Below the pieces are notes generated by a model. The model had not been told where the DNA came from. It made no database searches and was given only the letters and a program-made list of their open reading frames with translations. A stretch of DNA of 64,000 bases from contig NZ_JAFCJT010000001.1 in the NCBI RefSeq assembly GCF_018130785.1, positions 620,001-684,000 of the forward strand. Reading direction: 5' to 3'. Shown here piece after piece: positions 1-64,000 of the stretch; position 1 is the stretch's first letter; each line of letters begins with the position of its first letter. The position numbers were made by a program, and so were the translations under genes. The DNA comes from Bradyrhizobium liaoningense (GTDB taxonomy: Bacteria; Pseudomonadota; Alphaproteobacteria; Rhizobiales; Xanthobacteraceae).

Positions 1-1092
1 CGAGAACAAAAGAATACTCGCGGCGAAAAGCACGTAACCCAGAAACCCTGTTTCCATCAGAATCGCGATGTAGCCGCTATGATAATTGTCGAGCACCCAG
101 CCGTGGTTCTGCTCGAAATAATCGTAGATCGACGGGATCGTCCAGAAGCCGTTGATTCCGAAGCCGAGCAGCGGCGCATCGTCGAAATGGCTGATCGCGT
201 AGTGCCAGATGAAGGTCCGTTCGGTAAAATTGACGGTGGCATCGCCAATGTGGATGGCGTCGTATCCCGTCGCGTAGAAATAGACGATCAGGAGGCCGGC
301 CAGAATGCACATGACGAACGGCAGGATCGCATAGAGCCTCATGCAGCCGACCGACCACATCGACGTCACGAGCAGTGCACAAGCCGCCAGGGCAACGGCA
401 CCGGCGCCGCGCGATTCCGACGCGAGGACGCAGGTCGACGCCAGCAGGAACGCGACGAGGAACGCCAACCACCCCTGCCCCGTCATCTTCCGGTAGCAGG
501 AGAAAAACATCAGATACGCGCCGACAAAGCCCAGCGTCTGCTTCGATTCATAGACGCCTTGCCATTGACCATTGTGCATCCAGCTATGGTCTACCCCGAT
601 ATCCGGTACGGCGAGTGCGCAAAGCGCCGATGCGGCGACCAATATGAAGAGCCCGGAGGATGTCGCCTTCACGACATCGTCGATATCGATCCGCGTGATC
701 ATACAGAACGCGCCGAACGTCGTCATTGCAAGAGCAGCGCTCTTCATGATGGCTGCGGCATTTAGAGTGGTCCACAACACCGAGACGACCGCCAGCGTGT
801 AGAATGCGAGGAGCGCGATCAGATCGGGGTTGAATGCCAGCTGCAGACGCGGGCGCACGAACGCGCTCGCGTAGATCAGGACGCTCCACATCAGCAGAGC
901 GACCGCCTGTTGCAGATAGGTCAGTCCCGCCGGCAGTATCGCCGTATTGAATGTCCCCATCGACGCGACGACATTGACGGTGATCGATAGGCTGATGACG
1001 AGCCTGGCGACCTTCTCGACGCCGGCACTGCGCGTCTTCCAGATCGCGCTCGTGAGTGCCTCGGAGTCTCTCTCGGTCTGCAGGATGGCCAT
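1..1092 (-). CDS. O-antigen ligase/polymerase-like membrane protein (3' part cut by window edge)
   Basis: The frame is open from an ATG at 1092 down to base 1 without a stop, giving 364 residues; the C-terminus lies outside the window. The product is rich in hydrophobic helices. It carries features of the Wzy_C / O-antigen ligase family: a W-Q-G-V-Y-x-S-K-Q-x-L-G segment in mid-protein, a large loop with F-T-E-R-T-F-I-W, then G-F-G-I-N-G-F-W and D-N-Y-H-S-G-Y. Family members polymerise polysaccharide repeat units or transfer them to a lipid carrier on the periplasmic side of the inner membrane. It is divergent from the acyltransferase gene at 1323, and the flippase and glycosyltransferases to the right support a polysaccharide role. 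Ligase and polymerase cannot be told apart from the sequence. Confidence 0.8.
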   Translation of the reverse strand, partial: MAILQTERDSEALTSAIWKTRSAGVEKVARLVISLSITVNVVASMGTFNTAILPAGLTYLQQAVALLMWSVLIYASAFVRPRLQLAFNPDLIALLAFYTLAVVSVLWTTLNAAAIMKSAALAMTTFGAFCMITRIDIDDVVKATSSGLFILVAASALCALAVPDIGVDHSWMHNGQWQGVYESKQTLGFVGAYLMFFSCYRKMTGQGWLAFLVAFLLASTCVLASESRGAGAVALAACALLVTSMWSVGCMRLYAILPFVMCILAGLLIVYFYATGYDAIHIGDATVNFTERTFIWHYAISHFDDAPLLGFGINGFWTIPSIYDYFEQNHGWVLDNYHSGYIAILMETGFLGYVLFAASILLFS

Positions 1093-1322
1093 GAGGTGAC
1101 TTTCCCTTAAGCTTGGTTAATTATCTGCTACTGCGGGTTGATCTCCCGAGCGCCGGCACTACGAAATCTCGAAACTTCGGGGATTGATAACGATACGGCC
1201 CCTGCTCGATGCATTAATGCAAATCGCACCCCGCTGGTGCTTCCGCCGTCACGACCCTGCTATAAAAGCGCGAGATCCGGCTCGATCGACTTTTCCGGGT
1301 CATCTGGTTTCTCTGGTCACGC
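1093..1322. promoter_or_regulatory. Divergent intergenic region with a perfect TGCATTAATGCA palindrome
   Basis: This is 230 bases between two divergent polysaccharide genes. It contains the perfect 12-base palindrome TGCATTAATGCA at 1210-1221, a TGGTTAA element at 1114-1120, and TATAAA at 1261-1266, which could serve as a -10 box for the rightward gene. AT-rich words like these are rare in this GC-rich DNA. Treating the palindrome as an operator is inference. Confidence 0.4.
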
Positions 1323-2459
1323 ATGAATAAGCCCAGCAATACGTTCGACATCGCCATCGATCAGGCGTTCGACTTCCTGTCTCGGGAATATGCGGCGCTG
1401 TTCGACGGCTCTGCCGCGACCGCGTTTCAGCATCCGCTCTGGCTGGACAGCCTCTACGCCAAGCTCGCATCCCATGCAGGCGCGACGCCGCTGGTCGTCG
1501 TGGTCCGCCACCGTGCGACGGGGGCGCTGGCGATGGTGCTGCCCCTGCTCCGGATCCGGCGCGGGCCGATCCGCACCATCGAATTCGCCGACCTGCGCGT
1601 GTCCGACTATCTGGCGCCGGTCTGCAGCCCCGAGGTGTTTGCCAGCCTGCTGGAGGACGAAGCGGCATCCGCGGAGATCAGGCGCCTCGTCCGCCCGTTC
1701 GATCTGCTTCGCATGACCAAGCTGCCCGACGGACGGCTTCCGATCGAGAGCCTCCTCGGCGCGCCACGCCGGGTCTCGATGGAGACGAACGCCTACGCGA
1801 CCGTTCTCGTTGCTCCGTTCGAGCAATGGCGTGCCAGCGCGCTGGACCGCTCCTATCAGAAAGAGCTCGCCAAGAAATACCGCCAGTTGCAGAAGAAAGG
1901 CGAATTGAGCTTCTTCTGCTGCGAGGACAACGCCTCCATCTTGGAGGCAATGGACGCGATGAAGCAATATCGCGGTCCGCGCTTTCATGCCCAGGGCGAC
2001 GGTGATCTGCTCCAGCGCGCTGAATACTACGACTTCTATTCCGACGTGGCGATCCGCGGTCTCGGCTCGTTCGTCCGACTCTATGCCATGAGGATGGACG
2101 GTGCCGTGATCGCTGCCGTGCTTGGGCTGTGCCATCGCGGCAGATTTCTCGTCATCATGAGCGCGTTCGACATTGCGGGGTACAAGAGCCAGTCGCTTGG
2201 CTCGCTGATGTTCGAGCAGGTCGCGAGAGACTGCATCGAACGCGGCGATCAGATGCTCGACTTCACCATCGGCGACGAGCCATACAAGAGACTGTTTGGC
2301 GGGCAACCTTCGCCGATGTGGATGGTCACGCAGGCCGGCAGCACTGCCGGCGCCGTCACCTTGTTCGCACTGAAGCAGGCCCCCTGGCTCAAACTGGCGG
2401 CCAAGCGGCTGTCGGATTTCAGGCTCTCGCCGGCCCGCACCCCAACGCCCACGCGCTAA
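1323..2459 (+). CDS. CelD/BcsL-type GNAT acyltransferase
   Basis: The 378-residue product has the layout of CelD/BcsL proteins (Acetyltransf_6 domain, FemAB-like GNAT fold). The N-terminal part has A-F-Q-H-P-L-W-L-D-S-L, and the central part a basic run, S-Y-Q-K-E-L-A-K-K-Y-R-Q-L, followed by a C-terminal acyltransferase half with D-F-T-I-G-D-E-P-Y-K. Members are cytoplasmic and are found in cellulose, capsule and exopolysaccharide loci, where they are presumed to acylate sugars or lipid-linked intermediates; few have been tested. Neighbouring genes encode an O-antigen-ligase-like protein and a flippase, which fits sugar decoration. The donor and acceptor are unknown. Confidence 0.75.
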   Translation: MNKPSNTFDIAIDQAFDFLSREYAALFDGSAATAFQHPLWLDSLYAKLASHAGATPLVVVVRHRATGALAMVLPLLRIRRGPIRTIEFADLRVSDYLAPVCSPEVFASLLEDEAASAEIRRLVRPFDLLRMTKLPDGRLPIESLLGAPRRVSMETNAYATVLVAPFEQWRASALDRSYQKELAKKYRQLQKKGELSFFCCEDNASILEAMDAMKQYRGPRFHAQGDGDLLQRAEYYDFYSDVAIRGLGSFVRLYAMRMDGAVIAAVLGLCHRGRFLVIMSAFDIAGYKSQSLGSLMFEQVARDCIERGDQMLDFTIGDEPYKRLFGGQPSPMWMVTQAGSTAGAVTLFALKQAPWLKLAAKRLSDFRLSPARTPTPTR

Positions 2460-2485
2460 CCGAAGCGCGAGCGAGGGCGCAGCGA

Positions 2486-3709
2486 TCAGGCGCTGAGCGC
2501 GCCGCGAACGCGTCCGAGCCAGCCCGGATGCATCTGATCGACGCGATGCGTGAGACTGCGCCGCAGGAAGTGCAACCGGCGCCGCACATCCCATCCGATA
2601 TCGTTGCGGGACGTCAGGGCCTGACGGAAGCGCGCCATTTTCAGCGATCGCTGGTCTGCCGCGAGCTTGTCGGGATCGGAATAGAACTGCGAGATCTTCT
2701 CCGTGCCCATGCCAGCGCTTGCGAGCCAGCGCGGCGCATACTCCGTGCAAAGGCGATCGACGTCGACCAGCAGGCGGGCGACGCCCGTGCCGGCGGCGGG
2801 ACAATTGGTCTGGAACGCATCGCCGATGAGGACGATTCCGGGCTGCAAATGTCCCTCCACCACCGTCAGATCCATCACCCAGTTCTGCACCTTGTCGGTC
2901 ACATGAAAATCGCCGAGGTAAGGCCGTAGTCCAGGCAGCAGACGCAAGACGGTCGCCTCCGGTTCGCGGCGCAGCTCGCGCATGATCGGATCGGTCGGGT
3001 CGCGGAACATGAACAGATTGGCCCGCATGCCTGATGGCACCGGAAACAGGCTGAGATAGTCGATGCCGTCAGCGGTGCGCTCGCCGTAACAGGTCAGCGC
3101 CTCGAAATCGAACGGCGTGCCATCGCGGCGGGCGATCGTGAAGCCGAACGACACCGAATGGCGCTCGGCCAGGACGCGCCGCTTGATGCCGAGCTTGTAG
3201 CCGAGAGCGCCCGCCATGCCTGTGGCGAGCACGACGAGCCGCGCGTCAAGGCGTCGTCCAGACGCAAGCTCGATATGCTGGATATCGTCGCTGGGGTTGA
3301 TCGCGGTGACTTCGTCGACGATCAGATTGGACGGATCGGGCAGCTGGCGGCGCGCCATGGCAACGAGGCCGGCATAGGAAAACCCGTAGGCCTGGCCGAT
3401 GCTGACATCGACGACCTTGCCTTCCCGGATATTGAGCACCCGGTCATACCGGCAGGCGACGTTCTCCAGCGCATGGAGGAAACCCAGCTTGCGGAACATC
3501 TCCAGCTGCTGACCACCGAGCTTCTCGACCCGGAATTCGTCCGGATGCACCGCGCGCTTGTCGACGAGAGCAACGCGATGCCCTGCCCGCGCCAGCACGG
3601 CAGCAGCGAGCGATCCCGCGAGGCCGCCGCCGACGATCGCGATGTCTGCGACGATCGTCGCAGTCCCGGCGGTATCGCTCGGCTCGGTCACGGTTCTATC
3701 CGTCGTCAT
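2486..3709 (-). CDS. FAD-dependent monooxygenase (PHBH-like fold)
   Basis: The product is 407 residues from ATG 3709; the frame stays open further upstream. I chose 3709 because GGGAG lies about ten bases before it and because the FAD motif starts soon after. The N-terminal dinucleotide motif is G-G-G-L-A-G at residues 27-32, followed by D-K-R. Near residue 300 is the G-D-A-F-x-T-N-C-P-A-A-G-T-G-V stretch that binds FAD ribityl/phosphate in group A monooxygenases and halogenase relatives. It converges on the acyltransferase gene, with 26 bases between the stops. Its job in a polysaccharide region is unclear; it could be an unrelated passenger. The substrate is not predictable. Confidence 0.7.
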   Translation of the reverse strand: MTTDRTVTEPSDTAGTATIVADIAIVGGGLAGSLAAAVLARAGHRVALVDKRAVHPDEFRVEKLGGQQLEMFRKLGFLHALENVACRYDRVLNIREGKVVDVSIGQAYGFSYAGLVAMARRQLPDPSNLIVDEVTAINPSDDIQHIELASGRRLDARLVVLATGMAGALGYKLGIKRRVLAERHSVSFGFTIARRDGTPFDFEALTCYGERTADGIDYLSLFPVPSGMRANLFMFRDPTDPIMRELRREPEATVLRLLPGLRPYLGDFHVTDKVQNWVMDLTVVEGHLQPGIVLIGDAFQTNCPAAGTGVARLLVDVDRLCTEYAPRWLASAGMGTEKISQFYSDPDKLAADQRSLKMARFRQALTSRNDIGWDVRRRLHFLRRSLTHRVDQMHPGWLGRVRGALSA

Positions 3710-4183
3710 GGTTTCTGGGCTCCCACGGTTAACGGTGGTTCCATGTGCAATTCTCTCGCCTGATGTCGTATCGCAGGGCCAAACGCGATCATTTCCGGCG
3801 ATTGAGGTTAACGGGTCGCCGGACACATCCGTCCCGGCACGCACCTTGCTCAGAACATCTTCGAAATCCTGCTCTTGCTTCAGACCCGCAGTCCGAATCC
3901 ATTCCTGAGAGGCCATTCCAATGCTCGAACAGCCGCAGGCCGGCCGGCTTCGCGTCCTATCGTGCGCCGACGCGGTATCGCGTCGATTTTCGATCGAGCC
4001 GATGTTCGTTCAATCCGGGACATCAGGGACGCCGCTGTTCCACCGTGAAGCAGCAGCATGCGACCTTCGTCGACCAGGGACGACGGGCTGCGGAGATCGC
4101 GCATTAACACTCGCAATTTTCCGGCATGCTAGGCTCGCGCTGCCATTGCAACGCGTATCTCCGGGGGACGCCCAGTATCCTCG
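3710..4183. promoter_or_regulatory. 474-base intergenic region with GGTTAAC elements
   Basis: This lies between the divergent flavin monooxygenase and flippase genes. It contains GGTTAAC at 3727-3733, within a near-palindrome CCACGGTTAACGGTGG (3723-3738, two mismatches). A second GGTTAAC is at 3806-3812, and ATTAAC is at 4103-4108. Short open frames here (for example 3921-4187) have no recognisable protein features and I do not call them genes. The elements resemble CtrA-type TTAACC half sites, but that is inference. Confidence 0.3.
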
Positions 4184-5530
4184 ATGATCTCTACCATTGT
4201 TCAGTTCCTGCAGCGTGACGTGACGCGCGGTGTCGTCGGGACCATCCTCCTGAAGGTTGGCAGCGGCGCGCTCGCGTTTGCGTTGTTCTCGCTGGCAGCG
4301 CGAACGATGACGCCCGATGGATTCGGTATTTTTGCGACCTGGCTTTCGGTTGCGCAGATCGCCGCAGTCGTAGGACTGGTCGGTCAGGAAGCATTGCTGG
4401 TGCGATTCCTGAACGAGTATGAGGTCGGCCACAGGCCCGACCTCACCAAGGGCCTCCTGCTCTCCAGCTTCAGGATTTCCGCCGTCGCGATGCTGATCGC
4501 GATCGCCGCAGTTGCGCTGGTTGCGCATTTCAGAGGGGATTTGTGGCTGCTGATCCTCGCCGTCTCGGCTTACACCGCCGTGAGTGCCGGATTGATGCTC
4601 GGCAGCCAGATCGCACGCTCGCTGGTCAGCATCATCATGGGCGAAGGCAACCGCGAGTTCTTCTGGCGGGTTTTCGTCGTGCTGTTTCTGCTCGCCATGC
4701 TGTTCGGGCATCGGCAGCTCGACCCCGCCGAGCTGATCGCCGCAATGACGATTGCGATGTCGGCGGGCCTGGTCGCGCAGATCATTGCGATTGCGCGGGC
4801 GCTGCCGGATTTGCGCGCTACGGCGGCGCGTTCCGAAACGTCGCGCTGGCGATCGAGCGCGCTACATTTCTGGCTCGCGTCCATCCTCGAAGTCGCGAAC
4901 CAGTATTTCGACGTCATTCTGGTCTACTGGATGCTGGATCCGGCCACCGCCGGCATCTACTTCGCGGCATCACGCCTCGCCAACATCTTCGCCATGCTCT
5001 CTGCCGCGCTGTACACGTTCGGCGCGCGCCGGCTTCCTTCGCTGTACTTCAGCAAGAACCACCGGGAATTCGAGCGGACGCTGCAGCTCATGGCGGAAGT
5101 GACCGCGCTTTGCGTGGTCGCCGGGCTCGCCCTGATCTGGATCGGCGGCCCCTATCTTCTCAACCTGTTCGGGCCTCATTTCACCGCGCAGCACTCGGTG
5201 CTGATCGTGCTCGCGATCGGAACGGCCATCCAGGCCGCAGGCGGGCCGTCCGCGGCGATCCTGCAGCTGACCGGCCATGAACGCATCTACGTCCCCGTCG
5301 TCGCCGCTAATGTCGCGTTGAGACTGGTCGGATTCCTCGTTCTGATCCCCTGGCTCGGCGTGCTTGGCGCGGCGATTGCGGCCACCGTGTCGCTGGCGCT
5401 CACGACCATCGCGCTCAATGTTTTGTGTCGCCGGCGAACCGGCGTCGATCCTTCGGTTCTCGTGCTGCTGCGTTTCTCGGCGTGGAGGCGCGGTCGCTAT
5501 GCGGTTCGCGGCGCTGACTCCGCCGAATAG
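4184..5530 (+). CDS. Wzx-type polysaccharide flippase / lipopolysaccharide biosynthesis protein
   Basis: The 448-residue product is built of repeated hydrophobic helices (about 12). It has the N-terminal signature of the MOP/PST superfamily: a first helix with K-V-G-S-G-A-L-A-F-A-L-F, then A-A-R-T-M-T-P-D-G-F-G-I-F, the typical x-x-x-P-x-x-x-G-x-x region. Members move lipid-linked oligosaccharide units across the inner membrane for a Wzy polymerase or ligase. The neighbouring ligase-like and glycosyltransferase genes match that partnership. No strong ribosome-binding site is seen close to the ATG, although GGGGGA lies about 18 bases upstream. Confidence 0.8.
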   Translation: MISTIVQFLQRDVTRGVVGTILLKVGSGALAFALFSLAARTMTPDGFGIFATWLSVAQIAAVVGLVGQEALLVRFLNEYEVGHRPDLTKGLLLSSFRISAVAMLIAIAAVALVAHFRGDLWLLILAVSAYTAVSAGLMLGSQIARSLVSIIMGEGNREFFWRVFVVLFLLAMLFGHRQLDPAELIAAMTIAMSAGLVAQIIAIARALPDLRATAARSETSRWRSSALHFWLASILEVANQYFDVILVYWMLDPATAGIYFAASRLANIFAMLSAALYTFGARRLPSLYFSKNHREFERTLQLMAEVTALCVVAGLALIWIGGPYLLNLFGPHFTAQHSVLIVLAIGTAIQAAGGPSAAILQLTGHERIYVPVVAANVALRLVGFLVLIPWLGVLGAAIAATVSLALTTIALNVLCRRRTGVDPSVLVLLRFSAWRRGRYAVRGADSAE

Positions 5531-5760
5531 GCGTCAGTCGTGTGATCGGCCTGGTTAATCCGCGACGGCGCGCGCATGGCCCATTGGTTAACGCGCTCGC
5601 TGCGCGCCATACGGGAACCAGCGGAATTTCCGCACGAACGTGCCGATCGGCAGCTCGCGCATTAACTCCGTTTGTTGCTAGTCGGTGTCTGCCCGATGCC
5701 TGCATGATAGGTACGGGATTAAGAAGGTGAAGAATTCGTTTCTTTAGCGGGTCGGGATCC
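5531..5760. promoter_or_regulatory. Intergenic region with repeated TGGTTAA / ATTAAC elements
   Basis: These 230 bases precede the GT4 gene. TGGTTAA occurs at 5552-5558, TGGTTAAC at 5585-5592 and ATTAAC at 5661-5666. The same word family occurs at 1114, 3727, 3806 and 4103 in the polysaccharide block. No gene is visible here. Confidence 0.3.
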
Positions 5761-6927
5761 GTGCTCCACTACCAGCCGAACAAGGACTTGGGCGAGACGG
5801 CGCTTGCGCCGCTAAACGGCGGCACGCGAAAGCTGCATGTCCTTCTCGTACAGACCCAGGCCGAGAATGCTGGTGCGCAGGAGATCTCCAGGCTGCTCGG
5901 TGCCGGGCTCTCCGCGCGCGGCCATCGCGTCTCCAACCTGTTCTTCTTCCGCAAGTCGGATTCGTTCGACGAGCCGCCCGAGACGCTCTACTGCGCCTCG
6001 ACCCGGCCGGGCAATCCGGTTGCGCTGCTGCGGATGCTGTGGACGCTTGGCGGTCAGATCAGAGCCACACGGCCCGACGCCGTCCTGACCTTCCAGCATT
6101 TCGGCAACGTCATCGGTGCGGGCGTGACGCGCCTCGTCAGCCGCGCCCCTGTCGTCGCCAATCAGGTCTCATCCGCGCTGTCGATGAGCTGGCCGATCCG
6201 CACGGCCGACATCGTCATGGGCAGCGCCGGCTTCTTCGACCGCATCACGCTGAACTCGAAGGACATGGAGCGCGAGTATTCGCGCTACCCGCAGGCCTAC
6301 CGGTCGCGCATGGTGCATGTTCCGCACGGCTTCGAGGACAAGGCCCTCATCCTGCCGAAGGGCGCCGCCCGACAGAAATTCAACCTGCCGCCGGACCGCG
6401 TCCTGCTCGGCTGCGCGGCGAGGCTGCATCCGCACAAGCGGCTCGATGCGGCGATACGCCTGCTGCCGGATGAGCCGTCCTGGCACCTCGCCCTCGCCGG
6501 CCAGGGCGCCGACGAAGCGCGGCTGCGGCAGCTTGCGGACGAGTTGGAGGTCTCGGACCGATTGCATCTGCTCGGCGAAATCGCTCCACGCCAGATCGCG
6601 GATTTTCTCGCCTGCCTCGACATCTTCGTGTTTCCGACGCAGGCTGAGACCTTTGGCCTTGCCGCGGTCGAAGCCGCCAACGCAGGCGTTCCCTCGGTCG
6701 TCACGGATCTTCCCGTTCTGCGCGAGGTGCTGTCCTTCGAGGGCAAGCCCACGGCCCTCTTCGTCGATGCTTCAGACCAAGCGAAGCTGTCGGCTGCCGT
6801 CTCCAGACTCCTGACCGACCAATCACTGAGCGACGAACTGCAACAAAACGCCAAAGGCCTGAGGCTGCGCTATTCGGTCGATGCGATGGTTGAGGAATAC
6901 GTTCAAATCCTCAACCAGCTCATCTGA
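5761..6927 (+). CDS. GT4-family glycosyltransferase
   Basis: The product is 388 residues, starting at a GTG. The N-terminal half opens with L-H-V-L-L-V-Q-T-Q, followed by a glycine-rich loop and G-A-Q-E-I-S-R-L-L, as in GT-B acceptor domains. The C-terminal half has A-A-R-L-H-P-H-K-R-L-D (residues 219-229) and the retaining GT4 EX7E motif with E296 and E304 in A-E-T-F-G-L-A-A-V-E. It would add a sugar from a nucleotide donor to a lipid-linked acceptor at the cytoplasmic face. It is followed 30 bases later by the GINT1-like gene and probably cotranscribed. Donor and acceptor are unknown. Confidence 0.85.
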   Translation: MLHYQPNKDLGETALAPLNGGTRKLHVLLVQTQAENAGAQEISRLLGAGLSARGHRVSNLFFFRKSDSFDEPPETLYCASTRPGNPVALLRMLWTLGGQIRATRPDAVLTFQHFGNVIGAGVTRLVSRAPVVANQVSSALSMSWPIRTADIVMGSAGFFDRITLNSKDMEREYSRYPQAYRSRMVHVPHGFEDKALILPKGAARQKFNLPPDRVLLGCAARLHPHKRLDAAIRLLPDEPSWHLALAGQGADEARLRQLADELEVSDRLHLLGEIAPRQIADFLACLDIFVFPTQAETFGLAAVEAANAGVPSVVTDLPVLREVLSFEGKPTALFVDASDQAKLSAAVSRLLTDQSLSDELQQNAKGLRLRYSVDAMVEEYVQILNQLI

Positions 6928-6957
6928 CCCGGTGCGCTGGAATAGGGTTGGCTCGAC

Positions 6958-8487
6958 ATGATCATCGAGTTTCGCTGCGAACGTGACTACGCGCGGCGGT
7001 GGATGCACCGCCAGACGCTGTCGATCGACGGCCGGGACGTTCCGGTTCAAATCGCGTGGACGGCAACGGCGGAGCCGCGGCCTGCAGGTCTCGACGCGCT
7101 GTTCGGGCTGGAGCGCCTGGTGCTGCACAAAGGCAAGCCCGGCGGCGCCGACCGACTGCCGATCAATCCGGAACCGGCGCACACCGGGACCGCCGACGTG
7201 ATCGTCGATTTCACCGGTGCTCCGCGCGACCCGAACAGCCCCGCCCGGCTCTACCTCCGCCCGCTGTTCAATGGCGCCGCAGGCGAGAACGCTGCGCTTG
7301 CCGCTGTTCTCGCCGGCGATCTGCCGGTGATCGAGATCGTCAACGAGGTCGACGGCGCGGTGCTCGATCGCGGTCATCCCTCCGCGGAAATCGCGGCCGG
7401 CTTGAGCGGTGGTCTCGATACGGTCATGGCGCGTACCCTGACCATGGTGGCGGCCATCCTGTCGGGACGGCCACGCATCGTGCCGCAGCTGGCGCGCCCT
7501 GCACGGAGCGGCAACGGCAAGCCGCCGGCAGCCTATGTTGCGCGCGGCCTTGCCGTTTCAATCGCCAAGGAGATCTATCGCCTCTGCTGCTATGCGCCGC
7601 ATTGGCATGTCGGATGGCGTTTCAATGACGGCGCGGGCGTCTGGCAGCATGGGGATCTCTCCGGGCCCAAATGGAACGTTCTGGGCGATCCCGGAAATCA
7701 CTTCTACGCCGATCCCTTCCCGATCACATGGAAGGGACGAACATTCGTGTTCTTCGAGGACCTTGATCACCGGGTCGGAAAAGGCATCATTTCGGCGATC
7801 GAGTTCGGCGATACCGGACCGGTCGGAGAGGTCGTGCCCGCGCTCGAGGAGGCCTGGCACCTCTCTTATCCGTTCCTGATCGAGAACGATGGCGAGTTGT
7901 GGATGATCCCGGAGAGCTCGCTCAACGGCGACGTCACGCTCTACAAATGCGTCCGGTTTCCCGACAAATGGGAGCGGCATGCGACGCTGCTGTCAGGCCT
8001 TGAACTCGCCGATGCCACGATCACGCAGCACAACGGGCTCAACTATCTGTTCGGGGCCTGGCGCGACGGCGCCGGCGGCTATTCGGATTCGCTTGCGATC
8101 TACTACGCCGAGCACCTGCTCGGCCCCTGGTTACCCCATGCCAGCAACCCGGTCCTGATCGATCGCGCAACCACGCGACCGGCGGGGAATTTCGTCACCA
8201 TCGATGGCAAATTGTGGCGGCCGGTGCAGGATTGCGCCGACGGATATGGCGCAGCGCTCGCGCTGGCGGAAATTGTCGAGTTGTCGCCGACGACGTTCAA
8301 GCAGATCATACGCCACTCCCTCAAGCCCGGACCGGCATGGCCCGGCAGGAAGCTGCACACGCTGAACCGCTGTGGTCGGCTCGAGGTGATCGACGGATCG
8401 CGCGTTCAACCCAAGACCCGCGCCTTCGCGAGCAAATTTCCATCGGTCGTCTTGTCCCCGCGAACCAGTCCCTTTACCGCCTGCTAG
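6958..8487 (+). CDS. Protein with GINT1-like (glucosamine inositolphosphorylceramide transferase 1 N-terminal) propeller domain
   Basis: The product is 509 residues. The C-terminal half, from about residue 215, has W-x-V-G-W-R, then H-F-Y-A-D-P-F-P, F-V-F-F-E-D-L and W-H-L-S-Y-P-F-L. Repeated aromatic-acidic blades of this kind recall the five-bladed propeller domain in plant GINT1 and in bacterial relatives placed beside polysaccharide genes. The N-terminal 200 residues look like the degenerate formyltransferase-like part of such proteins (D-V-I-V-D-F-T-G). It lies 30 bases after the GT4 gene. Bacterial members are uncharacterised; a sugar-binding or sugar-transfer role is inference from context. 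Confidence 0.6.
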   Translation: MIIEFRCERDYARRWMHRQTLSIDGRDVPVQIAWTATAEPRPAGLDALFGLERLVLHKGKPGGADRLPINPEPAHTGTADVIVDFTGAPRDPNSPARLYLRPLFNGAAGENAALAAVLAGDLPVIEIVNEVDGAVLDRGHPSAEIAAGLSGGLDTVMARTLTMVAAILSGRPRIVPQLARPARSGNGKPPAAYVARGLAVSIAKEIYRLCCYAPHWHVGWRFNDGAGVWQHGDLSGPKWNVLGDPGNHFYADPFPITWKGRTFVFFEDLDHRVGKGIISAIEFGDTGPVGEVVPALEEAWHLSYPFLIENDGELWMIPESSLNGDVTLYKCVRFPDKWERHATLLSGLELADATITQHNGLNYLFGAWRDGAGGYSDSLAIYYAEHLLGPWLPHASNPVLIDRATTRPAGNFVTIDGKLWRPVQDCADGYGAALALAEIVELSPTTFKQIIRHSLKPGPAWPGRKLHTLNRCGRLEVIDGSRVQPKTRAFASKFPSVVLSPRTSPFTAC

Positions 8488-8541
8488 CGCATGGCACGAC
8501 GGACGGCGTGGATCGCAACGCCGCCCGTCATCTCGTATGTC

Positions 8542-8567
8542 GACCGCTCCCGCAGGAGGCGGCGGTC
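8542..8567. terminator. Possible bidirectional hairpin between convergent genes
   Basis: GACCGC (8542-8547) pairs with GCGGTC (8562-8567), with an inner CTCC/GGAG pairing around CGCA. It lies in the 79-base gap between the convergent GINT1-like gene and the sugar-binding protein gene and touches the latter's stop codon. No T-tract follows, so intrinsic termination is uncertain. Confidence 0.35.
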
Positions 8568-9514
8568 TACTGAGAACGATCCGAGGTCCAGCCCTTGTAG
8601 TCGGCAACGTTGTCCCTGGTCACGAGCTTCGACGGCAGCAGCTCGACGGTCGAGGCCGGCTTCTGGCCATTGAGAATGCCGACGCCCACCTGCACCGCGC
8701 GACGTGCCATGAAGAACGGGTCCTGCGAAGCGGACGCCTGGATCTGCGGCGCCGCGGGATCCTTGAGTGCGGCCTCGATGTCGGGCGCGCCATCGACCGC
8801 GGTGATGATGATGCCGCTGCGGCTTTGCTGGCGCGCCGCGAGATCGGTGCCGATCGCCTGCGGATCGTTGATGGCGAAGATGGCGTCGATCTTGGCAAAG
8901 CGCGTCAGATAGCCCTGCGCGACGGTGAGACCGCCCTCACGCGAGCCTTTGCCGTCCTGGTCGCTGGACAATACCTTGATGCCGGGATTCTTCGAGAGAA
9001 CGTTCTTGCAGCCCACGACGCGGTCGATCACGGCTGAGACCTGCGGCCCGTTCTCGATGATGACGTCGCCTTTGCCTCCCAATTTGTCGACGATGTACTG
9101 GCATGAGATCTCGCCGGCCTGCACGTTGTTCGTGGTCACGGTGGCGTCGGCGCCTTCGGCCGCGGTGTCGACCGCGACGACCACGATACCCGCCGCCTGC
9201 GCCTTCTTGATCGCCGGCCCGATCGCCTTGGGATCGCCGGGATTCAACAGGATCAGGTCGACGCCGGCCGCAATGAAGTTGTCGATCTGGGTGACTTGCT
9301 TGCCGAGGTCGTATTCGAAGCCGACCGTCGTGATCTTCACGTTGGGATTGGTCTTCCTGGCCTCGAACTCGGCGCCCTTCGACAGTGCGACGAAGAACGG
9401 GTTACCCATCGAGCCCAGCGAGACGCCGATCGATTTGAGGTCCTTGGCGAAGGATGGCGCGGTGCTTAGGGCAAGCGCCGTCACGACGCCGGCGAGCGTG
9501 ATCGTCTTCAACAT
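8567..9514 (-). CDS. CUT2 sugar ABC transporter substrate-binding protein (RbsB-like)
   Basis: The 315-residue product has a Sec signal peptide (about residues 1-23, ending S-F-A) and a periplasmic-binding-protein type I fold. I-G-V-S-L-G-S-M-G-N-P-F-F starts the first lobe, with L-L-N-P-G-D-P-K and V-D-T-A-A-E-G later and A-I-N-D-P-Q-A-I-G in the second lobe. These are ribose/xylose/allose-class traits. It captures a monosaccharide-like ligand in the periplasm for the permease and ATPase encoded upstream. The nearby xylulokinase points to a pentose or pentitol, or a polyol that yields a ketose. The exact ligand cannot be read from the sequence. Confidence 0.88.
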   Translation of the reverse strand: MLKTITLAGVVTALALSTAPSFAKDLKSIGVSLGSMGNPFFVALSKGAEFEARKTNPNVKITTVGFEYDLGKQVTQIDNFIAAGVDLILLNPGDPKAIGPAIKKAQAAGIVVVAVDTAAEGADATVTTNNVQAGEISCQYIVDKLGGKGDVIIENGPQVSAVIDRVVGCKNVLSKNPGIKVLSSDQDGKGSREGGLTVAQGYLTRFAKIDAIFAINDPQAIGTDLAARQQSRSGIIITAVDGAPDIEAALKDPAAPQIQASASQDPFFMARRAVQVGVGILNGQKPASTVELLPSKLVTRDNVADYKGWTSDRSQ

Positions 9515-9525
9515 TGGCTTCCTCC

Positions 9526-9605
9526 CTGGTCTGTATTCATCCCCGGCACGGCAGACCAGTTGCCGCAGCGGAACCTCGCATCACACAAGGCGCACTCAGG
9601 TGCGC
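9526..9605. promoter_or_regulatory. Two inverted repeats between permease and binding-protein genes
   Basis: CTGGTCTG (9526-9533) is repeated inverted at 9552-9559, and GCGCAC-TCAG-GTGCGC forms a tight hairpin at 9590-9605. Both sit in the 101-base gap of an otherwise compact operon, just before the gene whose product is needed in greatest excess. A transcript-processing or internal promoter function is inference. Confidence 0.3.
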
Positions 9606-9615
9606 GCCGAGCCTT

Positions 9616-10650
9616 CTAGGTTCTGGCGGAGCCTTGCAGCCGGTAGCGGTCCAGCGCCACGGCGCCGATGATCACCAGGCCCTTGATCACATATTGCCAG
9701 ATGTCGGAGACGCCGACGAGGATCAGGCCGTTCGACAGGACGGCGATGATCAAGGCGCCGACCAGCGTGCCCCAGATCGAGCCGATGCCGCCGACGAACG
9801 AGGTGCCGCCCAGGATCACGGCAGTGATCGCATCGAGCTCGTAGGACTGACCGAGCTGGAGGCCATTGGCCGCATAGAGCCGCGCCGCCTGCATGGCGCC
9901 GCCGAGCCCGGCGAAAAGTCCCGAGACGCCGTAGACGAAGATCAGCACGGCCCAGACCTTGATGCCGGCAAGACGCGCAGCGCTTTCATTGCCGCCCACC
10001 GCATAGATGTGCACGCCGAGCACCGTCCGGCGCAGCACCAGCCACGAGAGGAGGATAACGAGCAAGGCGATCACCGAGAGCCACGGGATCGACGCTACGC
10101 CGGGAACGAGCGTCAGCGAGCCGTTGCCGATGAAGGCATAGGGAATGGAAGGATTGAAGACGGTGGTGTCGGCCCCGAGCAGCCGCGCCAGGCCGCGTAC
10201 GGCGGTGAGAGAGCCAAGCGTGACGATGAAAGGCGGCAGGCGGAGGAGCGCGATGAGCGCGCCGTTGATCACGCCGAAGCCAAGGCCGGTGAGCAGCGCG
10301 GCCGGCAGCCACAGCATCCCGAGCTCCGGCAGCTTGGAGAGGGTCAACCCGGCCATCGCGGAGGCCGCCAGGATCGAGCCGACCGAGAGATCGATGCCGC
10401 CGGTGAGGATGACGAAGGTCATGCCTGCGGCGAGCACGGTGTTCACTGCGGCCTGCTGCAACACGATGCCGAGATTTTGTCCGGTGAAGAAGCGGCCCTC
10501 CGACAGAAAATGGAAGCCGCCGCACAGGATCAACAACACCGGCAGCATGCCGGCGGCGCGGATCAGAAGCCTTATGCGCTGACGCTTCGTCTCTTGCGCG
10601 GCCGCGAGGCCCGCAGCGGCGGCGGTCGCCTTTGGAGGGCCGTCATGCAT
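9616..10650 (-). CDS. CUT2 sugar ABC transporter permease (RbsC-like)
   Basis: The 344-residue product has a cytoplasmic N-terminal tail and about 8-10 membrane helices. Family signatures are [10 protein letters not shown] (the permease motif after helix 2), [13 protein letters not shown], and [14 protein letters not shown] near the C-terminus. It would form a homodimeric channel for the sugar taken up with the binding protein at 8567 and the ATPase at 10643, whose gene it overlaps by 8 bases. Only one permease gene is present in this operon, which is normal for ribose-type systems. Confidence 0.9.
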
Positions 10651-12166
10651 CGAGTTGCTCCATCCCCGTGGCGAGCGCCATGATGTCTTCCTGGTTCAGG
10701 GGCGATGTCGCGCCACGCTCGATTTCACCGGCGATATGCCCTGCCCGCATGACGACGACACGGTCGCAGATGCCGATGATCTCGGGCAGATCGGACGAGA
10801 TGACGAGGATCGCCGTGCCGGATTTGGCAAGATTGTCGATGATCGAATAGATCTCGGACTTGGCGCCGACATCCACGCCGCGCGTCGGCTCGTCGAGGAT
10901 CAGGACCTTTGGCGTGGTCGCAAGCAGGCGCGACAGCAGCACCTTCTGCTGGTTGCCGCCGGACAGTGCGCCGACGGTGACGTTGATATCGGCGGCACGA
11001 ATGCCGAGCGCCGCGAACGCCCTGTTGGCACGGTCGCGGGCCTTGTCGCGATCCAGGATGTAGCCGATCCGGGCATCCCGGCCGAGCACCGCGAGGTTGA
11101 TGTTGTCCAGGCATGACATGTCCAGGAACAGGCCGAGCGCCTTGCGGTCCTCGGTCAGATAGGCGACGCCGATGTCGAGCGCCTCGCCCGGCGTGCGGAT
11201 ATCGACCGGGCGCCCTTCCAGCTCGATACGGCCGGAGGTCCTGGGCGCCGCGCCGATGATGAGATGCGCAAGCTCGGTGCGACCTGCGCCGATCAAACCG
11301 GCGAGGCCGACCACCTCGCCCGCATGCACGGTCAACGAGCACCCCTTGACACGCTGGCCATCGGCCATGTCGATCGCTGCTAGCACGGGATGCCCCCGCC
11401 CCGCCTCCGGATCATGATCCTTCTTGTAGAACGAGGAGACATCACGCCCGACCATCATCCGGACGATGGTGTCGGCGCGGATGTCCTGCTTGTCGAGCGC
11501 CCCGACCAGCCGGCCATCGCGCAGCACGGTGACGCGGTCGCCGAGCGCGTAGACCTCGTCCATGCGATGCGAGATGTAGATGATGGCAAGCCCCTCGGAG
11601 CGAAGCTGGCGGATCAGCGCGAACAACCGCGCGCTCTCTCCGGCCGACAACGCGGTGGTCGGCTCGTCCATGATCAGGATTTTTGATCTCGCGTGCAGCG
11701 CACGCGCGATCTCGACGAGTTGCCGCTGGCCCATTGAGAGCTGCGCCACCGGCGTCGATGGCAGGAAGTCCGCGCCCAGTCGTTTCAGGATGGGGCCGAC
11801 GCCCTCGCGCATGGTGCCGCGTGCCAGCAAGCCTGCACGCGATATCTCCCGGCCGAGATAGATATTCTCGGCAACACTGAGATTGGGAGCCAACGACAGC
11901 TCCTGGTAGATGATGGAGATGCCCGCCGTGCGGCCGCCGAGCGGACCTTCAATCCGTACCGGGCTTCCTTCGATGCGGATCTCGCCGCCGGGATCAGGCC
12001 TGTAGGCGCCGGACAAGATCTTCATTAGCGTCGATTTTCCGGCGCCATTCTCACCCATCAGGGCATGAATTTCGCCGGCATAGACCGTGAGATCGACGGA
12101 ACGCAGCGCTTTGATGCCAAAGAAGGATTTCGAGACCCCACGCATCTCGAGGATCGGATCGTTCAT
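10643..12166 (-). CDS. CUT2 sugar ABC transporter ATP-binding protein (RbsA-like, two ATPase domains)
   Basis: The 507-residue product has two ATPase cassettes in tandem. The first has Walker [11 protein letters not shown] near residue 38, signature L-S-M-G-Q-R-Q, and Walker B I-L-I-M-D-E-P. The second has a degenerate Walker A ([10 protein letters not shown]) and intact L-S-G-G-N-Q-Q-K and [13 protein letters not shown]. The asymmetry is typical of RbsA/XylG/MglA. It drives the importer encoded by the two following genes. Xylulokinase is encoded 129 bases upstream on the same strand. Confidence 0.92.
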
Positions 12167-12295
12167 CGTGCCTCCCGACGCACAATGCGTTTCCTACCCG
12201 CGTCTCAATCTTTTTTCAGCGCGGTTCACGCATTAAACAAAAGGCCGCGGCACAGGGCAATACCGAACACGGGGGAATGCAACGTCTAGGCGATA

Positions 12296-13741
12296 CTAGT
12301 GGCGCGGCCGATACAGTTCGCGCCACGCGGGAAGCCGCTCGGCATAAGCGTCGACCAGTCCAGCGTCGGGTTCAAACGTCTCGACGCGCTGCGGCCGCGT
12401 GCAGACGGCGGCAATCGCCTCACCGGTGACAGCAAGCCGCCCCAATCTCGCCGCACCGAACGCCGCGCCGGTTTCCCCTCCGGCAAAGCGGTGGACCGGA
12501 ACATTCAGCACGTTTGCCAGCACCGAGAGCCAGAACCGAGACCGTGAGCCGCCGCCAATGGCATCGGCTTCCGTCATCGCAATGCCGGCATCCGCGAGCG
12601 CGTCGCGGCAATCGGCAAGCGCGAAGGCAACGCCCTCGAGCACCGCCTGCACGATCGTCCCGCGATCGGTGCCATGGCTCAAACCATCCAGCATGCCGCG
12701 CACGACGGGATCGTCGTGCGGTGTCCGCTCACCCGCCAGATAAGGCAGGAAGCTCACAGGCGACGGCGCCCGCGGGCGCGATCCAAGCGGCGCCAGCAGC
12801 TCGGCCTCGGTGGCGCCGAACAGGCGCGCGATCCAGGCCAGGCAGGAGGCGGCCGAGAGGATCGCGCCGGCCTGAATCCACATGTCGGGAATGGCGTGGC
12901 AGAACGTATGCACCGCGCGGTCCGGATTGGCGGCGATTCTGCTGGTCGGTGCCAGCAAGGCACCCGAGGTTCCCAGAGACACGAACGCGGTTCCCGGCCG
13001 GATCGCGCCGATGCCGACGGCGCCTGCCGGGTTGTCGCCGGCACCGCCCGCGATCACGGGCTGGCCGGTCATGCCCCAGCGCCGAACCAGCTCGCTGCGC
13101 AGCGTTGTCGCGGGCGCGCATCCCTCGACCAGACGCGGCATGTGATCGCGCGACAGGCCGGTCGCTGCCAGTGCTGCGTCCGACCAGTCCCGGCGCGCGG
13201 CGTCGAGCCACAGCGATCCCGATGCATCCGAGACGTCCTCGATCGCCTCGCCGCTCAGCACCAGGCGCAGATAGGCCTTTGGCAGCAGCACGAGTTTCGT
13301 CGCCGCAAAGATTTCGGGCTCGTGCGTCGCGATCCAGAGCAGCTTCGGCGCGGTGAATCCCGGCATCGCCTTGTTGCCCGATGTCGCGCGCAACGCGGGC
13401 CAGCGTCGTTCAAGGACACGACACTCGGCGGCGGAGCGTCCGTCGTTCCAGAGGATGCAGGGCCGCAACGGTCTCGAGTTCGCATCGAGCAGCGTGGCGC
13501 CATGCATCTGGCCGGACAGTCCAATGCCTTCGACTGCCGCCAACGCGCCGGCATGCGTCACCTTCAGGGCATCCAGCGTGGCGAAGGTTGCATCGATCCA
13601 CTGCGCGGGGTCCTGCTCGAAATAGCCTGGTAGCGGCGAGGCGGTCGCGAGCGGCCGGCTCTCGCTTGCAATCACGCGCTGGGCACCGTCGACGAGAACG
13701 GTCTTGACCGCCGAGGTGCCGAGATCGATGCCGAGATACAT
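12296..13741 (-). CDS. xylB: Xylulokinase
   Basis: This 481-residue FGGY-family kinase phosphorylates D-xylulose to xylulose 5-phosphate in the cytoplasm. Diagnostic features are the N-terminal phosphate motif G-I-D-L-G-T-S, the xylulokinase-specific G-Q-M-H-G at 77-81, I-L-W-N-D-G-R-S at 96-103, and G-A-G-D-N with the catalytic Asp236. It is the first metabolic gene after the LysR gene (13-base gap) and precedes the CUT2 transporter genes. That suggests import of a pentose or pentitol that becomes xylulose. No pentitol dehydrogenase or xylose isomerase gene is in this operon, so that step must be encoded elsewhere or served by a flanking oxidase. Confidence 0.85.
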   Translation of the reverse strand: MYLGIDLGTSAVKTVLVDGAQRVIASESRPLATASPLPGYFEQDPAQWIDATFATLDALKVTHAGALAAVEGIGLSGQMHGATLLDANSRPLRPCILWNDGRSAAECRVLERRWPALRATSGNKAMPGFTAPKLLWIATHEPEIFAATKLVLLPKAYLRLVLSGEAIEDVSDASGSLWLDAARRDWSDAALAATGLSRDHMPRLVEGCAPATTLRSELVRRWGMTGQPVIAGGAGDNPAGAVGIGAIRPGTAFVSLGTSGALLAPTSRIAANPDRAVHTFCHAIPDMWIQAGAILSAASCLAWIARLFGATEAELLAPLGSRPRAPSPVSFLPYLAGERTPHDDPVVRGMLDGLSHGTDRGTIVQAVLEGVAFALADCRDALADAGIAMTEADAIGGGSRSRFWLSVLANVLNVPVHRFAGGETGAAFGAARLGRLAVTGEAIAAVCTRPQRVETFEPDAGLVDAYAERLPAWRELYRPRH

Positions 13742-13754
13742 GGCTGCTACCCGC

Positions 13755-14678
13755 TCACTTCGTCGCGTCCATCCAGATTCCCGGCTCCGAATGCTCGCGG
13801 ATGTGGGTGACGAGGAAGTCGGAAAAAGCCCTGATCTTGGCAGGCAGCCCGGCGCGGTTCTGGTAGGCGATGTTCATGGTGAGCAGCGGCAGCTCCCAAT
13901 CCACCAGCACCGGGACGAGACGGCCCGCCGCGATGTCGCTTTGAACGATGTAGAGCGGCTGGATGAGGATGCCGAGCCCTGCCAGCGCCGCGCCGCGAAT
14001 GACCTGGCCATCATTGCTGTCGAGCGTCGGCGTGATGCGGACGGTCTGCGCGCCATGGTTTTTGCGCAGGTGCAGCGAATAGGGATCGTTCGCGAGATTG
14101 TAGACCAGCATGTTGTGGCGCGCGAGATCGCCGGGCTGCTCCGGCTCGCCGGCGCTTGCGAGATAGGAGGGCGCAGCGGCAAGCACGCGGCGCATCTGGC
14201 CGATGCGGCGGACGATGATGTTCGAATCCGGCTCCTGCTCGCGCGTCCGGATCGCCACATCGATGCCGGCCTCGATGAAATCGGGATAGCGGTTGGCGGT
14301 CGTGATCTGCATGTTGAGCTTCGGATAGCGCGCGCGGAAGGCCGGCAACATCGGCGCCAGATAGATCACCGCGAAGGACAGCGAGCTCGTGACCCGCAGC
14401 GTGCCCTGCGGCGACAGCGCGCGATCGCTGACGATGTCCTCGGCTTCCGCCAGCTCGCTCAGCACCCGGCCGGAGCGCTCCAGCAGTTCCTGCCCCGCCT
14501 CCGTCAACCACAGCCGGCGTGTGTTGCGCTCGATCAGCCTGACCGCAAGGCGCTCCTCGAGCGCGCTGAGATGGCGGCTCGCCGCCGCATTCGACATGCG
14601 CAAGGCCTCGGCGGCTTTTGACAGGCTGCCGAGCTCGGCCGTCTTGGAGAACACCTCCAATTGCAGCAGGCGATCCAT
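13755..14678 (-). CDS. LysR-type transcriptional regulator
   Basis: The product is 307 residues. An N-terminal winged helix-turn-helix (about residues 3-60: L-S-K-A-A-E-A-L-R-M-S-N-A-A-A-S-R-H) is followed by a PBP type II effector domain. Family members bind a small metabolite and activate a divergent operon. It is divergent from the hydroxyquinol operon starting at 14787 (108-base gap) and runs into xylB after 13 bases. It could therefore control both the catabolic operon and, through read-through, the kinase/transporter operon. The effector is likely a pathway intermediate; this is inferred from layout only. Confidence 0.88.
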   Translation of the reverse strand: MDRLLQLEVFSKTAELGSLSKAAEALRMSNAAASRHLSALEERLAVRLIERNTRRLWLTEAGQELLERSGRVLSELAEAEDIVSDRALSPQGTLRVTSSLSFAVIYLAPMLPAFRARYPKLNMQITTANRYPDFIEAGIDVAIRTREQEPDSNIIVRRIGQMRRVLAAAPSYLASAGEPEQPGDLARHNMLVYNLANDPYSLHLRKNHGAQTVRITPTLDSNDGQVIRGAALAGLGILIQPLYIVQSDIAAGRLVPVLVDWELPLLTMNIAYQNRAGLPAKIRAFSDFLVTHIREHSEPGIWMDATK

Positions 14679-14786
14679 TTTTCCACTTTTAGAAAAAGAG
14701 ACTTACAAATATTGACCTTTATTTCCGTATCCCGCAAGTCAAAATGGCCAGAACACAAGCAAGATAGCAGGCGAGGAAACAGGGAA
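14679..14786. promoter_or_regulatory. Divergent LysR / hydroxyquinol-operon promoter region
   Basis: These 108 bases include the near-palindrome CTTTT-AGA-AAAAG (14686-14698) and TTGACC at 14712-14717, a possible -35 box for the rightward operon. The A+T content is higher than in the surroundings. Divergent LysR promoters normally carry T-N11-A boxes; the assignment of these particular elements is inference. Confidence 0.4.
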
Positions 14787-15110
14787 ATGTCGGGCCCGAT
14801 CAGGCACATCGTGATGTGGCGGCTGCGCGGGGAGACGCCCGCGGAGCGCTCCGCGGCCCGGGACAAGGTCAAGACCCTGTTCGAGGGTCTGCGCGGCCGG
14901 ATCGACGGCCTCACCCATATCGAAGTCGGGCTCGACGTCAGCGATGTCGATTATGCCTGCGACGTGGTGCTGTTCTCCGAATTCACCGACCAGGCAGCAC
15001 TCGCCGCGTATGCCACCCACCCGGAACATTTGCGCGTGCGCGAGGCGCTCGGCGACTTGCGGATCGGACGCTTCCAGGTCGATTATCCCATCAAAGAGAC
15101 CGGCGCATGA
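14787..15110 (+). CDS. Dabb (stress-responsive A/B barrel) domain protein
   Basis: The product is 107 residues from the ATG at 14787, preceded by GAGGAAAC. The frame is open further upstream, but the domain starts directly at I-R-H-I-V-M-W. Dabb proteins are small dimeric ferredoxin-like barrels. Some are enzymes (for example olivetolic acid cyclase); others are uncharacterised. H-I-V-M-W, a central acidic S-D-V-D-Y-A-C-D-V-V-L-F-S-E-F and A-Y-A-T-H-P-E-H-L are typical. It is the first gene of the hydroxyquinol operon and overlaps the next start by ATGA, so it may act on a cyclic intermediate of that route. Its function is unproven. Confidence 0.75.
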   Translation: MSGPIRHIVMWRLRGETPAERSAARDKVKTLFEGLRGRIDGLTHIEVGLDVSDVDYACDVVLFSEFTDQAALAAYATHPEHLRVREALGDLRIGRFQVDYPIKETGA

Positions 15111-16186
15111 TCGGTACGTTCACCTTTGAAAACCTGCCCTGCCGCGTCGTGTTCGGCAGCGGAACGCTGGCCTCGGCCAAAGCGGAGATCGAGCGGCTCG
15201 GCGGCAAGCGCGCGCTGGTGCTGACGACGCCGCAGCAGGAGGCTCAAGGCAAGAGCCTCGGCGAAGCCCTCGGCCCGCTCTACGCCGGCATCTTTCCCGG
15301 CGCGACCATGCATACGCCCGTTGACGTCACTGAGCGGGCGCTGGCTGCGATGAAGGCGTGCGAGGCCGACTGCGTCGTCTCGCTCGGCGGCGGATCGACC
15401 ACCGGCCTCGGCAAGGCGCTGGCCTTGCGCACCGGAATCAACCAGCTCTGCATTCCCACCACCTATGCCGGCTCGGAGATGACGCCGATCGTCGGCCAGA
15501 CCGAGCACGGCCTGAAGACCACGGTGCGCGACGCCGCCGTGCTGCCCGAGACCGTGATCTACGATGTCGACCTCACCCTGACGCTACCGGCGAGCCTGGC
15601 TGCGACATCCGGCATCAACGCGATCGCGCATGCGGTTGAAGCGCTCTATGCGCGCGACACCAATCCTGTGACATCACTGATGGCGGAAGAAGGCATCCGC
15701 GCGCTGGCTCGCGCTCTGCCCGTGATTGCCGCCAAAAGCGATGACCGCGAGGCTCGCACCGAAGCGCTCTATGGCGCGTGGCTCTGCGGCGTCTGTCTCG
15801 GCACGGTCGGCATGGCGCTGCATCACAAGCTCTGCCACACGCTCGGCGGCACCTTCGATCTGCCGCATGCTGAGACCCACACCGTCGTGCTGCCGCATGC
15901 GCTCGCCTACAACGCACCGACGGTGCCCGATGCGATGGCGCGGATATCGCGCGCGATCAACGCGAGCGATGCGTCCCAGGGACTCTACGACCTCGCGAAG
16001 CGGCTGGGCGCGAAGCTGGCGTTGCGCGACATCGGCATGCCCGAGAGCGGCATCGACAAGGCGGCTGATCTCGCCGTCACCAATGCCTACTGGAATCCGC
16101 GCCCGCTCGAGCGGGGTGCGATCCGCGACCTGATCGCCCGCGCCTGGGCCGGCGAGCCGCCTGTTACCATCAAAGCGGCGGCTTGA
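15107..16186 (+). CDS. Maleylacetate reductase (iron-containing alcohol dehydrogenase family)
   Basis: This 359-residue enzyme starts at an ATG that overlaps the previous stop (ATGA). It reduces maleylacetate to 3-oxoadipate with NAD(P)H. The nucleotide loop G-G-G-S-T-T-G-L-G-K lies at 94-103, P-T-T-Y-A-G-S-E-M-T-P at 117-127, and the His-rich region has L-H-H-K-L-C-H-T-L-G-G and A-E-T-H-T-V-V-L-P-H. These match maleylacetate reductases rather than classical iron alcohol dehydrogenases. Hydroxyquinol 1,2-dioxygenase, which produces maleylacetate, is encoded three genes downstream, so the lower pathway is complete. Confidence 0.9.
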   Translation: MIGTFTFENLPCRVVFGSGTLASAKAEIERLGGKRALVLTTPQQEAQGKSLGEALGPLYAGIFPGATMHTPVDVTERALAAMKACEADCVVSLGGGSTTGLGKALALRTGINQLCIPTTYAGSEMTPIVGQTEHGLKTTVRDAAVLPETVIYDVDLTLTLPASLAATSGINAIAHAVEALYARDTNPVTSLMAEEGIRALARALPVIAAKSDDREARTEALYGAWLCGVCLGTVGMALHHKLCHTLGGTFDLPHAETHTVVLPHALAYNAPTVPDAMARISRAINASDASQGLYDLAKRLGAKLALRDIGMPESGIDKAADLAVTNAYWNPRPLERGAIRDLIARAWAGEPPVTIKAAA

Positions 16187-16190
16187 AGCG

Positions 16191-17564
16191 ATGCGGCGCA
16201 CGCTGATCAAATCTGCTGCCATCATCAGCATGGATGAGGCGATTGGCGACCTCAACACCGGCGATGTGCTGGTCGAGGGCGGCCGCATCGTGGACGTGCG
16301 CCCATCGATCGACCTCGGCAGCGGCGCAGCCGAGACCGAGATCGTGGACGGCACCGGGCGGATCGTCATCCCCGGCCTGATCAACGCGCATATGCACACC
16401 TGGCAGACCGCGTTGCGCGGCTATGCCGCGAACTGGACGCTGCTGGAATATTTCCGCCGCATGCATGCCGGGCTCGCGACCGTGTTCCGGCCGGAGGACA
16501 TCCACATTGCGACCCTCGTCGGTGCGCTGAACCAGATCAATTGCGGCACCACCACGCTGGTCGACTGGTGTCACAACAATCCGACGCCAGATCATACCGA
16601 TGCCGCCGTGCGCGGCCTGATCGAGAGCGGCATCCGGGCCGCCTTCTTCCACGGCTCGCCAAAACCCGAGCCGAAGCCCGGCGAGCCGCACTTCTCCGAG
16701 ATTCCGCATCCGCGCCGCGAAGTCGAGCGGCTGCTGGCCGGTCCCCTCGCCGACCGCGATGGCCTCGTCACGCTCGGGCTCGCGATTCTCGGACCGCACT
16801 ATTCGACGCTCGACGTCGCGATGCACGACTTCCGCCTGGCGCGCGAGCTCAACCTGATCGCATCGATGCATCAGGGCGGCGGTCCGGCCAAGACGCCCGG
16901 CGGCTGGGAGAAGCTGATCGAAGCCGGCCTCGTCGGCGCCGGCATCAACATCGTCCATGGCAACGATCTCCCCGACGATCTCCTCGACAAGATGGTCGGC
17001 CTCGGCGTCTCCTTCTCGGTGACGCCGGAGAACGAGATGATCCAGGGCCACGGTTTTCCGATCACCGGACGGCTGCTCAAGCGCGGCGTGCGGCCGACCA
17101 TCGGGATCGACCTGGAATCCGTGCTGGCCGGCGATCTCTTCTCCGTCGCGCGCGTCGCGCTGTCGATGCAGCGGTCGCTCGACAATGCGGACTCGCGCAA
17201 GACCAGCGGCACCATTCCGGCGACGACCACGATTCCCGTCCGCGAGGCGCTGCGCTGGATCACGACCGAAGGCGCCCGCATGCTCGGCCGCGAGGGCCAG
17301 ATCGGTTCGCTGACGCCCGGAAAACTCGCCGACCTCGTCATCATCAACGCGTCCGACCTCAACCTTGTCCCGGTGCACGATCCCGTCGCGACCGTCGTGA
17401 TGCAGACGAGCCTTGCCAATATCGAGGCTGTGATGATCGGCGGCACCTGGAAGAAGCGGGACGGCCGGCTGCTGGTCGAGGGGCTGGAGACGAAGAAGGA
17501 CCTGCTGGCCCAATCCGGCCGGCGGTTGGTGCAGGACATCGAACGACAGGGACGCGCCGCCTGA
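16191..17564 (+). CDS. Amidohydrolase-superfamily metal-dependent hydrolase/deaminase (AtzA/TrzN/SsnA-like)
   Basis: The product is 457 residues. P-G-L-I-N-A-H-M-H (near 61-69) gives the metal-binding HxH. Later histidines are in S-M-H-Q-G-G and V-H-G-N-D, and the metal Asp is probably in G-I-D-L-E-S. The C-terminus has the composite-domain sequence G-S-L-T-P-G-K-L-A-D-L-V-I-I. This subgroup deaminates or dechlorinates ring compounds such as guanine, cytosine and triazines. Here it sits inside a hydroxyquinol operon, four bases after maleylacetate reductase. A hydrolytic step that removes an amino or other leaving group from a cyclic precursor is plausible. The substrate is unknown. Confidence 0.75.
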   Translation: MRRTLIKSAAIISMDEAIGDLNTGDVLVEGGRIVDVRPSIDLGSGAAETEIVDGTGRIVIPGLINAHMHTWQTALRGYAANWTLLEYFRRMHAGLATVFRPEDIHIATLVGALNQINCGTTTLVDWCHNNPTPDHTDAAVRGLIESGIRAAFFHGSPKPEPKPGEPHFSEIPHPRREVERLLAGPLADRDGLVTLGLAILGPHYSTLDVAMHDFRLARELNLIASMHQGGGPAKTPGGWEKLIEAGLVGAGINIVHGNDLPDDLLDKMVGLGVSFSVTPENEMIQGHGFPITGRLLKRGVRPTIGIDLESVLAGDLFSVARVALSMQRSLDNADSRKTSGTIPATTTIPVREALRWITTEGARMLGREGQIGSLTPGKLADLVIINASDLNLVPVHDPVATVVMQTSLANIEAVMIGGTWKKRDGRLLVEGLETKKDLLAQSGRRLVQDIERQGRAA

Positions 17565-17585
17565 AGGCGCCAATGGATGAGATCA

Positions 17586-18488
17586 ATGACCGACGCTTCA
17601 AGGAATGTCGCCTTCATCGGGATCGGCAAGATGGGCCTGCCGATGTCGGCGCTCGTCGCCAAGGCCGGCTACGCCGTGACCGCATTCGATCAGAGCGCAG
17701 CCCGGATCGACGAGGCGCGTGCGCAAGGCATTTCGATTGCCGCTTCGCCGGCCGAGGCCGTGAGCGGCAAGGCCGCGATCATCACATCCCTGCCCGATGA
17801 TGCCGCCTTGCGCGGCGCGTTGCTTGGCCCCGCCGGCCTGATCGCCGCAATCGCTGCTGGATCTGTTCTGATCGAGACCAGCACCGTCAGCGTCGAGGCC
17901 TCCACTGAAGTTGCGGCCGCTGCACAGGCCCGCGGCATTGCCTATCTTCGTTCGCCGGTCTCCGGCAACGCCAGCATCGTCCACACTGGCGCACTGACCT
18001 GCTTCGTATCAGGGCCGAAAGACGCCTTCGAGAACGCCAAGCCGCTGTTCGGCGCCTTCACCCGCGCCCAGACCTATCTCGGGCCGGCCGAGGAAGCGCG
18101 CTACGCAAAGCTCTCGGTCAATCTGATGATCGCGGTGTCGGCCGCGATGATGGCCGAGAGCCTGGCGCTGGCGCGCAAGGGCGGCATCGCCTGGCAGGAC
18201 ATTCTGAAGGTGCTCGACGACAGCGCGGTGGCCTCGCCGATGGTGAAGTACAAGACCGCGCCGCTCAGAACGCGCGATTTCGAGTCCACCTTCTCCTGCA
18301 AGCAGATGGCCAAGGACCTCGATCTCATCCTTGGCGCCGGTCATGCCGTAGGCGTGCCCTTGCAGCTCGCCGCACAGGTGCGCGAGACCTATGGCTCGCT
18401 GGTCGCGCAGGGCGACGGCGACACCGACTTCATCGCGACCGTCAAGCACCTGGAACGTCTGTCCGGGCTTGGCGAGCCCAAACTCTGA
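17586..18488 (+). CDS. NAD(P)-dependent beta-hydroxyacid dehydrogenase (3-hydroxyisobutyrate dehydrogenase family)
   Basis: The product is 300 residues. I prefer ATG 17586 over 17577 because GGATGAG precedes it. The Rossmann motif is G-I-G-K-M-G-L-P-M-S (residues 13-22). The substrate loop has S-P-V-S-G-N, and the catalytic Lys is probably the one in Y-A-K-L-S-V-N-L. Relatives oxidise or reduce 3-hydroxyacids, tartronate semialdehyde or 6-phosphogluconate. In this operon it may oxidise a hydroxyl on the imported polyol or a ring-derived hydroxyacid. The precise substrate cannot be assigned. Confidence 0.82.
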   Translation: MTDASRNVAFIGIGKMGLPMSALVAKAGYAVTAFDQSAARIDEARAQGISIAASPAEAVSGKAAIITSLPDDAALRGALLGPAGLIAAIAAGSVLIETSTVSVEASTEVAAAAQARGIAYLRSPVSGNASIVHTGALTCFVSGPKDAFENAKPLFGAFTRAQTYLGPAEEARYAKLSVNLMIAVSAAMMAESLALARKGGIAWQDILKVLDDSAVASPMVKYKTAPLRTRDFESTFSCKQMAKDLDLILGAGHAVGVPLQLAAQVRETYGSLVAQGDGDTDFIATVKHLERLSGLGEPKL

Positions 18489-18502
18489 TCGCGGAGACAC
18501 CG

Positions 18503-19387
18503 ATGCGTAACTTCAACGAGACTACGATTACGGACGCGGTGCTGGAGCGCATCAAGGACGCAACCGATCCACGCATCAAGGAGGTCAGCGAGGCGCTGGT
18601 GCGCCACCTTCATGCCTTCGTCCGCGAGGTCCGGCCGACCCAGAAGGAATGGGAATACGGCATCGATTTCCTGACCCGCACCGGGCACATGTGCGACGAC
18701 AAGCGCCAGGAGTTCATCCTGCTGTCCGACACGCTCGGCGTCTCCATGCTGGTCGACGCGATCAACCATCCCGTGCCGGAAGGTGCGACCGAGACGACGG
18801 TGCTCGGCCCGTTCTTCGTCCAGGCCGCGCCGGAGAAGGATAGCGGCGCGGATATCTCGGGCCCGATGGAAGGCGATCCGATGCTGGTCACCGGCTCGGT
18901 CTCGACCGTCGACGGACAACCGCTTGCGGGCGCCATCGTCGACGTCTGGCATTCCGACGATGACGGCTATTACGACGTGCAGCAGCTCGACGACATCGGC
19001 GATCTCGCGATGCGCGCGCGCTTCCACACCGACGCCAACGGCCGCTTCCATTTCTGGTCGATCAAGCCAGCGGCCTATCCGATCCCGCATGACGGCCCGG
19101 TCGGCGAGATGCTGGAGGTGCAGGGCCGCCATCCCTGGCGCCCCGCGCATGTGCATTTCATGATCTCGGCGCCCGGTTTCGAGCAACTCGTGACCCATGT
19201 GTTCGTCGCCGGTGACAAATATCTCGACAGCGACGTGGTGTTCGGCGTCAAGGACAGCCTGATCCGCGAATTCGTTAGTCACCCCGCCGGCCGTGCGCCG
19301 GATGGTCGCATGGTGGAGCGCGACTATTTTCACCTCAATTACGATTTCGGCCTGAAGCAGGTCGCGAGCAACGCGAGAGCCGCCTAA
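18503..19387 (+). CDS. Hydroxyquinol 1,2-dioxygenase (intradiol)
   Basis: This 294-residue non-heme Fe(III) enzyme cleaves hydroxyquinol (1,2,4-trihydroxybenzene) to maleylacetate. The N-terminal dimerisation region has R-P-T-Q-K-E-W and L-S-D-T-L-G-V-S-M-L-V-D. The iron ligands are Tyr157 (G-Y-Y-D-V-Q), Tyr192 (A-A-Y-P-I-P), His216 and His218 (P-A-H-V-H-F). The T-V-L-G-P-F-F segment and the spacing fit hydroxyquinol rather than catechol dioxygenases. Maleylacetate reductase in the same operon supports this. No flavin monooxygenase that would make hydroxyquinol from resorcinol is present nearby, so the upper pathway is unusual. Confidence 0.9.
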   Translation: MRNFNETTITDAVLERIKDATDPRIKEVSEALVRHLHAFVREVRPTQKEWEYGIDFLTRTGHMCDDKRQEFILLSDTLGVSMLVDAINHPVPEGATETTVLGPFFVQAAPEKDSGADISGPMEGDPMLVTGSVSTVDGQPLAGAIVDVWHSDDDGYYDVQQLDDIGDLAMRARFHTDANGRFHFWSIKPAAYPIPHDGPVGEMLEVQGRHPWRPAHVHFMISAPGFEQLVTHVFVAGDKYLDSDVVFGVKDSLIREFVSHPAGRAPDGRMVERDYFHLNYDFGLKQVASNARAA

Positions 19388-19446
19388 GCTCAAGCGACAG
19401 TGGACCAGACAAGAGTCCGACAACAGGGAGCAGACGGGAGCTAAGG

Positions 19447-20841
19447 ATGGGACCGCGGGTCAGCACGAGCATATTGGCCGATCGCCTCGCCGGCATGATC
19501 GGCCCGCGCGCGAGCGTTGCGCGCGGCGTGCTCGATCAGCACGGGCAGAGCGAATCGCACTATCGCAATTTGCCGCCCGACATCGTCGTCTTCCCTGAAA
19601 CCACGCGAGAAGTCGCGGAGATCGTGAAACTCTGCGCCGGCGCGGGCATTCCGATCGTCCCGTTCGGCGCGGGCACCTCGCTCGAAGGCAATGCAGCTTC
19701 GGTCGCCGGCGGCGTCTGCTTCGACTTCGCGCGCATGAACAGGGTGCTGACGGTGCATGAGAGCGACATGGACGTCGTCGTACAGCCCGGCATCACGCGA
19801 AAGCAGCTCAATGCGGAGCTGCGCAGCAGCGGACTTTTCTTTCCGATCGACCCCGGCGCCGACGCCTCGATCGGCGGCATGACCTCCACGCGCGCCTCCG
19901 GCACCATGGCGGTGCGCTACGGCACCATGAAGGACAACGTCATGGCGCTGGAGGTGGTGCTGGCCGATGGACGCGTGATCCGGACCGCCAGGCGCGCGCG
20001 CAAATCGGCCGCCGGCTATGACCTGACGCGGATGTTCGTCGGCGCAGAGGGTACGCTCGGAATCATCACCGAGATCACCCTGAAAGTGCACCCGGTTCCG
20101 CAGGCGATCTCGGCCGCAGTCTGCAGCTTCGACACCCTGCACGATGCCGTGGACACCGCGATCTCCGTGATCCAGTCGGCGATCCCCGTCGCGCGCATCG
20201 AGCTGCTCGACGACGTCATGATGCGCGGCATCAACGCCTACGCGAAGCTCGGCTACCGCGAAGCCCCCACCCTGTTCTTCGAATTCCACGGCTCCGAGAC
20301 CTCCGTTGCCGAGCAGGCCGAAGCCGCGCAGGCGATCGCCGCCGACCATGGCGGCCATGGCTTCGCCTGGGCAAAGGCGCAGGAGGACCGCAGCCGGCTC
20401 TGGCACGCCCGCGACAACACGCTTTATGCCGGCCTGGGCTTGCGGCCCGGCGCACGCGCCGTGATCACCGATGTCTGCGTGCCGATCTCCCGGCTCGCCG
20501 AGTGCCTTACCGAGACCAGGCGCGACGCGGACGAGCACGGTTTTATCGCCCCGATCGTCGGCCATGTCGGCGACGGCAATTTCCATATGCTGATCCTGAT
20601 CGATCCGGCCAAGCCGGACGAGGCCGAAGCCGCCAAGGCGCTTCAGGCCCGCATGGTCGCCCGCGCCATCGCCATGGACGGCACCTGCACCGGCGAGCAC
20701 GGCATCGGGCTCGGCAAGATCGACTATCTAGCCGATGAGCTCGGCGAGGCCGTCGATGTGATGCGACAGGTCAAGACCGCACTTGACCCGAATGGCCTGA
20801 TGAACCCCGGAAAGATCTTTGCAAGCGGAGCGCGCGCATGA
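19447..20841 (+). CDS. FAD-binding oxidase, GlcD / D-lactate dehydrogenase type
   Basis: The product is 464 residues. The N-terminal PCMH-type FAD domain has I-V-P-F-G-A-G-T-S-L-E-G and D-P-G-A-D-A-S-I-G-G-M-T-S-T. The C-terminal FAD-oxidase domain has G-H-V-G-D-G-N-F-H and G-T-C-T-G-E-H-G-I-G. Such enzymes oxidise 2-hydroxyacids (D-lactate, glycolate, D-2-hydroxyglutarate) and pass electrons to quinone or cytochrome. It begins 59 bases after the dioxygenase gene and overlaps the transporter ATPase gene by 4 bases, so oxidation may be linked to the imported compound. A cyclitol or aldonate as substrate is speculation. Confidence 0.82.
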   Translation: MGPRVSTSILADRLAGMIGPRASVARGVLDQHGQSESHYRNLPPDIVVFPETTREVAEIVKLCAGAGIPIVPFGAGTSLEGNAASVAGGVCFDFARMNRVLTVHESDMDVVVQPGITRKQLNAELRSSGLFFPIDPGADASIGGMTSTRASGTMAVRYGTMKDNVMALEVVLADGRVIRTARRARKSAAGYDLTRMFVGAEGTLGIITEITLKVHPVPQAISAAVCSFDTLHDAVDTAISVIQSAIPVARIELLDDVMMRGINAYAKLGYREAPTLFFEFHGSETSVAEQAEAAQAIAADHGGHGFAWAKAQEDRSRLWHARDNTLYAGLGLRPGARAVITDVCVPISRLAECLTETRRDADEHGFIAPIVGHVGDGNFHMLILIDPAKPDEAEAAKALQARMVARAIAMDGTCTGEHGIGLGKIDYLADELGEAVDVMRQVKTALDPNGLMNPGKIFASGARA

Positions 20842-22364
20842 GCAACGCCGCATTGGCCATCGAGCCCACCTCGCCCACGCCGCTGCTGGAGCTGCGTGGC
20901 ATCAGCAAGGAGTTTCCCGGCGTCAAGGCGCTGGATGACGTGTCCTTTGCCGTCTTCCCCGGCGAAGTCCACATGCTGCTCGGGGAGAACGGCGCCGGCA
21001 AGTCGAGCCTGATGAAGGTTCTGTGCGGCGCCTATCGCGCCGATGCCGGCGAGTTCTACTACAAGGGCGACAAGGTCGCGATCTCTTCGACCGCGGATGC
21101 GCAGACACTCGGCATCGCCGTGATCTTCCAGGAATTCTCGCTGGTCCCCCATCTCGACATCGCCCAGAACATCTTCCTCGGCCGGGAGCCGAAGGGCCGC
21201 ATCCCCGGCACCATCGACCGCCGCAAGATACTGGCCGACGCCAGGCGCGTGCTCGGCGCGATCGGCTTCGACATCGATCCCTCCACCACCGTCGACAAGT
21301 TAGGGGTGGCGCAGCAGCAGATGGTCGAGATCGCGAAGGCGATCAGCCAGAACGCGCGGATCCTCGTGATGGACGAGCCGACGGCGGCGCTGTCCGACCG
21401 CGAGACCGAGCTGCTGTTCGCCTTGATCGCCCGGCTGAAGGCCGATGGCGTGTCCATTGTCTACATCTCCCACCGCATGGCGGAGGTGTTTGCGCTCGGC
21501 GACCGCATCACGGTGCTGCGCGACGGCCGTCGCATCGACGGCGTTCGCCCTGCCGACGTCACGCCGGACCAGCTCGTTCGCATGATGGTCGGGCGCAACG
21601 TCGACATGACCTATCCGCGCAATTTTGCCGACAAGCCCGGCGAGCTGCTGCTCGAGGTCAAGGGCCTGACCGCGTCGACCGGCATCTCCGACATCAACAT
21701 CGAGGTGCGCCGGGGCGAGATCGTCGGCCTGTGCGGCCTGGTCGGCTCGGGCCGCAGCGAAGTCGCACGCGCCATCTTCGGCGCCGATCCCGTGACATCA
21801 GGCGAGATCGTCTTCGACGGCAAGGCCATCTCCGGCGAGCCTGACCTTGCCGCCCGCCGCGGCATCGCGTTGATCCCGGAGAGCCGCAAGAGCGAGGGCC
21901 TCGCCCTGCTGCGGTCGGTGAGCGACAATCTGGTGGTGTCGGCGCTGCGAAAGCTGTTCCCGAGCGGCCTGTTCGACCAGCGCGGCGCACAGCGCACCTC
22001 CGACGACCTGATCCGGCAGCTGCGCATCGCGACGCCCAGCGCGCGCCAGACCGTCGGGCTGCTCTCGGGCGGCAACCAGCAGAAGGTCGTGATCGGCAAA
22101 TGGCTCGCCGCCGGCTCAAAGCTCTTCATCTTCGACGAGCCGACGCGGGGCATCGACATCGGCGCCAAGTCCGAGATTTTTGCGCTGATCGACCGGCTGG
22201 TGGCGGAAGGCGCGGCGGCGCTGATGATCTCGTCCGAGCAGGTCGAGATCTGCCATGTCTGCGACCGCGCCTATGTGATGCGCGAGGGCCGCATCGCGGG
22301 ACATTTGACACGCAGCGAGCTGACGGAGGAGAACATCGTGCGACTGGGGATGCATCATGCGTGA
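20838..22364 (+). CDS. CUT2 sugar ABC transporter ATP-binding protein (two ATPase domains)
   Basis: The 508-residue product has two cassettes. The first has Walker [11 protein letters not shown] near residue 51 and Walker B I-L-V-M-D-E-P-T. The second has the degenerate loop G-L-V-G-S-G-R-S-E-V plus L-S-G-G-N-Q-Q-K and F-I-F-D-E-P-T-R-G-I-D-I-G. It has the same architecture as the ATPase at 10643 but is clearly divergent from it, so this is a paralogous system rather than a recent duplication. It overlaps the oxidase gene by 4 bases and the first permease gene by 8 bases, consistent with one transcript. Confidence 0.92.
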   Translation: MSNAALAIEPTSPTPLLELRGISKEFPGVKALDDVSFAVFPGEVHMLLGENGAGKSSLMKVLCGAYRADAGEFYYKGDKVAISSTADAQTLGIAVIFQEFSLVPHLDIAQNIFLGREPKGRIPGTIDRRKILADARRVLGAIGFDIDPSTTVDKLGVAQQQMVEIAKAISQNARILVMDEPTAALSDRETELLFALIARLKADGVSIVYISHRMAEVFALGDRITVLRDGRRIDGVRPADVTPDQLVRMMVGRNVDMTYPRNFADKPGELLLEVKGLTASTGISDINIEVRRGEIVGLCGLVGSGRSEVARAIFGADPVTSGEIVFDGKAISGEPDLAARRGIALIPESRKSEGLALLRSVSDNLVVSALRKLFPSGLFDQRGAQRTSDDLIRQLRIATPSARQTVGLLSGGNQQKVVIGKWLAAGSKLFIFDEPTRGIDIGAKSEIFALIDRLVAEGAAALMISSEQVEICHVCDRAYVMREGRIAGHLTRSELTEENIVRLGMHHA

Positions 22365-23307
22365 AGCCGCAGTCGTCTCACAACCCAATCCGCTGCAGCG
22401 CATTCCCGGCGTTGCCATCGTGCTGGTGCTGCTGATCGCGCTGTTCAGTGCGATCGCGCCCGGCTTCCTGTCGGTCGCCAACCTCTCCAATGTGCTGGTG
22501 CAGTCGACCATCCTGACCATGCTCGCGCTGCCGATGACCTTGATCATCATGACCGAGGGGCTGGATTTGTCGATGGGCGCGGTGCTGACGCTGACCTCGC
22601 TCTGCGTCGCCATCGTGTCGCTCGCGACCAAGTCGATGCTGCTGGGCCTCGGCGCCGGGCTTCTGGTCGGCGCAGCCTTCGGCTTCGCCAACGGCTGGCT
22701 GGTCGCCATCGTCGGCATTCCGCCCTTCGTCGCGACGCTGGGCACGCTCGGCATGGCGCAGGGCCTGTCGCTGATCGTCAGCGACGGCCAGAGCGTGGTC
22801 GGCATTCCCCACAGCGTGCGCGACATCTATTCGGCGACGCTTCTGGGCGTGCCGGTGCCCATCGTGATGGCGCTGGTGACCTATGCGGCCTTTCACGGAC
22901 TGCTCTATCACACCCGCTTCGGCACCTACATCTTCGCACTCGGCGGCAACCGCGAGGCGCTGCGCTATGCCGGCCTGTCGCCGAACCGGCTCCTGATCGC
23001 GGTTTACGCGATCGGCGGCGCCATGGCAGGCATCGCCGGCCTCTTGATGACCGCGCGCATGAATTCCGGCCACCCGACTGCGGGCCTCGGCCTCGAATTC
23101 GACGCCATCGCCGCGGTCGCGGTCGGCGGCACCTCGTTCGAGCGCGGCAATGGCTGGCTGCTCGGCACGTTGCTCGGCGTGATCGCGGTCGGCGTGCTGC
23201 GCAACGGGCTCAACCTGATCTCGATGCCCTCCTCGGTACAGGTCGCAAGCGTCGGCGTCCTCGTCATCGTCGCTCTCTTCCTCGACGGCCTCAGGAGCCG
23301 CGCATGA
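22357..23307 (+). CDS. CUT2 sugar ABC transporter permease 1
   Basis: The 316-residue product has multiple membrane helices and the signatures E-G-L-D-L-S-M-G-A-V, A-L-G-G-N-R-E-A-L-R-Y-A-G and A-V-A-V-G-G-T-S-F-E-R-G near the C-terminus. It overlaps the ATPase gene by 8 bases and the next permease gene by 4. Two different permeases in one CUT2 operon imply a heterodimeric channel, unlike the single-permease system at 9616. Confidence 0.9.
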   Translation: MREAAVVSQPNPLQRIPGVAIVLVLLIALFSAIAPGFLSVANLSNVLVQSTILTMLALPMTLIIMTEGLDLSMGAVLTLTSLCVAIVSLATKSMLLGLGAGLLVGAAFGFANGWLVAIVGIPPFVATLGTLGMAQGLSLIVSDGQSVVGIPHSVRDIYSATLLGVPVPIVMALVTYAAFHGLLYHTRFGTYIFALGGNREALRYAGLSPNRLLIAVYAIGGAMAGIAGLLMTARMNSGHPTAGLGLEFDAIAAVAVGGTSFERGNGWLLGTLLGVIAVGVLRNGLNLISMPSSVQVASVGVLVIVALFLDGLRSRA

Positions 23308-24281
23308 CCGACATCTCCAAAGAGGCCCTCTCGCCGCCCCGCTCGTTCCTGTCGCAGGACGCGATCCAGGTGTTCTACCGCCTGCTCGCGGCGCTGCTGA
23401 TCTGCGCGGTGCTGGCTGTCCTCAGCGATTCCTTCCTGAGCCTCGGCAACATCCTCAACGTGCTGAGACAAGCGAGCCTGACCTTCTTCATCGCGTCGGG
23501 CCTGACGCTTGTCGTGCTGACTGCCGGCCTCGATCTGTCCGTCGGCGCCAATGTCGCGCTGTCCGCCTGTATCGCCGGCACCGTGATCCACAAGACCGGC
23601 TCGCCGGCGCTCGGCATTCTCACCGGGCTCGCCTGCGGCGGCATCGTTGGCCTGCTCAACGGCATCATGGTCACCGCGCTGCGCATCCCCTCCTTCATCG
23701 CCACCTACGGCATGCTCTGGGTGCTGAATGGCCTCACCTATTGGTACATGGCGGGCGAAACCCTGCACGGCTTCCCGGCAGGATTCCGCCAGATCGGCAG
23801 CGGCTATCTGTTCGGCCTGCCGATCCCGGTCTACCTGCTGCTGGTGTTCCTCGGCATCGGGACGCTGTTCGCGCAGCGGACGATCTGGGGCCAGGAGATC
23901 TATGCGATCGGCGCCAATCCGGTCGCCGCCCGCCTCTCCGGCATTCCTGTCGCGCGGCGCCTGCTGCTGGTCTACGCGGTATCAGGCACCATGGCGGGGC
24001 TCGCCTCGATCATCTTCCTGTCGCGGCTCAATTCGGCCGAGGCCGACATCGGCGAAAGCCTGACGCTGCCCGCGATCGCAGCCGTGCTGATCGGCGGCAC
24101 CTCGCTGTTCGGCGGTGTCGGCACCGTGTTCGGCACCTTCATCGGCGCGCTGATCCTGACGCTGGTGCTGAACGGCATGAACCTGCTCTCGGTCAGCGCC
24201 AACTGGCAGCCGCTGGTAACCGGCATCATCGTCATTCTCGCGGTCTGGCTGGACATGAAGACCCGCCGCCGCGCGCAATGA
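23304..24281 (+). CDS. CUT2 sugar ABC transporter permease 2
   Basis: The 325-residue product has multiple membrane helices, with T-A-G-L-D-L-S-V-G-A-N, A-I-G-A-N-P-V-A-A-R-L-S-G and A-V-L-I-G-G-T-S-L-F-G-G-V-G. It pairs with the permease encoded just upstream, with which it overlaps by 4 bases. The binding-protein gene follows after 42 bases. Confidence 0.9.
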   Translation: MTDISKEALSPPRSFLSQDAIQVFYRLLAALLICAVLAVLSDSFLSLGNILNVLRQASLTFFIASGLTLVVLTAGLDLSVGANVALSACIAGTVIHKTGSPALGILTGLACGGIVGLLNGIMVTALRIPSFIATYGMLWVLNGLTYWYMAGETLHGFPAGFRQIGSGYLFGLPIPVYLLLVFLGIGTLFAQRTIWGQEIYAIGANPVAARLSGIPVARRLLLVYAVSGTMAGLASIIFLSRLNSAEADIGESLTLPAIAAVLIGGTSLFGGVGTVFGTFIGALILTLVLNGMNLLSVSANWQPLVTGIIVILAVWLDMKTRRRAQ

Positions 24282-24323
24282 ACTCTTGGAAATCCAACAA
24301 GCAAAATGAGGGATGGAGGCTAC

Positions 24324-25298
24324 ATGAAACAGACACTGGGCTATTTGGCGCTGCCGCTGCTGATGGCGGCCGCGTTCACCACCGGGGCGCGTGCCGACGG
24401 CGAGACCATCGCCGTCTTCACCAAGAACCAGACGAATCCGTTCTTCCAGACGGTACGGGTCGGTGCCGACAACATGGCAAAGTCGCTGAACGCGAAGACG
24501 CTTCAGTACATCCCGACCAAGCCTGACTCGATCCCCGAGCAGCTCAGCCAGATCGAGGACGTCGTGGTGAAGAAGCCGAGCGCGATCGTCTTCACGCCGG
24601 TCGACTACAAGGCGATGGTGCCGGGCGTCGAGAAGATCAACGAAGCCAAGATCCCGGTCATCAACATCACCGACCGCTCAGCCGGCGGCAAGTTCCTCTC
24701 CTTCGTCGGCGCCGATGATTACAGCCTCGGGCTCGAGACCGCGCGCTTCCTGCTCAAGACCCTCGGCGGCAAGGGCAACATTGTCATCATCGAGGGCGTC
24801 AAGGGCTCGCTGACCAATGTCGACCGCGTCCGCGGCTTCAACGACGCGCTGAAGGAGAGCCCGGGCGCCAAGCTGCTGGCCTCGCAGCCCGGCAACTACC
24901 AGCGGCTCCAGGCGCTCCAGGTCATGGAAAACCTGATGCAGTCGAACGCGCAGATCGACGGCGTGCTCGCCGCCAACGACGCCATGGCGGTCGGCGCGAT
25001 CGAGGCGCTCGACGGTGCGAACCGGAAAGCCCAGGTGATCGGCATCAACGGTACCAAGGAGGCGATCGACGCGATCAAGTCCGGCAAGCTGCTTGCGAGC
25101 GGCGACTACAACGGATTTGCGCAAGGGTGCCTGGGCACCATGATGGCGATCCGCAGCCTGCGTAACCAGCCCGTCATCGCCGAGATCGTGCTGAAGCCGA
25201 CCGTCATCACCAAGGACAATTACCAGCCGTTCGACGTGCCGCTGGAACAGCGGACTTGCCCGACCTTCGAGGAAGCCGGCAAGCTCGGCGCCAAATAG
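24324..25298 (+). CDS. CUT2 sugar ABC transporter substrate-binding protein
   Basis: The product is 324 residues from ATG 24324, which has GGAGG directly upstream and is followed by a Sec signal peptide ending A-R-A (about residue 24). The type I fold has V-F-T-K-N-Q-T-N-P-F-F, V-F-T-P-V-D-Y-K-A-M and L-A-A-N-D-A-M-A-V-G. It captures the ligand for the two-permease system. Ribose, inositol and erythritol binding proteins share this fold. Linkage to hydroxyquinol genes suggests a cyclic polyol or a glycosylated or aromatic compound, which is inference. A strong stem-loop follows at 25321. Confidence 0.9.
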   Translation: MKQTLGYLALPLLMAAAFTTGARADGETIAVFTKNQTNPFFQTVRVGADNMAKSLNAKTLQYIPTKPDSIPEQLSQIEDVVVKKPSAIVFTPVDYKAMVPGVEKINEAKIPVINITDRSAGGKFLSFVGADDYSLGLETARFLLKTLGGKGNIVIIEGVKGSLTNVDRVRGFNDALKESPGAKLLASQPGNYQRLQALQVMENLMQSNAQIDGVLAANDAMAVGAIEALDGANRKAQVIGINGTKEAIDAIKSGKLLASGDYNGFAQGCLGTMMAIRSLRNQPVIAEIVLKPTVITKDNYQPFDVPLEQRTCPTFEEAGKLGAK

Positions 25299-25320
25299 GC
25301 GGGTCGATTATGACAAATCC

Positions 25321-25344
25321 GGACGGCCGCCCTCGCGGCCGTCC
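25321..25344 (+). terminator. Perfect 10-bp stem-loop after the binding-protein gene
   Basis: GGACGGCCGC-CCTC-GCGGCCGTCC is a perfect 10-base stem with a 4-base loop, 22 bases after the binding-protein stop and 30 bases before the YciI gene. No T-run follows on the plus strand. It may protect the upstream mRNA 3' end, as is common after binding-protein genes, or partly terminate. Confidence 0.55.
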
Positions 25345-25374
25345 CAAGAAAACCGACACGTAAACGGAGACATC

Positions 25375-25662
25375 ATGCTGTTCGCCATTCACGCCCTCGA
25401 CCGCGCTGGCGCGCTGCCGACCCGGCTCGCCAATTACGACGCCCACAAGGCCTTCCTGAGCGACACATCGCGCTTCGGCGTCAAGATCGTGATGTCGGGG
25501 CCGCTCGTCTCCGACGATGGCGAGAGCATGATCGGCAGCCTTTTCCTGATCGAGGCGCCCGGACGTAGCGAAGTCGAAGCCTTCAACCGCGCCGACCCGT
25601 TTGCGGCCGCCGGTATCTGGGAGAAGGTGACGATCACAGGCTTCCTGCGCCGCCAGGGTTGA
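25375..25662 (+). CDS. YciI-like protein
   Basis: The 95-residue product forms a YCII-related alpha/beta barrel: F-A-I-H-A-L-D at the start, a Y-D-A-H-K-A-F-L region, M-S-G-P-L-V-S-D-D-G, and a C-terminal D-P-F-A-A-A-G-I-W-E. YciI proteins resemble muconolactone isomerase in fold, with a conserved His-Asp pair; several are linked to aromatic catabolism but few are characterised. It has its own GGAGA ribosome-binding site. The 3' end overlaps the convergent ABC ATPase gene by 29 bases. It may act on a lactone or dienol intermediate of the hydroxyquinol route; this is inference. Confidence 0.75.
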   Translation: MLFAIHALDRAGALPTRLANYDAHKAFLSDTSRFGVKIVMSGPLVSDDGESMIGSLFLIEAPGRSEVEAFNRADPFAAAGIWEKVTITGFLRRQG

Positions 25663-26644
25663 GGCCCTGCGCACCGTCTTCGAGGTGACAGGCCACCCAT
25701 TGCTCCGGTCCAATCGCGCGCAGCGTCGGTTCCTCGGAGCGGCAGCGGTCGAAGACGAGCGGGCAGCGGGTGTGGAAGCGACATCCCTTCGGCGGGTTGA
25801 TCGGGCTCGGCACGTCTCCCTTGAGGATGATCGGATTTCGCTGGGCGCCGGGCTCGGGCAGCGGCACCGCCGAAAGCAGCGCCCTGGTGTAGGGATGCTT
25901 TGGCGCTGCAAAGATCTCGCGGCGCGGGGCAACCTCGACAATCTTGCCGAGATACATCACCGCGACGCGGTGGGTCATGTGCTCGACGATGGCGAGATCA
26001 TGGCTGATGAACAGCAGCGCAAGGCCGAACTCGCGCTGGAGATCCTGCAAGAGATTGACGATCTGCGCCTTGACCGAGACGTCGAGCGCCGAGACAGCTT
26101 CGTCGCAGACGATCAACTCGGGCTCGGCCGCGAGCGCCCGCGCGATGCCGATGCGCTGGCGCTGGCCACCGGAGAATTCGTGCGGCCGGCGGTTGAGCGC
26201 CTCGCGCGGCAGCCGCACAGTATCCATCAGCGCCGTGACGCGCGTTTCGAGATCGGCTGCTGATTTAGCGAGGCCGAAATTGCGGATCGGTTCGGCCAGG
26301 ATGTCGCGCACGCGCATGCGCGGATTGAGGCTCGAGAACGGGTCCTGGAACACCACCTGCACGCGGCGGCGCATCTGGCGCATCGTGCTCGGATGTGCGT
26401 CGTCGATGCGCTGGCCGTCGAGGATCACCTGGCCAGCGGTGATGTCGAACAGCCGCAGAATTGCGCGGCCGACCGTCGACTTGCCGCAGCCGGACTCGCC
26501 GACCAGCGACAATGTCTCGCCCTTCGCGATCTCGAACGACACGCCGTCAACGGCATAGACATATTCAGCCTTGCGACCGAACAGGCCGGTCTTGACCGGA
26601 AAATGCTTCTTGAGATCATTGACCTGGAGCAGCGGAGGACTCAT
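25634..26644 (-). CDS. Oligopeptide/dipeptide-class ABC transporter ATPase (DppF/OppF-like)
   Basis: The product is 336 residues from the ATG at 26644, which overlaps the previous stop (ATGA); a longer open frame reaches 26731 but lacks homology-like features. Walker A is G-E-S-G-C-G-K-S-T, the signature F-S-G-G-Q-R-Q-R-I, Walker B L-I-V-C-D-E-A-V. The C-terminal oligo_HPY region has a four-cysteine-type segment, C-R-F-H-T-R-C-P. It forms the second ATPase of a five-gene importer (25634-31133). Confidence 0.9.
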   Translation of the reverse strand: MSPPLLQVNDLKKHFPVKTGLFGRKAEYVYAVDGVSFEIAKGETLSLVGESGCGKSTVGRAILRLFDITAGQVILDGQRIDDAHPSTMRQMRRRVQVVFQDPFSSLNPRMRVRDILAEPIRNFGLAKSAADLETRVTALMDTVRLPREALNRRPHEFSGGQRQRIGIARALAAEPELIVCDEAVSALDVSVKAQIVNLLQDLQREFGLALLFISHDLAIVEHMTHRVAVMYLGKIVEVAPRREIFAAPKHPYTRALLSAVPLPEPGAQRNPIILKGDVPSPINPPKGCRFHTRCPLVFDRCRSEEPTLRAIGPEQWVACHLEDGAQGLNPGGAGSL

Positions 26645-27630
26645 GCCGCAACCGCTCCCTTGGCGGCGTAGTGGCAGGCGGCGATGTGGCGCGGGCCCTT
26701 CTCCTCGAGCCCAGGCGCGTACTGGCGACACAGATCGGTCGCGAGCGCGCAGCGGCCGGCGAAGACGCAGCCGGTGATCGGCTTGCGCAGATCAGGCACC
26801 TGCCCGGGGATTTCGGCCAGCCGTCTCGCCGTGCCTGTCAGCGACGAGCCGAGCCTCGGCACCGCGCCGAGCAGGCCCTGCGTATAGGGATGACGCGGCG
26901 AGCGGAACAGCTCGGCCACCGGCGCCTCCTCGACCTTGCGGCCGGCATACATCACCATGACACGTTCGGCGATCTCGGCGACGACGCCGAGATCGTGGGT
27001 GATCAGGATGATCGCCGCACCGACCCGGCGCTTGAGATCGAGCATCAGCTTCAGGATCTGTGCCTGGATGGTCACGTCGAGCGCGGTGGTCGGCTCGTCC
27101 GCGATCAGGAGCTTTGGATTGCAGGCCAGCGCGATCGCGATCATCACGCGCTGTCGCATGCCGCCGGAAAGCTGATGCGGATATTCGCGCACGCGCCGCT
27201 TCGGCTCGGGAATGCCGACCAGCGTCAGCATCTCGATCGCATGCGCCTCGGCCGCAGCCTTGTCGAGGCCCTGGTGTATCATCAGCGTCTCGCGGATCTG
27301 GCGGCCGACCGTCAGAACCGGGTTGAGGCTCGTCATCGGCTCCTGAAAGATCATCGAGATGTCGTTGCCGCGGATGGCGCGCATCTCGCGATCGGGCAGT
27401 TGCAACAGGTCCTTGCCCGCGAAGCGGATCGCGCCCGCGATCCTGCCCGGTGGCTCCGGGATCAGCCGCATCAGCGACATCGAGGTCACCGATTTGCCGC
27501 AGCCGGACTCGCCGACGATGGCGAGCGTCTCGCCTTCGTTGACATGAAAGGACACGCCGTCGACCGCGCGGTTGATGCCGCCGGGCGTGCGAAAGTGGGT
27601 CTGGAGGTTCTGGACTTCGAGCAAAGCCAT
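26641..27630 (-). CDS. Oligopeptide/dipeptide-class ABC transporter ATPase (DppD/OppD-like)
   Basis: The product is 329 residues from ATG 27630, preceded by GAGGGG. It has Walker [12 protein letters not shown]-loop [11 protein letters not shown], signature L-S-G-G-M-R-Q-R, and Walker [13 protein letters not shown]. The C-terminal oligo_HPY segment ends with C-V-F-A-G-R-C-A. It partners with the DppF-like subunit. Confidence 0.9.
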
Positions 27631-27649
27631 CGCGATCAGCCCCTCGACA

Positions 27650-28573
27650 TCAGAGGCTCTTGGCCATGCGCGGATCGAGCGCATCGCGAAGGCCGTCGCC
27701 GAGCAGGTTCACGGCGAGCACGGTGACGGAGAGGAACGCCGCCGGAAAGAACACGATGTAGGGCTTGACCTGCCACAGCGCGCGGCCCTCAGCCATGATG
27801 TTGCCCCAGGACGGAATGGTGGGTGGCGTGCCGGCGCCGATGAAGGACAGGATCGCCTCCGTGATCATGGCGCTGGCGCAAATGTAAGTCGCCTGGACCA
27901 GCATCGGCGCGAGCGTGTTGGGCAGGATGTGCCGCAGGATGATCATCGGCGTGCGCGTGCCGCAGGCGACCGCGGCGTCCACATAGGGTTGCTCGCGCAG
28001 CGACAGCACCACACTACGGACAAGACGGGAAACCCGCGGGATCTCGGCGACGGTGATGGCCAGGATGACGTTGCCGACGCTGCCGCGCGTCAGCGCCATC
28101 AGCGCGATCGCGAGCAAGATCGGCGGGATCGACATCAGGCCGTCCATGATCCGCATCAAGATGCCGTCGGCCCACCGGATGAAGCCGGAGACGATGCCGA
28201 TGGCGAGGCCCGCCGCGGACGCGAGGATCGCAACCGACAGGCCGACCGTGAGCGAGACCCGTGCGCCAAAGAGCACACGCGAATAGATATCGCGACCGAG
28301 GACGTCGGTGCCGAACCAGAAATCCGCCGACGGCGCCCGCGTGCGTTTGGCAGGCGCGAGTGCTGTCGGATCGACCGTCCCGAGATACGGCGCGAAGATC
28401 GCGATCAGAACGAGCATCAGCAGCAGCGCACCGCCGATCGCGACGGTGGGGTGGCCGCGCAAAAGGCCGATGAAGCCGCGCCGGATCGTGACCGGCCGCA
28501 GGATTTCAGGCAGTTGCGGCGCGAGAACGAAGTCGGCCGGGAGCGATTGCGGATTGACGGTCGTATCGGTCAA
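27650..28573 (-). CDS. Oligopeptide/dipeptide-class ABC transporter permease (DppC-like)
   Basis: The 307-residue product has an N-terminal OppC segment, G-F-I-G-L-L-R-G-H-P-T-V, six helices, and the EAA-type loop with D-A-A-V-A-C-G-T and L-P-N-T-L-A-P. G-T-D-V-L-G-R-D-I-Y-S-R is the characteristic DppC motif. It overlaps the DppB gene by 4 bases. Confidence 0.92.
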   Translation of the reverse strand: MTDTTVNPQSLPADFVLAPQLPEILRPVTIRRGFIGLLRGHPTVAIGGALLLMLVLIAIFAPYLGTVDPTALAPAKRTRAPSADFWFGTDVLGRDIYSRVLFGARVSLTVGLSVAILASAAGLAIGIVSGFIRWADGILMRIMDGLMSIPPILLAIALMALTRGSVGNVILAITVAEIPRVSRLVRSVVLSLREQPYVDAAVACGTRTPMIILRHILPNTLAPMLVQATYICASAMITEAILSFIGAGTPPTIPSWGNIMAEGRALWQVKPYIVFFPAAFLSVTVLAVNLLGDGLRDALDPRMAKSL

Positions 28574-29511
28574 TAGCGGATCCTCGGGTCAACGAGCGTA
28601 TAGGTGACGTCGATCATCAGATTGACGAGGACGTAGACGAAGCTGAACAGCAGCACGATGCCCTGGATGACGGGATAGTCGCGGCGCAGGATCGCGTCGA
28701 TCGTGAGCCGGCCGAGGCCTGGGATTGCGAACACGCTTTCGGTGACGACCGCGCCACCGATCAGCAGCGCGATGCCGATCCCGATCACGGTCACGATCGG
28801 CACCGCCGCGTTCTTGAGCGCGTGGATGAACAGGATGCCGCCCTGCCCGAGACCTTTCGCGCGCGCGGTGCGGATATAGTCCTGCTGCAGCACTTCGAGC
28901 ATGGTCGCGCGCGTGATGCGCGCGACCAGCGCGATGTAGACGCAGCCGAGCGCGATCGCCGGCAGGATCAGATTCTCCAGCCACGGCCAGAAGCCCTGGG
29001 TGAGCGGCGTGTAGCCCTGCACGGGCAGCCATTCGAGCTCCAGCGCGAAGACGTAGGCGAGCACATAGCCGACGACGAACACCGGCAGCGAGAAGCCGAA
29101 CACCGCGAAGGCCATGATGGCCCGGTCGATCAGGCTGCCCGCTTTCCACGCGGCTACGACGCCGAGCGGCACTGCGACCACGATCGTGAGCAGCAGCGTG
29201 ATGATCATCAGCGACAGCGTCGGCCCCAAACGCTGCCCGATCATCGTCGAGACCGGCAGGTTGGTGAAGATCGAGGTGCCGAGATCGCCGTGCAGGATGC
29301 GCCAGACCCAGCTTCCGAACTGGACCAGGAACGGACGATCGAGGCCGAGGCTCTGGCGAATGCGCTCCACATCCTCCGGGCTTGCCTGATCGCCCGCGAT
29401 CACCACGGCGGGATCCCCCGGCGCGATGTAGAGCAGGCTGAACACGAACAGCGCGACGATTGCCATCACCGGCAAGGTCGCGACGATGCGACGGAGGATG
29501 TAGGAGAGCAT
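28570..29511 (-). CDS. Oligopeptide/dipeptide-class ABC transporter permease (DppB-like)
   Basis: The 313-residue product has six helices and an N-terminus typical of DppB (Y-I-L-R-R-I-V-A-T-L-P-V). It has P-G-D-P-A-V and the EAA loop R-T-A-R-A-K-G-L-G. It forms the channel with the DppC-like protein. The SBP gene lies 17 bases upstream. Confidence 0.92.
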   Translation of the reverse strand: MLSYILRRIVATLPVMAIVALFVFSLLYIAPGDPAVVIAGDQASPEDVERIRQSLGLDRPFLVQFGSWVWRILHGDLGTSIFTNLPVSTMIGQRLGPTLSLMIITLLLTIVVAVPLGVVAAWKAGSLIDRAIMAFAVFGFSLPVFVVGYVLAYVFALELEWLPVQGYTPLTQGFWPWLENLILPAIALGCVYIALVARITRATMLEVLQQDYIRTARAKGLGQGGILFIHALKNAAVPIVTVIGIGIALLIGGAVVTESVFAIPGLGRLTIDAILRRDYPVIQGIVLLFSFVYVLVNLMIDVTYTLVDPRIRY

Positions 29512-29528
29512 CTGGCCTCAACGCACGA

Positions 29529-31133
29529 TCATGCGGACTTCGTCACGCCCCAGAAGAACGGCAGCGGCCCTTTCGTGATGCCGGAGACGTTCTTGCGCCA
29601 GGCCGTGTAGGTCAGGAAGAATCCGGTCGGCGCGTAGACGACATCCTCGAGCGCCGCCTTGTTGACCTGCCCGATCGCCGCCTTCTCCTCCTCGAGACTC
29701 TTGGCGTCGAACCAGGCCACGATCTCCTTCTCGGTGTTCGGGCTGTTGGGCCAGCCGAACCAGGCCTTGTCGCCATTGGCTCGGATGGCGGTGTAGGCGG
29801 CCGGCGTGATGCAGTCGGCGCCGGCATGCCAGCTGTGGAACATGTTCCAGCCGCCCTGTCCCGGCGGCGTCTTCGCCGCGCGGCGAGACCCGACCGTGCC
29901 CCAGTCGGTGGCGACGAAGTCGACATTCATGCCGAGCTTCTTCAGAAGATCGGCGGTGACGTCTCCTTGCGCCTTGGTGATCGGCTGGTCCTGCGCCACG
30001 AGGCAGGTCACCGGTTGGCCGGAATAGCCGCTCTCGGCGAGCAGCTTCTTGGCGGCGTCGAAATCGCGCTTGCCCTTGAGGATCTCACCGCCCAATTCGC
30101 TATAGAGGGGCGTGTCAGGCGTGAAGAAGCCGGGCAGCGACTTCCACAGCGCGGTGTCGTCGCCGACGATCGCGCGCATGTAGTCTTCCTGGCTCAGCGC
30201 CATCAGCACCGCACGCCGCGCCCGCACGTCGTTGAACGGCGCGAACATATGGTTCATGCGGAACGAGCCGATATTGCCGAGGGGATCGCCGATATCCACG
30301 CTGATGTTCTTGTTCTTCTTCAACACGGGCACAAGATCAGCGATCGGGTTCTCCCACCAGTCGACCTCACCGTTCTGCAAGGCCGCGGCCGCAGTGGCGG
30401 GATCCGGCATCACCAGCCACTCGACGCGATCGACCAGGATCTGCTTGCCGCCGGCGAGCCACGAGGCCTTCTCCTGCCGCGGCACGTAGTCGGTGAACTT
30501 CTCGAACACCGACTTGGCGCCGGGCACCCATTCGCTCTTGGCGAACTTCATCGGTCCCGAGCCGACATATTCGGTGATCTGCTTGAACGGATCGGTCTTC
30601 GCGATGCGCTCCGGCATGATGAAGGAGCACGGCGCGTTGTTCTTGGCGAGCGCGTAGAGCATTTTCGGAAAGGGCTGCTTCAAGACCCATTTGAAGGTGC
30701 GGTCGTCGACAGCGGTCAATTCCTGCTGGATCGCAAGGATCATCAGGCCCATCGGATCGCGCGCCGCCCAGCGCGACAGGCTGGCGACGACGTCCTTGCT
30801 CAGCACCGGCTCGCCGTCGTGGAATTTGAGGCCGGGGCGCAGCTTGAATGTCCAGGTCTTGCCGTCGTCCGAGGTCTCCTCGGACTCGACCATCTGGCGC
30901 TGCGGCTGAAGCTGCGCGTCGATGCCGTAGAGCGTATCCCAGACCAGCGCGGCTGCGTTGCGCACGACATATTGGGTGCCCCAGATCGGATCGAAATTGG
31001 CGAGATTGGCCTGCGGCACGAAGCGCAGTGTGCGGGCCGATGCGCCTTGCGCGATCGCCGGGGCCGAGAGGCCGCCCGACAATGCCAAACCGCCCGCGCC
31101 AGCCAGTCCCTTCAATACGGTCCTGCGATCCAT
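29529..31133 (-). CDS. ABC transporter substrate-binding protein, peptide/nickel class, Tat-exported
   Basis: The product is 534 residues. The N-terminus M-D-R-R-T-V-L-K-G has the twin-arginine motif, with cleavage probably after A-I-A near residue 28. This is an SBP_bac_5 fold: F-D-P-I-W-G-T-Q-Y, W-T-F-K-L-R-P-G-L-K-F-H-D-G, and T-C-L-V-A-Q-D near the middle. Tat export means it folds before crossing the membrane. It feeds the DppB/C/D/F proteins encoded downstream. Many such proteins carry peptides, but in catabolic loci they also bind opines, amides or heterocycles; the ligand is not known. Confidence 0.88.
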   Translation of the reverse strand: MDRRTVLKGLAGAGGLALSGGLSAPAIAQGASARTLRFVPQANLANFDPIWGTQYVVRNAAALVWDTLYGIDAQLQPQRQMVESEETSDDGKTWTFKLRPGLKFHDGEPVLSKDVVASLSRWAARDPMGLMILAIQQELTAVDDRTFKWVLKQPFPKMLYALAKNNAPCSFIMPERIAKTDPFKQITEYVGSGPMKFAKSEWVPGAKSVFEKFTDYVPRQEKASWLAGGKQILVDRVEWLVMPDPATAAAALQNGEVDWWENPIADLVPVLKKNKNISVDIGDPLGNIGSFRMNHMFAPFNDVRARRAVLMALSQEDYMRAIVGDDTALWKSLPGFFTPDTPLYSELGGEILKGKRDFDAAKKLLAESGYSGQPVTCLVAQDQPITKAQGDVTADLLKKLGMNVDFVATDWGTVGSRRAAKTPPGQGGWNMFHSWHAGADCITPAAYTAIRANGDKAWFGWPNSPNTEKEIVAWFDAKSLEEEKAAIGQVNKAALEDVVYAPTGFFLTYTAWRKNVSGITKGPLPFFWGVTKSA

Positions 31134-31274
31134 GAAGTCCTCCCAGTAATGCCGTGATGCCGGCCATCTTTGGCCAAGGGCAGGTGAAACCAGAGCCCAT
31201 TGGCGTGCAAATGGTATGCCACTAGCTGCACCTTCGCCAGCGGGATCTCACCGCCATTTTGGCTCGCCCAGGCC
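31134..31274. other. Short intergenic gap between two ABC importer operons
   Basis: These 141 bases lie between the fused-ATPase gene and the start of the Tat-exported SBP gene, both on the minus strand. An imperfect inverted repeat, GGCGTGC/GTATGCC, lies near 31204-31221. I see no gene. It probably holds the promoter of the downstream importer operon. Confidence 0.3.
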
Positions 31275-32945
31275 TCAAAGAGCGGCGGCCAGTGCCGGCC
31301 CGGTCTCGATATGCGGGATCGCCTCGACCAACTTCCGCGTATAGTCCGTCTTCGGATTGTCGAACAGCGCCCGGCTCTCGCCCTGTTCCACGATGCCACC
31401 GTTGCGCAGCACGATGGTGCGGTCGCACAGCATGCGCACCACGTTGAGATCGTGGCTGACGAACAGCAGCGCGATGTCGTTCTCGCGGCGCAAACGGTCG
31501 AGCAATTGCAGCACCACCGCCTGCACCGAGACGTCGAGCGCAGCAGTCGGCTCGTCCAGCACCAGCAGCCGCGGCCGGCAGGCGATGGCGCGGGCGATGC
31601 CGACGCGGGCCTTCTGGCCGCCGGAGAGCTGGTGCGGAAAACGCGGCAACAGATCGAGCGGCAAGCCCACCCGCTCCGCACACTCTTCCACCCGCTTGCG
31701 CAGCGCATCGCCCGCGCGCATGCCGTCGAGCCGCATCAGGGGATGGGCGATGCAGTCGAACGCCGTGAAGCGCGGGTTGAGGCTCTCGTTCGGGTCCTGG
31801 AAGACCATCTGGATGTCTTTGCGCAGCGGCGAGCGATGAAAATCGCGCGACGCGACATGGCCGATCGACTGCCCGTCGAACACGATGTCGCCTTCGCTCG
31901 GGTCGATCAGGCGGCAGATCATCCGCGAGGTCGTGCTCTTGCCGGAGCCGGACTCGCCGACCAGACCGACACTCTCGCCGCCGGCCATCGTCATCGAGAA
32001 GTCGGCAACTGCCGCAGACCCCTGGTCGAAACGTTTTGCCAGTTTGCGCACCTCCAGCAGCGGCGGCGTCCCGTGCGCGGGGTCCTGCCTGGGCTTGCTG
32101 ACGACAGTCGCGTAACGCTCCCGCTCCTGCTCGGTCACGAGATCCTCGATCCGCGACGTCGCGGTCGGCGACGCCGCCACCAGGCGGCGGGTATAGGCGT
32201 GCTGCGGCGCGGTGAAGAGCGTTTTCGGGCTCGCCTCCTCGACGATGCGGCCGCGCTCCATCACCGCGATGCGGCGGCAATAGCGTGCTGCGAGTCCGAG
32301 ATCATGCGTGATCAGGATCGTCGCCATGCCGCGCGCGGCGGCAATGTCTGCCAACAGATCCATCACCACCTTCTGGGTGGTGACGTCGAGACCGGTGGTC
32401 GGCTCGTCGGCGATCAGCAGCGCCGGATTGCAGGAGATCGCGATCGCGATCATGACGCGCTGGCACATGCCGCCGGAGAGCTCGTGCGGATAGGCGTTCA
32501 TCCGCGCCTCGGGGTCGCGGATCTGCACCGCGCGCAGCAGGTCGAGCGCCTCGGCGCGCGCGGCGTCCTTCGATATCTTCTTATGCGTGAGGATCGCATC
32601 TGCGATCTGCAAGCCGATCGCGCGGATCGGGTTGAGCGCCGCCCGCGGATTCTGGAAGATCATCGACATCGCGGCGCCCTGGAGATGGCGGAGGTCATCG
32701 CCCCTGAGTTTTGTGACGTCCTGCCCGCGGAACAGGATCTTTCCGCCGGTGACGCGCCCAGCCGCATCGAGCAGCCGCGTCGTCGCGAAGCCGGTGACCG
32801 ACTTGCCCGAGCCGCTCTCGCCAACGAGACCGAGCATCTCGCCCTTCCCGACCGAGAGCGTCACGCCGCGCACGGCCTCGACCATGCCACGCCGCGTCGA
32901 GAACGCGACGTGGAGGTCGTTGATCCCTAGCAGCTGCTCGCTCAT
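31275..32945 (-). CDS. Fused dipeptide-class ABC transporter ATPase (DppD-DppF in one chain)
   Basis: The 556-residue product carries two complete ATPase domains. Walker A G-E-S-G-S-G-K-S is near residue 41 and again near 318. Both halves have L-S-G-G signatures (L-S-G-G-M-C-Q-R and L-S-G-G-Q-K-A-R) and D-E-P-T Walker B ends. It replaces the separate DppD and DppF proteins of the neighbouring importer. It overlaps the DppC gene by 4 bases. Confidence 0.92.
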   Translation of the reverse strand: MSEQLLGINDLHVAFSTRRGMVEAVRGVTLSVGKGEMLGLVGESGSGKSVTGFATTRLLDAAGRVTGGKILFRGQDVTKLRGDDLRHLQGAAMSMIFQNPRAALNPIRAIGLQIADAILTHKKISKDAARAEALDLLRAVQIRDPEARMNAYPHELSGGMCQRVMIAIAISCNPALLIADEPTTGLDVTTQKVVMDLLADIAAARGMATILITHDLGLAARYCRRIAVMERGRIVEEASPKTLFTAPQHAYTRRLVAASPTATSRIEDLVTEQERERYATVVSKPRQDPAHGTPPLLEVRKLAKRFDQGSAAVADFSMTMAGGESVGLVGESGSGKSTTSRMICRLIDPSEGDIVFDGQSIGHVASRDFHRSPLRKDIQMVFQDPNESLNPRFTAFDCIAHPLMRLDGMRAGDALRKRVEECAERVGLPLDLLPRFPHQLSGGQKARVGIARAIACRPRLLVLDEPTAALDVSVQAVVLQLLDRLRRENDIALLFVSHDLNVVRMLCDRTIVLRNGGIVEQGESRALFDNPKTDYTRKLVEAIPHIETGPALAAAL

Positions 32946-33790
32946 GTGCGCATCCGCGGATCGAGAATGTCCCGCATCCCGTCACCGAGGAGATTGAAGC
33001 ACAGCACGGCCATCATCAGCGCAAGACCCGGAAACGCCACCAGCCACCACCGCCCGGTCGAGATAAAGCGCGCGCCTTCCGCCACCATGATGCCCCATTC
33101 CGGCGTCGGCGGCTTGACGCCGAGGCCGATGAAGGACAGGCCGGCCGCATTGAGAATGGCCCAGCCGAGATTGAGCGAGATTTGCACCGCCATCGCCGGC
33201 AGGATATTTGGCAGCAGGAAGCGCAGCACCACCGAAAAATGGCTCTCGCCGCAGGCGCGAGCGGCCTCCACCCAGCCGACATTGCGGCGGACGTTCACCT
33301 CGGCGCGCGCGAAGCGGATGTAGAATGGTAGATTGATGATTGCGGTTGCGATCACGATGTTCTCGATCCGGTTGCCCAGCGCAGCGACCATCGCCATCGC
33401 CAGCACGAACAGCGGAAAGGCCATCATGACGTCGACGAAGCGGCCGACGGCCCGATCGAGCCTGCCGCCGGCATAGCCGCAAAACGCGCCGACGACGGCG
33501 CCGATCACGAAGGAGATGCCGACCGCGGAGACGGCAATGGCAAGATCGAGCCGCGCCGCGATGACGAGACGGCTGAACACATCGCGCCCAAGCTGGTCCG
33601 TGCCGGCGATATGCGCCGCGCTCGGCGGCAGCAATGCCTCCGAGACATTGGAGACCACGGGATCATAAGGCACGATCCACGGCCCGAAGATCGCGAGAAG
33701 GACGAACAGCATGACGCCGGCCGCGGCAACGGCGGTGAGCGGATTGCCGCGCAGGATCCAGACCGAATGGCGAAGGGTTGTGCTGGTCAT
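32942..33790 (-). CDS. Dipeptide-class ABC transporter permease (DppC-like)
   Basis: The product is 282 residues from the ATG at 33790, which overlaps the upstream stop (ATGA). The frame extends to 34210 only through the other permease gene in a different frame. G-T-D-Q-L-G-R-D-V-F-S-R and E-A-A-R-A-C-G-E are the family motifs. Confidence 0.92.
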   Translation of the reverse strand: MTSTTLRHSVWILRGNPLTAVAAAGVMLFVLLAIFGPWIVPYDPVVSNVSEALLPPSAAHIAGTDQLGRDVFSRLVIAARLDLAIAVSAVGISFVIGAVVGAFCGYAGGRLDRAVGRFVDVMMAFPLFVLAMAMVAALGNRIENIVIATAIINLPFYIRFARAEVNVRRNVGWVEAARACGESHFSVVLRFLLPNILPAMAVQISLNLGWAILNAAGLSFIGLGVKPPTPEWGIMVAEGARFISTGRWWLVAFPGLALMMAVLCFNLLGDGMRDILDPRMRT

Positions 33791-34821
33791 TCGATCGACA
33801 CCCTGGGATCGGCGATGCCGTAGCAGATGTCGACCACCAGATTGACCAGCACGAACAGGCTGGCCATCAGCAGCACGAAGCCCTGCACCGGCGCGTAGTC
33901 GGAGGACAGCAGCGCATCGAGCGCGTAGGAGGCAACGCCCGGCCAGGAGAATACCTTCTCCACGAGGACATTGGCGCCCAGCATGGTCGAGAACACGATG
34001 CCCGCGATAGTGATGACGGGGAGGATCGCATTCCTCAAGGCATAGGTCACGACCACCTTGCGGCAGGACAAACCAACGGAACGCGCGGTGCGCACAAAGT
34101 CGCTGCCGAGCGAAACCAGCATCGAGGCGCGCGTGATCCGCGCCAGCGGCGCGATCACGAACAGGGCCATGCTCACCGCCGGCAGGATCAGCTGCTTGCA
34201 GGCCGCCCACCAGCCCTCGACATCGCCGGCGAGCAGGAAATCGATCGACAGGAAGCCGGTGCGCTGCGGCGGCAGCGAGGTGAAGACGTCGATCCGCCCG
34301 GTCGGATCAGGCGCGAGCCCGAGCAGATAGTAGAAGACGTAGATGAGTAGCAGGCCCGAGACGAAAGTCGGCACGCAGACACCGAGCGCGCAGAACAGCC
34401 GCACGCCGTGATCGACCACCGACCCCGGCCGCAGCGCCGCGACGACGCCGAGCGGCACCGCCGCGATGAGCGCAATCAGGAGCGCTGTGAAAGTCAGTTC
34501 GAGCGAGGCCGGCAGCCGCTCGCGCAGATCCTTCAGCACCGGCTGCCCCGTCATCATGGAGCGGCCGAGATTGCCGTGGCCGATGTCGGAGAGATAGAAC
34601 ACGAGTTGCTCCGGCACCGATTTGTCGAGCCCCATCTGCTTGCGGATCTGTTCGATCTCCTCCTTGCCGGCATTGGGCCCCGAGGCGAAGAACACCGCGG
34701 GGTCGCCTGGAAGGACACGCATCAGGAGGAAGGTGAAGACCAGTACGCCGAACAGCGCCGGCAGCGACGACAACAGCCGCCTGCCCGCTCGTACCAATGT
34801 CGCACCAAGACCGGTCGTCAC
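33787..34821 (-). CDS. Dipeptide-class ABC transporter permease (DppB-like)
   Basis: The 344-residue product has a long periplasmic loop after helix 1 and L-P-G-D-P-A-V near the start. The C-terminal half has R-T-A-R-S-V-G-L and N-A-I-L-P-V-I-T. It begins 28 bases after the SBP gene. Confidence 0.92.
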   Translation of the reverse strand: MTTGLGATLVRAGRRLLSSLPALFGVLVFTFLLMRVLPGDPAVFFASGPNAGKEEIEQIRKQMGLDKSVPEQLVFYLSDIGHGNLGRSMMTGQPVLKDLRERLPASLELTFTALLIALIAAVPLGVVAALRPGSVVDHGVRLFCALGVCVPTFVSGLLLIYVFYYLLGLAPDPTGRIDVFTSLPPQRTGFLSIDFLLAGDVEGWWAACKQLILPAVSMALFVIAPLARITRASMLVSLGSDFVRTARSVGLSCRKVVVTYALRNAILPVITIAGIVFSTMLGANVLVEKVFSWPGVASYALDALLSSDYAPVQGFVLLMASLFVLVNLVVDICYGIADPRVSIE

Positions 34822-34849
34822 CCTTCAGAGCTCCTCTTGCTTGCGGCTA

Positions 34850-36469
34850 TCACTTGCGGCTGACGTCGCGATAGTCGACCTGGCGGTGGAACTCGTAGGT
34901 GTAGCCCTCGATCGACGCCGCCATCACGGCATCCTGGTTGGGCTGCCACAGCATGATCTGCGGCATCAGATCGGCATGCATCGCATTGAGCTTGCGGCCG
35001 GCTTCCTCATACTTGGCCTTATCCGGCTCGAAGCGGGCTTCCTGCGCGATCGTAGCGAGGTCCGGGTTGTTGATCGAGCTGTAGTTCCAGCGCTGATTAC
35101 CGGTGTAGAAGTTGCGGTAGAAGTAATCGGTCGACGGCAGCCAGGCTACGATGCCTTCGGTGTAGAAGGGAAGCTTCTTCTCGTTGATCTGCGTCGACAT
35201 CTGCGCGTCCGGCAGCTTCTGGATGTCGACCTTGATCCCGATCTTGCCGAGCGACTCCTTCACCAGCGCGGCCATCGGCTCCGCGGTCGAGGACTGGCCG
35301 ACGTTGAAGCTGAAGGTGGTCGAGAAGCCTTCAGGAAGACCGGCGGCCTTGAGATATTCGCGGGCCTTGTCGAGATCGAGCTTCACCGGCTGCTGGAACG
35401 GATAGATGCCGTTCAGCGGCTTGCCGTCCGGCCAGCTCGCACCGAACAGCGGCGCGCCGCGGCCGAACAGGGCGGCCTTGAACATGTCGTCATAGGGAAG
35501 CGCGTAAGCGATGGCGCGGCGGACATTGACGTTGTCGAACGGCGGCATCTGGTTGTTCATCGAGACATAGGTGATCGCATTGTATTGCGGGGTCGAGACC
35601 ACCTTGAGCTTGCCCTTGGCCTCGAGCGACTGCACGTCGCTGGCCTGGAGATCGACGACGAGGTCGGCGTCGCCACGCTCGACGAGGTTGGCGCGGGTCG
35701 CGGGTTCCGGCACGGACTGCACGATCACGCGCTTGAAGAACGCAGGCTTGTTGGCCGAGCCGCGATTCCAGGTCTCGTCGCGCTTGAGGATGACCTGCTC
35801 GCCCGGCTTGAAGGTCTCGACCACATAGGCGCCGCTGCCGGCGGTGTGCTCCTTCAGCCATGCGGTGGCCCAGGGATCATCCGCCGTCGCGTGCTCTTTC
35901 GCCACTTTCGAGTTGATGATCATCGGGTAGACGGTAGCAAGGTTCGGCAGCGCGAGCTTGTCGGGCTTCGGCAGCGTCACCTCGATCGTGAGCGGATCGA
36001 TCACCTTGAACTGGTCAGCCGACGTCAATGATCCCGTCAGGAGCTGCGCCTTGCCGAGGATCGGCGCGGTGACGCAGCGATCGAGCGACCATTTGACGTC
36101 TTCGGCCGTGACAGGCGAGCCGTCCTGGAATTTTGCGTCCTTGCGCAGGCGGAAGGTCAGCTTCAAGCCATCGGGGCTGACGTCATAGGACTCGGCGAGC
36201 TCGCCGGTGATCGTGTCGAGATCGAACACCCATTTTCCGTTGAGCTGCTTGCGGCCGAACGCCACCAGCCGGTCGTATGTGCTCATGCTTAGCGCGAAGG
36301 ATTCGCGGGTCGATCCGGGGATGTTGGGATCGAGCGTGTTGACGGCCGAGCCGGTGACATAGCGCAACGTTTCCGCCCTGGTTTGTGCCTGCGAAGGCGC
36401 GGCGGCGATGAGCAACAGCGCAGTGGTGGCGAGGACGCAGCACCCGGGCCTGAAAGACACAAAACGCAT
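34850..36469 (-). CDS. ABC transporter substrate-binding protein, peptide/nickel class, Sec-exported
   Basis: The product is 539 residues from ATG 36469, preceded by GGGGAAAA. The open frame reaches 36670, but a classical Sec signal starts here (hydrophobic run then S-Q-A-Q near residue 29). SBP_bac_5 features are N-T-L-D-P-N-I-P-G-S-T, L-T-F-R-L-R-K-D-A-K-F-Q-D-G and V-R-R-A-I-A-Y-A-L. It is the first gene of the second importer operon and begins 110 bases after the flavin monooxygenase gene, which suggests its ligand enters the hydantoin/amide pathway. The ligand is unknown. Confidence 0.88.
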   Translation of the reverse strand: MRFVSFRPGCCVLATTALLLIAAAPSQAQTRAETLRYVTGSAVNTLDPNIPGSTRESFALSMSTYDRLVAFGRKQLNGKWVFDLDTITGELAESYDVSPDGLKLTFRLRKDAKFQDGSPVTAEDVKWSLDRCVTAPILGKAQLLTGSLTSADQFKVIDPLTIEVTLPKPDKLALPNLATVYPMIINSKVAKEHATADDPWATAWLKEHTAGSGAYVVETFKPGEQVILKRDETWNRGSANKPAFFKRVIVQSVPEPATRANLVERGDADLVVDLQASDVQSLEAKGKLKVVSTPQYNAITYVSMNNQMPPFDNVNVRRAIAYALPYDDMFKAALFGRGAPLFGASWPDGKPLNGIYPFQQPVKLDLDKAREYLKAAGLPEGFSTTFSFNVGQSSTAEPMAALVKESLGKIGIKVDIQKLPDAQMSTQINEKKLPFYTEGIVAWLPSTDYFYRNFYTGNQRWNYSSINNPDLATIAQEARFEPDKAKYEEAGRKLNAMHADLMPQIMLWQPNQDAVMAASIEGYTYEFHRQVDYRDVSRK

Positions 36470-36578
36470 TCGTTTTCCCCAAGATTTCGACTGGAAATGC
36501 CGGCAGAGGCAGGTCAAGAAAGAAGCAAGTTGCGCGCCAATCTCGCAGAGGCGCATCGTCGCGGCGGCGCATGGATGA

Positions 36579-38015
36579 TCATCGCTGCTCCTCCATTGTT
36601 CGCGCGGGCCGCGTAACCACGGCCTGCGGCACGTCATAGGCGCTGAGCGAAGCCCAGTGACGTTCAACATCGGCGCGAAACAGGCCGCGCGTCAGGCCGT
36701 CGACCAGCTTGGGAACGGCCGTCGTCATCGCGTTGATCGACGATCCCGACGGACCAAAGCTCATGGTGGAGCCGATGGCGAACAGATGGATGTCGGAGAT
36801 CCACGGCGTCTCGCCCGGCACGCGCTCGGTGAAGGCGTAATCGTCGTCGAGATAGGGAAAGCGGCCGAGCCGCGCGTTGCGTTCGCTCGCAGGCGGCTGG
36901 TAGCGATCGGCCCAGGTCGCGATATTGCCGGCAAAGCGGCGCAGCTCGCCGCGGCCGGCAAAGTTCATGTCGATGCCGGTGCCGCAAATCACGAAATCCG
37001 CCGTGATCGTGCCGCGTGGCGTGTGCAATTCGACGCCGCCATCGGTCTGCCTGGTGCCCTCGACCGGCGCGCCCTCGTGCAGTGTGAAATTGGCGTGACG
37101 CGCGCAGCGGTCATAGGTCGGCTGCGGAAAGCCCTCGCGCATCTCGAGGATCTTGCGCATGAAGCGCCAGCGCCAGGCATCATCGAGATCGCTGAGATGG
37201 CGCAGGAAGCCGCGGAAGGTCAGCCAGCGATAGGGCTGGATCACCTGGATCTGCGCGCGGCGACAGAGTAGATGCACTTCCGCCGCGCCCGCCTCCAGCG
37301 CGGTCGCCGCATTGTCGAAGGCCGACGCGCCGGCGCCGATCACGGCCACGCGCTTGCCGCGGAGCTTCTCGAAGTCGATGTCGTCGGCGACGGTTGCGAC
37401 CGAGCTTGCCGGCAGATCGCGCAGCGGCTCCGGGATCATCCAGTCGCCCATGCCCTCCTGCCCCGTCGCCAGCACGATCTTGCGGGCATAGAGCGTCTCG
37501 ATGGCATCGGCACGCTTCACGCGCGCGGCCAGCAGGCCGTCGGCCGCAGGCGCAATCTCGAGAAGCTCGCTGCCATTGCGCACGGGCAAGCCGATCGTGC
37601 GCCGTACCCACAGCAGATACTCCGCCCAATGCTCCCGCAGGATCAGGTTCAGCGCCTGCCAGCTCTCCCTGCCGAAGCGGGCTTCATGCCAGGACTGGTA
37701 GGTCAGGCTCGGAATGTCGAGGTCGGGACCGGTGTAATCCTTGGGGCTACGCAGCGTCGGCATGCGGGCATAGGTGAGCCAAGGGCCCTCCTCTCCCTCC
37801 TCCGCCTTGTCGAGCAGAAGGATGTTGCTGACGCGAGAGCGCATCAGGCCGAAGCCGATAGCAGTGCCGGATTGGCCGGCGCCGACGATCAGCACGTCGA
37901 GCGCGAGCTTGCCGTCCGGTCCCGTCTTCGGTTCGAGCCATGCCGCGCCGGGATGCGCGATCATCGCAAGATCGGCGCGTATGCCGGCTTCAAGCTCTGT
38001 CAGCGCCTCACTCAT
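36579..38015 (-). CDS. NAD(P)/FAD-dependent flavin monooxygenase (class B-like)
   Basis: The product is 478 residues. It has two dinucleotide motifs: G-A-G-Q-S-G at 45-50 for FAD and V-I-G-A-G-A-S-A-F-D-N near 225 for NAD(P)H. C-G-T-G-I-D near residue 340 is typical of flavin N-hydroxylases/monooxygenases. The exact Baeyer-Villiger fingerprint is not seen. The gene overlaps the SDR gene by 4 bases. A role in oxygenating the imported compound is plausible. A flavin reductase-like gene lies at 41939, but class B enzymes reduce their own FAD. Confidence 0.78.
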   Translation of the reverse strand: MSEALTELEAGIRADLAMIAHPGAAWLEPKTGPDGKLALDVLIVGAGQSGTAIGFGLMRSRVSNILLLDKAEEGEEGPWLTYARMPTLRSPKDYTGPDLDIPSLTYQSWHEARFGRESWQALNLILREHWAEYLLWVRRTIGLPVRNGSELLEIAPAADGLLAARVKRADAIETLYARKIVLATGQEGMGDWMIPEPLRDLPASSVATVADDIDFEKLRGKRVAVIGAGASAFDNAATALEAGAAEVHLLCRRAQIQVIQPYRWLTFRGFLRHLSDLDDAWRWRFMRKILEMREGFPQPTYDRCARHANFTLHEGAPVEGTRQTDGGVELHTPRGTITADFVICGTGIDMNFAGRGELRRFAGNIATWADRYQPPASERNARLGRFPYLDDDYAFTERVPGETPWISDIHLFAIGSTMSFGPSGSSINAMTTAVPKLVDGLTRGLFRADVERHWASLSAYDVPQAVVTRPARTMEEQR

Positions 38016-38761
38016 GCCGCGAGCCAGCCTCCGTCGACCACCATCACGGTGCCCGTTGTGAAGGACGACGCGTCACTTGCGAGATGCAGCGCGGTCTGCG
38101 CGATCTCCTCGGCCTGCCCGAACCGCTTCATGGCGTGGCGGTTGCGGGAGGCCTCGCGCACCTCGTCCGAATTGGCGTGACGGGCAAAGCTGCGGCGAAG
38201 CATCGGTGTGTCGATCGCGCCCGGCGCAATCGCATTGACGCGAATGCCGTCGGTGGCGAAATCCACCGCCATCGTCCGCGTCAGGCTGACGATCGCGCCC
38301 TTGGCGGCGATGTATGCGCTGTTGCCCTTGCCGCCGGCCATCGCCAGCTGCGATGCCAGCGTGATGATCGAGCCGTTCTTCTGCCGCTGCATCTGCGGCA
38401 CCGCCGCCCGCGCCCACAGCCAGGTGCCGCCGACATTGGCGCGGAACACCGCGTCCCAGTCCTCCACGCTCGTCGTCAGCACGGTGCCGCCGACGGAGAA
38501 GCCTGCCGCGGTCATCAGGATGTCGAGCCGGCCGTGCCGCGCGACGACATCGGTAACAACGGCTTCGGCGAAGCCGGCATCACCGACGTCGCCGACATGC
38601 GTCGTTGCCTCGCCGACCAAGCTCAGCGTTTCCTGAAGCCCCTCCGCGTCGCGATCAACCAGAGCGAGGCGCGCGCCCTCCTCCGCGAACAGCTTGGCGC
38701 TCGCGCGGCCGATGCCCGAGCCCGCTCCGGTGATGACGGCCGTGCGCCCCTGCAGCCGCAT
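38012..38761 (-). CDS. Short-chain dehydrogenase/reductase
   Basis: This 249-residue classical SDR has T-G-A-G-S-G-I-G at residues 11-18 for NAD(P), an N-x-G-G region, and the catalytic Y-I-A-A-K. The C-terminal V-D-G-G-W-L-A is standard. It probably oxidises or reduces a hydroxyl/carbonyl in the island's substrate. It lies one base after the epimerase gene and overlaps the monooxygenase gene. Confidence 0.88.
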   Translation of the reverse strand: MRLQGRTAVITGAGSGIGRASAKLFAEEGARLALVDRDAEGLQETLSLVGEATTHVGDVGDAGFAEAVVTDVVARHGRLDILMTAAGFSVGGTVLTTSVEDWDAVFRANVGGTWLWARAAVPQMQRQKNGSIITLASQLAMAGGKGNSAYIAAKGAIVSLTRTMAVDFATDGIRVNAIAPGAIDTPMLRRSFARHANSDEVREASRNRHAMKRFGQAEEIAQTALHLASDASSFTTGTVMVVDGGWLAA

Positions 38762-38762
38762 G

Positions 38763-39737
38763 TCAGATCCCCTCCTTGTGCTGCATCCACCAGGCGCTCA
38801 TCGCGGCGGCCGACTCCACGCAGCCGAACCGCGCTCGCCAACCGAATTCGTCGGCCATCCGCTTGACCGACATCGGCGCACGATCCCCGCCGTGGAGCTT
38901 GATGAAGGTCTTCTCTCCGGGAGACGCGAGCCGACACTGCAGCCCAGGATGCAGGGCCGCAAACGCCTCGCCCCATTGCAGCGCCGACCAGGCCACACCG
39001 CTGGAAATGTTATAGAGTCGGCGGCGCGGCCGCTCGGTCTCGATCAACACCGCTACGGCTTCGGCGGCGTCCGGCGCGTAGGTCCAATCCTTGATGCCAG
39101 GTGCAGGGAGAAGGGCCGGTTCGCCGCGGGCGAATGCAGCAAGGATCTGGAACTGGAGGCTCGGCGTATCGCGCACCGAGCCGGGCCGCTCCCACGGACC
39201 GAACACGGCACTTAAGCGCACGCTCAGGAAATCACCGCCAAAGAGCTCGGCGTGCCGTGCCACCGATCGCTCCGAGGTGAACTTGCTGATCGCATAGAAC
39301 GAGACGGGATCGCAGGGCGTTTCCTCGTCCAGGACCTCGAACCGCGCGCCCGATGCGCCGTAAGCCGATGCCGACGACAGATTGACTACCCGGCGAACAC
39401 CATGGCGGATCGCCGCAAGCAGAATGGGGATCTGCGCCATCACGTTGATTTCGAGAACGCGCGCAGTCGATACCCGCTCGAGCTCTTCGCCAGCCGTAAC
39501 CGCCGCGCCGAGCACGATCGCATCGCAGCCCCCGGCAATGAGAGCGTCGATGCCATCCGCGTCGGTGATGTCGCCCTGAACAACCTTGAGCCGCTCGCCA
39601 TAATCGGCCAGGGATCGCTGCGCAGCCGGCGGCAGCGGCGCACGATCATGCAGCGTGACGTCATGGCCGCGCGCGAGCAGCGCCTCGGCGAGATTGAGGC
39701 CGACAAAGCCGGTGCCGCCGAAGACGACGATCTTCAT
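38763..39737 (-). CDS. NAD-dependent epimerase/dehydratase family protein (extended SDR)
   Basis: The product is 324 residues from ATG 39737. The open frame runs to 39872, but the Rossmann motif G-G-T-G-F-V-G (8-14) begins right after this start. The catalytic Y-A-I-S-K, S-S-A-S-A-Y and R-L-S-A-V-F-G-P-W-E-R are as in UDP-sugar epimerases and their catabolic relatives. It starts 16 bases after the hydantoinase stop. No nucleotide-sugar enzymes are nearby, so it may act on a free acid or lactone; the substrate is unknown. Confidence 0.82.
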   Translation of the reverse strand: MKIVVFGGTGFVGLNLAEALLARGHDVTLHDRAPLPPAAQRSLADYGERLKVVQGDITDADGIDALIAGGCDAIVLGAAVTAGEELERVSTARVLEINVMAQIPILLAAIRHGVRRVVNLSSASAYGASGARFEVLDEETPCDPVSFYAISKFTSERSVARHAELFGGDFLSVRLSAVFGPWERPGSVRDTPSLQFQILAAFARGEPALLPAPGIKDWTYAPDAAEAVAVLIETERPRRRLYNISSGVAWSALQWGEAFAALHPGLQCRLASPGEKTFIKLHGGDRAPMSVKRMADEFGWRARFGCVESAAAMSAWWMQHKEGI

Positions 39738-39753
39738 CGCGCGCGATCCGCCG

Positions 39754-41223
39754 TCACAGCAGCTTTGCTCCAAAGTTTCGCTCAGGATCCATATCCGCCA
39801 CGAGTCGTCCGGTCGGCTTGGCCGCCTCGCCGCCGCTGCGCGCCAGGAATTTGCCGCTGCCGGCGCTCGCAAGGCATTTGTCGCCGTCGACGATCACCCG
39901 GCCGCGCGACAGCACCGACACTGGCCAGCCCTTCAGCTTGCGGCCTGCGAACGGCGTGTAGCCCGCGAGGTCGTGCATCATCTCGTCGGCGATCACGGTC
40001 TCGCGATTGGGATCCCAGATCGCGATATCGGCATCGGCGCCGACCGCGATCGACCCCTTGCGCGGATGCAGATTGTAGATCTTGGCCGGCGCGGTAGATG
40101 TCAGCTCGACGAATTTTTCGAGGCCGAGGCGGCCCTTCGACACCATCGCGTCGAACAGCAGCGGCAGCCGCAGTTCCAGTCCCGGCAGGCCGTTCGCGAC
40201 CTGCTTGAAATTCGGATTGGGGCCGGCGCGCAGCTTGCCGGTCTCGTCGTAGCGATAGGGCGCATGATCCGACGAAATGGTCTGGAGATCGCCGAGCGAC
40301 AGCGCCTGCCACAGCGCTTCCTGGTCGGCATGCGTGCGCGGCGGCGGACTGCACATCCACTTGGCGCCCTCGGAACCGGGCTTGTCGAGATCGTTCGCGG
40401 TGAGGAACAGATATTGCGGACAGGTCTCCGCAAAAACCTTCAACCCCTGCCCGCGCGAGCCGCGGATCACCTTGGCGCCTTCGGCGGTCGAGACATGGAA
40501 GATCATGATCGGCTGGTCGATCAGCGCCGCCATGCCGATCAGTCGCGTAAAGGCTTCGGCTTCCGACACGCGGGCGTGGCTGACGGCGTGGTATTTCGGC
40601 ATCGTGTAGCCGCGCGCGAGCAGCCGCTTCACCATCCAGGCGATGATGCCGTGATTTTCGGCATGGGCGCACAGCATCGCGCCGGACTGGCGCGCGGCAA
40701 GGAGGATGTCAAGCAAGGGCTCGTCATCGACCTTGAGCCGATCGTAGGTCATGAAGATCTTGATCGATGCATGCCCCTGCTTCACCAGCGCCGGAATGTG
40801 CTCCTCGACCGTCTCTTTGGTCGCGTCCGCAATGATCATGTGGAAGGCGTAGTCGATCACGGCGCCCTTCTTGGCGAGCGTGTGATAATCCTCGACGACT
40901 TGCGGCAGCTTCATGCCGACATGCTGGGCGGCGAACGGGATCACCGTGGTGGTGCCGCCGAACGCGGCAGAGACAGTCGCGCTCTCGAAGGTGTCGGCAT
41001 TCATGATGCCCGCTGCGGACAGCTGCTCGATATGGGCGTGGCTGTCGACGCCGCCCGGCAGCACCAGCTTGCCGCGCGCGTCGATCTCGCGCTTCGCCGC
41101 GGGAAGCCCGCGGCCGATGGCCGCGATGGTCTCGCCGGAGATGGCGACATCGGCCTCGAACACATCGGTCGTGGTGGCGACGCGTCCGCCGCGGATGATC
41201 AGGTCGTAAGTGGGTTCAGTCAT
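39754..41223 (-). CDS. hydA: D-hydantoinase / dihydropyrimidinase
   Basis: This 489-residue binuclear-zinc amidohydrolase opens hydantoin or dihydropyrimidine rings to N-carbamoyl amino acids. Metal ligands are visible: His62 and His64 (S-H-A-H), the carboxylated Lys155 (S-I-K), His187 (C-A-H), His243 (F-H-V) and Asp319 (S-S-D-H). ATG 41223 is chosen because GGAGTG precedes it; an alternative ATG lies 12 bases upstream. The gene is divergent, at 56 bases, from the racemase, and a carbamoylase is encoded at 42613, so hydantoin to amino acid is a complete route. Pyrimidine degradation is an alternative, but no dihydropyrimidine dehydrogenase is nearby. Confidence 0.88.
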   Translation of the reverse strand: MTEPTYDLIIRGGRVATTTDVFEADVAISGETIAAIGRGLPAAKREIDARGKLVLPGGVDSHAHIEQLSAAGIMNADTFESATVSAAFGGTTTVIPFAAQHVGMKLPQVVEDYHTLAKKGAVIDYAFHMIIADATKETVEEHIPALVKQGHASIKIFMTYDRLKVDDEPLLDILLAARQSGAMLCAHAENHGIIAWMVKRLLARGYTMPKYHAVSHARVSEAEAFTRLIGMAALIDQPIMIFHVSTAEGAKVIRGSRGQGLKVFAETCPQYLFLTANDLDKPGSEGAKWMCSPPPRTHADQEALWQALSLGDLQTISSDHAPYRYDETGKLRAGPNPNFKQVANGLPGLELRLPLLFDAMVSKGRLGLEKFVELTSTAPAKIYNLHPRKGSIAVGADADIAIWDPNRETVIADEMMHDLAGYTPFAGRKLKGWPVSVLSRGRVIVDGDKCLASAGSGKFLARSGGEAAKPTGRLVADMDPERNFGAKLL

Positions 41224-41279
41224 GAGGCACTCCATGATATGCCTGAGCCAAGTGATCGCCCTTTTGCAGGAAGACCAGC

Positions 41280-41942
41280 ATGTCCCGGCCGCGCATTCTC
41301 GTCATCAATCCGAACTCCAACCCTGCGGTCACGCAAGGGCTTGAGGAAGCTCTCAAGCCGCTCGGTTTTGAGGGCGGCCCCGAACTGGTCTGCCAGTCGC
41401 TGGCCGAGGGTCCATTCGGCATTGAAAGCCAGGCCGACGTCGATGGCGTCGCGATGCCGCTCCGAAAGCTGGTCGAAGGCGACAACAGTTTTGCCGCCTT
41501 CGTCATCGCCTGCTACAGCGATCCCGGGCTTCAGGTTTGCCGCGAAGGCACCGATCGGCCCGTGTTCGGCATCGCCGAGTGCGGTGTGCTGACGGCTCTG
41601 GCGCGCGCCGAAACCTTCGGCGTCATCGCCATTGCCCAGCGCTCGATCCCGCGGCACATGCGCTATCTCAGGCAGATGGGCCTGACCGACCGCCTCGCCG
41701 GCGAGCGGCCGCTCAACATGAGTGTCGCAGAAACGGCTTCGGGCGAAGGCACGCTCGCCAAAATGATCGAGGTCGGCCGCGCGCTGCGCGACGAGGACGG
41801 CGCCCGCGCCATCGTGATGGGCTGCGCCGGCATGGCGCGCCACCGCCGCCCGCTGGAAGACGCGCTTCGTATTCCCGTGATCGACCCGACACAGGCGGCC
41901 GTCACCATGGCGCTGGGTACGGTGCAGTTCTCGGCTCACTAG
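41280..41942 (+). CDS. Asp/Glu/hydantoin racemase family protein
   Basis: The product is 220 residues. It has the two-cysteine racemase layout: Cys78 in I-A-C-Y-S-D-P-G and Cys182 in M-G-C-A-G-M-A. The N-terminal I-N-P-N-S-N is the diagnostic start of hydantoin racemases. It would interconvert D- and L-5-substituted hydantoins so the D-specific hydantoinase and carbamoylase can consume both. It is the only plus-strand gene within the 25.6-63.8 kb stretch. Its stop shares CTAG with the convergent flavin reductase gene. The 56-base gap to hydA probably contains both promoters. Confidence 0.85.
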   Translation: MSRPRILVINPNSNPAVTQGLEEALKPLGFEGGPELVCQSLAEGPFGIESQADVDGVAMPLRKLVEGDNSFAAFVIACYSDPGLQVCREGTDRPVFGIAECGVLTALARAETFGVIAIAQRSIPRHMRYLRQMGLTDRLAGERPLNMSVAETASGEGTLAKMIEVGRALRDEDGARAIVMGCAGMARHRRPLEDALRIPVIDPTQAAVTMALGTVQFSAH

Positions 41943-42607
41943 GCGTCCTTCAGCTCTTTGGCGTCCTGCCGCGCGAGCCACTGCGCATGGCTCTCGCGCG
42001 ACAGCGCAAACGTATCCCGTTGCGTCGTGTAGAGATTGCCGAACATGCGGCCGATCGGCCGGTAGGCGTCGAGGTCCACATACATGTTCGCCTCGTCGAC
42101 GAGGCCGTCGCGGGCATGAACCCGCAACACTTCGCCGACCAGCAGCTCGCGATCCGGCGAGAAGGTCAGCACGACGTGGCGGCGACATTCCAGCGCGAAC
42201 GGCGCAGACGCGAGGCGCGGCACCTTCACATCGACGGAAGGAATCGTCGCAAGCCCGGTCGCAGCGGCCTCGCTGTCACCAGAGGGAAAATCGACCGCAC
42301 AGTCGTTCATCGCGCTCGACAGCGCCTCGTCTACCATGTGCACGACGAACTCGCCGTCGCGATGGATGTTCCGGGTGGTGTCCTTCGGGCTGTGATCCGG
42401 CTTGTGCTGGAGCCCGAGCACGATCAGCGCGGGGCTTTCGGAGAACACGTTGAAGAAGCTGAACGGCGCGGCATTGACCGCCCCGTTCTCGTCCAGCGTC
42501 GTCACCAGCGCGATCGGCCGCGGCACGATCACGCCGCAGAGCAGCTTGTAGCGATCGCGCGGATCGAGCTCGCGCAGAGATATGCCGGATGTGCCCTTGT
42601 CCGCCAT
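41939..42607 (-). CDS. Flavin reductase-like FMN-binding protein
   Basis: The product is 222 residues from ATG 42607; the upstream open frame lacks domain features. It is a flavin reductase split-barrel: P-R-P-I-A-L-V-T-T-L-D, N-A-A-P-F-S-F-F-N and K-D-T-T-R-N. Such proteins supply reduced FMN to two-component monooxygenases, or bind FMN for other reductions. The gene follows the carbamoylase gene by 5 bases. No obvious flavin-dependent two-component oxygenase is present, so its partner is uncertain. Confidence 0.78.
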   Translation of the reverse strand: MADKGTSGISLRELDPRDRYKLLCGVIVPRPIALVTTLDENGAVNAAPFSFFNVFSESPALIVLGLQHKPDHSPKDTTRNIHRDGEFVVHMVDEALSSAMNDCAVDFPSGDSEAAATGLATIPSVDVKVPRLASAPFALECRRHVVLTFSPDRELLVGEVLRVHARDGLVDEANMYVDLDAYRPIGRMFGNLYTTQRDTFALSRESHAQWLARQDAKELKDA

Positions 42608-42612
42608 CGGCG

Positions 42613-43545
42613 TCACTTCTCCGGCGGCGGCACTGCGCCGGTCTGGCTGGTGATCAGGCCGTAGTGCTCGACGCGGCGGTGCGCTGCAAAGTTGAAGATC
42701 GTGGTCTTGCCGAAGGTGGTGGCGTCGAGGTCGCAAGCGTGGACCAGAACCTCGTCGTCTTCCGTCTTGGCCTCGGCGACGATCTCGCCGTTGGGATCGA
42801 CGATCAGGCTGCCGCCGAACAGCGGATGGCCGTCCTCGCTGCCGGCCTTGGCCACCGCGACGACCCAGGTCGCGTTCTGATAGGCGCCGGCCTGCACCGA
42901 GAGGCGATTGTGGAACAGCCGCTTCTCGACGCCCTCCTCACTATTTTCCGCGTTGACCGACGGCGTATTGTAGCCGATCAGCACCATCTCGACGCCTTGC
43001 AGGCCCATCACGCGATAGGTCTCGGGCCAGCGGCGGTCGTTGCAGATCGCCATGCCGATGATGCCGCCCAGCTCGCGCCAGACGTTGAAGCCGAGATCGC
43101 CGGGCTCGAAATAGCGCTTCTCCAGGTGCTGGTGCGAACGCTTGGTATCGTAGTCGACATGGCCCGGCAGATGGACCTTGCGATATTTGCCGACGATCTT
43201 GCCGGACTTGTCGGTGAGGATGGCGGTGTTGAAGTGATGGCCGTCGGGCGTCAGCTCCGCATAGCCGAAATTCATCGCCATCTGATGCTGCGCCGCACGC
43301 TCGAACAGAGGCTTCGTCGCCGCGTTCGGCATCTCACGTTCGAACCAGATGTCCGCCTCCGCCCGGTCCTCCGAATACCAGCGCGGAAAAAACGTCGTCA
43401 GCGCCAGTTCCGGATAGACGATCAGGTCGGCGCCCTTGGCTTTGGCCTCGTCCATCAGCGCGATCATGCGCTTGACCACGGCCTCGCGGCTGTCGGCTTT
43501 CTGGATCGGGCCCATCTGGGCGGCGGCAACATTGACGATACGCAT
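42613..43545 (-). CDS. N-carbamoyl-D-amino acid hydrolase (nitrilase superfamily)
   Basis: The product is 310 residues. The catalytic triad is visible: Glu46 (Y-P-E-L-A-L-T-T-F-F-P), Lys123 (Y-R-K-V-H-L-P-G-H) and Cys168 (I-C-N-D-R-R-W-P-E-T). Those segments and F-E-P-G-D-L-G-F closely resemble Agrobacterium N-carbamoyl-D-amino acid amidohydrolase. It hydrolyses N-carbamoyl-D-amino acids to D-amino acid, CO2 and ammonia. Together with hydantoinase and racemase it forms the hydantoinase-process set. The beginning of the gene is 106 bases from the CoA-ligase stop. Confidence 0.9.
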   Translation of the reverse strand: MRIVNVAAAQMGPIQKADSREAVVKRMIALMDEAKAKGADLIVYPELALTTFFPRWYSEDRAEADIWFEREMPNAATKPLFERAAQHQMAMNFGYAELTPDGHHFNTAILTDKSGKIVGKYRKVHLPGHVDYDTKRSHQHLEKRYFEPGDLGFNVWRELGGIIGMAICNDRRWPETYRVMGLQGVEMVLIGYNTPSVNAENSEEGVEKRLFHNRLSVQAGAYQNATWVVAVAKAGSEDGHPLFGGSLIVDPNGEIVAEAKTEDDEVLVHACDLDATTFGKTTIFNFAAHRRVEHYGLITSQTGAVPPPEK

Positions 43546-43651
43546 CAGCGAGTTCCTGATCTTTTGGCGAGGCTGGGGATTGCAGCTTCAAGGGGGTATC
43601 GACGCACGCAGCATAACGCGGTCTTGCGCCGGTTTTCCAGCCAAGCAGATT

Positions 43652-45334
43652 TCATGCCGTTCGCCCCCATTCGGCATCCTGCAAAAGCCGCCAGTTGATC
43701 TTGTTGCTGGCGGTGCGCGGCAGCTCATCGACGAAGACGACGGCGCGCGGCGCCTTGTAGCTGGCCATCGCGCCGCGCGCCCAGCCGACGATGTCGTCTG
43801 CCGACGTGATGGCGCGCGCGGCTTCATCCAGCACGACCAGGGCCTTTACGGTCTCACCGCGATAATTGTCCGGTGCCGAGACGATGCAGCACTCGCGGAT
43901 GGCGCGGTTCTGGTACATCGCCGCCTCGACCTCGGCCGGCCACACCTTGAAGCCGCTGACATTGATCATCCGCTTCAGGCGGTCGACAGCAAAGAAGTAG
44001 CCTTCGGCGTCGCGATAGCCGAGATCGCCGGTGCGGAGGAACCGTTTTCCCGAGAGTTCGATGAAGGATTCCGCGTTGGCTTCAGGCCTGTTCCAATAGC
44101 CTTGCAGCACCTGCGGTCCATGCACGACGATCTCGCCGACGACATTGTCGTCGAGCTCGATCAGGCTTTCGGGATCGACGACCCTCGCATCGGTCTCGTG
44201 CACGGCAATGCCGAGGCACTGGCGCTTCGGCGCCGCCATCGGGTTGAGGTGCGTGGGCGACATCGTCTCGGTCATGCCATAGCCCTCGACGAAATCGAGG
44301 CCGAAGCGGCTCTTCAGCCGCTCGGCGACCGCAGTCGGCATCGCCGCGCCGCCGCCGGTTAGCACTTTCAGCTTGGCAAAACAGCGGTCGCGGAACCGGG
44401 CGCTGGCGAGCACGTCCACGATCATGGTCGGCGCCGCGTTCCAGAACGACACGCCATAGGTCTCGAACAGGTCCGGCAGCAAATCCCTGTCCCAGCGCGC
44501 CATCAGCAGCAGCGTCGCGCCCGCCACCATCGCCGCATTCATCGAGCCTTGCATGCCCGCGACGTGGAACAGCGGCATGAATCCGGTCATCACGTCGTCT
44601 GCGCCCATTCCATACCAGCGCGCTTGCAGAACGGCGGTGAACAGCGCGCTGCGATGCGTATGCATGCACGCCTTGGGTTTTCCTGTCGTCCCCGAGGTGT
44701 AGGGCAGGATCATCAGATCGTCCGGGCCCGCACTCATCGCACCGGGCTGCAAACCCTGTGCGATTGCGGACGACCAGGAATGCCAACCTGGCGACGACGG
44801 CACCTCCGACGGCGCCTCGGTGACGCATGACGGCAGCGTATAGGGCGTAGCGGCCGGAACCTCGTCGCGATATTGCGCGACGATCGCGTGCGCGATGGCC
44901 TCGTCCGCCAGCGGAGCAAAGACATCGCTGAGCTCGCTGCCAATGATTGCGACCTTGGCCCCGCTGTCCTCGGCGAGATACGCGATCTCCGCAGTCTTGT
45001 TCATGGGGTTGACGGGCACGATCACCCCGTCGGCCCGCATCACCGCGTAGTAGGCGATAACGTATTGCGGCGAGTTCTGCAGCGCGATCATGACACGGTC
45101 GCCGCGCTTCACGCCGCAAGCGCTTTGCAGGAAGCCGGCCAGGGCATCGACCCGCTCGCGCAGCTCGGCATAGCTCAGGCTCGCACCATAAAACACCGTC
45201 GCCGGATGCGAGGGACGATCCAGCGCGGCCCGAACAAGCGCGTCGTAGAGCGTCCCCTCGGGCATCGCGAGATGCCAGGGCTCATCCGCCGGCCAGGCCG
45301 GCGAGCGGTAGGGCGCTGCGTGGTCTGCGTTCAC
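43652..45334 (-). CDS. AMP-dependent acyl-CoA synthetase
   Basis: The 560-residue ANL-family ligase has the P-loop Y-T-S-G-T-T-G-K-P-K, G-Y-G-M-T-E, L-R-T-G-D-L-G and the C-terminal catalytic lysine in P-R-T-A-S-N-K-I. The sequence is of the long/medium-chain or aromatic type. It overlaps the aminotransferase gene by 4 bases, so a carboxylic acid derived from a transaminated amino acid may be its substrate. Substrate specificity is not readable. Confidence 0.85.
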   Translation of the reverse strand: MNADHAAPYRSPAWPADEPWHLAMPEGTLYDALVRAALDRPSHPATVFYGASLSYAELRERVDALAGFLQSACGVKRGDRVMIALQNSPQYVIAYYAVMRADGVIVPVNPMNKTAEIAYLAEDSGAKVAIIGSELSDVFAPLADEAIAHAIVAQYRDEVPAATPYTLPSCVTEAPSEVPSSPGWHSWSSAIAQGLQPGAMSAGPDDLMILPYTSGTTGKPKACMHTHRSALFTAVLQARWYGMGADDVMTGFMPLFHVAGMQGSMNAAMVAGATLLLMARWDRDLLPDLFETYGVSFWNAAPTMIVDVLASARFRDRCFAKLKVLTGGGAAMPTAVAERLKSRFGLDFVEGYGMTETMSPTHLNPMAAPKRQCLGIAVHETDARVVDPESLIELDDNVVGEIVVHGPQVLQGYWNRPEANAESFIELSGKRFLRTGDLGYRDAEGYFFAVDRLKRMINVSGFKVWPAEVEAAMYQNRAIRECCIVSAPDNYRGETVKALVVLDEAARAITSADDIVGWARGAMASYKAPRAVVFVDELPRTASNKINWRLLQDAEWGRTA

Positions 45335-46626
45335 CCGCGCTCCTGGTCTGCGATATCGAGGCCGTGATCGAGCGCATCCAAAAGCAATTCGGCCTCATGC
45401 TCGGAGATGACCAGCGGCGGCGCCAGGAACAGCGAGGTCTGCTCGCCGCTGGTGCCGATTACGGCTCCCGCCTCCAGCGCGCGCTCTGCCACGCGCGAGG
45501 CGATCGGGACCTCCGTGGTGTCGGCGTGCCAGGTGCGCCAGTCCGGACCGTGCAGCTCCACCGTCCAGTGCAGCCCCTGCCCCGCCACGCGCTGCACACT
45601 CGGATGTTTTTGCGCGATCGCGAGCAGACGGCGGATGAACAGCTTTTCGAGGCTCTTCACGTGCTCCAGGACCTTCTCTTCGGAGACGACCTTGAGGTAA
45701 GCGCTGACGGCAGCCATGCTGATGGGATGGCCGCGCAGCGTGCCGTAATTCTGCCAGCTCGAGCCTTTGAGCCGCTCGACGATGTTTTTCGAAACAACGA
45801 CCGCGGCAACCGCGGCCGCACCGCCGCCGAGCGACTTTCCGAGCGTCACGATGTCGGGGCGGCTCTGGGCGCCCTGAAACGCGAACCAGCGTCCCGCGCG
45901 GCCCGCCCCCGTCACGACCTCGTCCGCGATCCAGTACGAGCCGGCCTGCCGCGCGCACCGCGCCACCTCGTCCTGATAGGCGCCATCGTAATAGATGCCG
46001 CCCTGAGTGTAGTCGATGATCGTTGCCGCGGTGTCCGACAGCAGGCGCGTGGCATCGGCCAGATATTCGCTGGGCGGGGTGTTGTTGGCCGGCGCGCCAT
46101 AGATTGCGCCGTCCGGGGCAGGCAGAATCCGCACCGGTGCCATCGGCGCCGGCAGCTTCGAGCCGCCTGCGTGCACGGCGAGGCCGCCGTGCCATTGCGG
46201 CTGCACCGTCATGCTGCGCGACAGGCCGGTGATACCGTGATAGGCGCGCTCGCGCGTCGCCAGAGCCGGGCGCTGCGTCAGTGCCTGACAGAGCGACAGC
46301 GCCATGTCGTTGGCCTCGCTGCCGCTGATGCAGAAGCGCACCGCGCCGACCCAATCCTCCTCGCCCTTGAACGCGGTGGCCATCAGATCCTCGGCGGCTT
46401 GCTCGCGGCCGACCCAGGTCCAGCCTTCGTTCACGACCGGTGTATCGGCCGCGCGGCGGATGGCTTCCACCATTGCGGGATGACGATGTCCGAGACCGCC
46501 ACCGGTGTTGCTGCCGTCGATCAGGCGACGCCCGTCCGACAGGTGAAAATAGACGCCCTCGCCGCCGACCACGGCCATCGGCGCGCTCTCGCCCGCGTTC
46601 AGCCCGGTTCGCAACAATCTGCTCAT
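45331..46626 (-). CDS. Class III (omega-type) PLP-dependent aminotransferase
   Basis: The product is 431 residues from ATG 46626, preceded by GAGGGG. It has F-C-I-S-G-S-E-A-N-D-M-A in the N-terminal PLP region, W-I-A-D-E-V-V-T-G-A-G-R, and the PLP lysine in L-G-K-S-L-G-G-G. Similar enzymes act on omega-amino acids, glutamate semialdehyde or beta-amino acids. It follows hyuB by 10 bases. It would deaminate an amino acid released by hydantoin/oxoprolinase chemistry. Confidence 0.86.
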   Translation of the reverse strand: MSRLLRTGLNAGESAPMAVVGGEGVYFHLSDGRRLIDGSNTGGGLGHRHPAMVEAIRRAADTPVVNEGWTWVGREQAAEDLMATAFKGEEDWVGAVRFCISGSEANDMALSLCQALTQRPALATRERAYHGITGLSRSMTVQPQWHGGLAVHAGGSKLPAPMAPVRILPAPDGAIYGAPANNTPPSEYLADATRLLSDTAATIIDYTQGGIYYDGAYQDEVARCARQAGSYWIADEVVTGAGRAGRWFAFQGAQSRPDIVTLGKSLGGGAAAVAAVVVSKNIVERLKGSSWQNYGTLRGHPISMAAVSAYLKVVSEEKVLEHVKSLEKLFIRRLLAIAQKHPSVQRVAGQGLHWTVELHGPDWRTWHADTTEVPIASRVAERALEAGAVIGTSGEQTSLFLAPPLVISEHEAELLLDALDHGLDIADQERG

Positions 46627-46636
46627 CGCAATCCCC

Positions 46637-48217
46637 TCACTCTGCGGAGACGGCGCCATAGCCGCCGCCGCCGCACATCTCGATCGTGACGAGATCGTCT
46701 TGCTGCAACACCAGGTTCGACTTGCCGTCGATCGCGACGTTCGCGCCCTGCCGGACGAGCGAGATGCGGCAGGCCTTGCCAGGTTCGCCGCCCTGCATTC
46801 CAAACGGCGCAATCACCATGCGCTCGATGCAGGTGGTCAGGTGCATCGAGGGTGCGAGGATGCGATAGGTGCGAACCGAGCCGTCACCGCCGCGGTGAGC
46901 GCCAGCACCACCTGAATTCCAGCGAATAGCCTGCTGCTCGAGCCGGACCGCGTAGTTCGCCTCGATCACCTCGACCGGCGTGTTCGAGGTATTGGACAGA
47001 TGCACCCGCGTCGCCGACATGCCGGCCCGGTCGTGCCGCGCGCCCTCGCCGCCGCCGTGGACCTCGTAGAGCATCTTCCACGAACCGTTCTGCCGCGGCT
47101 CGGCAAAGAACAGCACGCCCGCGGTGGTCGCCCCGCCGGCCGACAGTCGCTCGGGAATGGTGTCCTGCATCGCGCGAAAAATCGCATCGACGATGCGCAT
47201 GGAGGTCTCGTGGTTGCCGGCGGCAACGGACGCCATCCAGCCCGGCTCCAGGATCGAGCCCGGACGCGTGATGATGGTCAACGGCCGGAGCGCACCGGCA
47301 TTCTGGTGCATGTCGCGCCCGCTCATGATGCGCGCGGCATAGGCGACGGCCGAGCGCGCCATGAACGGCGTCGTGTTGCAGAAGTTCGAGACGCGGTCGC
47401 AGCTTCCGGAGAGGTCGAAGGTGGCCTCGTCGCCGCGAATGGTGATCCTGACGTGGATGCGGGCGGGTGCGTTGTTGACGCTGCCGTCGTCGAGATGATC
47501 TTCGCCTTCGTAGACGCCGTCCGGCAGCGCACGCAGGGCCTCGCGCATCTCGAACTCGGAGAGATCGTGCAGGCGCGATTGCGTCGCCGTGAACACCGCC
47601 TTGCCGTGCTCGCGGCAGAGCTCGACGATGCGCTTCTCGCCGGCCTTGGTTGCCGCGATCTGGGCGAGCAGATCGCCCTCGCAGGATTCGGGGTCGCGAA
47701 CGTTGGCCTTGAGCAGCTGCACGATCGGCGCGCTGACGCCGGCCGCGGTGGCGATCAGTACCGGCGGAATCCGCATCGCCTCCTGAAAGGTGTCGATGGC
47801 TTTTGCGAAATAGCTGCCGGGCCAGGTGCCGCCGATGTCGGGCCAGTGCGCGAGGCTCACCGCGAACGCCACGATCTCGCCGTCGAAGAAGACCGGGCGC
47901 ACGACCTTGACGTCGTTGAGATGATTGCCGCCGAGCGGACCGACATTGTAGATCACGACGTCGCCATCGTTCAGGCTGTCGCGCGGCATCACCTTCAGCA
48001 ACTCTGGAATGGTGTAGGCCATCGCGCCGAGATGGATCGGGATGTCGCGGCCCTGTCCGACCAGGCCGCCATGGCCGTCGGTGATCGCGGACGAGAGGTC
48101 GCCGGCCTCGCGCAGCAGCGGCGAGCGCGCCGAGCGCGTCATCACCAAGCTCATCTCCTCGGCCGCGGCGGAAAGCCCGTGCCGGATGACCTCGACGACA
48201 AACGGATCGAGCTTCAT
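46637..48217 (-). CDS. hyuB: Hydantoinase B/oxoprolinase-family protein
   Basis: The 526-residue HyuB-type subunit has E-E-M-S-L-V-M-T-R-S-A-R-S-P near the start, G-H-G-G-L-V-G-Q-G-R-D-I-P and N-D-V-K-V-V-R-P in the first third, and a glycine-rich end, E-M-C-G-G-G-G-Y-G. With HyuA it forms ATP-dependent ring-opening amidohydrolases (N-methylhydantoinase, 5-oxoprolinase) or acetone/acetophenone carboxylase-type complexes. It overlaps hyuA by 4 bases (ATGA). Confidence 0.88.
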   Translation of the reverse strand: MKLDPFVVEVIRHGLSAAAEEMSLVMTRSARSPLLREAGDLSSAITDGHGGLVGQGRDIPIHLGAMAYTIPELLKVMPRDSLNDGDVVIYNVGPLGGNHLNDVKVVRPVFFDGEIVAFAVSLAHWPDIGGTWPGSYFAKAIDTFQEAMRIPPVLIATAAGVSAPIVQLLKANVRDPESCEGDLLAQIAATKAGEKRIVELCREHGKAVFTATQSRLHDLSEFEMREALRALPDGVYEGEDHLDDGSVNNAPARIHVRITIRGDEATFDLSGSCDRVSNFCNTTPFMARSAVAYAARIMSGRDMHQNAGALRPLTIITRPGSILEPGWMASVAAGNHETSMRIVDAIFRAMQDTIPERLSAGGATTAGVLFFAEPRQNGSWKMLYEVHGGGEGARHDRAGMSATRVHLSNTSNTPVEVIEANYAVRLEQQAIRWNSGGAGAHRGGDGSVRTYRILAPSMHLTTCIERMVIAPFGMQGGEPGKACRISLVRQGANVAIDGKSNLVLQQDDLVTIEMCGGGGYGAVSAE

Positions 48218-50223
48218 GCGACCCTCCGCGTCAGGAACAGATTGCCTGATACATCAGGCTTTGCCTGCCAGCCGGGTGGGACCACCACCGTGGACCAGGC
48301 GTCTTCGATGATGGCGGGGCCGCTGACGATGTCGGTCAGCGCGGCGCGATCAATGATGGCAGTCTCGATCTCGTGGAGGCCATCGAACGAGCAGATGCGC
48401 TTGCCAGTGGACACCGCCCTCACCGCGGTCGCCGGACGGCCCACGACGGTCGTTGACGGACGGCGCGCCTGCACGCGTACGGATTCGATGACGCAGGCCT
48501 CGCTCGTCGCATAACCGAACAGCTCGTGATGCCGCGCCAGAAAGTGCGTCTTGAGCTTGGTCACGTCGAGCGGCAAAACAAACGGAACCGGGATGGCATC
48601 GTTCTGCGCCGCATAGCGCATCAACGCCACCAGTTCGACCTGAATCTCCGCCTTGGCAACGCCGTTGGCGATCAGCGGCGCCGAGGCATCGGCGATCAGC
48701 GTCCCGATCCGGTCCGACGCGCGAGCGATATCGATACCGTCGAGGGCAGCGCGAAGCGTCTGCTGCTGGAGGAAGCTGAAATCGGCGGTGAGACAGCCCA
48801 GCGCGGAAAACGCGCTCGATGCGCTGGGCACGACAACCTCTGCAATTCCGTAGAGATCGGCCAGACCGGCGGCATGCATCGGGCCACCGCCGCCGAATGC
48901 CAGCAGCGTGCAGTCGCGCCCGTCGATGCCGCGCTCGACCGTGACGCGGCGCAACGCGCGGGCCATCGTGGCGTTGGCGACCTTGATGATGCCGAGTGCG
49001 GTTTCGGTCAGGCTCAGCCCAAGTGCGCGCGCGATCGGCGCGACGACACGCTTGGCTGCCTCGATGTCGATGCCGATGCGGTCGCCAAGTTTCGTCTCGG
49101 GATTGAGATAGCCGAGCACGGCGTTGGCGTCGGTGATGGTCGGCTCGGTGCCGCCGCGACCGTAGCAGGCAGGCCCCGGCTCGGAGCCGGCGCTCTCCGG
49201 CCCGACCGTGAGGCCGCCGGGACCGTTGCGCACGACCGATCCGCCGCCCGCCCCGATGGAATGAACCGCGAGCATCGGCTGGCGCAGCGGCTTATCGCCG
49301 AGCATGCGGCCGTCGGTCATCTCCGCCTGGCCATCGACGATCAGGCAGACGTCCGTCGTGGTGCCGCCCATGTCGAACGTCAGCATGCGCGATGTGCCGA
49401 GCTGGCGCGCGATGCTGACGGAGGCCGAAACGCCGGCGGCCGGGCCCGACATTGCCATCACTAGCGGTCGCCGCTTCACGGCCGAGATCGGGATCATCGC
49501 GCCGGCGGAGTGAAACACCTGCAAGCCGGGGCCGATCGGCAGCCGCTGTTCCAGCTCGCTCAGATATTCCACCGCGATCGGCATCGCCGCCGCGTTGAAC
49601 ACGGTGGCCGAGGTCCGCTCATATTCGCGCGCTTCGGGATTGACCTCGTGCGACAGCGACACATGGGCGACGACGCCCTTGAGCCGCTCGCCGAGCATCT
49701 TTTCGTGGACGGGATTGGCGTAGGCGTGAAGGAGCGCGACCGCGACGCTCTGCACCCCGGTCTGCTTCAGCCACGCCAGCAGACGTTCGATCTCCGCGTC
49801 GTCGAGCGCCTTCAGCACGCGCCCCTCGTGATCGAGGCGCTCGGCGAGTCCAAAGCATCGCTCCGGCGGCACCAAAGGCTGGGATTTCGGCGGAATGTCG
49901 AGACGATAGAGATCGCGGCGGCGATAGCGCGCGATCTCCAGCACGTCGGCAAATCCGGCCGTAGCGACCAGCGCCACCTTCGGCAGCCGGTTCTCGACGA
50001 TGGCGTTGGTGACGCGCGTGGTGCCGTGGACGAAGCGCTTGACCTCGCTCTTGCGCAGGCCGACCGCCTCGATCGCCTCCAGCATCGCCTGAACGGGCGC
50101 GTCGGGGCGCGATGGCACTTTTGCGATCCGCGCCTCCGCGGAGCCGCGCCGGATCGCGATGATGTCGGTGAAGGTTCCACCGATATCGGTGCCGACTTCC
50201 CAATGATCTTCGGAGGAGCTCAT
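48214..50223 (-). CDS. hyuA: Hydantoinase A/oxoprolinase-family protein (ATPase subunit)
   Basis: The product is 669 residues. The N-terminal Hydant_A_N domain has V-G-T-D-I-G-G-T-F-T-D-I near residues 10-21. The hydantoinase_A domain has F-D-M-G-G-T-T-T-D-V and G-P-E-S-A-G-S-E-P-G-P-A-C-Y-G. It is the actin-like ATPase partner of HyuB. The set is first in its operon, downstream of a MocR regulator. Oxoprolinase, N-methylhydantoinase and carboxylase family members cannot be separated by sight; no third carboxylase subunit is present. Confidence 0.88.
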   Translation of the reverse strand: MSSSEDHWEVGTDIGGTFTDIIAIRRGSAEARIAKVPSRPDAPVQAMLEAIEAVGLRKSEVKRFVHGTTRVTNAIVENRLPKVALVATAGFADVLEIARYRRRDLYRLDIPPKSQPLVPPERCFGLAERLDHEGRVLKALDDAEIERLLAWLKQTGVQSVAVALLHAYANPVHEKMLGERLKGVVAHVSLSHEVNPEAREYERTSATVFNAAAMPIAVEYLSELEQRLPIGPGLQVFHSAGAMIPISAVKRRPLVMAMSGPAAGVSASVSIARQLGTSRMLTFDMGGTTTDVCLIVDGQAEMTDGRMLGDKPLRQPMLAVHSIGAGGGSVVRNGPGGLTVGPESAGSEPGPACYGRGGTEPTITDANAVLGYLNPETKLGDRIGIDIEAAKRVVAPIARALGLSLTETALGIIKVANATMARALRRVTVERGIDGRDCTLLAFGGGGPMHAAGLADLYGIAEVVVPSASSAFSALGCLTADFSFLQQQTLRAALDGIDIARASDRIGTLIADASAPLIANGVAKAEIQVELVALMRYAAQNDAIPVPFVLPLDVTKLKTHFLARHHELFGYATSEACVIESVRVQARRPSTTVVGRPATAVRAVSTGKRICSFDGLHEIETAIIDRAALTDIVSGPAIIEDAWSTVVVPPGWQAKPDVSGNLFLTRRVA

Positions 50224-50648
50224 GTGTGGGGTCAGCTACGCGTGACGTCCGAACCGGACGCCGGGTCCTTGCCGTCCATTGCAACGTCCAATGCCAAACC
50301 GAGAGCGCTCATCATCATCCCCTGTCATGCCACTGCTCGCGAGCGTGCGACAGAGCGGAGGGCTCGGAATAGGGCCAGAGTTGTCGCAAACCACTAGACC
50401 AGCGCACGACCGGCGTTATGCACCGCGCCACCGGCTGCACGTTTTGGTGCAGCCGTGCTCGCCCAGAGTGCAGGCGAGCGCGGATCGTTCCAAGTGAGAA
50501 ACGTGCAGCGCACCACGGATTTCTCCGCGCAAATCGCGACGCCCGCTGCACTGCAATCGAGGCTCTCAAGATCACCTGTCTAATTTACAGGCGATTGAAC
50601 GGCGTTGCGGGATGGCCAGATGCCTACGAGCCATGCACGACAGTCGGC
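50224..50648. promoter_or_regulatory. 425-base region upstream of hyuA with clustered TGCAC motifs
   Basis: This region lies between the mocR stop and the hyuA start. It contains the inverted repeat CGGCTGCAC-GTTTTG-GTGCAGCCG (50432-50455), plus TGCACC (50419-50424), GTGCA (50468-50472 and about 50503-50507) and TGCACTGCA near 50547-50555. That is six TGCA words in about 140 bases. MocR/GabR-type regulators bind repeated short sites in front of the genes they control, so this is a candidate operator cluster. No gene is visible. Confidence 0.45.
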
Positions 50649-52196
50649 TCAGCTTCCCTTTATTGTACGAACAGTAAGAGAGGATATTGCCGGGTCGGAT
50701 GGTGCGTTGCGGGAGCCGCTGCTGAGGCAGGTCGCGATTCTCGCAAGCAACGGCACGGCATCCTCGACGTGCAGGCGCCCGTAGCCGAACACCAGGCCCT
50801 GCCGCGTCGGCTGCTCCAGAAAATTCTGCGACAGAGGCTGCACGTGAATGCCGGCCTGCTTCAGGAGTGCGGCGGCCTCGCGGTCGCTCATCCGCGCCTG
50901 CATCGCGTCGGTGAACAGAGCCACGAGGTGCAGCCCGGTGACGGCGGAGGATACGCTCAGATCGTCGGGCATCAGCGTAGCGATCGCATCGATCAACGCC
51001 TTGCGTCGCTCCGCATAGAGCCGCCGCATTCCGCGCAGATGCCGCAGCAAATGCCCTTCCCGCATGAACTCCGCCAGAGCGAGCTGTCCGATGCCGGAGG
51101 TGTGGACGTCGATCCGCGCACGCCCCTTCGAGAAGCCGTCGATGAAATGCCGGTTCGCGACCATGTAACCGAGCCGCAAATTCGGCATCATGATTTTCGA
51201 GAAGGTGCCAAAGTAGATCACCCGGCCCTCGCGATCGAGCGAGCGCAAGGAGGCGATCATGCTGTCCTGATGCCTGAACTCCGAATTGTAATCGTCCTCG
51301 ATCACCCAGACGTCGTTCTTGTTGGCCCAATCGAGCAGCTCGAGCCGCCGCTCCAGCCGCATGCTGACGCCGAGCGGATATTGATGCGACGGCGTGACCA
51401 CGATCAGTCGCGCGCACGGTGCGCGCCGGATCCCTTCGGAGACGACGAGACCCTTGTCATCGACCGGAATTGGGACGAGCTTCGCACCTGCCGCCGTGAG
51501 CGCCCAGCGCGCCTCGACGAAGCCGGGTTCCTCGACCCAGACCTCGTCGCCGGGATCGAGGATCATGCGGCTGCAGAAATCGAGCGCCCCCGATGTGCCT
51601 GAGGTAACGACGACCTCTTCGGGTGAACAAACGAGACCGCGCACGGAGCCGAGGAAGTTCGCGATTTCGTTGCGCAGCCGCGGATGACCTTCGGGGGGAA
51701 GATCGAGACATTCCTGCTCTTTCGGATTTTGCCAGGACTGGCGCAGCAGGCGTGACCATTCCCTGAACGGGAAGGTCGAGATGTCAGGCGCGCCCGGGCT
51801 GAATTCCGAGGGCCAGTTGGTCTCGTAGTCGAAGGCAAGCAGCGAGCGCCAGCGCTCCGACATGTGGGCGGGCTTGGGTGCAGGCGCGGTGGCTGACGGA
51901 GGCTCCGCATGCGGCGTCGCGACCGATGCGACCATGACGCTGCCGCGCGGCGTCGATTCAAGGTAGCCCTCCGCATAGAGCAGATCCCAGGCGGTCAGCA
52001 CCACCGTGCGCGAACAGCCCAATTCGCGCGCGATCTCGCGCGATCCCAGAAACTGCGTCCCGGCCGGAAAGGCGCGGCGCAAAATGCCATCGCGGATGTG
52101 CGCCGCGATCTGCAGGTGCAGCGGCACGGCCGACGCCCGGTCGATATGCATCCCGGCAAGGGACACGCGCTTGCTCGGGTGACGGCTGTTGTCCAT
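50649..52196 (-). CDS. MocR-family transcriptional regulator (GntR HTH + aminotransferase-like domain)
   Basis: The product is 515 residues. The N-terminal GntR winged HTH spans about residues 20-90 (H-I-R-D-G-I-L-R-R-A-F and G-S-R-E-I-A-R-E-L-G-C-S-R-T-V-V). A proline-rich linker follows, then a fold-type I aminotransferase domain with T-S-G-T-S-G-A-L-D-F and the PLP-site region T-F-S-K-I-M-M. MocR proteins sense PLP plus an amino compound and control amino acid or amine catabolism. Placement before hyuA, and codirectional with it, makes it the likely regulator of the hydantoin island. Confidence 0.88.
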   Translation of the reverse strand: MDNSRHPSKRVSLAGMHIDRASAVPLHLQIAAHIRDGILRRAFPAGTQFLGSREIARELGCSRTVVLTAWDLLYAEGYLESTPRGSVMVASVATPHAEPPSATAPAPKPAHMSERWRSLLAFDYETNWPSEFSPGAPDISTFPFREWSRLLRQSWQNPKEQECLDLPPEGHPRLRNEIANFLGSVRGLVCSPEEVVVTSGTSGALDFCSRMILDPGDEVWVEEPGFVEARWALTAAGAKLVPIPVDDKGLVVSEGIRRAPCARLIVVTPSHQYPLGVSMRLERRLELLDWANKNDVWVIEDDYNSEFRHQDSMIASLRSLDREGRVIYFGTFSKIMMPNLRLGYMVANRHFIDGFSKGRARIDVHTSGIGQLALAEFMREGHLLRHLRGMRRLYAERRKALIDAIATLMPDDLSVSSAVTGLHLVALFTDAMQARMSDREAAALLKQAGIHVQPLSQNFLEQPTRQGLVFGYGRLHVEDAVPLLARIATCLSSGSRNAPSDPAISSLTVRTIKGS

Positions 52197-52231
52197 GTCT
52201 CACCCGTCAGGCAACGCAGGTCCTGTCCACC

Positions 52232-52367
52232 GTCATCCGGGGCGCGCCACTTGGCGCGAGCCCGGAATCCATTTTCCCTCTTCACGCGCCGTGCGATGGT
52301 TTCCGGGTGCACGCTTCCGCCTTCGCTCTTCGAGCTTCGGCGGACAAGTCGCGCGCCCCGGAATGAC
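52232..52367. repeat. Palindromic intergenic repeat element (about 136 bp)
   Basis: The left arm GTCATCCGGGGCGCG (52232-52246) is the inverse of the right arm CGCGCCCCGGAATGAC (52352-52367), with one base missing. A nested pair, CCCGGAATCCAT near 52262 and ATGGTTTCCGGG near 52298, forms an inner inverted repeat. It lies between convergence-free neighbours, downstream of aldehyde dehydrogenase-side DNA and upstream of mocR. Elements of this design (CATTCCGGGGCGCG ends) are dispersed in Bradyrhizobium genomes; I recall the pattern but could not search for copies. Confidence 0.65.
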
Positions 52368-52376
52368 AACGCGACT

Positions 52377-53810
52377 TTACACGCTCGCCTGCGTCACGAA
52401 CTTCGTGTTCAGATACCCCTCGATCGCCTCGAGGCCGCCTTCTGAGCCGTAGCCGGAATCCTTGGTGCCGCCGAACGGCACTTCCGGCAGTGCGAGACCG
52501 TGATGGTTGATCGAGACCATGCCGCTCTCGACGTCGGCTCCGATCGCCTGCATCGTCTTGGTCGAGGTGGTGTAGGCATAGGCCGCGAGGCCGTAAGGCA
52601 GACGGTTCGCCTCGGCCACGACCTCGTCGTAGCTGCGGAACGAGGTGATCGGCGCCAGCGGGCCGAACGGCTCTTCGTTCATGATGCGCGCATCGCGCGG
52701 CACGTCGGTGATCACGGTCGGCTCGAAGAAGAAGCCTTCATTGCCGATGCGTTTGCCGCCGGCCTGGATCTTGGCGCCGCGCTGGACGGCGTCGGAGACC
52801 AGACCTTCCATGGCGTCGACACGGCGCGGGTTCGCCAGCGGACCCATGCGGGTATCCTTGTCGAGGCCGTTGCCGACCTTGAGGCTCTTGGCCGCCGCGA
52901 CGAACTTGTCGACGAAGGGCTGGTAGACGCTTTCGTGCACAAGGAAACGCGTCGGCGAGACGCAGACCTGGCCGGCATTGCGGAACTTGTTGGCCGAGAG
53001 AATCTTGGCGGCGTTGTCGAGATCAGCGTCCGCGAACACGATCGCCGGCGCATGACCGCCGAGCTCCATGGTGACGCGCTTCATGTGCAGGCCCGCGAGC
53101 GCGGCCAGATGCTTGCCGACCGCGGTCGAGCCCGTAAAACTGATCTTGCGGATGATCGGATGCGGAATGAGATATTCCGACACTTCCGACGGCACGCCGA
53201 ACACCAACTGGACGACGCCGGCCGGAATGCCGGCATCCGCATAGGCCCGCACCAGCTCCATGCAGCTCGCGGGTGTTTCTTCCGGGCCCTTGACGATGAT
53301 CGAGCATCCCGCAGCGAGCGCGGCCGAGATCTTGCGCACCGCCTGGTTGATCGGGAAATTCCAGGGCGTGAACGCGGCGACCGGGCCGACCGGCTCCTTG
53401 ATCACGAGCTGGGAGACGTTGCCCATCCGCGGCGGCACGATGCGGCCATAGGCGCGGCGGGATTCTTCCGCGAACCAGTCGATGAGGTCGCCGGCCAGCA
53501 TGGTCTCGCCCTGCGCTTCCACGACCGGCTTGCCCTGCTCCATGGTCATCACGGGCGCGATCTCGGCGGCGCGCGAGCGGATGATGTCGGCGGCCTTGCG
53601 CATCAGCTTGTAGCGGTCAAATGGCGAGGTCTTGCGCCAGATTTCGAAGCCGGCCTTGGCGGCCTCCAGCGCACGGTCGAGGTCCGCGCGCGAGGCATGC
53701 GGGGTCTTGCCGATCGGCTGGCCGGTGGCGGGATTGAGGATGTCCTCCGACTTGCCGGACGTGCCGTCGGTCCACTCGCCGGCGATGAACATTTGAACTT
53801 TCGGGTACAT
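52377..53810 (-). CDS. NAD(P)-dependent aldehyde dehydrogenase (succinate-semialdehyde dehydrogenase type)
   Basis: The product is 477 residues from ATG 53810, which has AGGAG at correct spacing; the frame is open further up. Catalytic residues are Asn151 (P-W-N-F-P), Glu249 (M-E-L-G-G) and Cys283 (G-Q-V-C). By sequence it resembles GabD. Its neighbours suggest oxidation of an aldehyde in the furan block (furfural to furoate), or alternatively of a semialdehyde from the hydantoin island. It is 101 bases after the GMC stop, on the same strand. Confidence 0.8.
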
Positions 53811-53911
53811 CCCTGGTGTCTCCTGCATGATTTCGGCGGCGATGAGCATTGGCGCCCGCCGCCTAATAAGTGGGCGCAGAGCTACACCGAAAGGCGCCCG
53901 GCGAAAAGGGA

Positions 53912-55609
53912 TCAATGATGCCGCAGCAGCGCATCGCTGATCTTCTCGGCCGCCATGATCACGGGGATGTTGGTATTGGCGGTCGGCAGAAGCGGCATGA
54001 TCGAGGCGTCCGCCACGAAGATGTTCTCGCTGCCGATCACCCTGCCCTCGGAATCGACCACCGCCATGGGATCGTCGGGATCTCCGATGCGGCATGTCCC
54101 CACCGGATGCCAGACGCCGAACACGCTCTGCCGCACGAAGGCTTCCAGCGCGCGGTCGTCGGCCAGCGTCGCCTGGAAGGCGGTGCCGTTGAGCAGCACG
54201 AGCCGGATCAGGAACTGCCGGAGACCCGCGGGCACGTCGAGCATCGGGCCTAGGATGGAGGCGACGATGCGGTTGGCCGTGCTGTACCGGCTCAGCCGCT
54301 TGATGCGCGGTGAATAGGAGGCCGGGAAGAAATCGCCCGCCTCCGGGTTGAGCGCGGGATGGACGACAAGCTTTGCGAGCAGCCGGACAGAGGCGACGAG
54401 CCGTTCGAGATCGCGCGGGTCGGATAGCAGGTTGAAATCAACGACCGGATAGGTCTTGGGATCGGGCGTCGCCAGCTTTAGCGATCCGCGCGAATACGGG
54501 CGGTTGCACCAAAGGAAATAGAGCCCGAGCCGCCTGCCGAGCGCGTGCCAGCCGCCGCGGGCCGAGGCCGTGATGTACATGTCGGAGGCATCGCAGCCCG
54601 GATGTCCCGATGAGAAGCGCATCGCCGCAAAATTGGGGCGCCGCCGGGCCAGCGGCAGCCGCAGCCGGCGCGGCAGATATTGGCAGAAGGTCAGCGCGGG
54701 ATGATCGCGCAGATTGCTGCCGACGCCTGAGAGATCAATGGCCACGGGAATGCCGAGCGCCTGCAGCGCGGCTCCCGGGCCGATGCCCGCCCGCATCAGG
54801 ATCGCCGGCGATTGCAGCGCGCCTGCGGTGAGGATCACCCGGGCGGCGCCGACGGTGAATTTCTGTCCACCACGCGAGACGGTCACACCCGTCGCGCGGC
54901 GGCCTTCGAGCTGAAGCCGCTCGACCTCGCTGTCGGCCCAGATGGTCAGGTTCGGCCGCGCCCGCGTCGCCGCGTCGAGATAGCCGGCGGCGGTCGAGAC
55001 GCGCCGATCGTTGCGGTTGGAGAAGGCCGGCGGAAAGATGCCGTCCTCGAAGTCCGCGTTCTGGTCCTTCCGGAACGGCAAACCGGTCGCCGACAACGCC
55101 CCTCCGACGGCCTTACCAAACTGCGGCATCGCCTCACGCGCGATGCGGCGGATCGGGATCGGACCGTGCTTGCCATGCAGCGGGCCGTCGAAATCGAGAT
55201 CAGTCTCGAGCTTGAGGAAATATGGCAGCACGTCCGCCCAGCCCCAGCCGCGTGCGCCGTGATCGCGCCATTCGTCATAGTCGCGCGGCAGGCCTCGGTT
55301 GGCCGACTGCACGTTGATGCTGGAGCCGCCGCCCATCACCCGGCCCTGCTCATAGCCGCGGATGACAGGCTTGCCTTCGGCATTGCGGCCGGCCGCAGCC
55401 GTCATGCCCGGCCAGATGTATCGGTCGCCGTAGAACAGCGTCATCGGATAGCTGTCGAGGATTTCGGGCGGCGTTGCCTCAGGCGGCGTGTCCATCCCGG
55501 CTTCGATCAGAAGCACGCGGCGGCTCCCATCCGCAGAAAGCCGATTGGCGAGCACGCAGCCCGCCGACCCGCCACCGACGATCACATCGTCGAAATGCAG
55601 CTCATCCAT
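53912..55609 (-). CDS. GMC-family FAD oxidoreductase (candidate furfuryl alcohol/furfural oxidoreductase)
   Basis: The product is 565 residues from ATG 55609 with GAGACGGGA upstream; a TTG 18 bases earlier is a less likely start. The N-terminal FAD motif is V-G-G-G-S-A-G (11-17). [11 protein letters not shown] and the C-terminal active-site His in V-W-H-P-V-G-T-C-R are GMC hallmarks, with P-T-A-N-T-N-I-P at the end. Choline dehydrogenase and HMF oxidase (HmfH) belong here. Adjacency to a furoate transporter and hmf genes makes a furan alcohol/aldehyde the favoured substrate, by inference. Confidence 0.75.
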
Positions 55610-55672
55610 TCCCGTCTCGTCGTACAATTCGATGGACCGGCGCGGCTGCAGGTGCCGCCGCGCCGATTTAGC

Positions 55673-57004
55673 TCAGCGGAAATTACCCTTGGTCTCGGGG
55701 ATCACGATCGCTCCGATCAGGTAGATCACGAACACGCCGACCGCGAAGTAGGCCAGCGACATCGGAATCTCCGCCGGGCTGCCGCTCACCAGCGAGACGA
55801 AAGTCGGCATCATGCCGCCCAGCGCAAAGCCGATGTTCCAGGACAGGCCCGTGCCGCTCGCGCGCAGCGCAGTCGGGAAGCGCTCGTTCAAGAAGATCAG
55901 CACCGGCGCATAGCCCGCATTGCCGATGAAGGCGATGGCCAACGCATAGAGCGTGATCTGCGTCGTGTCCTTGGTGGCCGCGAGGTTGAGATAGCACAGA
56001 GGCAGCAGCACGGCTGCCAGGACGCCGATCAGGAGGAACGTCTTCTTGCGGCCGATGCGGTCGCTCAGCGCGCCGACGAGCACCGCGGAGAAGAACGCCG
56101 AGACGCTCGCTCCCATCAGGATCAGCGACGAGGTCTGGTTCGGGACCGCGTTGATGACCTTCAGGAAGCTCGGCAGATAGCCCGATGTCAAATAGTAGCC
56201 TGCACCGCCACCGAAGGTGATGAGCAGGTTGACCAGCAAGACGCCGCGATACTGTCCGGAGAACACGTCCTTGACCGGCGCCTTCGAGACTTTCGCCTGC
56301 TTGTTGCCCTGCTGACGCTTGAGCTCCTTGAAGTACGGGGACTCCTCGAGGTTGCGGAAGATGAACCAGCCGAGCAGCGAGCTCAGCAGCCCCGAGAAGA
56401 ACATGAAGCGCCAGCCCCACACCGCGAACGCGTCGCCGGGGAAGATCGAGGACGTGATCAGGAAGATGAAGGACGCGAGCAAAGCGCCGATGCCGGCGCC
56501 GCCGCCGCCGACTAGGCCCGACATTGCGCCGCGCCACTGTGCCGGCACCGATTCCGTGCCGATCGTGTGGGTGGAGGCCACGACGCCGCCGACGAAGATA
56601 CCCTGCACCAGGCGCAGGATCAGGAAGATAATCGGCGCGACCACGCCGACCTGCGCGATGGTCGGCAGCAGGCCGAATGCGGCCGTGCTGACACCGACGC
56701 CGACGATGGCGATCAGCATGGCCTGCTTGCGGCCGTGCACGTCGGCATAATGTCCGAACACCGCCGAGCCGAGCGGCCGCATCAGCAGCGTCACGGCGAA
56801 CGAGCCGTAGACCGCAGCCAGCGACAGCGCCGCGTTGCTCGACGGGAAGAATAGCGCGCCGACGACCGGCGCCACGTAGAGCAGAATGAACAAATCAAAC
56901 AGATCGAGCGCCCATCCGAGCACCGACGCGATGATCGCATTGACCATCTGCTTGTTATCCGCCGATGCTTGTGCACCTGCGACCGGCATATCCATCTCAG
57001 CCAT
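55673..57004 (-). CDS. MFS metabolite:H+ symporter (probable furoate transporter)
   Basis: The 443-residue product has 12 predicted helices. It has G-W-A-L-D-L-F-D-L-F in helix 1, the MFS loop R-P-L-G-S-A-V-F-G-H-Y-A-D-V-H-G-R-K, and L-S-D-R-I-G-R-K in the second half. This is the aromatic acid/sugar-acid symporter group. The gene lies between hmfE and the GMC gene, in the position a furoate permease takes in known hmf clusters. The substrate is inferred from context. Confidence 0.8.
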   Translation of the reverse strand: MAEMDMPVAGAQASADNKQMVNAIIASVLGWALDLFDLFILLYVAPVVGALFFPSSNAALSLAAVYGSFAVTLLMRPLGSAVFGHYADVHGRKQAMLIAIVGVGVSTAAFGLLPTIAQVGVVAPIIFLILRLVQGIFVGGVVASTHTIGTESVPAQWRGAMSGLVGGGGAGIGALLASFIFLITSSIFPGDAFAVWGWRFMFFSGLLSSLLGWFIFRNLEESPYFKELKRQQGNKQAKVSKAPVKDVFSGQYRGVLLVNLLITFGGGAGYYLTSGYLPSFLKVINAVPNQTSSLILMGASVSAFFSAVLVGALSDRIGRKKTFLLIGVLAAVLLPLCYLNLAATKDTTQITLYALAIAFIGNAGYAPVLIFLNERFPTALRASGTGLSWNIGFALGGMMPTFVSLVSGSPAEIPMSLAYFAVGVFVIYLIGAIVIPETKGNFR

Positions 57005-57032
57005 TTTGTTTTACCTCCCCCGTTTGAGTAGC

Positions 57033-57062
57033 GCCGCGGTTCGCGTCATTGCGAACCGCGGC
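57033..57062. terminator. Perfect 12-bp stem-loop between hmfE and the MFS gene
   Basis: GCCGCGGTTCGC-GTCATT-GCGAACCGCGGC has a 12-base perfect stem and a 6-base loop, in the 73-base gap between hmfE and the transporter gene. No T-run follows on the minus strand, so mRNA stabilisation or processing between pathway and transporter genes is as likely as termination. Confidence 0.5.
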
Positions 57063-57077
57063 AGTTCTGTCGCTTGA

Positions 57078-57884
57078 TCAGCGGCCGGTGAATTTCGGCG
57101 GACGCTTGGCGTTGAAGGCCTCGACGCCCTCCTTGAAGTCTTCCGACTGGCGCAGGCGGCTGTAGCAATGCCCCTCGAGCTCGATCGCGATGGCGAGCGT
57201 CGAATCCTCGGTGTCGTTGAGGAGCTTCTTGGCGGTGCGTTGCGCCAGCGGCGAGAAGGTGCGGAGCTCGTCGACCAGCTTGTCGGTCGCCTTCTCCAGC
57301 TCGGCATCCGGCACGCACTCGGTCGCGATACCCCACTCATAGGCCTGCTTCGCCGTAATGCGCTTGGATCGCATCACGATGTCCTTGGTGCGGGTGATGC
57401 CGACCATCTTCTGCAGCCGCGCCGAGCCGCCGGAACCCGGGATCTGGCCGAGCTTCTGCTCCGGCAGCGCGTATTGCGTGGTCTCGGAGGCGATGCGGAA
57501 ATCGCAGGCCAGCGACAGCTCGAAACCGACGCCGAAGCAATAGCCGCGGTTGGCGACGATGACAGGCTTGGCGCAGCGCGCGGGTGCCGCGATGTTCCAG
57601 GCGAGCTTGGAGACGTGCTCGGGGCTTGCCTCCATGAAGCCGCCGATATTGCCGCCGCTGGAGAAGTGCTCGCCCTCGCCGCGCACCACGATGATGCGGA
57701 CGCGCGGATCCTCGTCCAAGGTCTCGAAGGTCAGCCGCAGCTGGTCGCGCTGCGGCATCGCCACGACGTTGTAGGGCGGACGGCCCAGGATGATGTCGGC
57801 GCGCTCATGCGCCTCGTCGATCTCGACCTTGAACCCGTCGAGCTTGGCCAGCCGGGGATCGGCAAATGTGTAGGGTGACGGCAT
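57078..57884 (-). CDS. hmfE: Enoyl-CoA hydratase-family protein, probable 2-oxoglutaroyl-CoA hydrolase
   Basis: The product is 268 residues from ATG 57884, preceded by GGAAGG. Crotonase fold: H-F-S-S-G-G-N-I-G-G near residue 66 and C-F-G-V-G-F-E-L-S-L-A-C-D form the oxyanion hole, and P-E-Q-K-L-G-Q-I-P-G-S-G-G follows. In furoate clusters the crotonase-type member HmfE releases 2-oxoglutarate from its CoA thioester. It sits directly after the CoA ligase gene, in the hmfABCDE order. By sequence alone it could also be a BadK-like hydratase. Confidence 0.72.
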   Translation of the reverse strand: MPSPYTFADPRLAKLDGFKVEIDEAHERADIILGRPPYNVVAMPQRDQLRLTFETLDEDPRVRIIVVRGEGEHFSSGGNIGGFMEASPEHVSKLAWNIAAPARCAKPVIVANRGYCFGVGFELSLACDFRIASETTQYALPEQKLGQIPGSGGSARLQKMVGITRTKDIVMRSKRITAKQAYEWGIATECVPDAELEKATDKLVDELRTFSPLAQRTAKKLLNDTEDSTLAIAIELEGHCYSRLRQSEDFKEGVEAFNAKRPPKFTGR

Positions 57885-57913
57885 CTGTGCTTCCTTCCGT
57901 TGATGATTGATGA

Positions 57914-59458
57914 TCAGGCCGCGTCCGACGGCGGCAGGCGCTCGGCCTCGTATTCTCCGGCGACCAGCAGTCGCCGCAGCAGCTTGCCGACCGGCGATTT
58001 CGGGATCGCGTCGACGAAGACGTAGCGGCGCGGCCGCTTGAAATTGGCGAGGCCGGAGGTCCGGCAGAACTGCTCCAGCTCGACATCGGAGACGGCGCGG
58101 TTGCGCTTGACGAAGGCGGCGACGACCTTGCCCCACTTCTCGTCGGCGACGCCGACCACCGCGACCTCGTCCACGGCGGGATGCAGCGACAGGCAGCTTT
58201 CGATCTCGACCGGCGAGACGTTCTCGCCGCCGGTGATGATCATGTCGTCAACGCGGCCGGTGACGAACAAATCGCCGTCGGGATCGACGAAGCCGGTATC
58301 ACCCGTAAAATACCAGCCCTCGCGCAGGGACTTGGCGTCCGCCTCGGGACGGCGCCAATAACCTTCGAAGGACTCGTCACCTGCGAGCGTGGCGATGATC
58401 TCGCCCTCTTCGCCGACTGCGGCGAGATCCGCGATCGACCGCGCGCCGATGCGGACGACCTTTACGTGCTGGTTCAGCCCCGCCTTTCCGGCCGAGCCGG
58501 GCTTGGCCGCGGCGTTCTGGTCGATCGTGAACGTGTAGATCTCGGAGCTGCCGTAGTGGTTGACGAACAGCTCCGGCTTGAACGCCTCATTCAGCTTCTT
58601 CAGCAGACCATCGGTCATTGACGCGCCGGCGAAGCCGAGCTTGCGCACGCTGGAGACGTCGGTTTTGGCAAAGGCCTCATGATGGACGAGGTCGTGATAG
58701 AGCGTCGGCACCAGATAAAGATTGGTGATCTCTTCCTTCTCGATCAGCGCCAGCGCCTGGCGGCTGTCATAGCGCGGCAGGCAGATGAAAGTTCCCCCGA
58801 TCAACGACATCGCCAGCAGCGAGCGGACGCCCATGGTGTGGTAGAGCGGCATCACGCCGAGCGTGCGCTCGCCGCGGCCGTAGAGGTTTTGCGCGACATG
58901 GGCGATCGCAGCGGCCCGCTCGGCGCGGTGCCGGCGTGGCACGCCCTTCGGGCGCGAGGTCGTGCCCGAGGTGTAGAGCATGATCGACCAGGCATCGGTG
59001 CCGACGCGCGGCTCGGCATCCGGCGCGCTGTCCTTGATCAGATCGGCGAAGCTGGTCGCCTCGCCTGCGCCGGGATCGACGGACACACGCAGCAACTTGC
59101 CTGATAGTGTCGAGCCCTGCACCGCCTCGGCGGAGATGTCCTGATAGATAATCGCGCAGGCTTCGGCGTTCTCGACGCAGTAATCGAGCTCGTCGGCCTT
59201 GGCGCGCCAGTTGATCGGCGTGATCACGAGACCTGCGAACTGGCAGGCCCAGTGCAGATTCGCGGCTTCCCAGCGGTTCTGCAGCAGCGTGACAACGTGA
59301 TCGCCGGGCTTGAGGCCGAGGCGGTCGAACGAGGCAACGAGCGAGGAGATCTTGTCGTACCATTGGCGGTAGGTCAGGCGGAGATCGCCGTCGACCAATG
59401 CAATGGCGTGGGGATCGCGCGCGGCGCTGGCCATGAAGCTGCTGGCGAGATCAAGCAT
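57914..59458 (-). CDS. hmfD: AMP-dependent acyl-CoA ligase, probable 2-furoyl-CoA synthetase
   Basis: The product is 514 residues from ATG 59458, overlapping the [2Fe-2S] subunit gene by 8 bases. The P-loop Y-T-S-G-T-T-S-R-P-K-G, N-H-Y-G-S-S-E, W-Y-F-T-G-D-T-G-F and the catalytic lysine in S-P-V-G-K-L-L-R-R mark an ANL ligase. It would activate 2-furoate with ATP and CoA so that the following molybdenum enzyme can hydroxylate furoyl-CoA. The gene order is the main evidence for the furoate assignment; benzoate-type acids remain possible. Confidence 0.74.
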   Translation of the reverse strand: MLDLASSFMASAARDPHAIALVDGDLRLTYRQWYDKISSLVASFDRLGLKPGDHVVTLLQNRWEAANLHWACQFAGLVITPINWRAKADELDYCVENAEACAIIYQDISAEAVQGSTLSGKLLRVSVDPGAGEATSFADLIKDSAPDAEPRVGTDAWSIMLYTSGTTSRPKGVPRRHRAERAAAIAHVAQNLYGRGERTLGVMPLYHTMGVRSLLAMSLIGGTFICLPRYDSRQALALIEKEEITNLYLVPTLYHDLVHHEAFAKTDVSSVRKLGFAGASMTDGLLKKLNEAFKPELFVNHYGSSEIYTFTIDQNAAAKPGSAGKAGLNQHVKVVRIGARSIADLAAVGEEGEIIATLAGDESFEGYWRRPEADAKSLREGWYFTGDTGFVDPDGDLFVTGRVDDMIITGGENVSPVEIESCLSLHPAVDEVAVVGVADEKWGKVVAAFVKRNRAVSDVELEQFCRTSGLANFKRPRRYVFVDAIPKSPVGKLLRRLLVAGEYEAERLPPSDAA

Positions 59459-59969
59459 CTGACGTCTCTTTTTTGGATGAAGCGAGCTGGGCGGCGGCTT
59501 CGAGTGCCGCCTGGATGATCGGGGTGTAGCCGGTGCAGCGGCAGATATGCCCACTGAGGAGATCGCGGATCTCCGCCTCGGTCGGCGCCGAATTCTTCGC
59601 GAGATAGTGGTCGAGCGACATCAAAATGCCGGCGGTGCAGAAGCCGCACTGGAGCGCGTGGTTGCGGCGAAACGCCTGCTGCAGCACGCCGAGCCGGTCG
59701 GCCGAGGGTGCGAGCCCTTCGACCGTCTTCAGCTCGCAGCCGTCGACCTGCGCGGCGAGCGTGAGACAGGAGCGGGTCAGCATGCCGTCGACAACGATGG
59801 TACAGGCGCCGCAGACACCGTGCTCGCAGCCGACATGGGTGCCCGTGGCTCCCAGCTGATGGCGCAGGAAATCGGAGAGCAGCATGCGCGGCTCGGCCTC
59901 GCCCTCGACGGGCTTGCCGTTCAGCGAGAAACGGACAGCATGACGCTGATCTGCCTTGAGCCGGCTCAT
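59451..59969 (-). CDS. hmfC: [2Fe-2S] subunit of molybdenum hydroxylase, probable 2-furoyl-CoA dehydrogenase
   Basis: This 172-residue CoxS-type subunit binds two clusters: a plant-ferredoxin-like set in C-E-H-G-V-C-G-A-C plus a later Cys, and a C-terminal set in C-G-F-C ... C-R-C-T-G-Y. It passes electrons from the molybdenum site to FAD. It overlaps the FAD-subunit gene by 4 bases. Confidence 0.83.
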   Translation of the reverse strand: MSRLKADQRHAVRFSLNGKPVEGEAEPRMLLSDFLRHQLGATGTHVGCEHGVCGACTIVVDGMLTRSCLTLAAQVDGCELKTVEGLAPSADRLGVLQQAFRRNHALQCGFCTAGILMSLDHYLAKNSAPTEAEIRDLLSGHICRCTGYTPIIQAALEAAAQLASSKKETSDA

Positions 59970-60781
59970 TGCAGCACCTCGCCGATCAGGTCGCGGCCGA
60001 TCATACGGACGAGGTCACGGCGGTAACGCGCGGTGGCGTGGACGTCGTCGCGAGCACCGAGCTCGTAGGCGAAGGCGTTGAGGGCATCGTCGAGCGCAGT
60101 CCCTTCGAGCCGCGGCCAGTCGCGCGCGGTCGGCACGTCGGCAACGCCGCCGACGGCGAGACGCACGCCTGTCGGAATCTTCATCGCGGCACAGGCGACG
60201 ATGGCGAAATCGCCGTGCCGGCGCGCGACCTCGCGGAACGCGAAACGCGATCCCCTGGTAACCGGCAGCGAGATCCCCTCGATCAGCTCGTCGTCGCTGC
60301 GTGCCGTCAGCATCATGCCGGCGAAGAAGTCCTTGGCCGCCACGCGCCGCCGCCGCTTGGCGCTGCGCAACAGCACCTCGCCGCCGAGCGCGACCAGTGT
60401 CAGTGGCATCTCGGCACTGGGATCGGCATGCGCGAGCGAGCCGCAGATGGTGCCGCGGCTGCGAGTCTGCACGTGCCCTACCCACGGCAAAGCCAGCGCC
60501 ACCAGCGGCAACGCTTCGGCGAGGTCCGGCCATGCCAGCAAATCGGCCTGGCGCACGCCGGCGCCGATGACGACGGCGTCCTTTTGCCGTTCGATCTTGC
60601 GCAGCTCTTTCAAGCGCATAATGTCGATCAGCAGTTTTGGTTTGGCGAGACGCATGTTGAGCATCGCCATCAGCGACTGCCCGCCGGCGAGAACGCGTGC
60701 GTCGCCGCCTTGCTGAGCAAGACCTTCGAGGACGTCGCTAACGCTCTCGGCACGGAGATAATCGAATGCGGGCGGCTTCAT
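59966..60781 (-). CDS. hmfB: FAD-binding subunit of molybdenum hydroxylase, probable 2-furoyl-CoA dehydrogenase
   Basis: The 271-residue CoxM-type protein has A-G-G-Q-S-L-M-A-M-L-N-M-R at 32-44 and T-I-C-G-S-L-A-H-A-D-P-S-A-E, the two FAD-contacting loops, then a C-terminal CO_deh_flav_C domain. It receives electrons from the [2Fe-2S] subunit. The second glycine of the usual T-I-G-G loop is preceded by Cys here. It overlaps the large-subunit gene by 4 bases. Confidence 0.83.
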   Translation of the reverse strand: MKPPAFDYLRAESVSDVLEGLAQQGGDARVLAGGQSLMAMLNMRLAKPKLLIDIMRLKELRKIERQKDAVVIGAGVRQADLLAWPDLAEALPLVALALPWVGHVQTRSRGTICGSLAHADPSAEMPLTLVALGGEVLLRSAKRRRRVAAKDFFAGMMLTARSDDELIEGISLPVTRGSRFAFREVARRHGDFAIVACAAMKIPTGVRLAVGGVADVPTARDWPRLEGTALDDALNAFAYELGARDDVHATARYRRDLVRMIGRDLIGEVLQ

Positions 60782-63700
60782 CGGCGCCCCCCGAACAGGC
60801 TGGCGATCTTCGCCAGCACCGCGAACAGCGAAAAACCGCCGCCCTCCGCACCACCGCCGCCGGCCTTGCGGGCGAGCGCGGTGAAGAACTGGCCGATGAT
60901 GACGCGCGTCGCGCCATCGAGCAGGCGGCCGCCGATGCTGGCGACCTTGCCGCCGATGGCAGCGTCATAGCTGTAGGTGAGCTTTGTGCCGCCGCTGCCG
61001 TCAGGCGCGAGCGTGATGCGTCCTTCGGCGTTGCCGAAGCCAAGCGCCCCCGTGGCGCCGCCGCGCAAGGTGACTGCGCGCGGCGGATCGAGATCGAACA
61101 ACTCGACATCGGCTCGATAGCGGCCACTGACAGGGCCGATGCCGAGCGTGACGTCGGCGCGGAAATGCGTGTCGGTGATCTTGTCGACGCTCTGGCAGCC
61201 GGGAATGACGGATTGCAGCGTGGCGGGATCGAGCAGCATCGCCCAGACCTGCTCGGGCGCGCCTTTCACAGAAGCCTCGCCCTCGCCGCGCAGCCGCCGA
61301 TCGCCCTCACGCACAGGTGCAGCGGTCGCACCGCCTGCGGGAGGCGGCGGTTCGGCGCCGCGCACAAGTTCCGCCAGTCGAGCCGGCACCAGCGGCAGCG
61401 TGATGTCGGCAACGCCGAGCGCATCCGCGACCGCATTGGCAAGGCACACCGGCGTGGACATGCAATTGCCCTCGCCGACACCCTTTGCGCCGAGCGGCGT
61501 GAACGGCGACGGCGTCTCCATGTGGATGATCTCAGGCTCCGGCACCTCGGTGGTGGTCGGCAGCAGATAGTCGGCAAGCGTTCCCGTCAGAAAGCTGCCG
61601 TCGTCGGCGTAGGCATATTCCTCATAGAGGGCGGCGCCGAGCGCCTGCGCAAAGCCGCCGCGGATCTGGCCGTTGACCATGCCGGGATGCAGGATGGTGC
61701 CGCAATCGTGCATGGTGACGTAGCGGTCGATCCGCGTCTCCAGCGTCGTGCGGTCAATCTCGACGCCGCAGAAGTCGAAGATGAAGCCGTGGCAGAGCGA
61801 GGAGTTGATGCGGTCGTCCTCGTCGGGCGGCGTCAGCTCCGGCGGCGTCCAGAACACGGTTTCGCGGATGGTCTGGCCGGCATCATCAGGCAGCGAGCCC
61901 GGCGACCAATGGCTGAGGGCGGCGACACGCGCGAACGCGATCCGGTTCTCCGGATTGTGTTTTGATGCGACGAAACCTTTTGCAAACACGATGTCGGCGG
62001 CTTCGACGTTCAACTGGCCGGCGGCGATACGCGCAAGCCTGCCCGCGACGCGCTGGGCTGCGATCTTCGCCGTACCTGCCACCGCCGCGGCGAACCGGCT
62101 GGCGTAGTTGCCCGAGGCGATCGACCAGGCATCCTTGGCCGTGTCGATCTCGGTATTGACGCGGATATCCCTCGGCTGGAGGCCGAAGACGTCCGCGACG
62201 ACCTGCGACAGCACGGTGCGATGGCCTTGCCCCTGCGGCACGGATGCGACGTGAACCGTGACGCTGCCGACTGGATCGAGCCCGACGGTGGCGGTTGCCT
62301 GCGCGCCGTTCTTCGGCCCGGCCTTGCGGCGCTCGGCCGCCGTCAGCACGGTGGTGATATAGCCCATGTTGGAGACGCTGGGCTCGACCACCGCGGTGAA
62401 GCCGATGCCGTAGAGACGTCCCTGCGCGCGAGCTTCGTCACGCTTCGCCTTCAGTTCGGCAAGTCTGCCCTGCTCCACGGCACGCGCGACGGCTCCCTGG
62501 TAGTTGCCGGAGTCGAGCAATGCGCCGGTGGCGGTGCGATAAGGAAACGCGCCGGCATCGATCAGATTGCGCTTGATGACATCGAGCGGATCGAGGCCAA
62601 GGCCGATCGCGATCCGCTGCACCAGACGCTCCAGCGCGAAATAGACCTGCGGTCCGCCAAAGCCGCGGTTGAGCCCCGTCGGCGTCTTGTTGGTGACGAC
62701 GACGCGGTTGCGAATCTTGACGTGACGGATGTCGTAGGCACCGGTCAGATTGCCGTGCATGCGGTAGAGCGTCGCCGGCTCGGGCGCCCGCAGATGCGCG
62801 CCGCAATCCTCGACCTGGTCCCAGTCGAGCGCGAGGATTTTTCCGTCGGCTGCGACCGCCGCCGACAACGTCGTCGCGCGATTGGTCGCCGACACCGAGG
62901 CGGTGAGATGTTCGAGCCTATCCTCGATCCACTTCACCGGCTTACCCGTGACGCGCGCGGCGGCGGCAATCAGCACGATATAGGGAAACACGCCCTGCTT
63001 GACGCCAAAGCTGCCGCCGGAATCCGGCGGCGTGCGCAGCCGCAGCCGATTGCCCGGCACTTTCAGCGCGCGCGCAATCACGGTGTGGATGCTGAACGGG
63101 CCCTGGAAATTTGCGAGAACCTCGTAGGCATCCTCGCCGGCGTCATGCGAAGCGACGACGCCGTAGGTTTCGATCGGCGTACAGGAGTTGCGGGGATATC
63201 TGATATCGATTGAGAAGCGATGCGGCGCCTCCGCAAAGGCCTTCTCAGAGTCGCCGTAGCGGAACGCGCGCTCGCTGGCGAGATTGCCGGGGAAGCCGTC
63301 ATGCAGCACCGGCGCGCCCGGGGCGATCGCGCCAAGCGGATCGACGACGGCCCCGCGCGGGCGATATTCGACATTGATGAGTTCGGCGGCGTCTTCGGCG
63401 CGGGCGCGGTCGGTCGCCACAACCACAGCGACGGGCTCGCCGACATAGCGCACGCGGTCGATCGCAATCGGCCAGCACTCAACCGGCGCCTTCACGCCGA
63501 CAACAAGGGTTGTCGTGACCGCCTTGACGTCCTCGCCGGTCAGAACCGCAGCAACACCCGGCAGGCGCTTTGCGGCTTCAGTATCGATCGAGACAATATC
63601 GGCATGTGCGTGCGGCGAACGCAGGATCGTCGCGTGCAGCGTGCCCGGCAGGACGCCGAGATCGTCGATGAAGCGGCCACGACCGCTGAGCAGCGCGGCA

Positions 63701-63789
63701 TCCTCGATGCGCTCGATCGAACGCCCGACCCACGGTCTGTCGCCACCTTGATCAACCGAATTTGCGGATTGAACCGCAGCCTGCACCAT
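60778..63789 (-). CDS. hmfA: Molybdenum large subunit fused to a CoxG (SRPBCC) domain, probable 2-furoyl-CoA dehydrogenase
   Basis: The product is 1003 residues. Residues about 1-800 are a xanthine-dehydrogenase-family large subunit: G-G-S-F-G-V-K-Q at 258-265, R-G-F-G-G-P-Q at 375-381, and the base Glu773 in G-V-G-E-G-N. The CO dehydrogenase active-site motifs are absent. After a proline/alanine linker, residues about 833-980 are a CoxG-like SRPBCC domain (V-W-A-M-L-L-D-P-A-T-L-Q, V-I-P-G-C-Q) ending in a hydrophobic tail, L-F-A-V-L-A-K-I-A-S-L-F. It would hydroxylate furoyl-CoA at C5. The fused domain may tether the enzyme to the membrane or supply quinone, as proposed for CoxG. GGGAGG lies 11 bases before the start. 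Confidence 0.8.
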   Translation of the reverse strand: MVQAAVQSANSVDQGGDRPWVGRSIERIEDAALLSGRGRFIDDLGVLPGTLHATILRSPHAHADIVSIDTEAAKRLPGVAAVLTGEDVKAVTTTLVVGVKAPVECWPIAIDRVRYVGEPVAVVVATDRARAEDAAELINVEYRPRGAVVDPLGAIAPGAPVLHDGFPGNLASERAFRYGDSEKAFAEAPHRFSIDIRYPRNSCTPIETYGVVASHDAGEDAYEVLANFQGPFSIHTVIARALKVPGNRLRLRTPPDSGGSFGVKQGVFPYIVLIAAAARVTGKPVKWIEDRLEHLTASVSATNRATTLSAAVAADGKILALDWDQVEDCGAHLRAPEPATLYRMHGNLTGAYDIRHVKIRNRVVVTNKTPTGLNRGFGGPQVYFALERLVQRIAIGLGLDPLDVIKRNLIDAGAFPYRTATGALLDSGNYQGAVARAVEQGRLAELKAKRDEARAQGRLYGIGFTAVVEPSVSNMGYITTVLTAAERRKAGPKNGAQATATVGLDPVGSVTVHVASVPQGQGHRTVLSQVVADVFGLQPRDIRVNTEIDTAKDAWSIASGNYASRFAAAVAGTAKIAAQRVAGRLARIAAGQLNVEAADIVFAKGFVASKHNPENRIAFARVAALSHWSPGSLPDDAGQTIRETVFWTPPELTPPDEDDRINSSLCHGFIFDFCGVEIDRTTLETRIDRYVTMHDCGTILHPGMVNGQIRGGFAQALGAALYEEYAYADDGSFLTGTLADYLLPTTTEVPEPEIIHMETPSPFTPLGAKGVGEGNCMSTPVCLANAVADALGVADITLPLVPARLAELVRGAEPPPPAGGATAAPVREGDRRLRGEGEASVKGAPEQVWAMLLDPATLQSVIPGCQSVDKITDTHFRADVTLGIGPVSGRYRADVELFDLDPPRAVTLRGGATGALGFGNAEGRITLAPDGSGGTKLTYSYDAAIGGKVASIGGRLLDGATRVIIGQFFTALARKAGGGGAEGGGFSLFAVLAKIASLFGGRR

Positions 63790-63931
63790 GTCCCGGCATA
63801 CCTCCCGACGCGTTCTTTGACGCGACGGTGACGTTTGTCAGGACAGGCGTGCAGGGCCCATACCGCCCGCTCTCACGACTTACCAAATCGTCTCATTCGA
63901 GAGCGTGCAGCGCAGTATCAGTCCGCAAGAA
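63790..63931. promoter_or_regulatory. Promoter region of the hmf operon
   Basis: This 142-base gap lies between hmfA and the AraC-type gene. An imperfect palindrome, ACGACTTACCAAATCGT, lies at 63875-63891 (six of eight pairs match) and could be a regulator site. No gene is seen. Confidence 0.35.
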
Positions 63932-64000
63932 TCAACCTGCGAGACGCGAGACGTTGCGAAACTCGCGTGGGCTGACGCCGGCATGATCGCGGAAGAACCG
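63932..64000 (-). CDS. AraC-family transcriptional regulator, C-terminal end (cut by window edge)
   Basis: Only the last 22 residues are present, in frame to the right edge and ending with TGA at 63934-63932. F-F-R-D-H-A-G-V-S-P-R-E-F-R is the end of the second helix-turn-helix of AraC/XylS regulators. It precedes hmfA on the same strand and probably controls the furoate operon. Confidence 0.75.
   Translation of the reverse strand, partial: RFFRDHAGVSPREFRNVSRLAG

Follow-up and report, generated by a model that had tools for sequence, protein, structure and literature searches.

The window analysed here, a stretch of 64,000 nucleotides from Bradyrhizobium liaoningense, carries close to its right-hand end a block of eight genes, all of them open frames on the minus strand and each with a fold confirmed by Pfam (Table 1). 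The initial annotation had rightly placed the block on one strand but spoke of seven genes, although its own list has eight. Genes for a large molybdenum subunit, an FAD subunit, a 2Fe-2S subunit, a ligase and a crotonase-type hydrolase follow each other in the order hmfABCDE, and neighbouring genes from A to D share 4 to 8 bases at each junction, in an operon-like manner. The same order is found on plasmid pENH92 of Cupriavidus necator NH9, with 54 to 81% identity between the proteins, so that the earlier assignment to hmfABCDE is borne out. The NH9 cluster served as a sequence stand-in for that of C. basilensis HMF14, whose proteins carry GenBank numbers ADE20399 to ADE20403 and ADE20406 according to PMC6678421 and PMC7976604, and we found no report on the function of the NH9 hmf genes. 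We also retrieved 80 named genome loci comprising HmfA and up to 10 kb per side, several of which end at contig ends. HmfB is present at 78, HmfC at 76, HmfD at 75 and HmfE at 73 of them, and an AraC-type regulator at 74. Since the partners recur at 73 to 78 of the 80 loci, the order hmfABCDE is not due to chance. Judged by its sequence, the block is a genuine hmf cluster for furan catabolism.

Table 1. Predicted features of the hmf locus. Positions refer to the window; those prefixed L010 lie outside it and are converted to window positions by adding 56000. Percentages are protein identities, to C. necator NH9 if not stated otherwise.
Feature	Position	Strand	Basis or remark
hmfA, putative 2-furoyl-CoA dehydrogenase large Mo subunit with CoxG domain and tail	60778..63789	-	ORF, Pfam, NH9 orthologue (58%)
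hmfB, putative furoyl-CoA dehydrogenase FAD subunit	59966..60781	-	Pfam; 54%
hmfC, putative furoyl-CoA dehydrogenase 2Fe-2S subunit	59451..59969	-	Pfam; 63%
hmfD, putative 2-furoyl-CoA synthetase (AMP-binding ligase)	57914..59458	-	Pfam; 62.5%
hmfE, putative crotonase-fold 2-oxoglutaroyl-CoA hydrolase	57078..57884	-	Pfam; 80.5%
MFS transporter, probable furan-acid importer	55673..57004	-	Pfam; 63% to NH9 MFS, 61% to Geobacillus pHTA426 MFS
hmfH-like GMC oxidase, candidate for HMF, furfural or HMFCA	53912..55609	-	59%
Aldehyde dehydrogenase (ALDH)	52377..53810	-	assigned to neighbouring hydantoinase locus, not hmf
AraC-type regulator, 3' end in window	63932..64000	-	runs to equivalent 64771 (L010:7932-8771)
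hmfF, UbiD type, outside window	L010:8896-10317	-	58%
hmfG, UbiX type, outside window	L010:10346-10966	-	55%
LysR, outside window	L010:11126-12109	+	
FAD protein, outside window	L010:12279-13034	+	
Bug-type protein, outside window	L010:13165-14283	+	
hmf insert, in-window part	53933..64000	.	continues to equivalent 70308 (L010:14308)

The absence of hmfF- and hmfG-type genes, as noted in the initial annotation, is literally true inside the window but turns out to be an edge effect. Both genes reside 0.9 to 3.0 kb beyond the window edge (window-equivalent 64896-66966), on the same strand and past the AraC-type regulator, and their absence is thereby ruled out. The best solved match of HmfF is 6h6v with 474 bits, a structure named HmfF in PMC8988006, while the next protein, a UbiD, reaches 217 bits. 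An active-site histidine and an arginine eight residues further on are kept in all 53 relatives that align there (59 matched). The histidine is the one numbered H297 in PMC7976604 and described there as key for furan substrates, and these features place the protein among the putative HmfF-type UbiD enzymes. HmfG scores as a UbiX-type prenyltransferase (266.6 bits, above the cut-off of 188).

The GMC protein, previously read as a furan alcohol/aldehyde oxidase, can be narrowed down to a putative HmfH/HMFO-like enzyme. Its best solved match is HMF oxidase (4udp/6f97) with 467 bits versus 223 for the next protein, and from the HMFO active-site residue set of PMC7414962 it retains Asn102, Trp369, Trp466, His467 and Asn511, the catalytic His and Asn included. 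While it shares these conserved residues with the Methylovorus enzyme (4udp), it contains about 36 residues more between two aligned stretches and departs from HMFO at Met103 (Val) and Val367 (Phe), differences that may change substrate preference. The orthologous gene adjoins hmfA in 21 of the 22 genus genomes that possess it. HMFO-like sequences from Bradyrhizobium are already in print, and the HMFO of Bradyrhizobium arachidis could not be produced in Escherichia coli (PMC7414962), so that no HMFO activity is known from the Bradyrhizobium branch. Because hmfF and hmfG are present just past the window edge and the GMC protein resembles HMF oxidase with a conserved active site, use of HMF and FDCA is predicted for the genome, and the earlier statement that such use is not supported fails at the genome level.

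Taken together, the locus very probably represents a complete-looking hmf cluster that converts 2-furoate, furfural-type compounds, HMF and FDCA to 2-oxoglutarate. The sequence itself shows the gene order, the folds and that hmfF and the GMC gene are linked with hmfA, whereas we infer each substrate step, transport and regulation from orthologues and from the literature, with pathway roles following PMC6604932, PMC6678421 and PMC12064950. The HmfH-like GMC enzyme would oxidize the alcohol and aldehyde groups of HMF, yielding FDCA, and would convert furfural to furoate. HmfG would provide the prenylated FMN with which HmfF would decarboxylate FDCA to 2-furoate. HmfD would then form 2-furoyl-CoA, which HmfABC would hydroxylate at C5. 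Tautomerization and lactone opening, the second being a step to which none of the genes described here is assigned, would be followed by release of 2-oxoglutarate by HmfE, whose function is adopted from the C. basilensis literature. The MFS and Bug-type proteins would import furan acids, and the AraC and LysR proteins would act as regulators.

The identity of HmfA deserves a closer look. Among solved structures it comes closest to CO dehydrogenase (416 bits) and quinoline 2-oxidoreductase (399 bits), just the kind of best hit that the initial annotation had named as speaking against a furoate pathway. Formally this situation has arisen; we do not regard it as a refutation because no furoyl-CoA dehydrogenase is named among the 44 solved matches of HmfA, because no NCBIfam cut-off is reached and because the NH9 orthologue aligns across residues 16-1003. 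Against curated CoxL models HmfA attains 476 bits (cut-off 950) and 446 bits (cut-off 991), and with a score of half the curated cut-off it is rejected as a CO dehydrogenase. HmfD and HmfE likewise stay below every NCBIfam cut-off among the best 25 models listed for each. Pathways for thiophene-2- and pyrrole-2-carboxylate are analogous to the furoate route, and the solved structures do not fix the substrate of HmfA, so one could imagine molybdenum hydroxylase, ligase and hydrolase acting on such an analogue instead of furoate. Linkage with HmfF and the HMF-oxidase-like GMC protein and kinship with hmf clusters for which a role in furoate use is reported render this highly improbable. Hardly more credible is a cluster confined to furoate and furfural, as initially held, with the decarboxylase serving another aromatic acid. 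A furoate-only version does seem to exist in relatives, as HmfF is lacking at the threshold used in 8 of the 63 genus genomes with HmfA, but the HmfF encoded here is far closer to solved HmfF than to the next UbiD protein, keeps the histidine key for furans and is encoded in the same gene run.

The initial annotation also credited the ALDH with supplying furoate, a role that the comparative data speak against. A close orthologue is found in 40 of 265 genus genomes, in 20 of them without HmfA. Of six further ALDH loci inspected, three have hydantoinase gene and ALDH separated by 53-55 bp with no hmf gene in between. Set against this empty site, as found in three genomes, the hmf genes of the present locus form a 16.4-kb insert between the two, its left junction lying at 53932/53933. 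The 20 HmfA-free genomes and the empty site argue against the ALDH as a cluster member, and it probably belongs to the hydantoinase locus instead of the furan pathway. That it is a true part of the latter, as furfural or formyl-furoate dehydrogenase, appears unlikely, even though a weak above-chance co-occurrence with HmfA remains (20 genomes versus 9.5 expected, hypergeometric 7e-5, kinship ignored), the gene lies within 15 kb of hmfA in 13 genomes, five of them without GMC, and Pseudomonas GO16 is described as having an ALDH (PsfA) that serves the pathway. Among solved structures, the ALDH of the present locus comes nearest to alpha-ketoglutaric semialdehyde dehydrogenase (632 bits), it shares only 29% identity with the ALDH located next to the NH9 hmf genes, and in 8 of 13 genomes with GMC the shared block starts at the GMC stop; these 13 lack an ALDH beside HmfA by selection, and the shared block end is the informative point. 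Catabolic assignment at a window edge can thus err both ways, with two genes missed and one probably wrongly counted.

Within the 265 genus genomes, HmfA is encoded in 63 and HmfF in 55, i.e. in about a quarter and a fifth of the sample. HmfA resides on the same contig in all 55 HmfF genomes, with 1.06-1.23 kb between the two genes in 44 of them. The block occupies differing chromosomal places across related genomes; by eye, no integrase or transposase was recognized in the listed flank frames of three other sites, one of which has no listed frame in its right flank.

A less expected feature is the end of HmfA, where the molybdenum subunit (about residues 20-810) is followed by a CoxG domain (residues 837-976; Pfam COXG, 97.9 bits, gathering cut-off 22.2) and a basic hydrophobic tail. 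CoxG and large subunit form one polypeptide in the proteobacterial clusters examined, while CoxG is encoded by a separate gene directly after that for the large subunit on Geobacillus pHTA426. The net charge of the tail is at least +2 in all 72 distinct tails (from 82 proteins). By the cut chosen, 59 of 68 distinct HmfA tails and 34 of 55 HmfB tails are both basic and hydrophobic, compared with 0 to 7 for six other proteins. In the same 72 tails the hydrophobic moment does not exceed that of same-residue shuffles (mean z 0.26), and z is negative in nearly all Bradyrhizobium-type tails, that of the HmfA studied here included. Only the composition of the tail stands out, and its amphipathicity is unsupported by the shuffles. 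AlphaFold models HmfA with moderate confidence (pLDDT 71.3, pTM 0.60), and the terminal helix is weak. CoxG and tail may serve to attach furoyl-CoA dehydrogenase to membrane and quinone pool. Tentatively, one may go further and regard the fused element as a quinone adaptor that brings a cytoplasmic molybdenum hydroxylase to the membrane and delivers its electrons to the quinone pool. PMC11962113 reports quinone reduction by glycerol-3-phosphate dehydrogenases in the absence of their CoxG, which speaks for CoxG as a mere anchor. A coxG mutant of O. carboxidovorans still grew on CO, albeit more slowly (149 h versus 21 h), as reported in PMC4240915. If the adaptor function held true, furan hydroxylation would feed respiration directly, and the CoxG domain would hint at what accepts the electrons of furoyl-CoA dehydrogenase physiologically, an acceptor not named in the passages of the literature considered here.

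Clusters of this kind are already known, and the block appears to be a further hmf cluster, now in B. liaoningense. In plant-biomass hydrolysates both furfural and HMF act as inhibitors, and FDCA serves as a monomer for plastics; hmf clusters with an HMF-oxidase candidate therefore make useful parts. Compared with CO dehydrogenase (8uem, 8uds), a molybdenum large subunit with a CoxG partner is a common trait, but CoxG is fused to that subunit here and a CoA ester is proposed as substrate. Pseudomonas umsongensis GO16, as described in PMC12064950, shares hmfABCDE, HmfF, a UbiX-type accessory protein and both LysR and AraC, but has the dehydrogenases PsfG and PsfA and no HmfH-type enzyme in its cluster. 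On pDSHI01 of Dinoroseobacter shibae an AraC gene (55%) is likewise situated directly upstream of hmfABCDE, and HmfF (57%) and HmfG (69%) are present; the annotation places ABC and TRAP transporters in the vicinity, and no match to MFS or GMC was found in that stretch. The cluster on pENH92 of C. necator NH9 features hmfABCDE followed by the MFS gene, together with UbiD, UbiX, GMC, Bug-type and LysR proteins, and an HmfA of the same length class that aligns through the CoxG part. In contrast to NH9, hmfG-F-araC-ABCDE-MFS-GMC share one strand in B. liaoningense, and the position before hmfA, taken by a LysR gene in NH9, is occupied by the AraC gene.

Every gene that the initial annotation had assigned to a furoate block lies on the minus strand and shows the Pfam domains expected of it; the annotation gives their number as seven but lists eight. 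Its statement that HMF/FDCA use is not supported was not borne out and arose because the window edge cut off a UbiD (HmfF-like) and a UbiX gene located just beyond. The AraC-type gene, which is on the same strand and itself crosses this edge, has its stop 142 bases upstream of where hmfA starts. The window corresponds to positions 620001-684000 in a genome of 8.3 Mb. Those HmfA relatives with a name that share 93-96% identity all come from Bradyrhizobium, most likely the genus of the host as well.

Features of the region in window-equivalent positions
Feature	Position	Orientation or place
Hydantoinase run	39754-50223	(-)
MocR-type regulator	50649-52196	between ALDH and hydantoinase A
ALDH (aldehyde dehydrogenase)	52377-53810	(-)
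hmfF, UbiD protein, 473 residues	64896-66317	(-), same strand as hmfABCDE
hmfG, UbiX protein	66346-66966	(-), same strand as hmfABCDE
LysR gene	67126-68109	divergent
Siderophore-interacting-type FAD protein	68279-69034	after LysR
TctC/Bug-type binding protein	69165-70283	after FAD protein

The best solved match of the UbiD protein (P0010) is 6h6v (474 bits), followed by the next protein, 7p9q, with 217 bits; 6h6v is referred to as HmfF in PMC8988006. P0010 residues H305 and R313 are kept in all 53 relatives aligning there, of 59 matched, and the arginine presumably matters. The aligned histidine is residue 296 in 6h6v chain numbering and appears as H297 in PMC7976604, where it is described as key to furan specificity. 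For the GMC protein (P0007), HMF oxidases are the best solved relatives (467 bits), followed by pyridoxine 4-oxidase (223 bits) among the best 60 of 68 matches. With the HMFO active-site residue set taken from PMC7414962, HMFO positions 102, 369, 466, 467 and 511 (Asn, Trp, Trp, His, Asn) correspond to N98, W366, W499, H500 and N544, and P0007 differs at HMFO positions 103 and 367. According to the same source, 9 of 41 HMFO-like sequences are from Bradyrhizobium, one of which was tried in E. coli and not produced.

Among 265 genomes of the genus, HmfA occurs in 63 (E <= 1e-250) and HmfF in 55 (E <= 1e-100), in each of the latter on one contig with HmfA at a distance of 1.06-5.6 kb (1.06-1.23 kb in 44). 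GMC orthologues (>=71% identity, weaker matches, at 46-49% among those listed, being left out) are found in 22 genomes and adjoin HmfA in 21. Neighbours were counted in 80 named HmfA loci kept of 359, using identity cut-offs set in-house; many loci end at contig ends, and the counts are lower bounds: at least 80 for HmfA, 78 for HmfB, 76 for HmfC, 75 for HmfD, 74 for AraC, 73 for HmfE, 52 for HmfF, 47 for HmfG, 40 for MFS, 39 for LysR, 24 for Bug, 11 for GMC, 10 for the FAD protein, 5 for ALDH and 1 for MocR.

The ALDH had also been counted as a member of the furan pathway, which we consider unlikely. A close orthologue (>=95% identity, matches at 77-79% left out) is encoded in 40 of the 265 genomes, half of which (20) lack HmfA. 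The 20 genomes containing both, 13 with ALDH at most 15 kb from HmfA, exceed the 9.5 expected by chance (hypergeometric 7e-5, relatedness uncorrected) and thereby favor membership; we think that a shared site explains this excess. Six ALDH loci away from hmf were examined. In G011, G057 and G248 the two flanks of the hmf block meet with 55, 55 and 53 bp between them, hydantoinase on one side and ALDH on the other, and this junction without hmf argues against membership; in G147, G245 and G263 the surroundings of ALDH differ from the hmf-block site. G011 and G057 contain an hmf block at another place in the genome. The best solved relatives of ALDH are alpha-ketoglutaric semialdehyde dehydrogenase (632 bits), a chain named just 'aldehyde dehydrogenase' (629 bits) and succinate-semialdehyde dehydrogenase (545 bits).

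Compared with the empty site, the insert spans 53933-70308 (16,376 bp). The last GMC codons (53912-53932, ending ALLRHH) lie in sequence common to the empty site, and the junction is therefore located inside the 3' end of the GMC gene. We further compared 8 of 13 genomes with GMC but without ALDH beside HmfA, which are ALDH-less by selection and informative through their shared ends. The shared block starts at the GMC stop (53919-53924) in all eight. Its other end is the Bug stop (70281-70284) in six, the Bug match ending earlier in two; none of the eight has the FAD-protein stretch. The left flanks of these genomes, 2.7-4.5 kb long, represent more than one context, L137 matching L138 and L139 matching L141, the others being without long matches. 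The hmf block thus behaves as a unit that occurs in several genomic locations.

Beyond ALDH, the neighboring run holds genes whose products read as dihydropyrimidinase/hydantoinase, flavin-reductase-like protein, beta-ureidopropionase-like amidase, CoA ligase, aminotransferase and hydantoinases B and A, and is probably a hydantoin/pyrimidine catabolic locus; these names were read from the sequence, family searches covering MocR and ALDH only. The MocR-type regulator (397.5 bits vs the PdxR cut-off of 320) keeps its place in three of eight related stretches compared. The opposite flank of the hmf block (L010:14310-20000, same contig, read beyond the window edge) holds genes read as a second dihydropyrimidinase-like, an Asp/Glu-racemase-like, a PepSY-type and a TonB-type receptor gene; in the three empty-site genomes this flank joins that of the ALDH.

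HmfA residues 837-976 form a COXG domain (Pfam, 97.9 bits) with 2pcs, 2ns9 and CoxG 8uds (E 7e-8) as solved relatives. Three COXG domains were found in the genome, that of HmfA alone residing within a frame of large-subunit size. In 78 of the 80 loci a closed HmfA frame continues past CoxG to a short tail, the other two being cut inside CoxG by a contig end; amphipathicity of the HmfA tail received no statistical support. The fusion is also present in C. necator, P. phymatum and D. shibae, whereas Geobacillus pHTA426 has CoxG as a gene of its own, immediately following that of the large subunit. CoxG is described as recruiting CO dehydrogenase to the membrane (PMC4240915) and as anchoring a glycerol-3-phosphate dehydrogenase whose quinone reduction works without it (PMC11962113), and menaquinone binding has been reported (Kropp et al. 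2025, as cited in PMC13240472). By analogy with these roles, HmfABC may be held at the membrane with a link to quinones. No paper recognisably on the fusion was among the literature matches listed, in a search with most subscription journals outside its coverage.

Reportedly, hmf genes were listed in Bradyrhizobium in a 2010 paper on C. basilensis and in a 2021 survey. Among the papers listed by a literature search for Bradyrhizobium with furans, none was recognisably on furoate growth. The block is a further example of a known cluster type, pathway and cluster logic being already in print (PMC6604932, PMC6678421, PMC12064950). AraC directly precedes hmfABCDE on Dinoroseobacter shibae pDSHI01, and in Pseudomonas GO16 an AraC gene is given as lower-pathway regulator (Table 2, PMC12064950). 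A TIGR02444 protein adjoins UbiX in the hmf clusters of Bosea (L011:11937-12455) and Dinoroseobacter (L014:12780-13256). The HmfA homologue on the Bosea vestrisii plasmid (L011:25605-26868) may be frameshifted, since two overlapping frames are annotated for it. Plasmid pENH92 of Cupriavidus necator NH9 carries UbiD, UbiX, Bug, GMC, LysR and hmfABCDE-MFS, its GMC gene measuring 1740 bp, a length also given for C. basilensis hmfH (PMC12064950). Identities to the NH9 proteins are 58% for HmfA, 54% for HmfB, 63% for HmfC, 62.5% for HmfD, 80.5% for HmfE, 63% for MFS, 59% for GMC, 58% for HmfF and 55% for HmfG.
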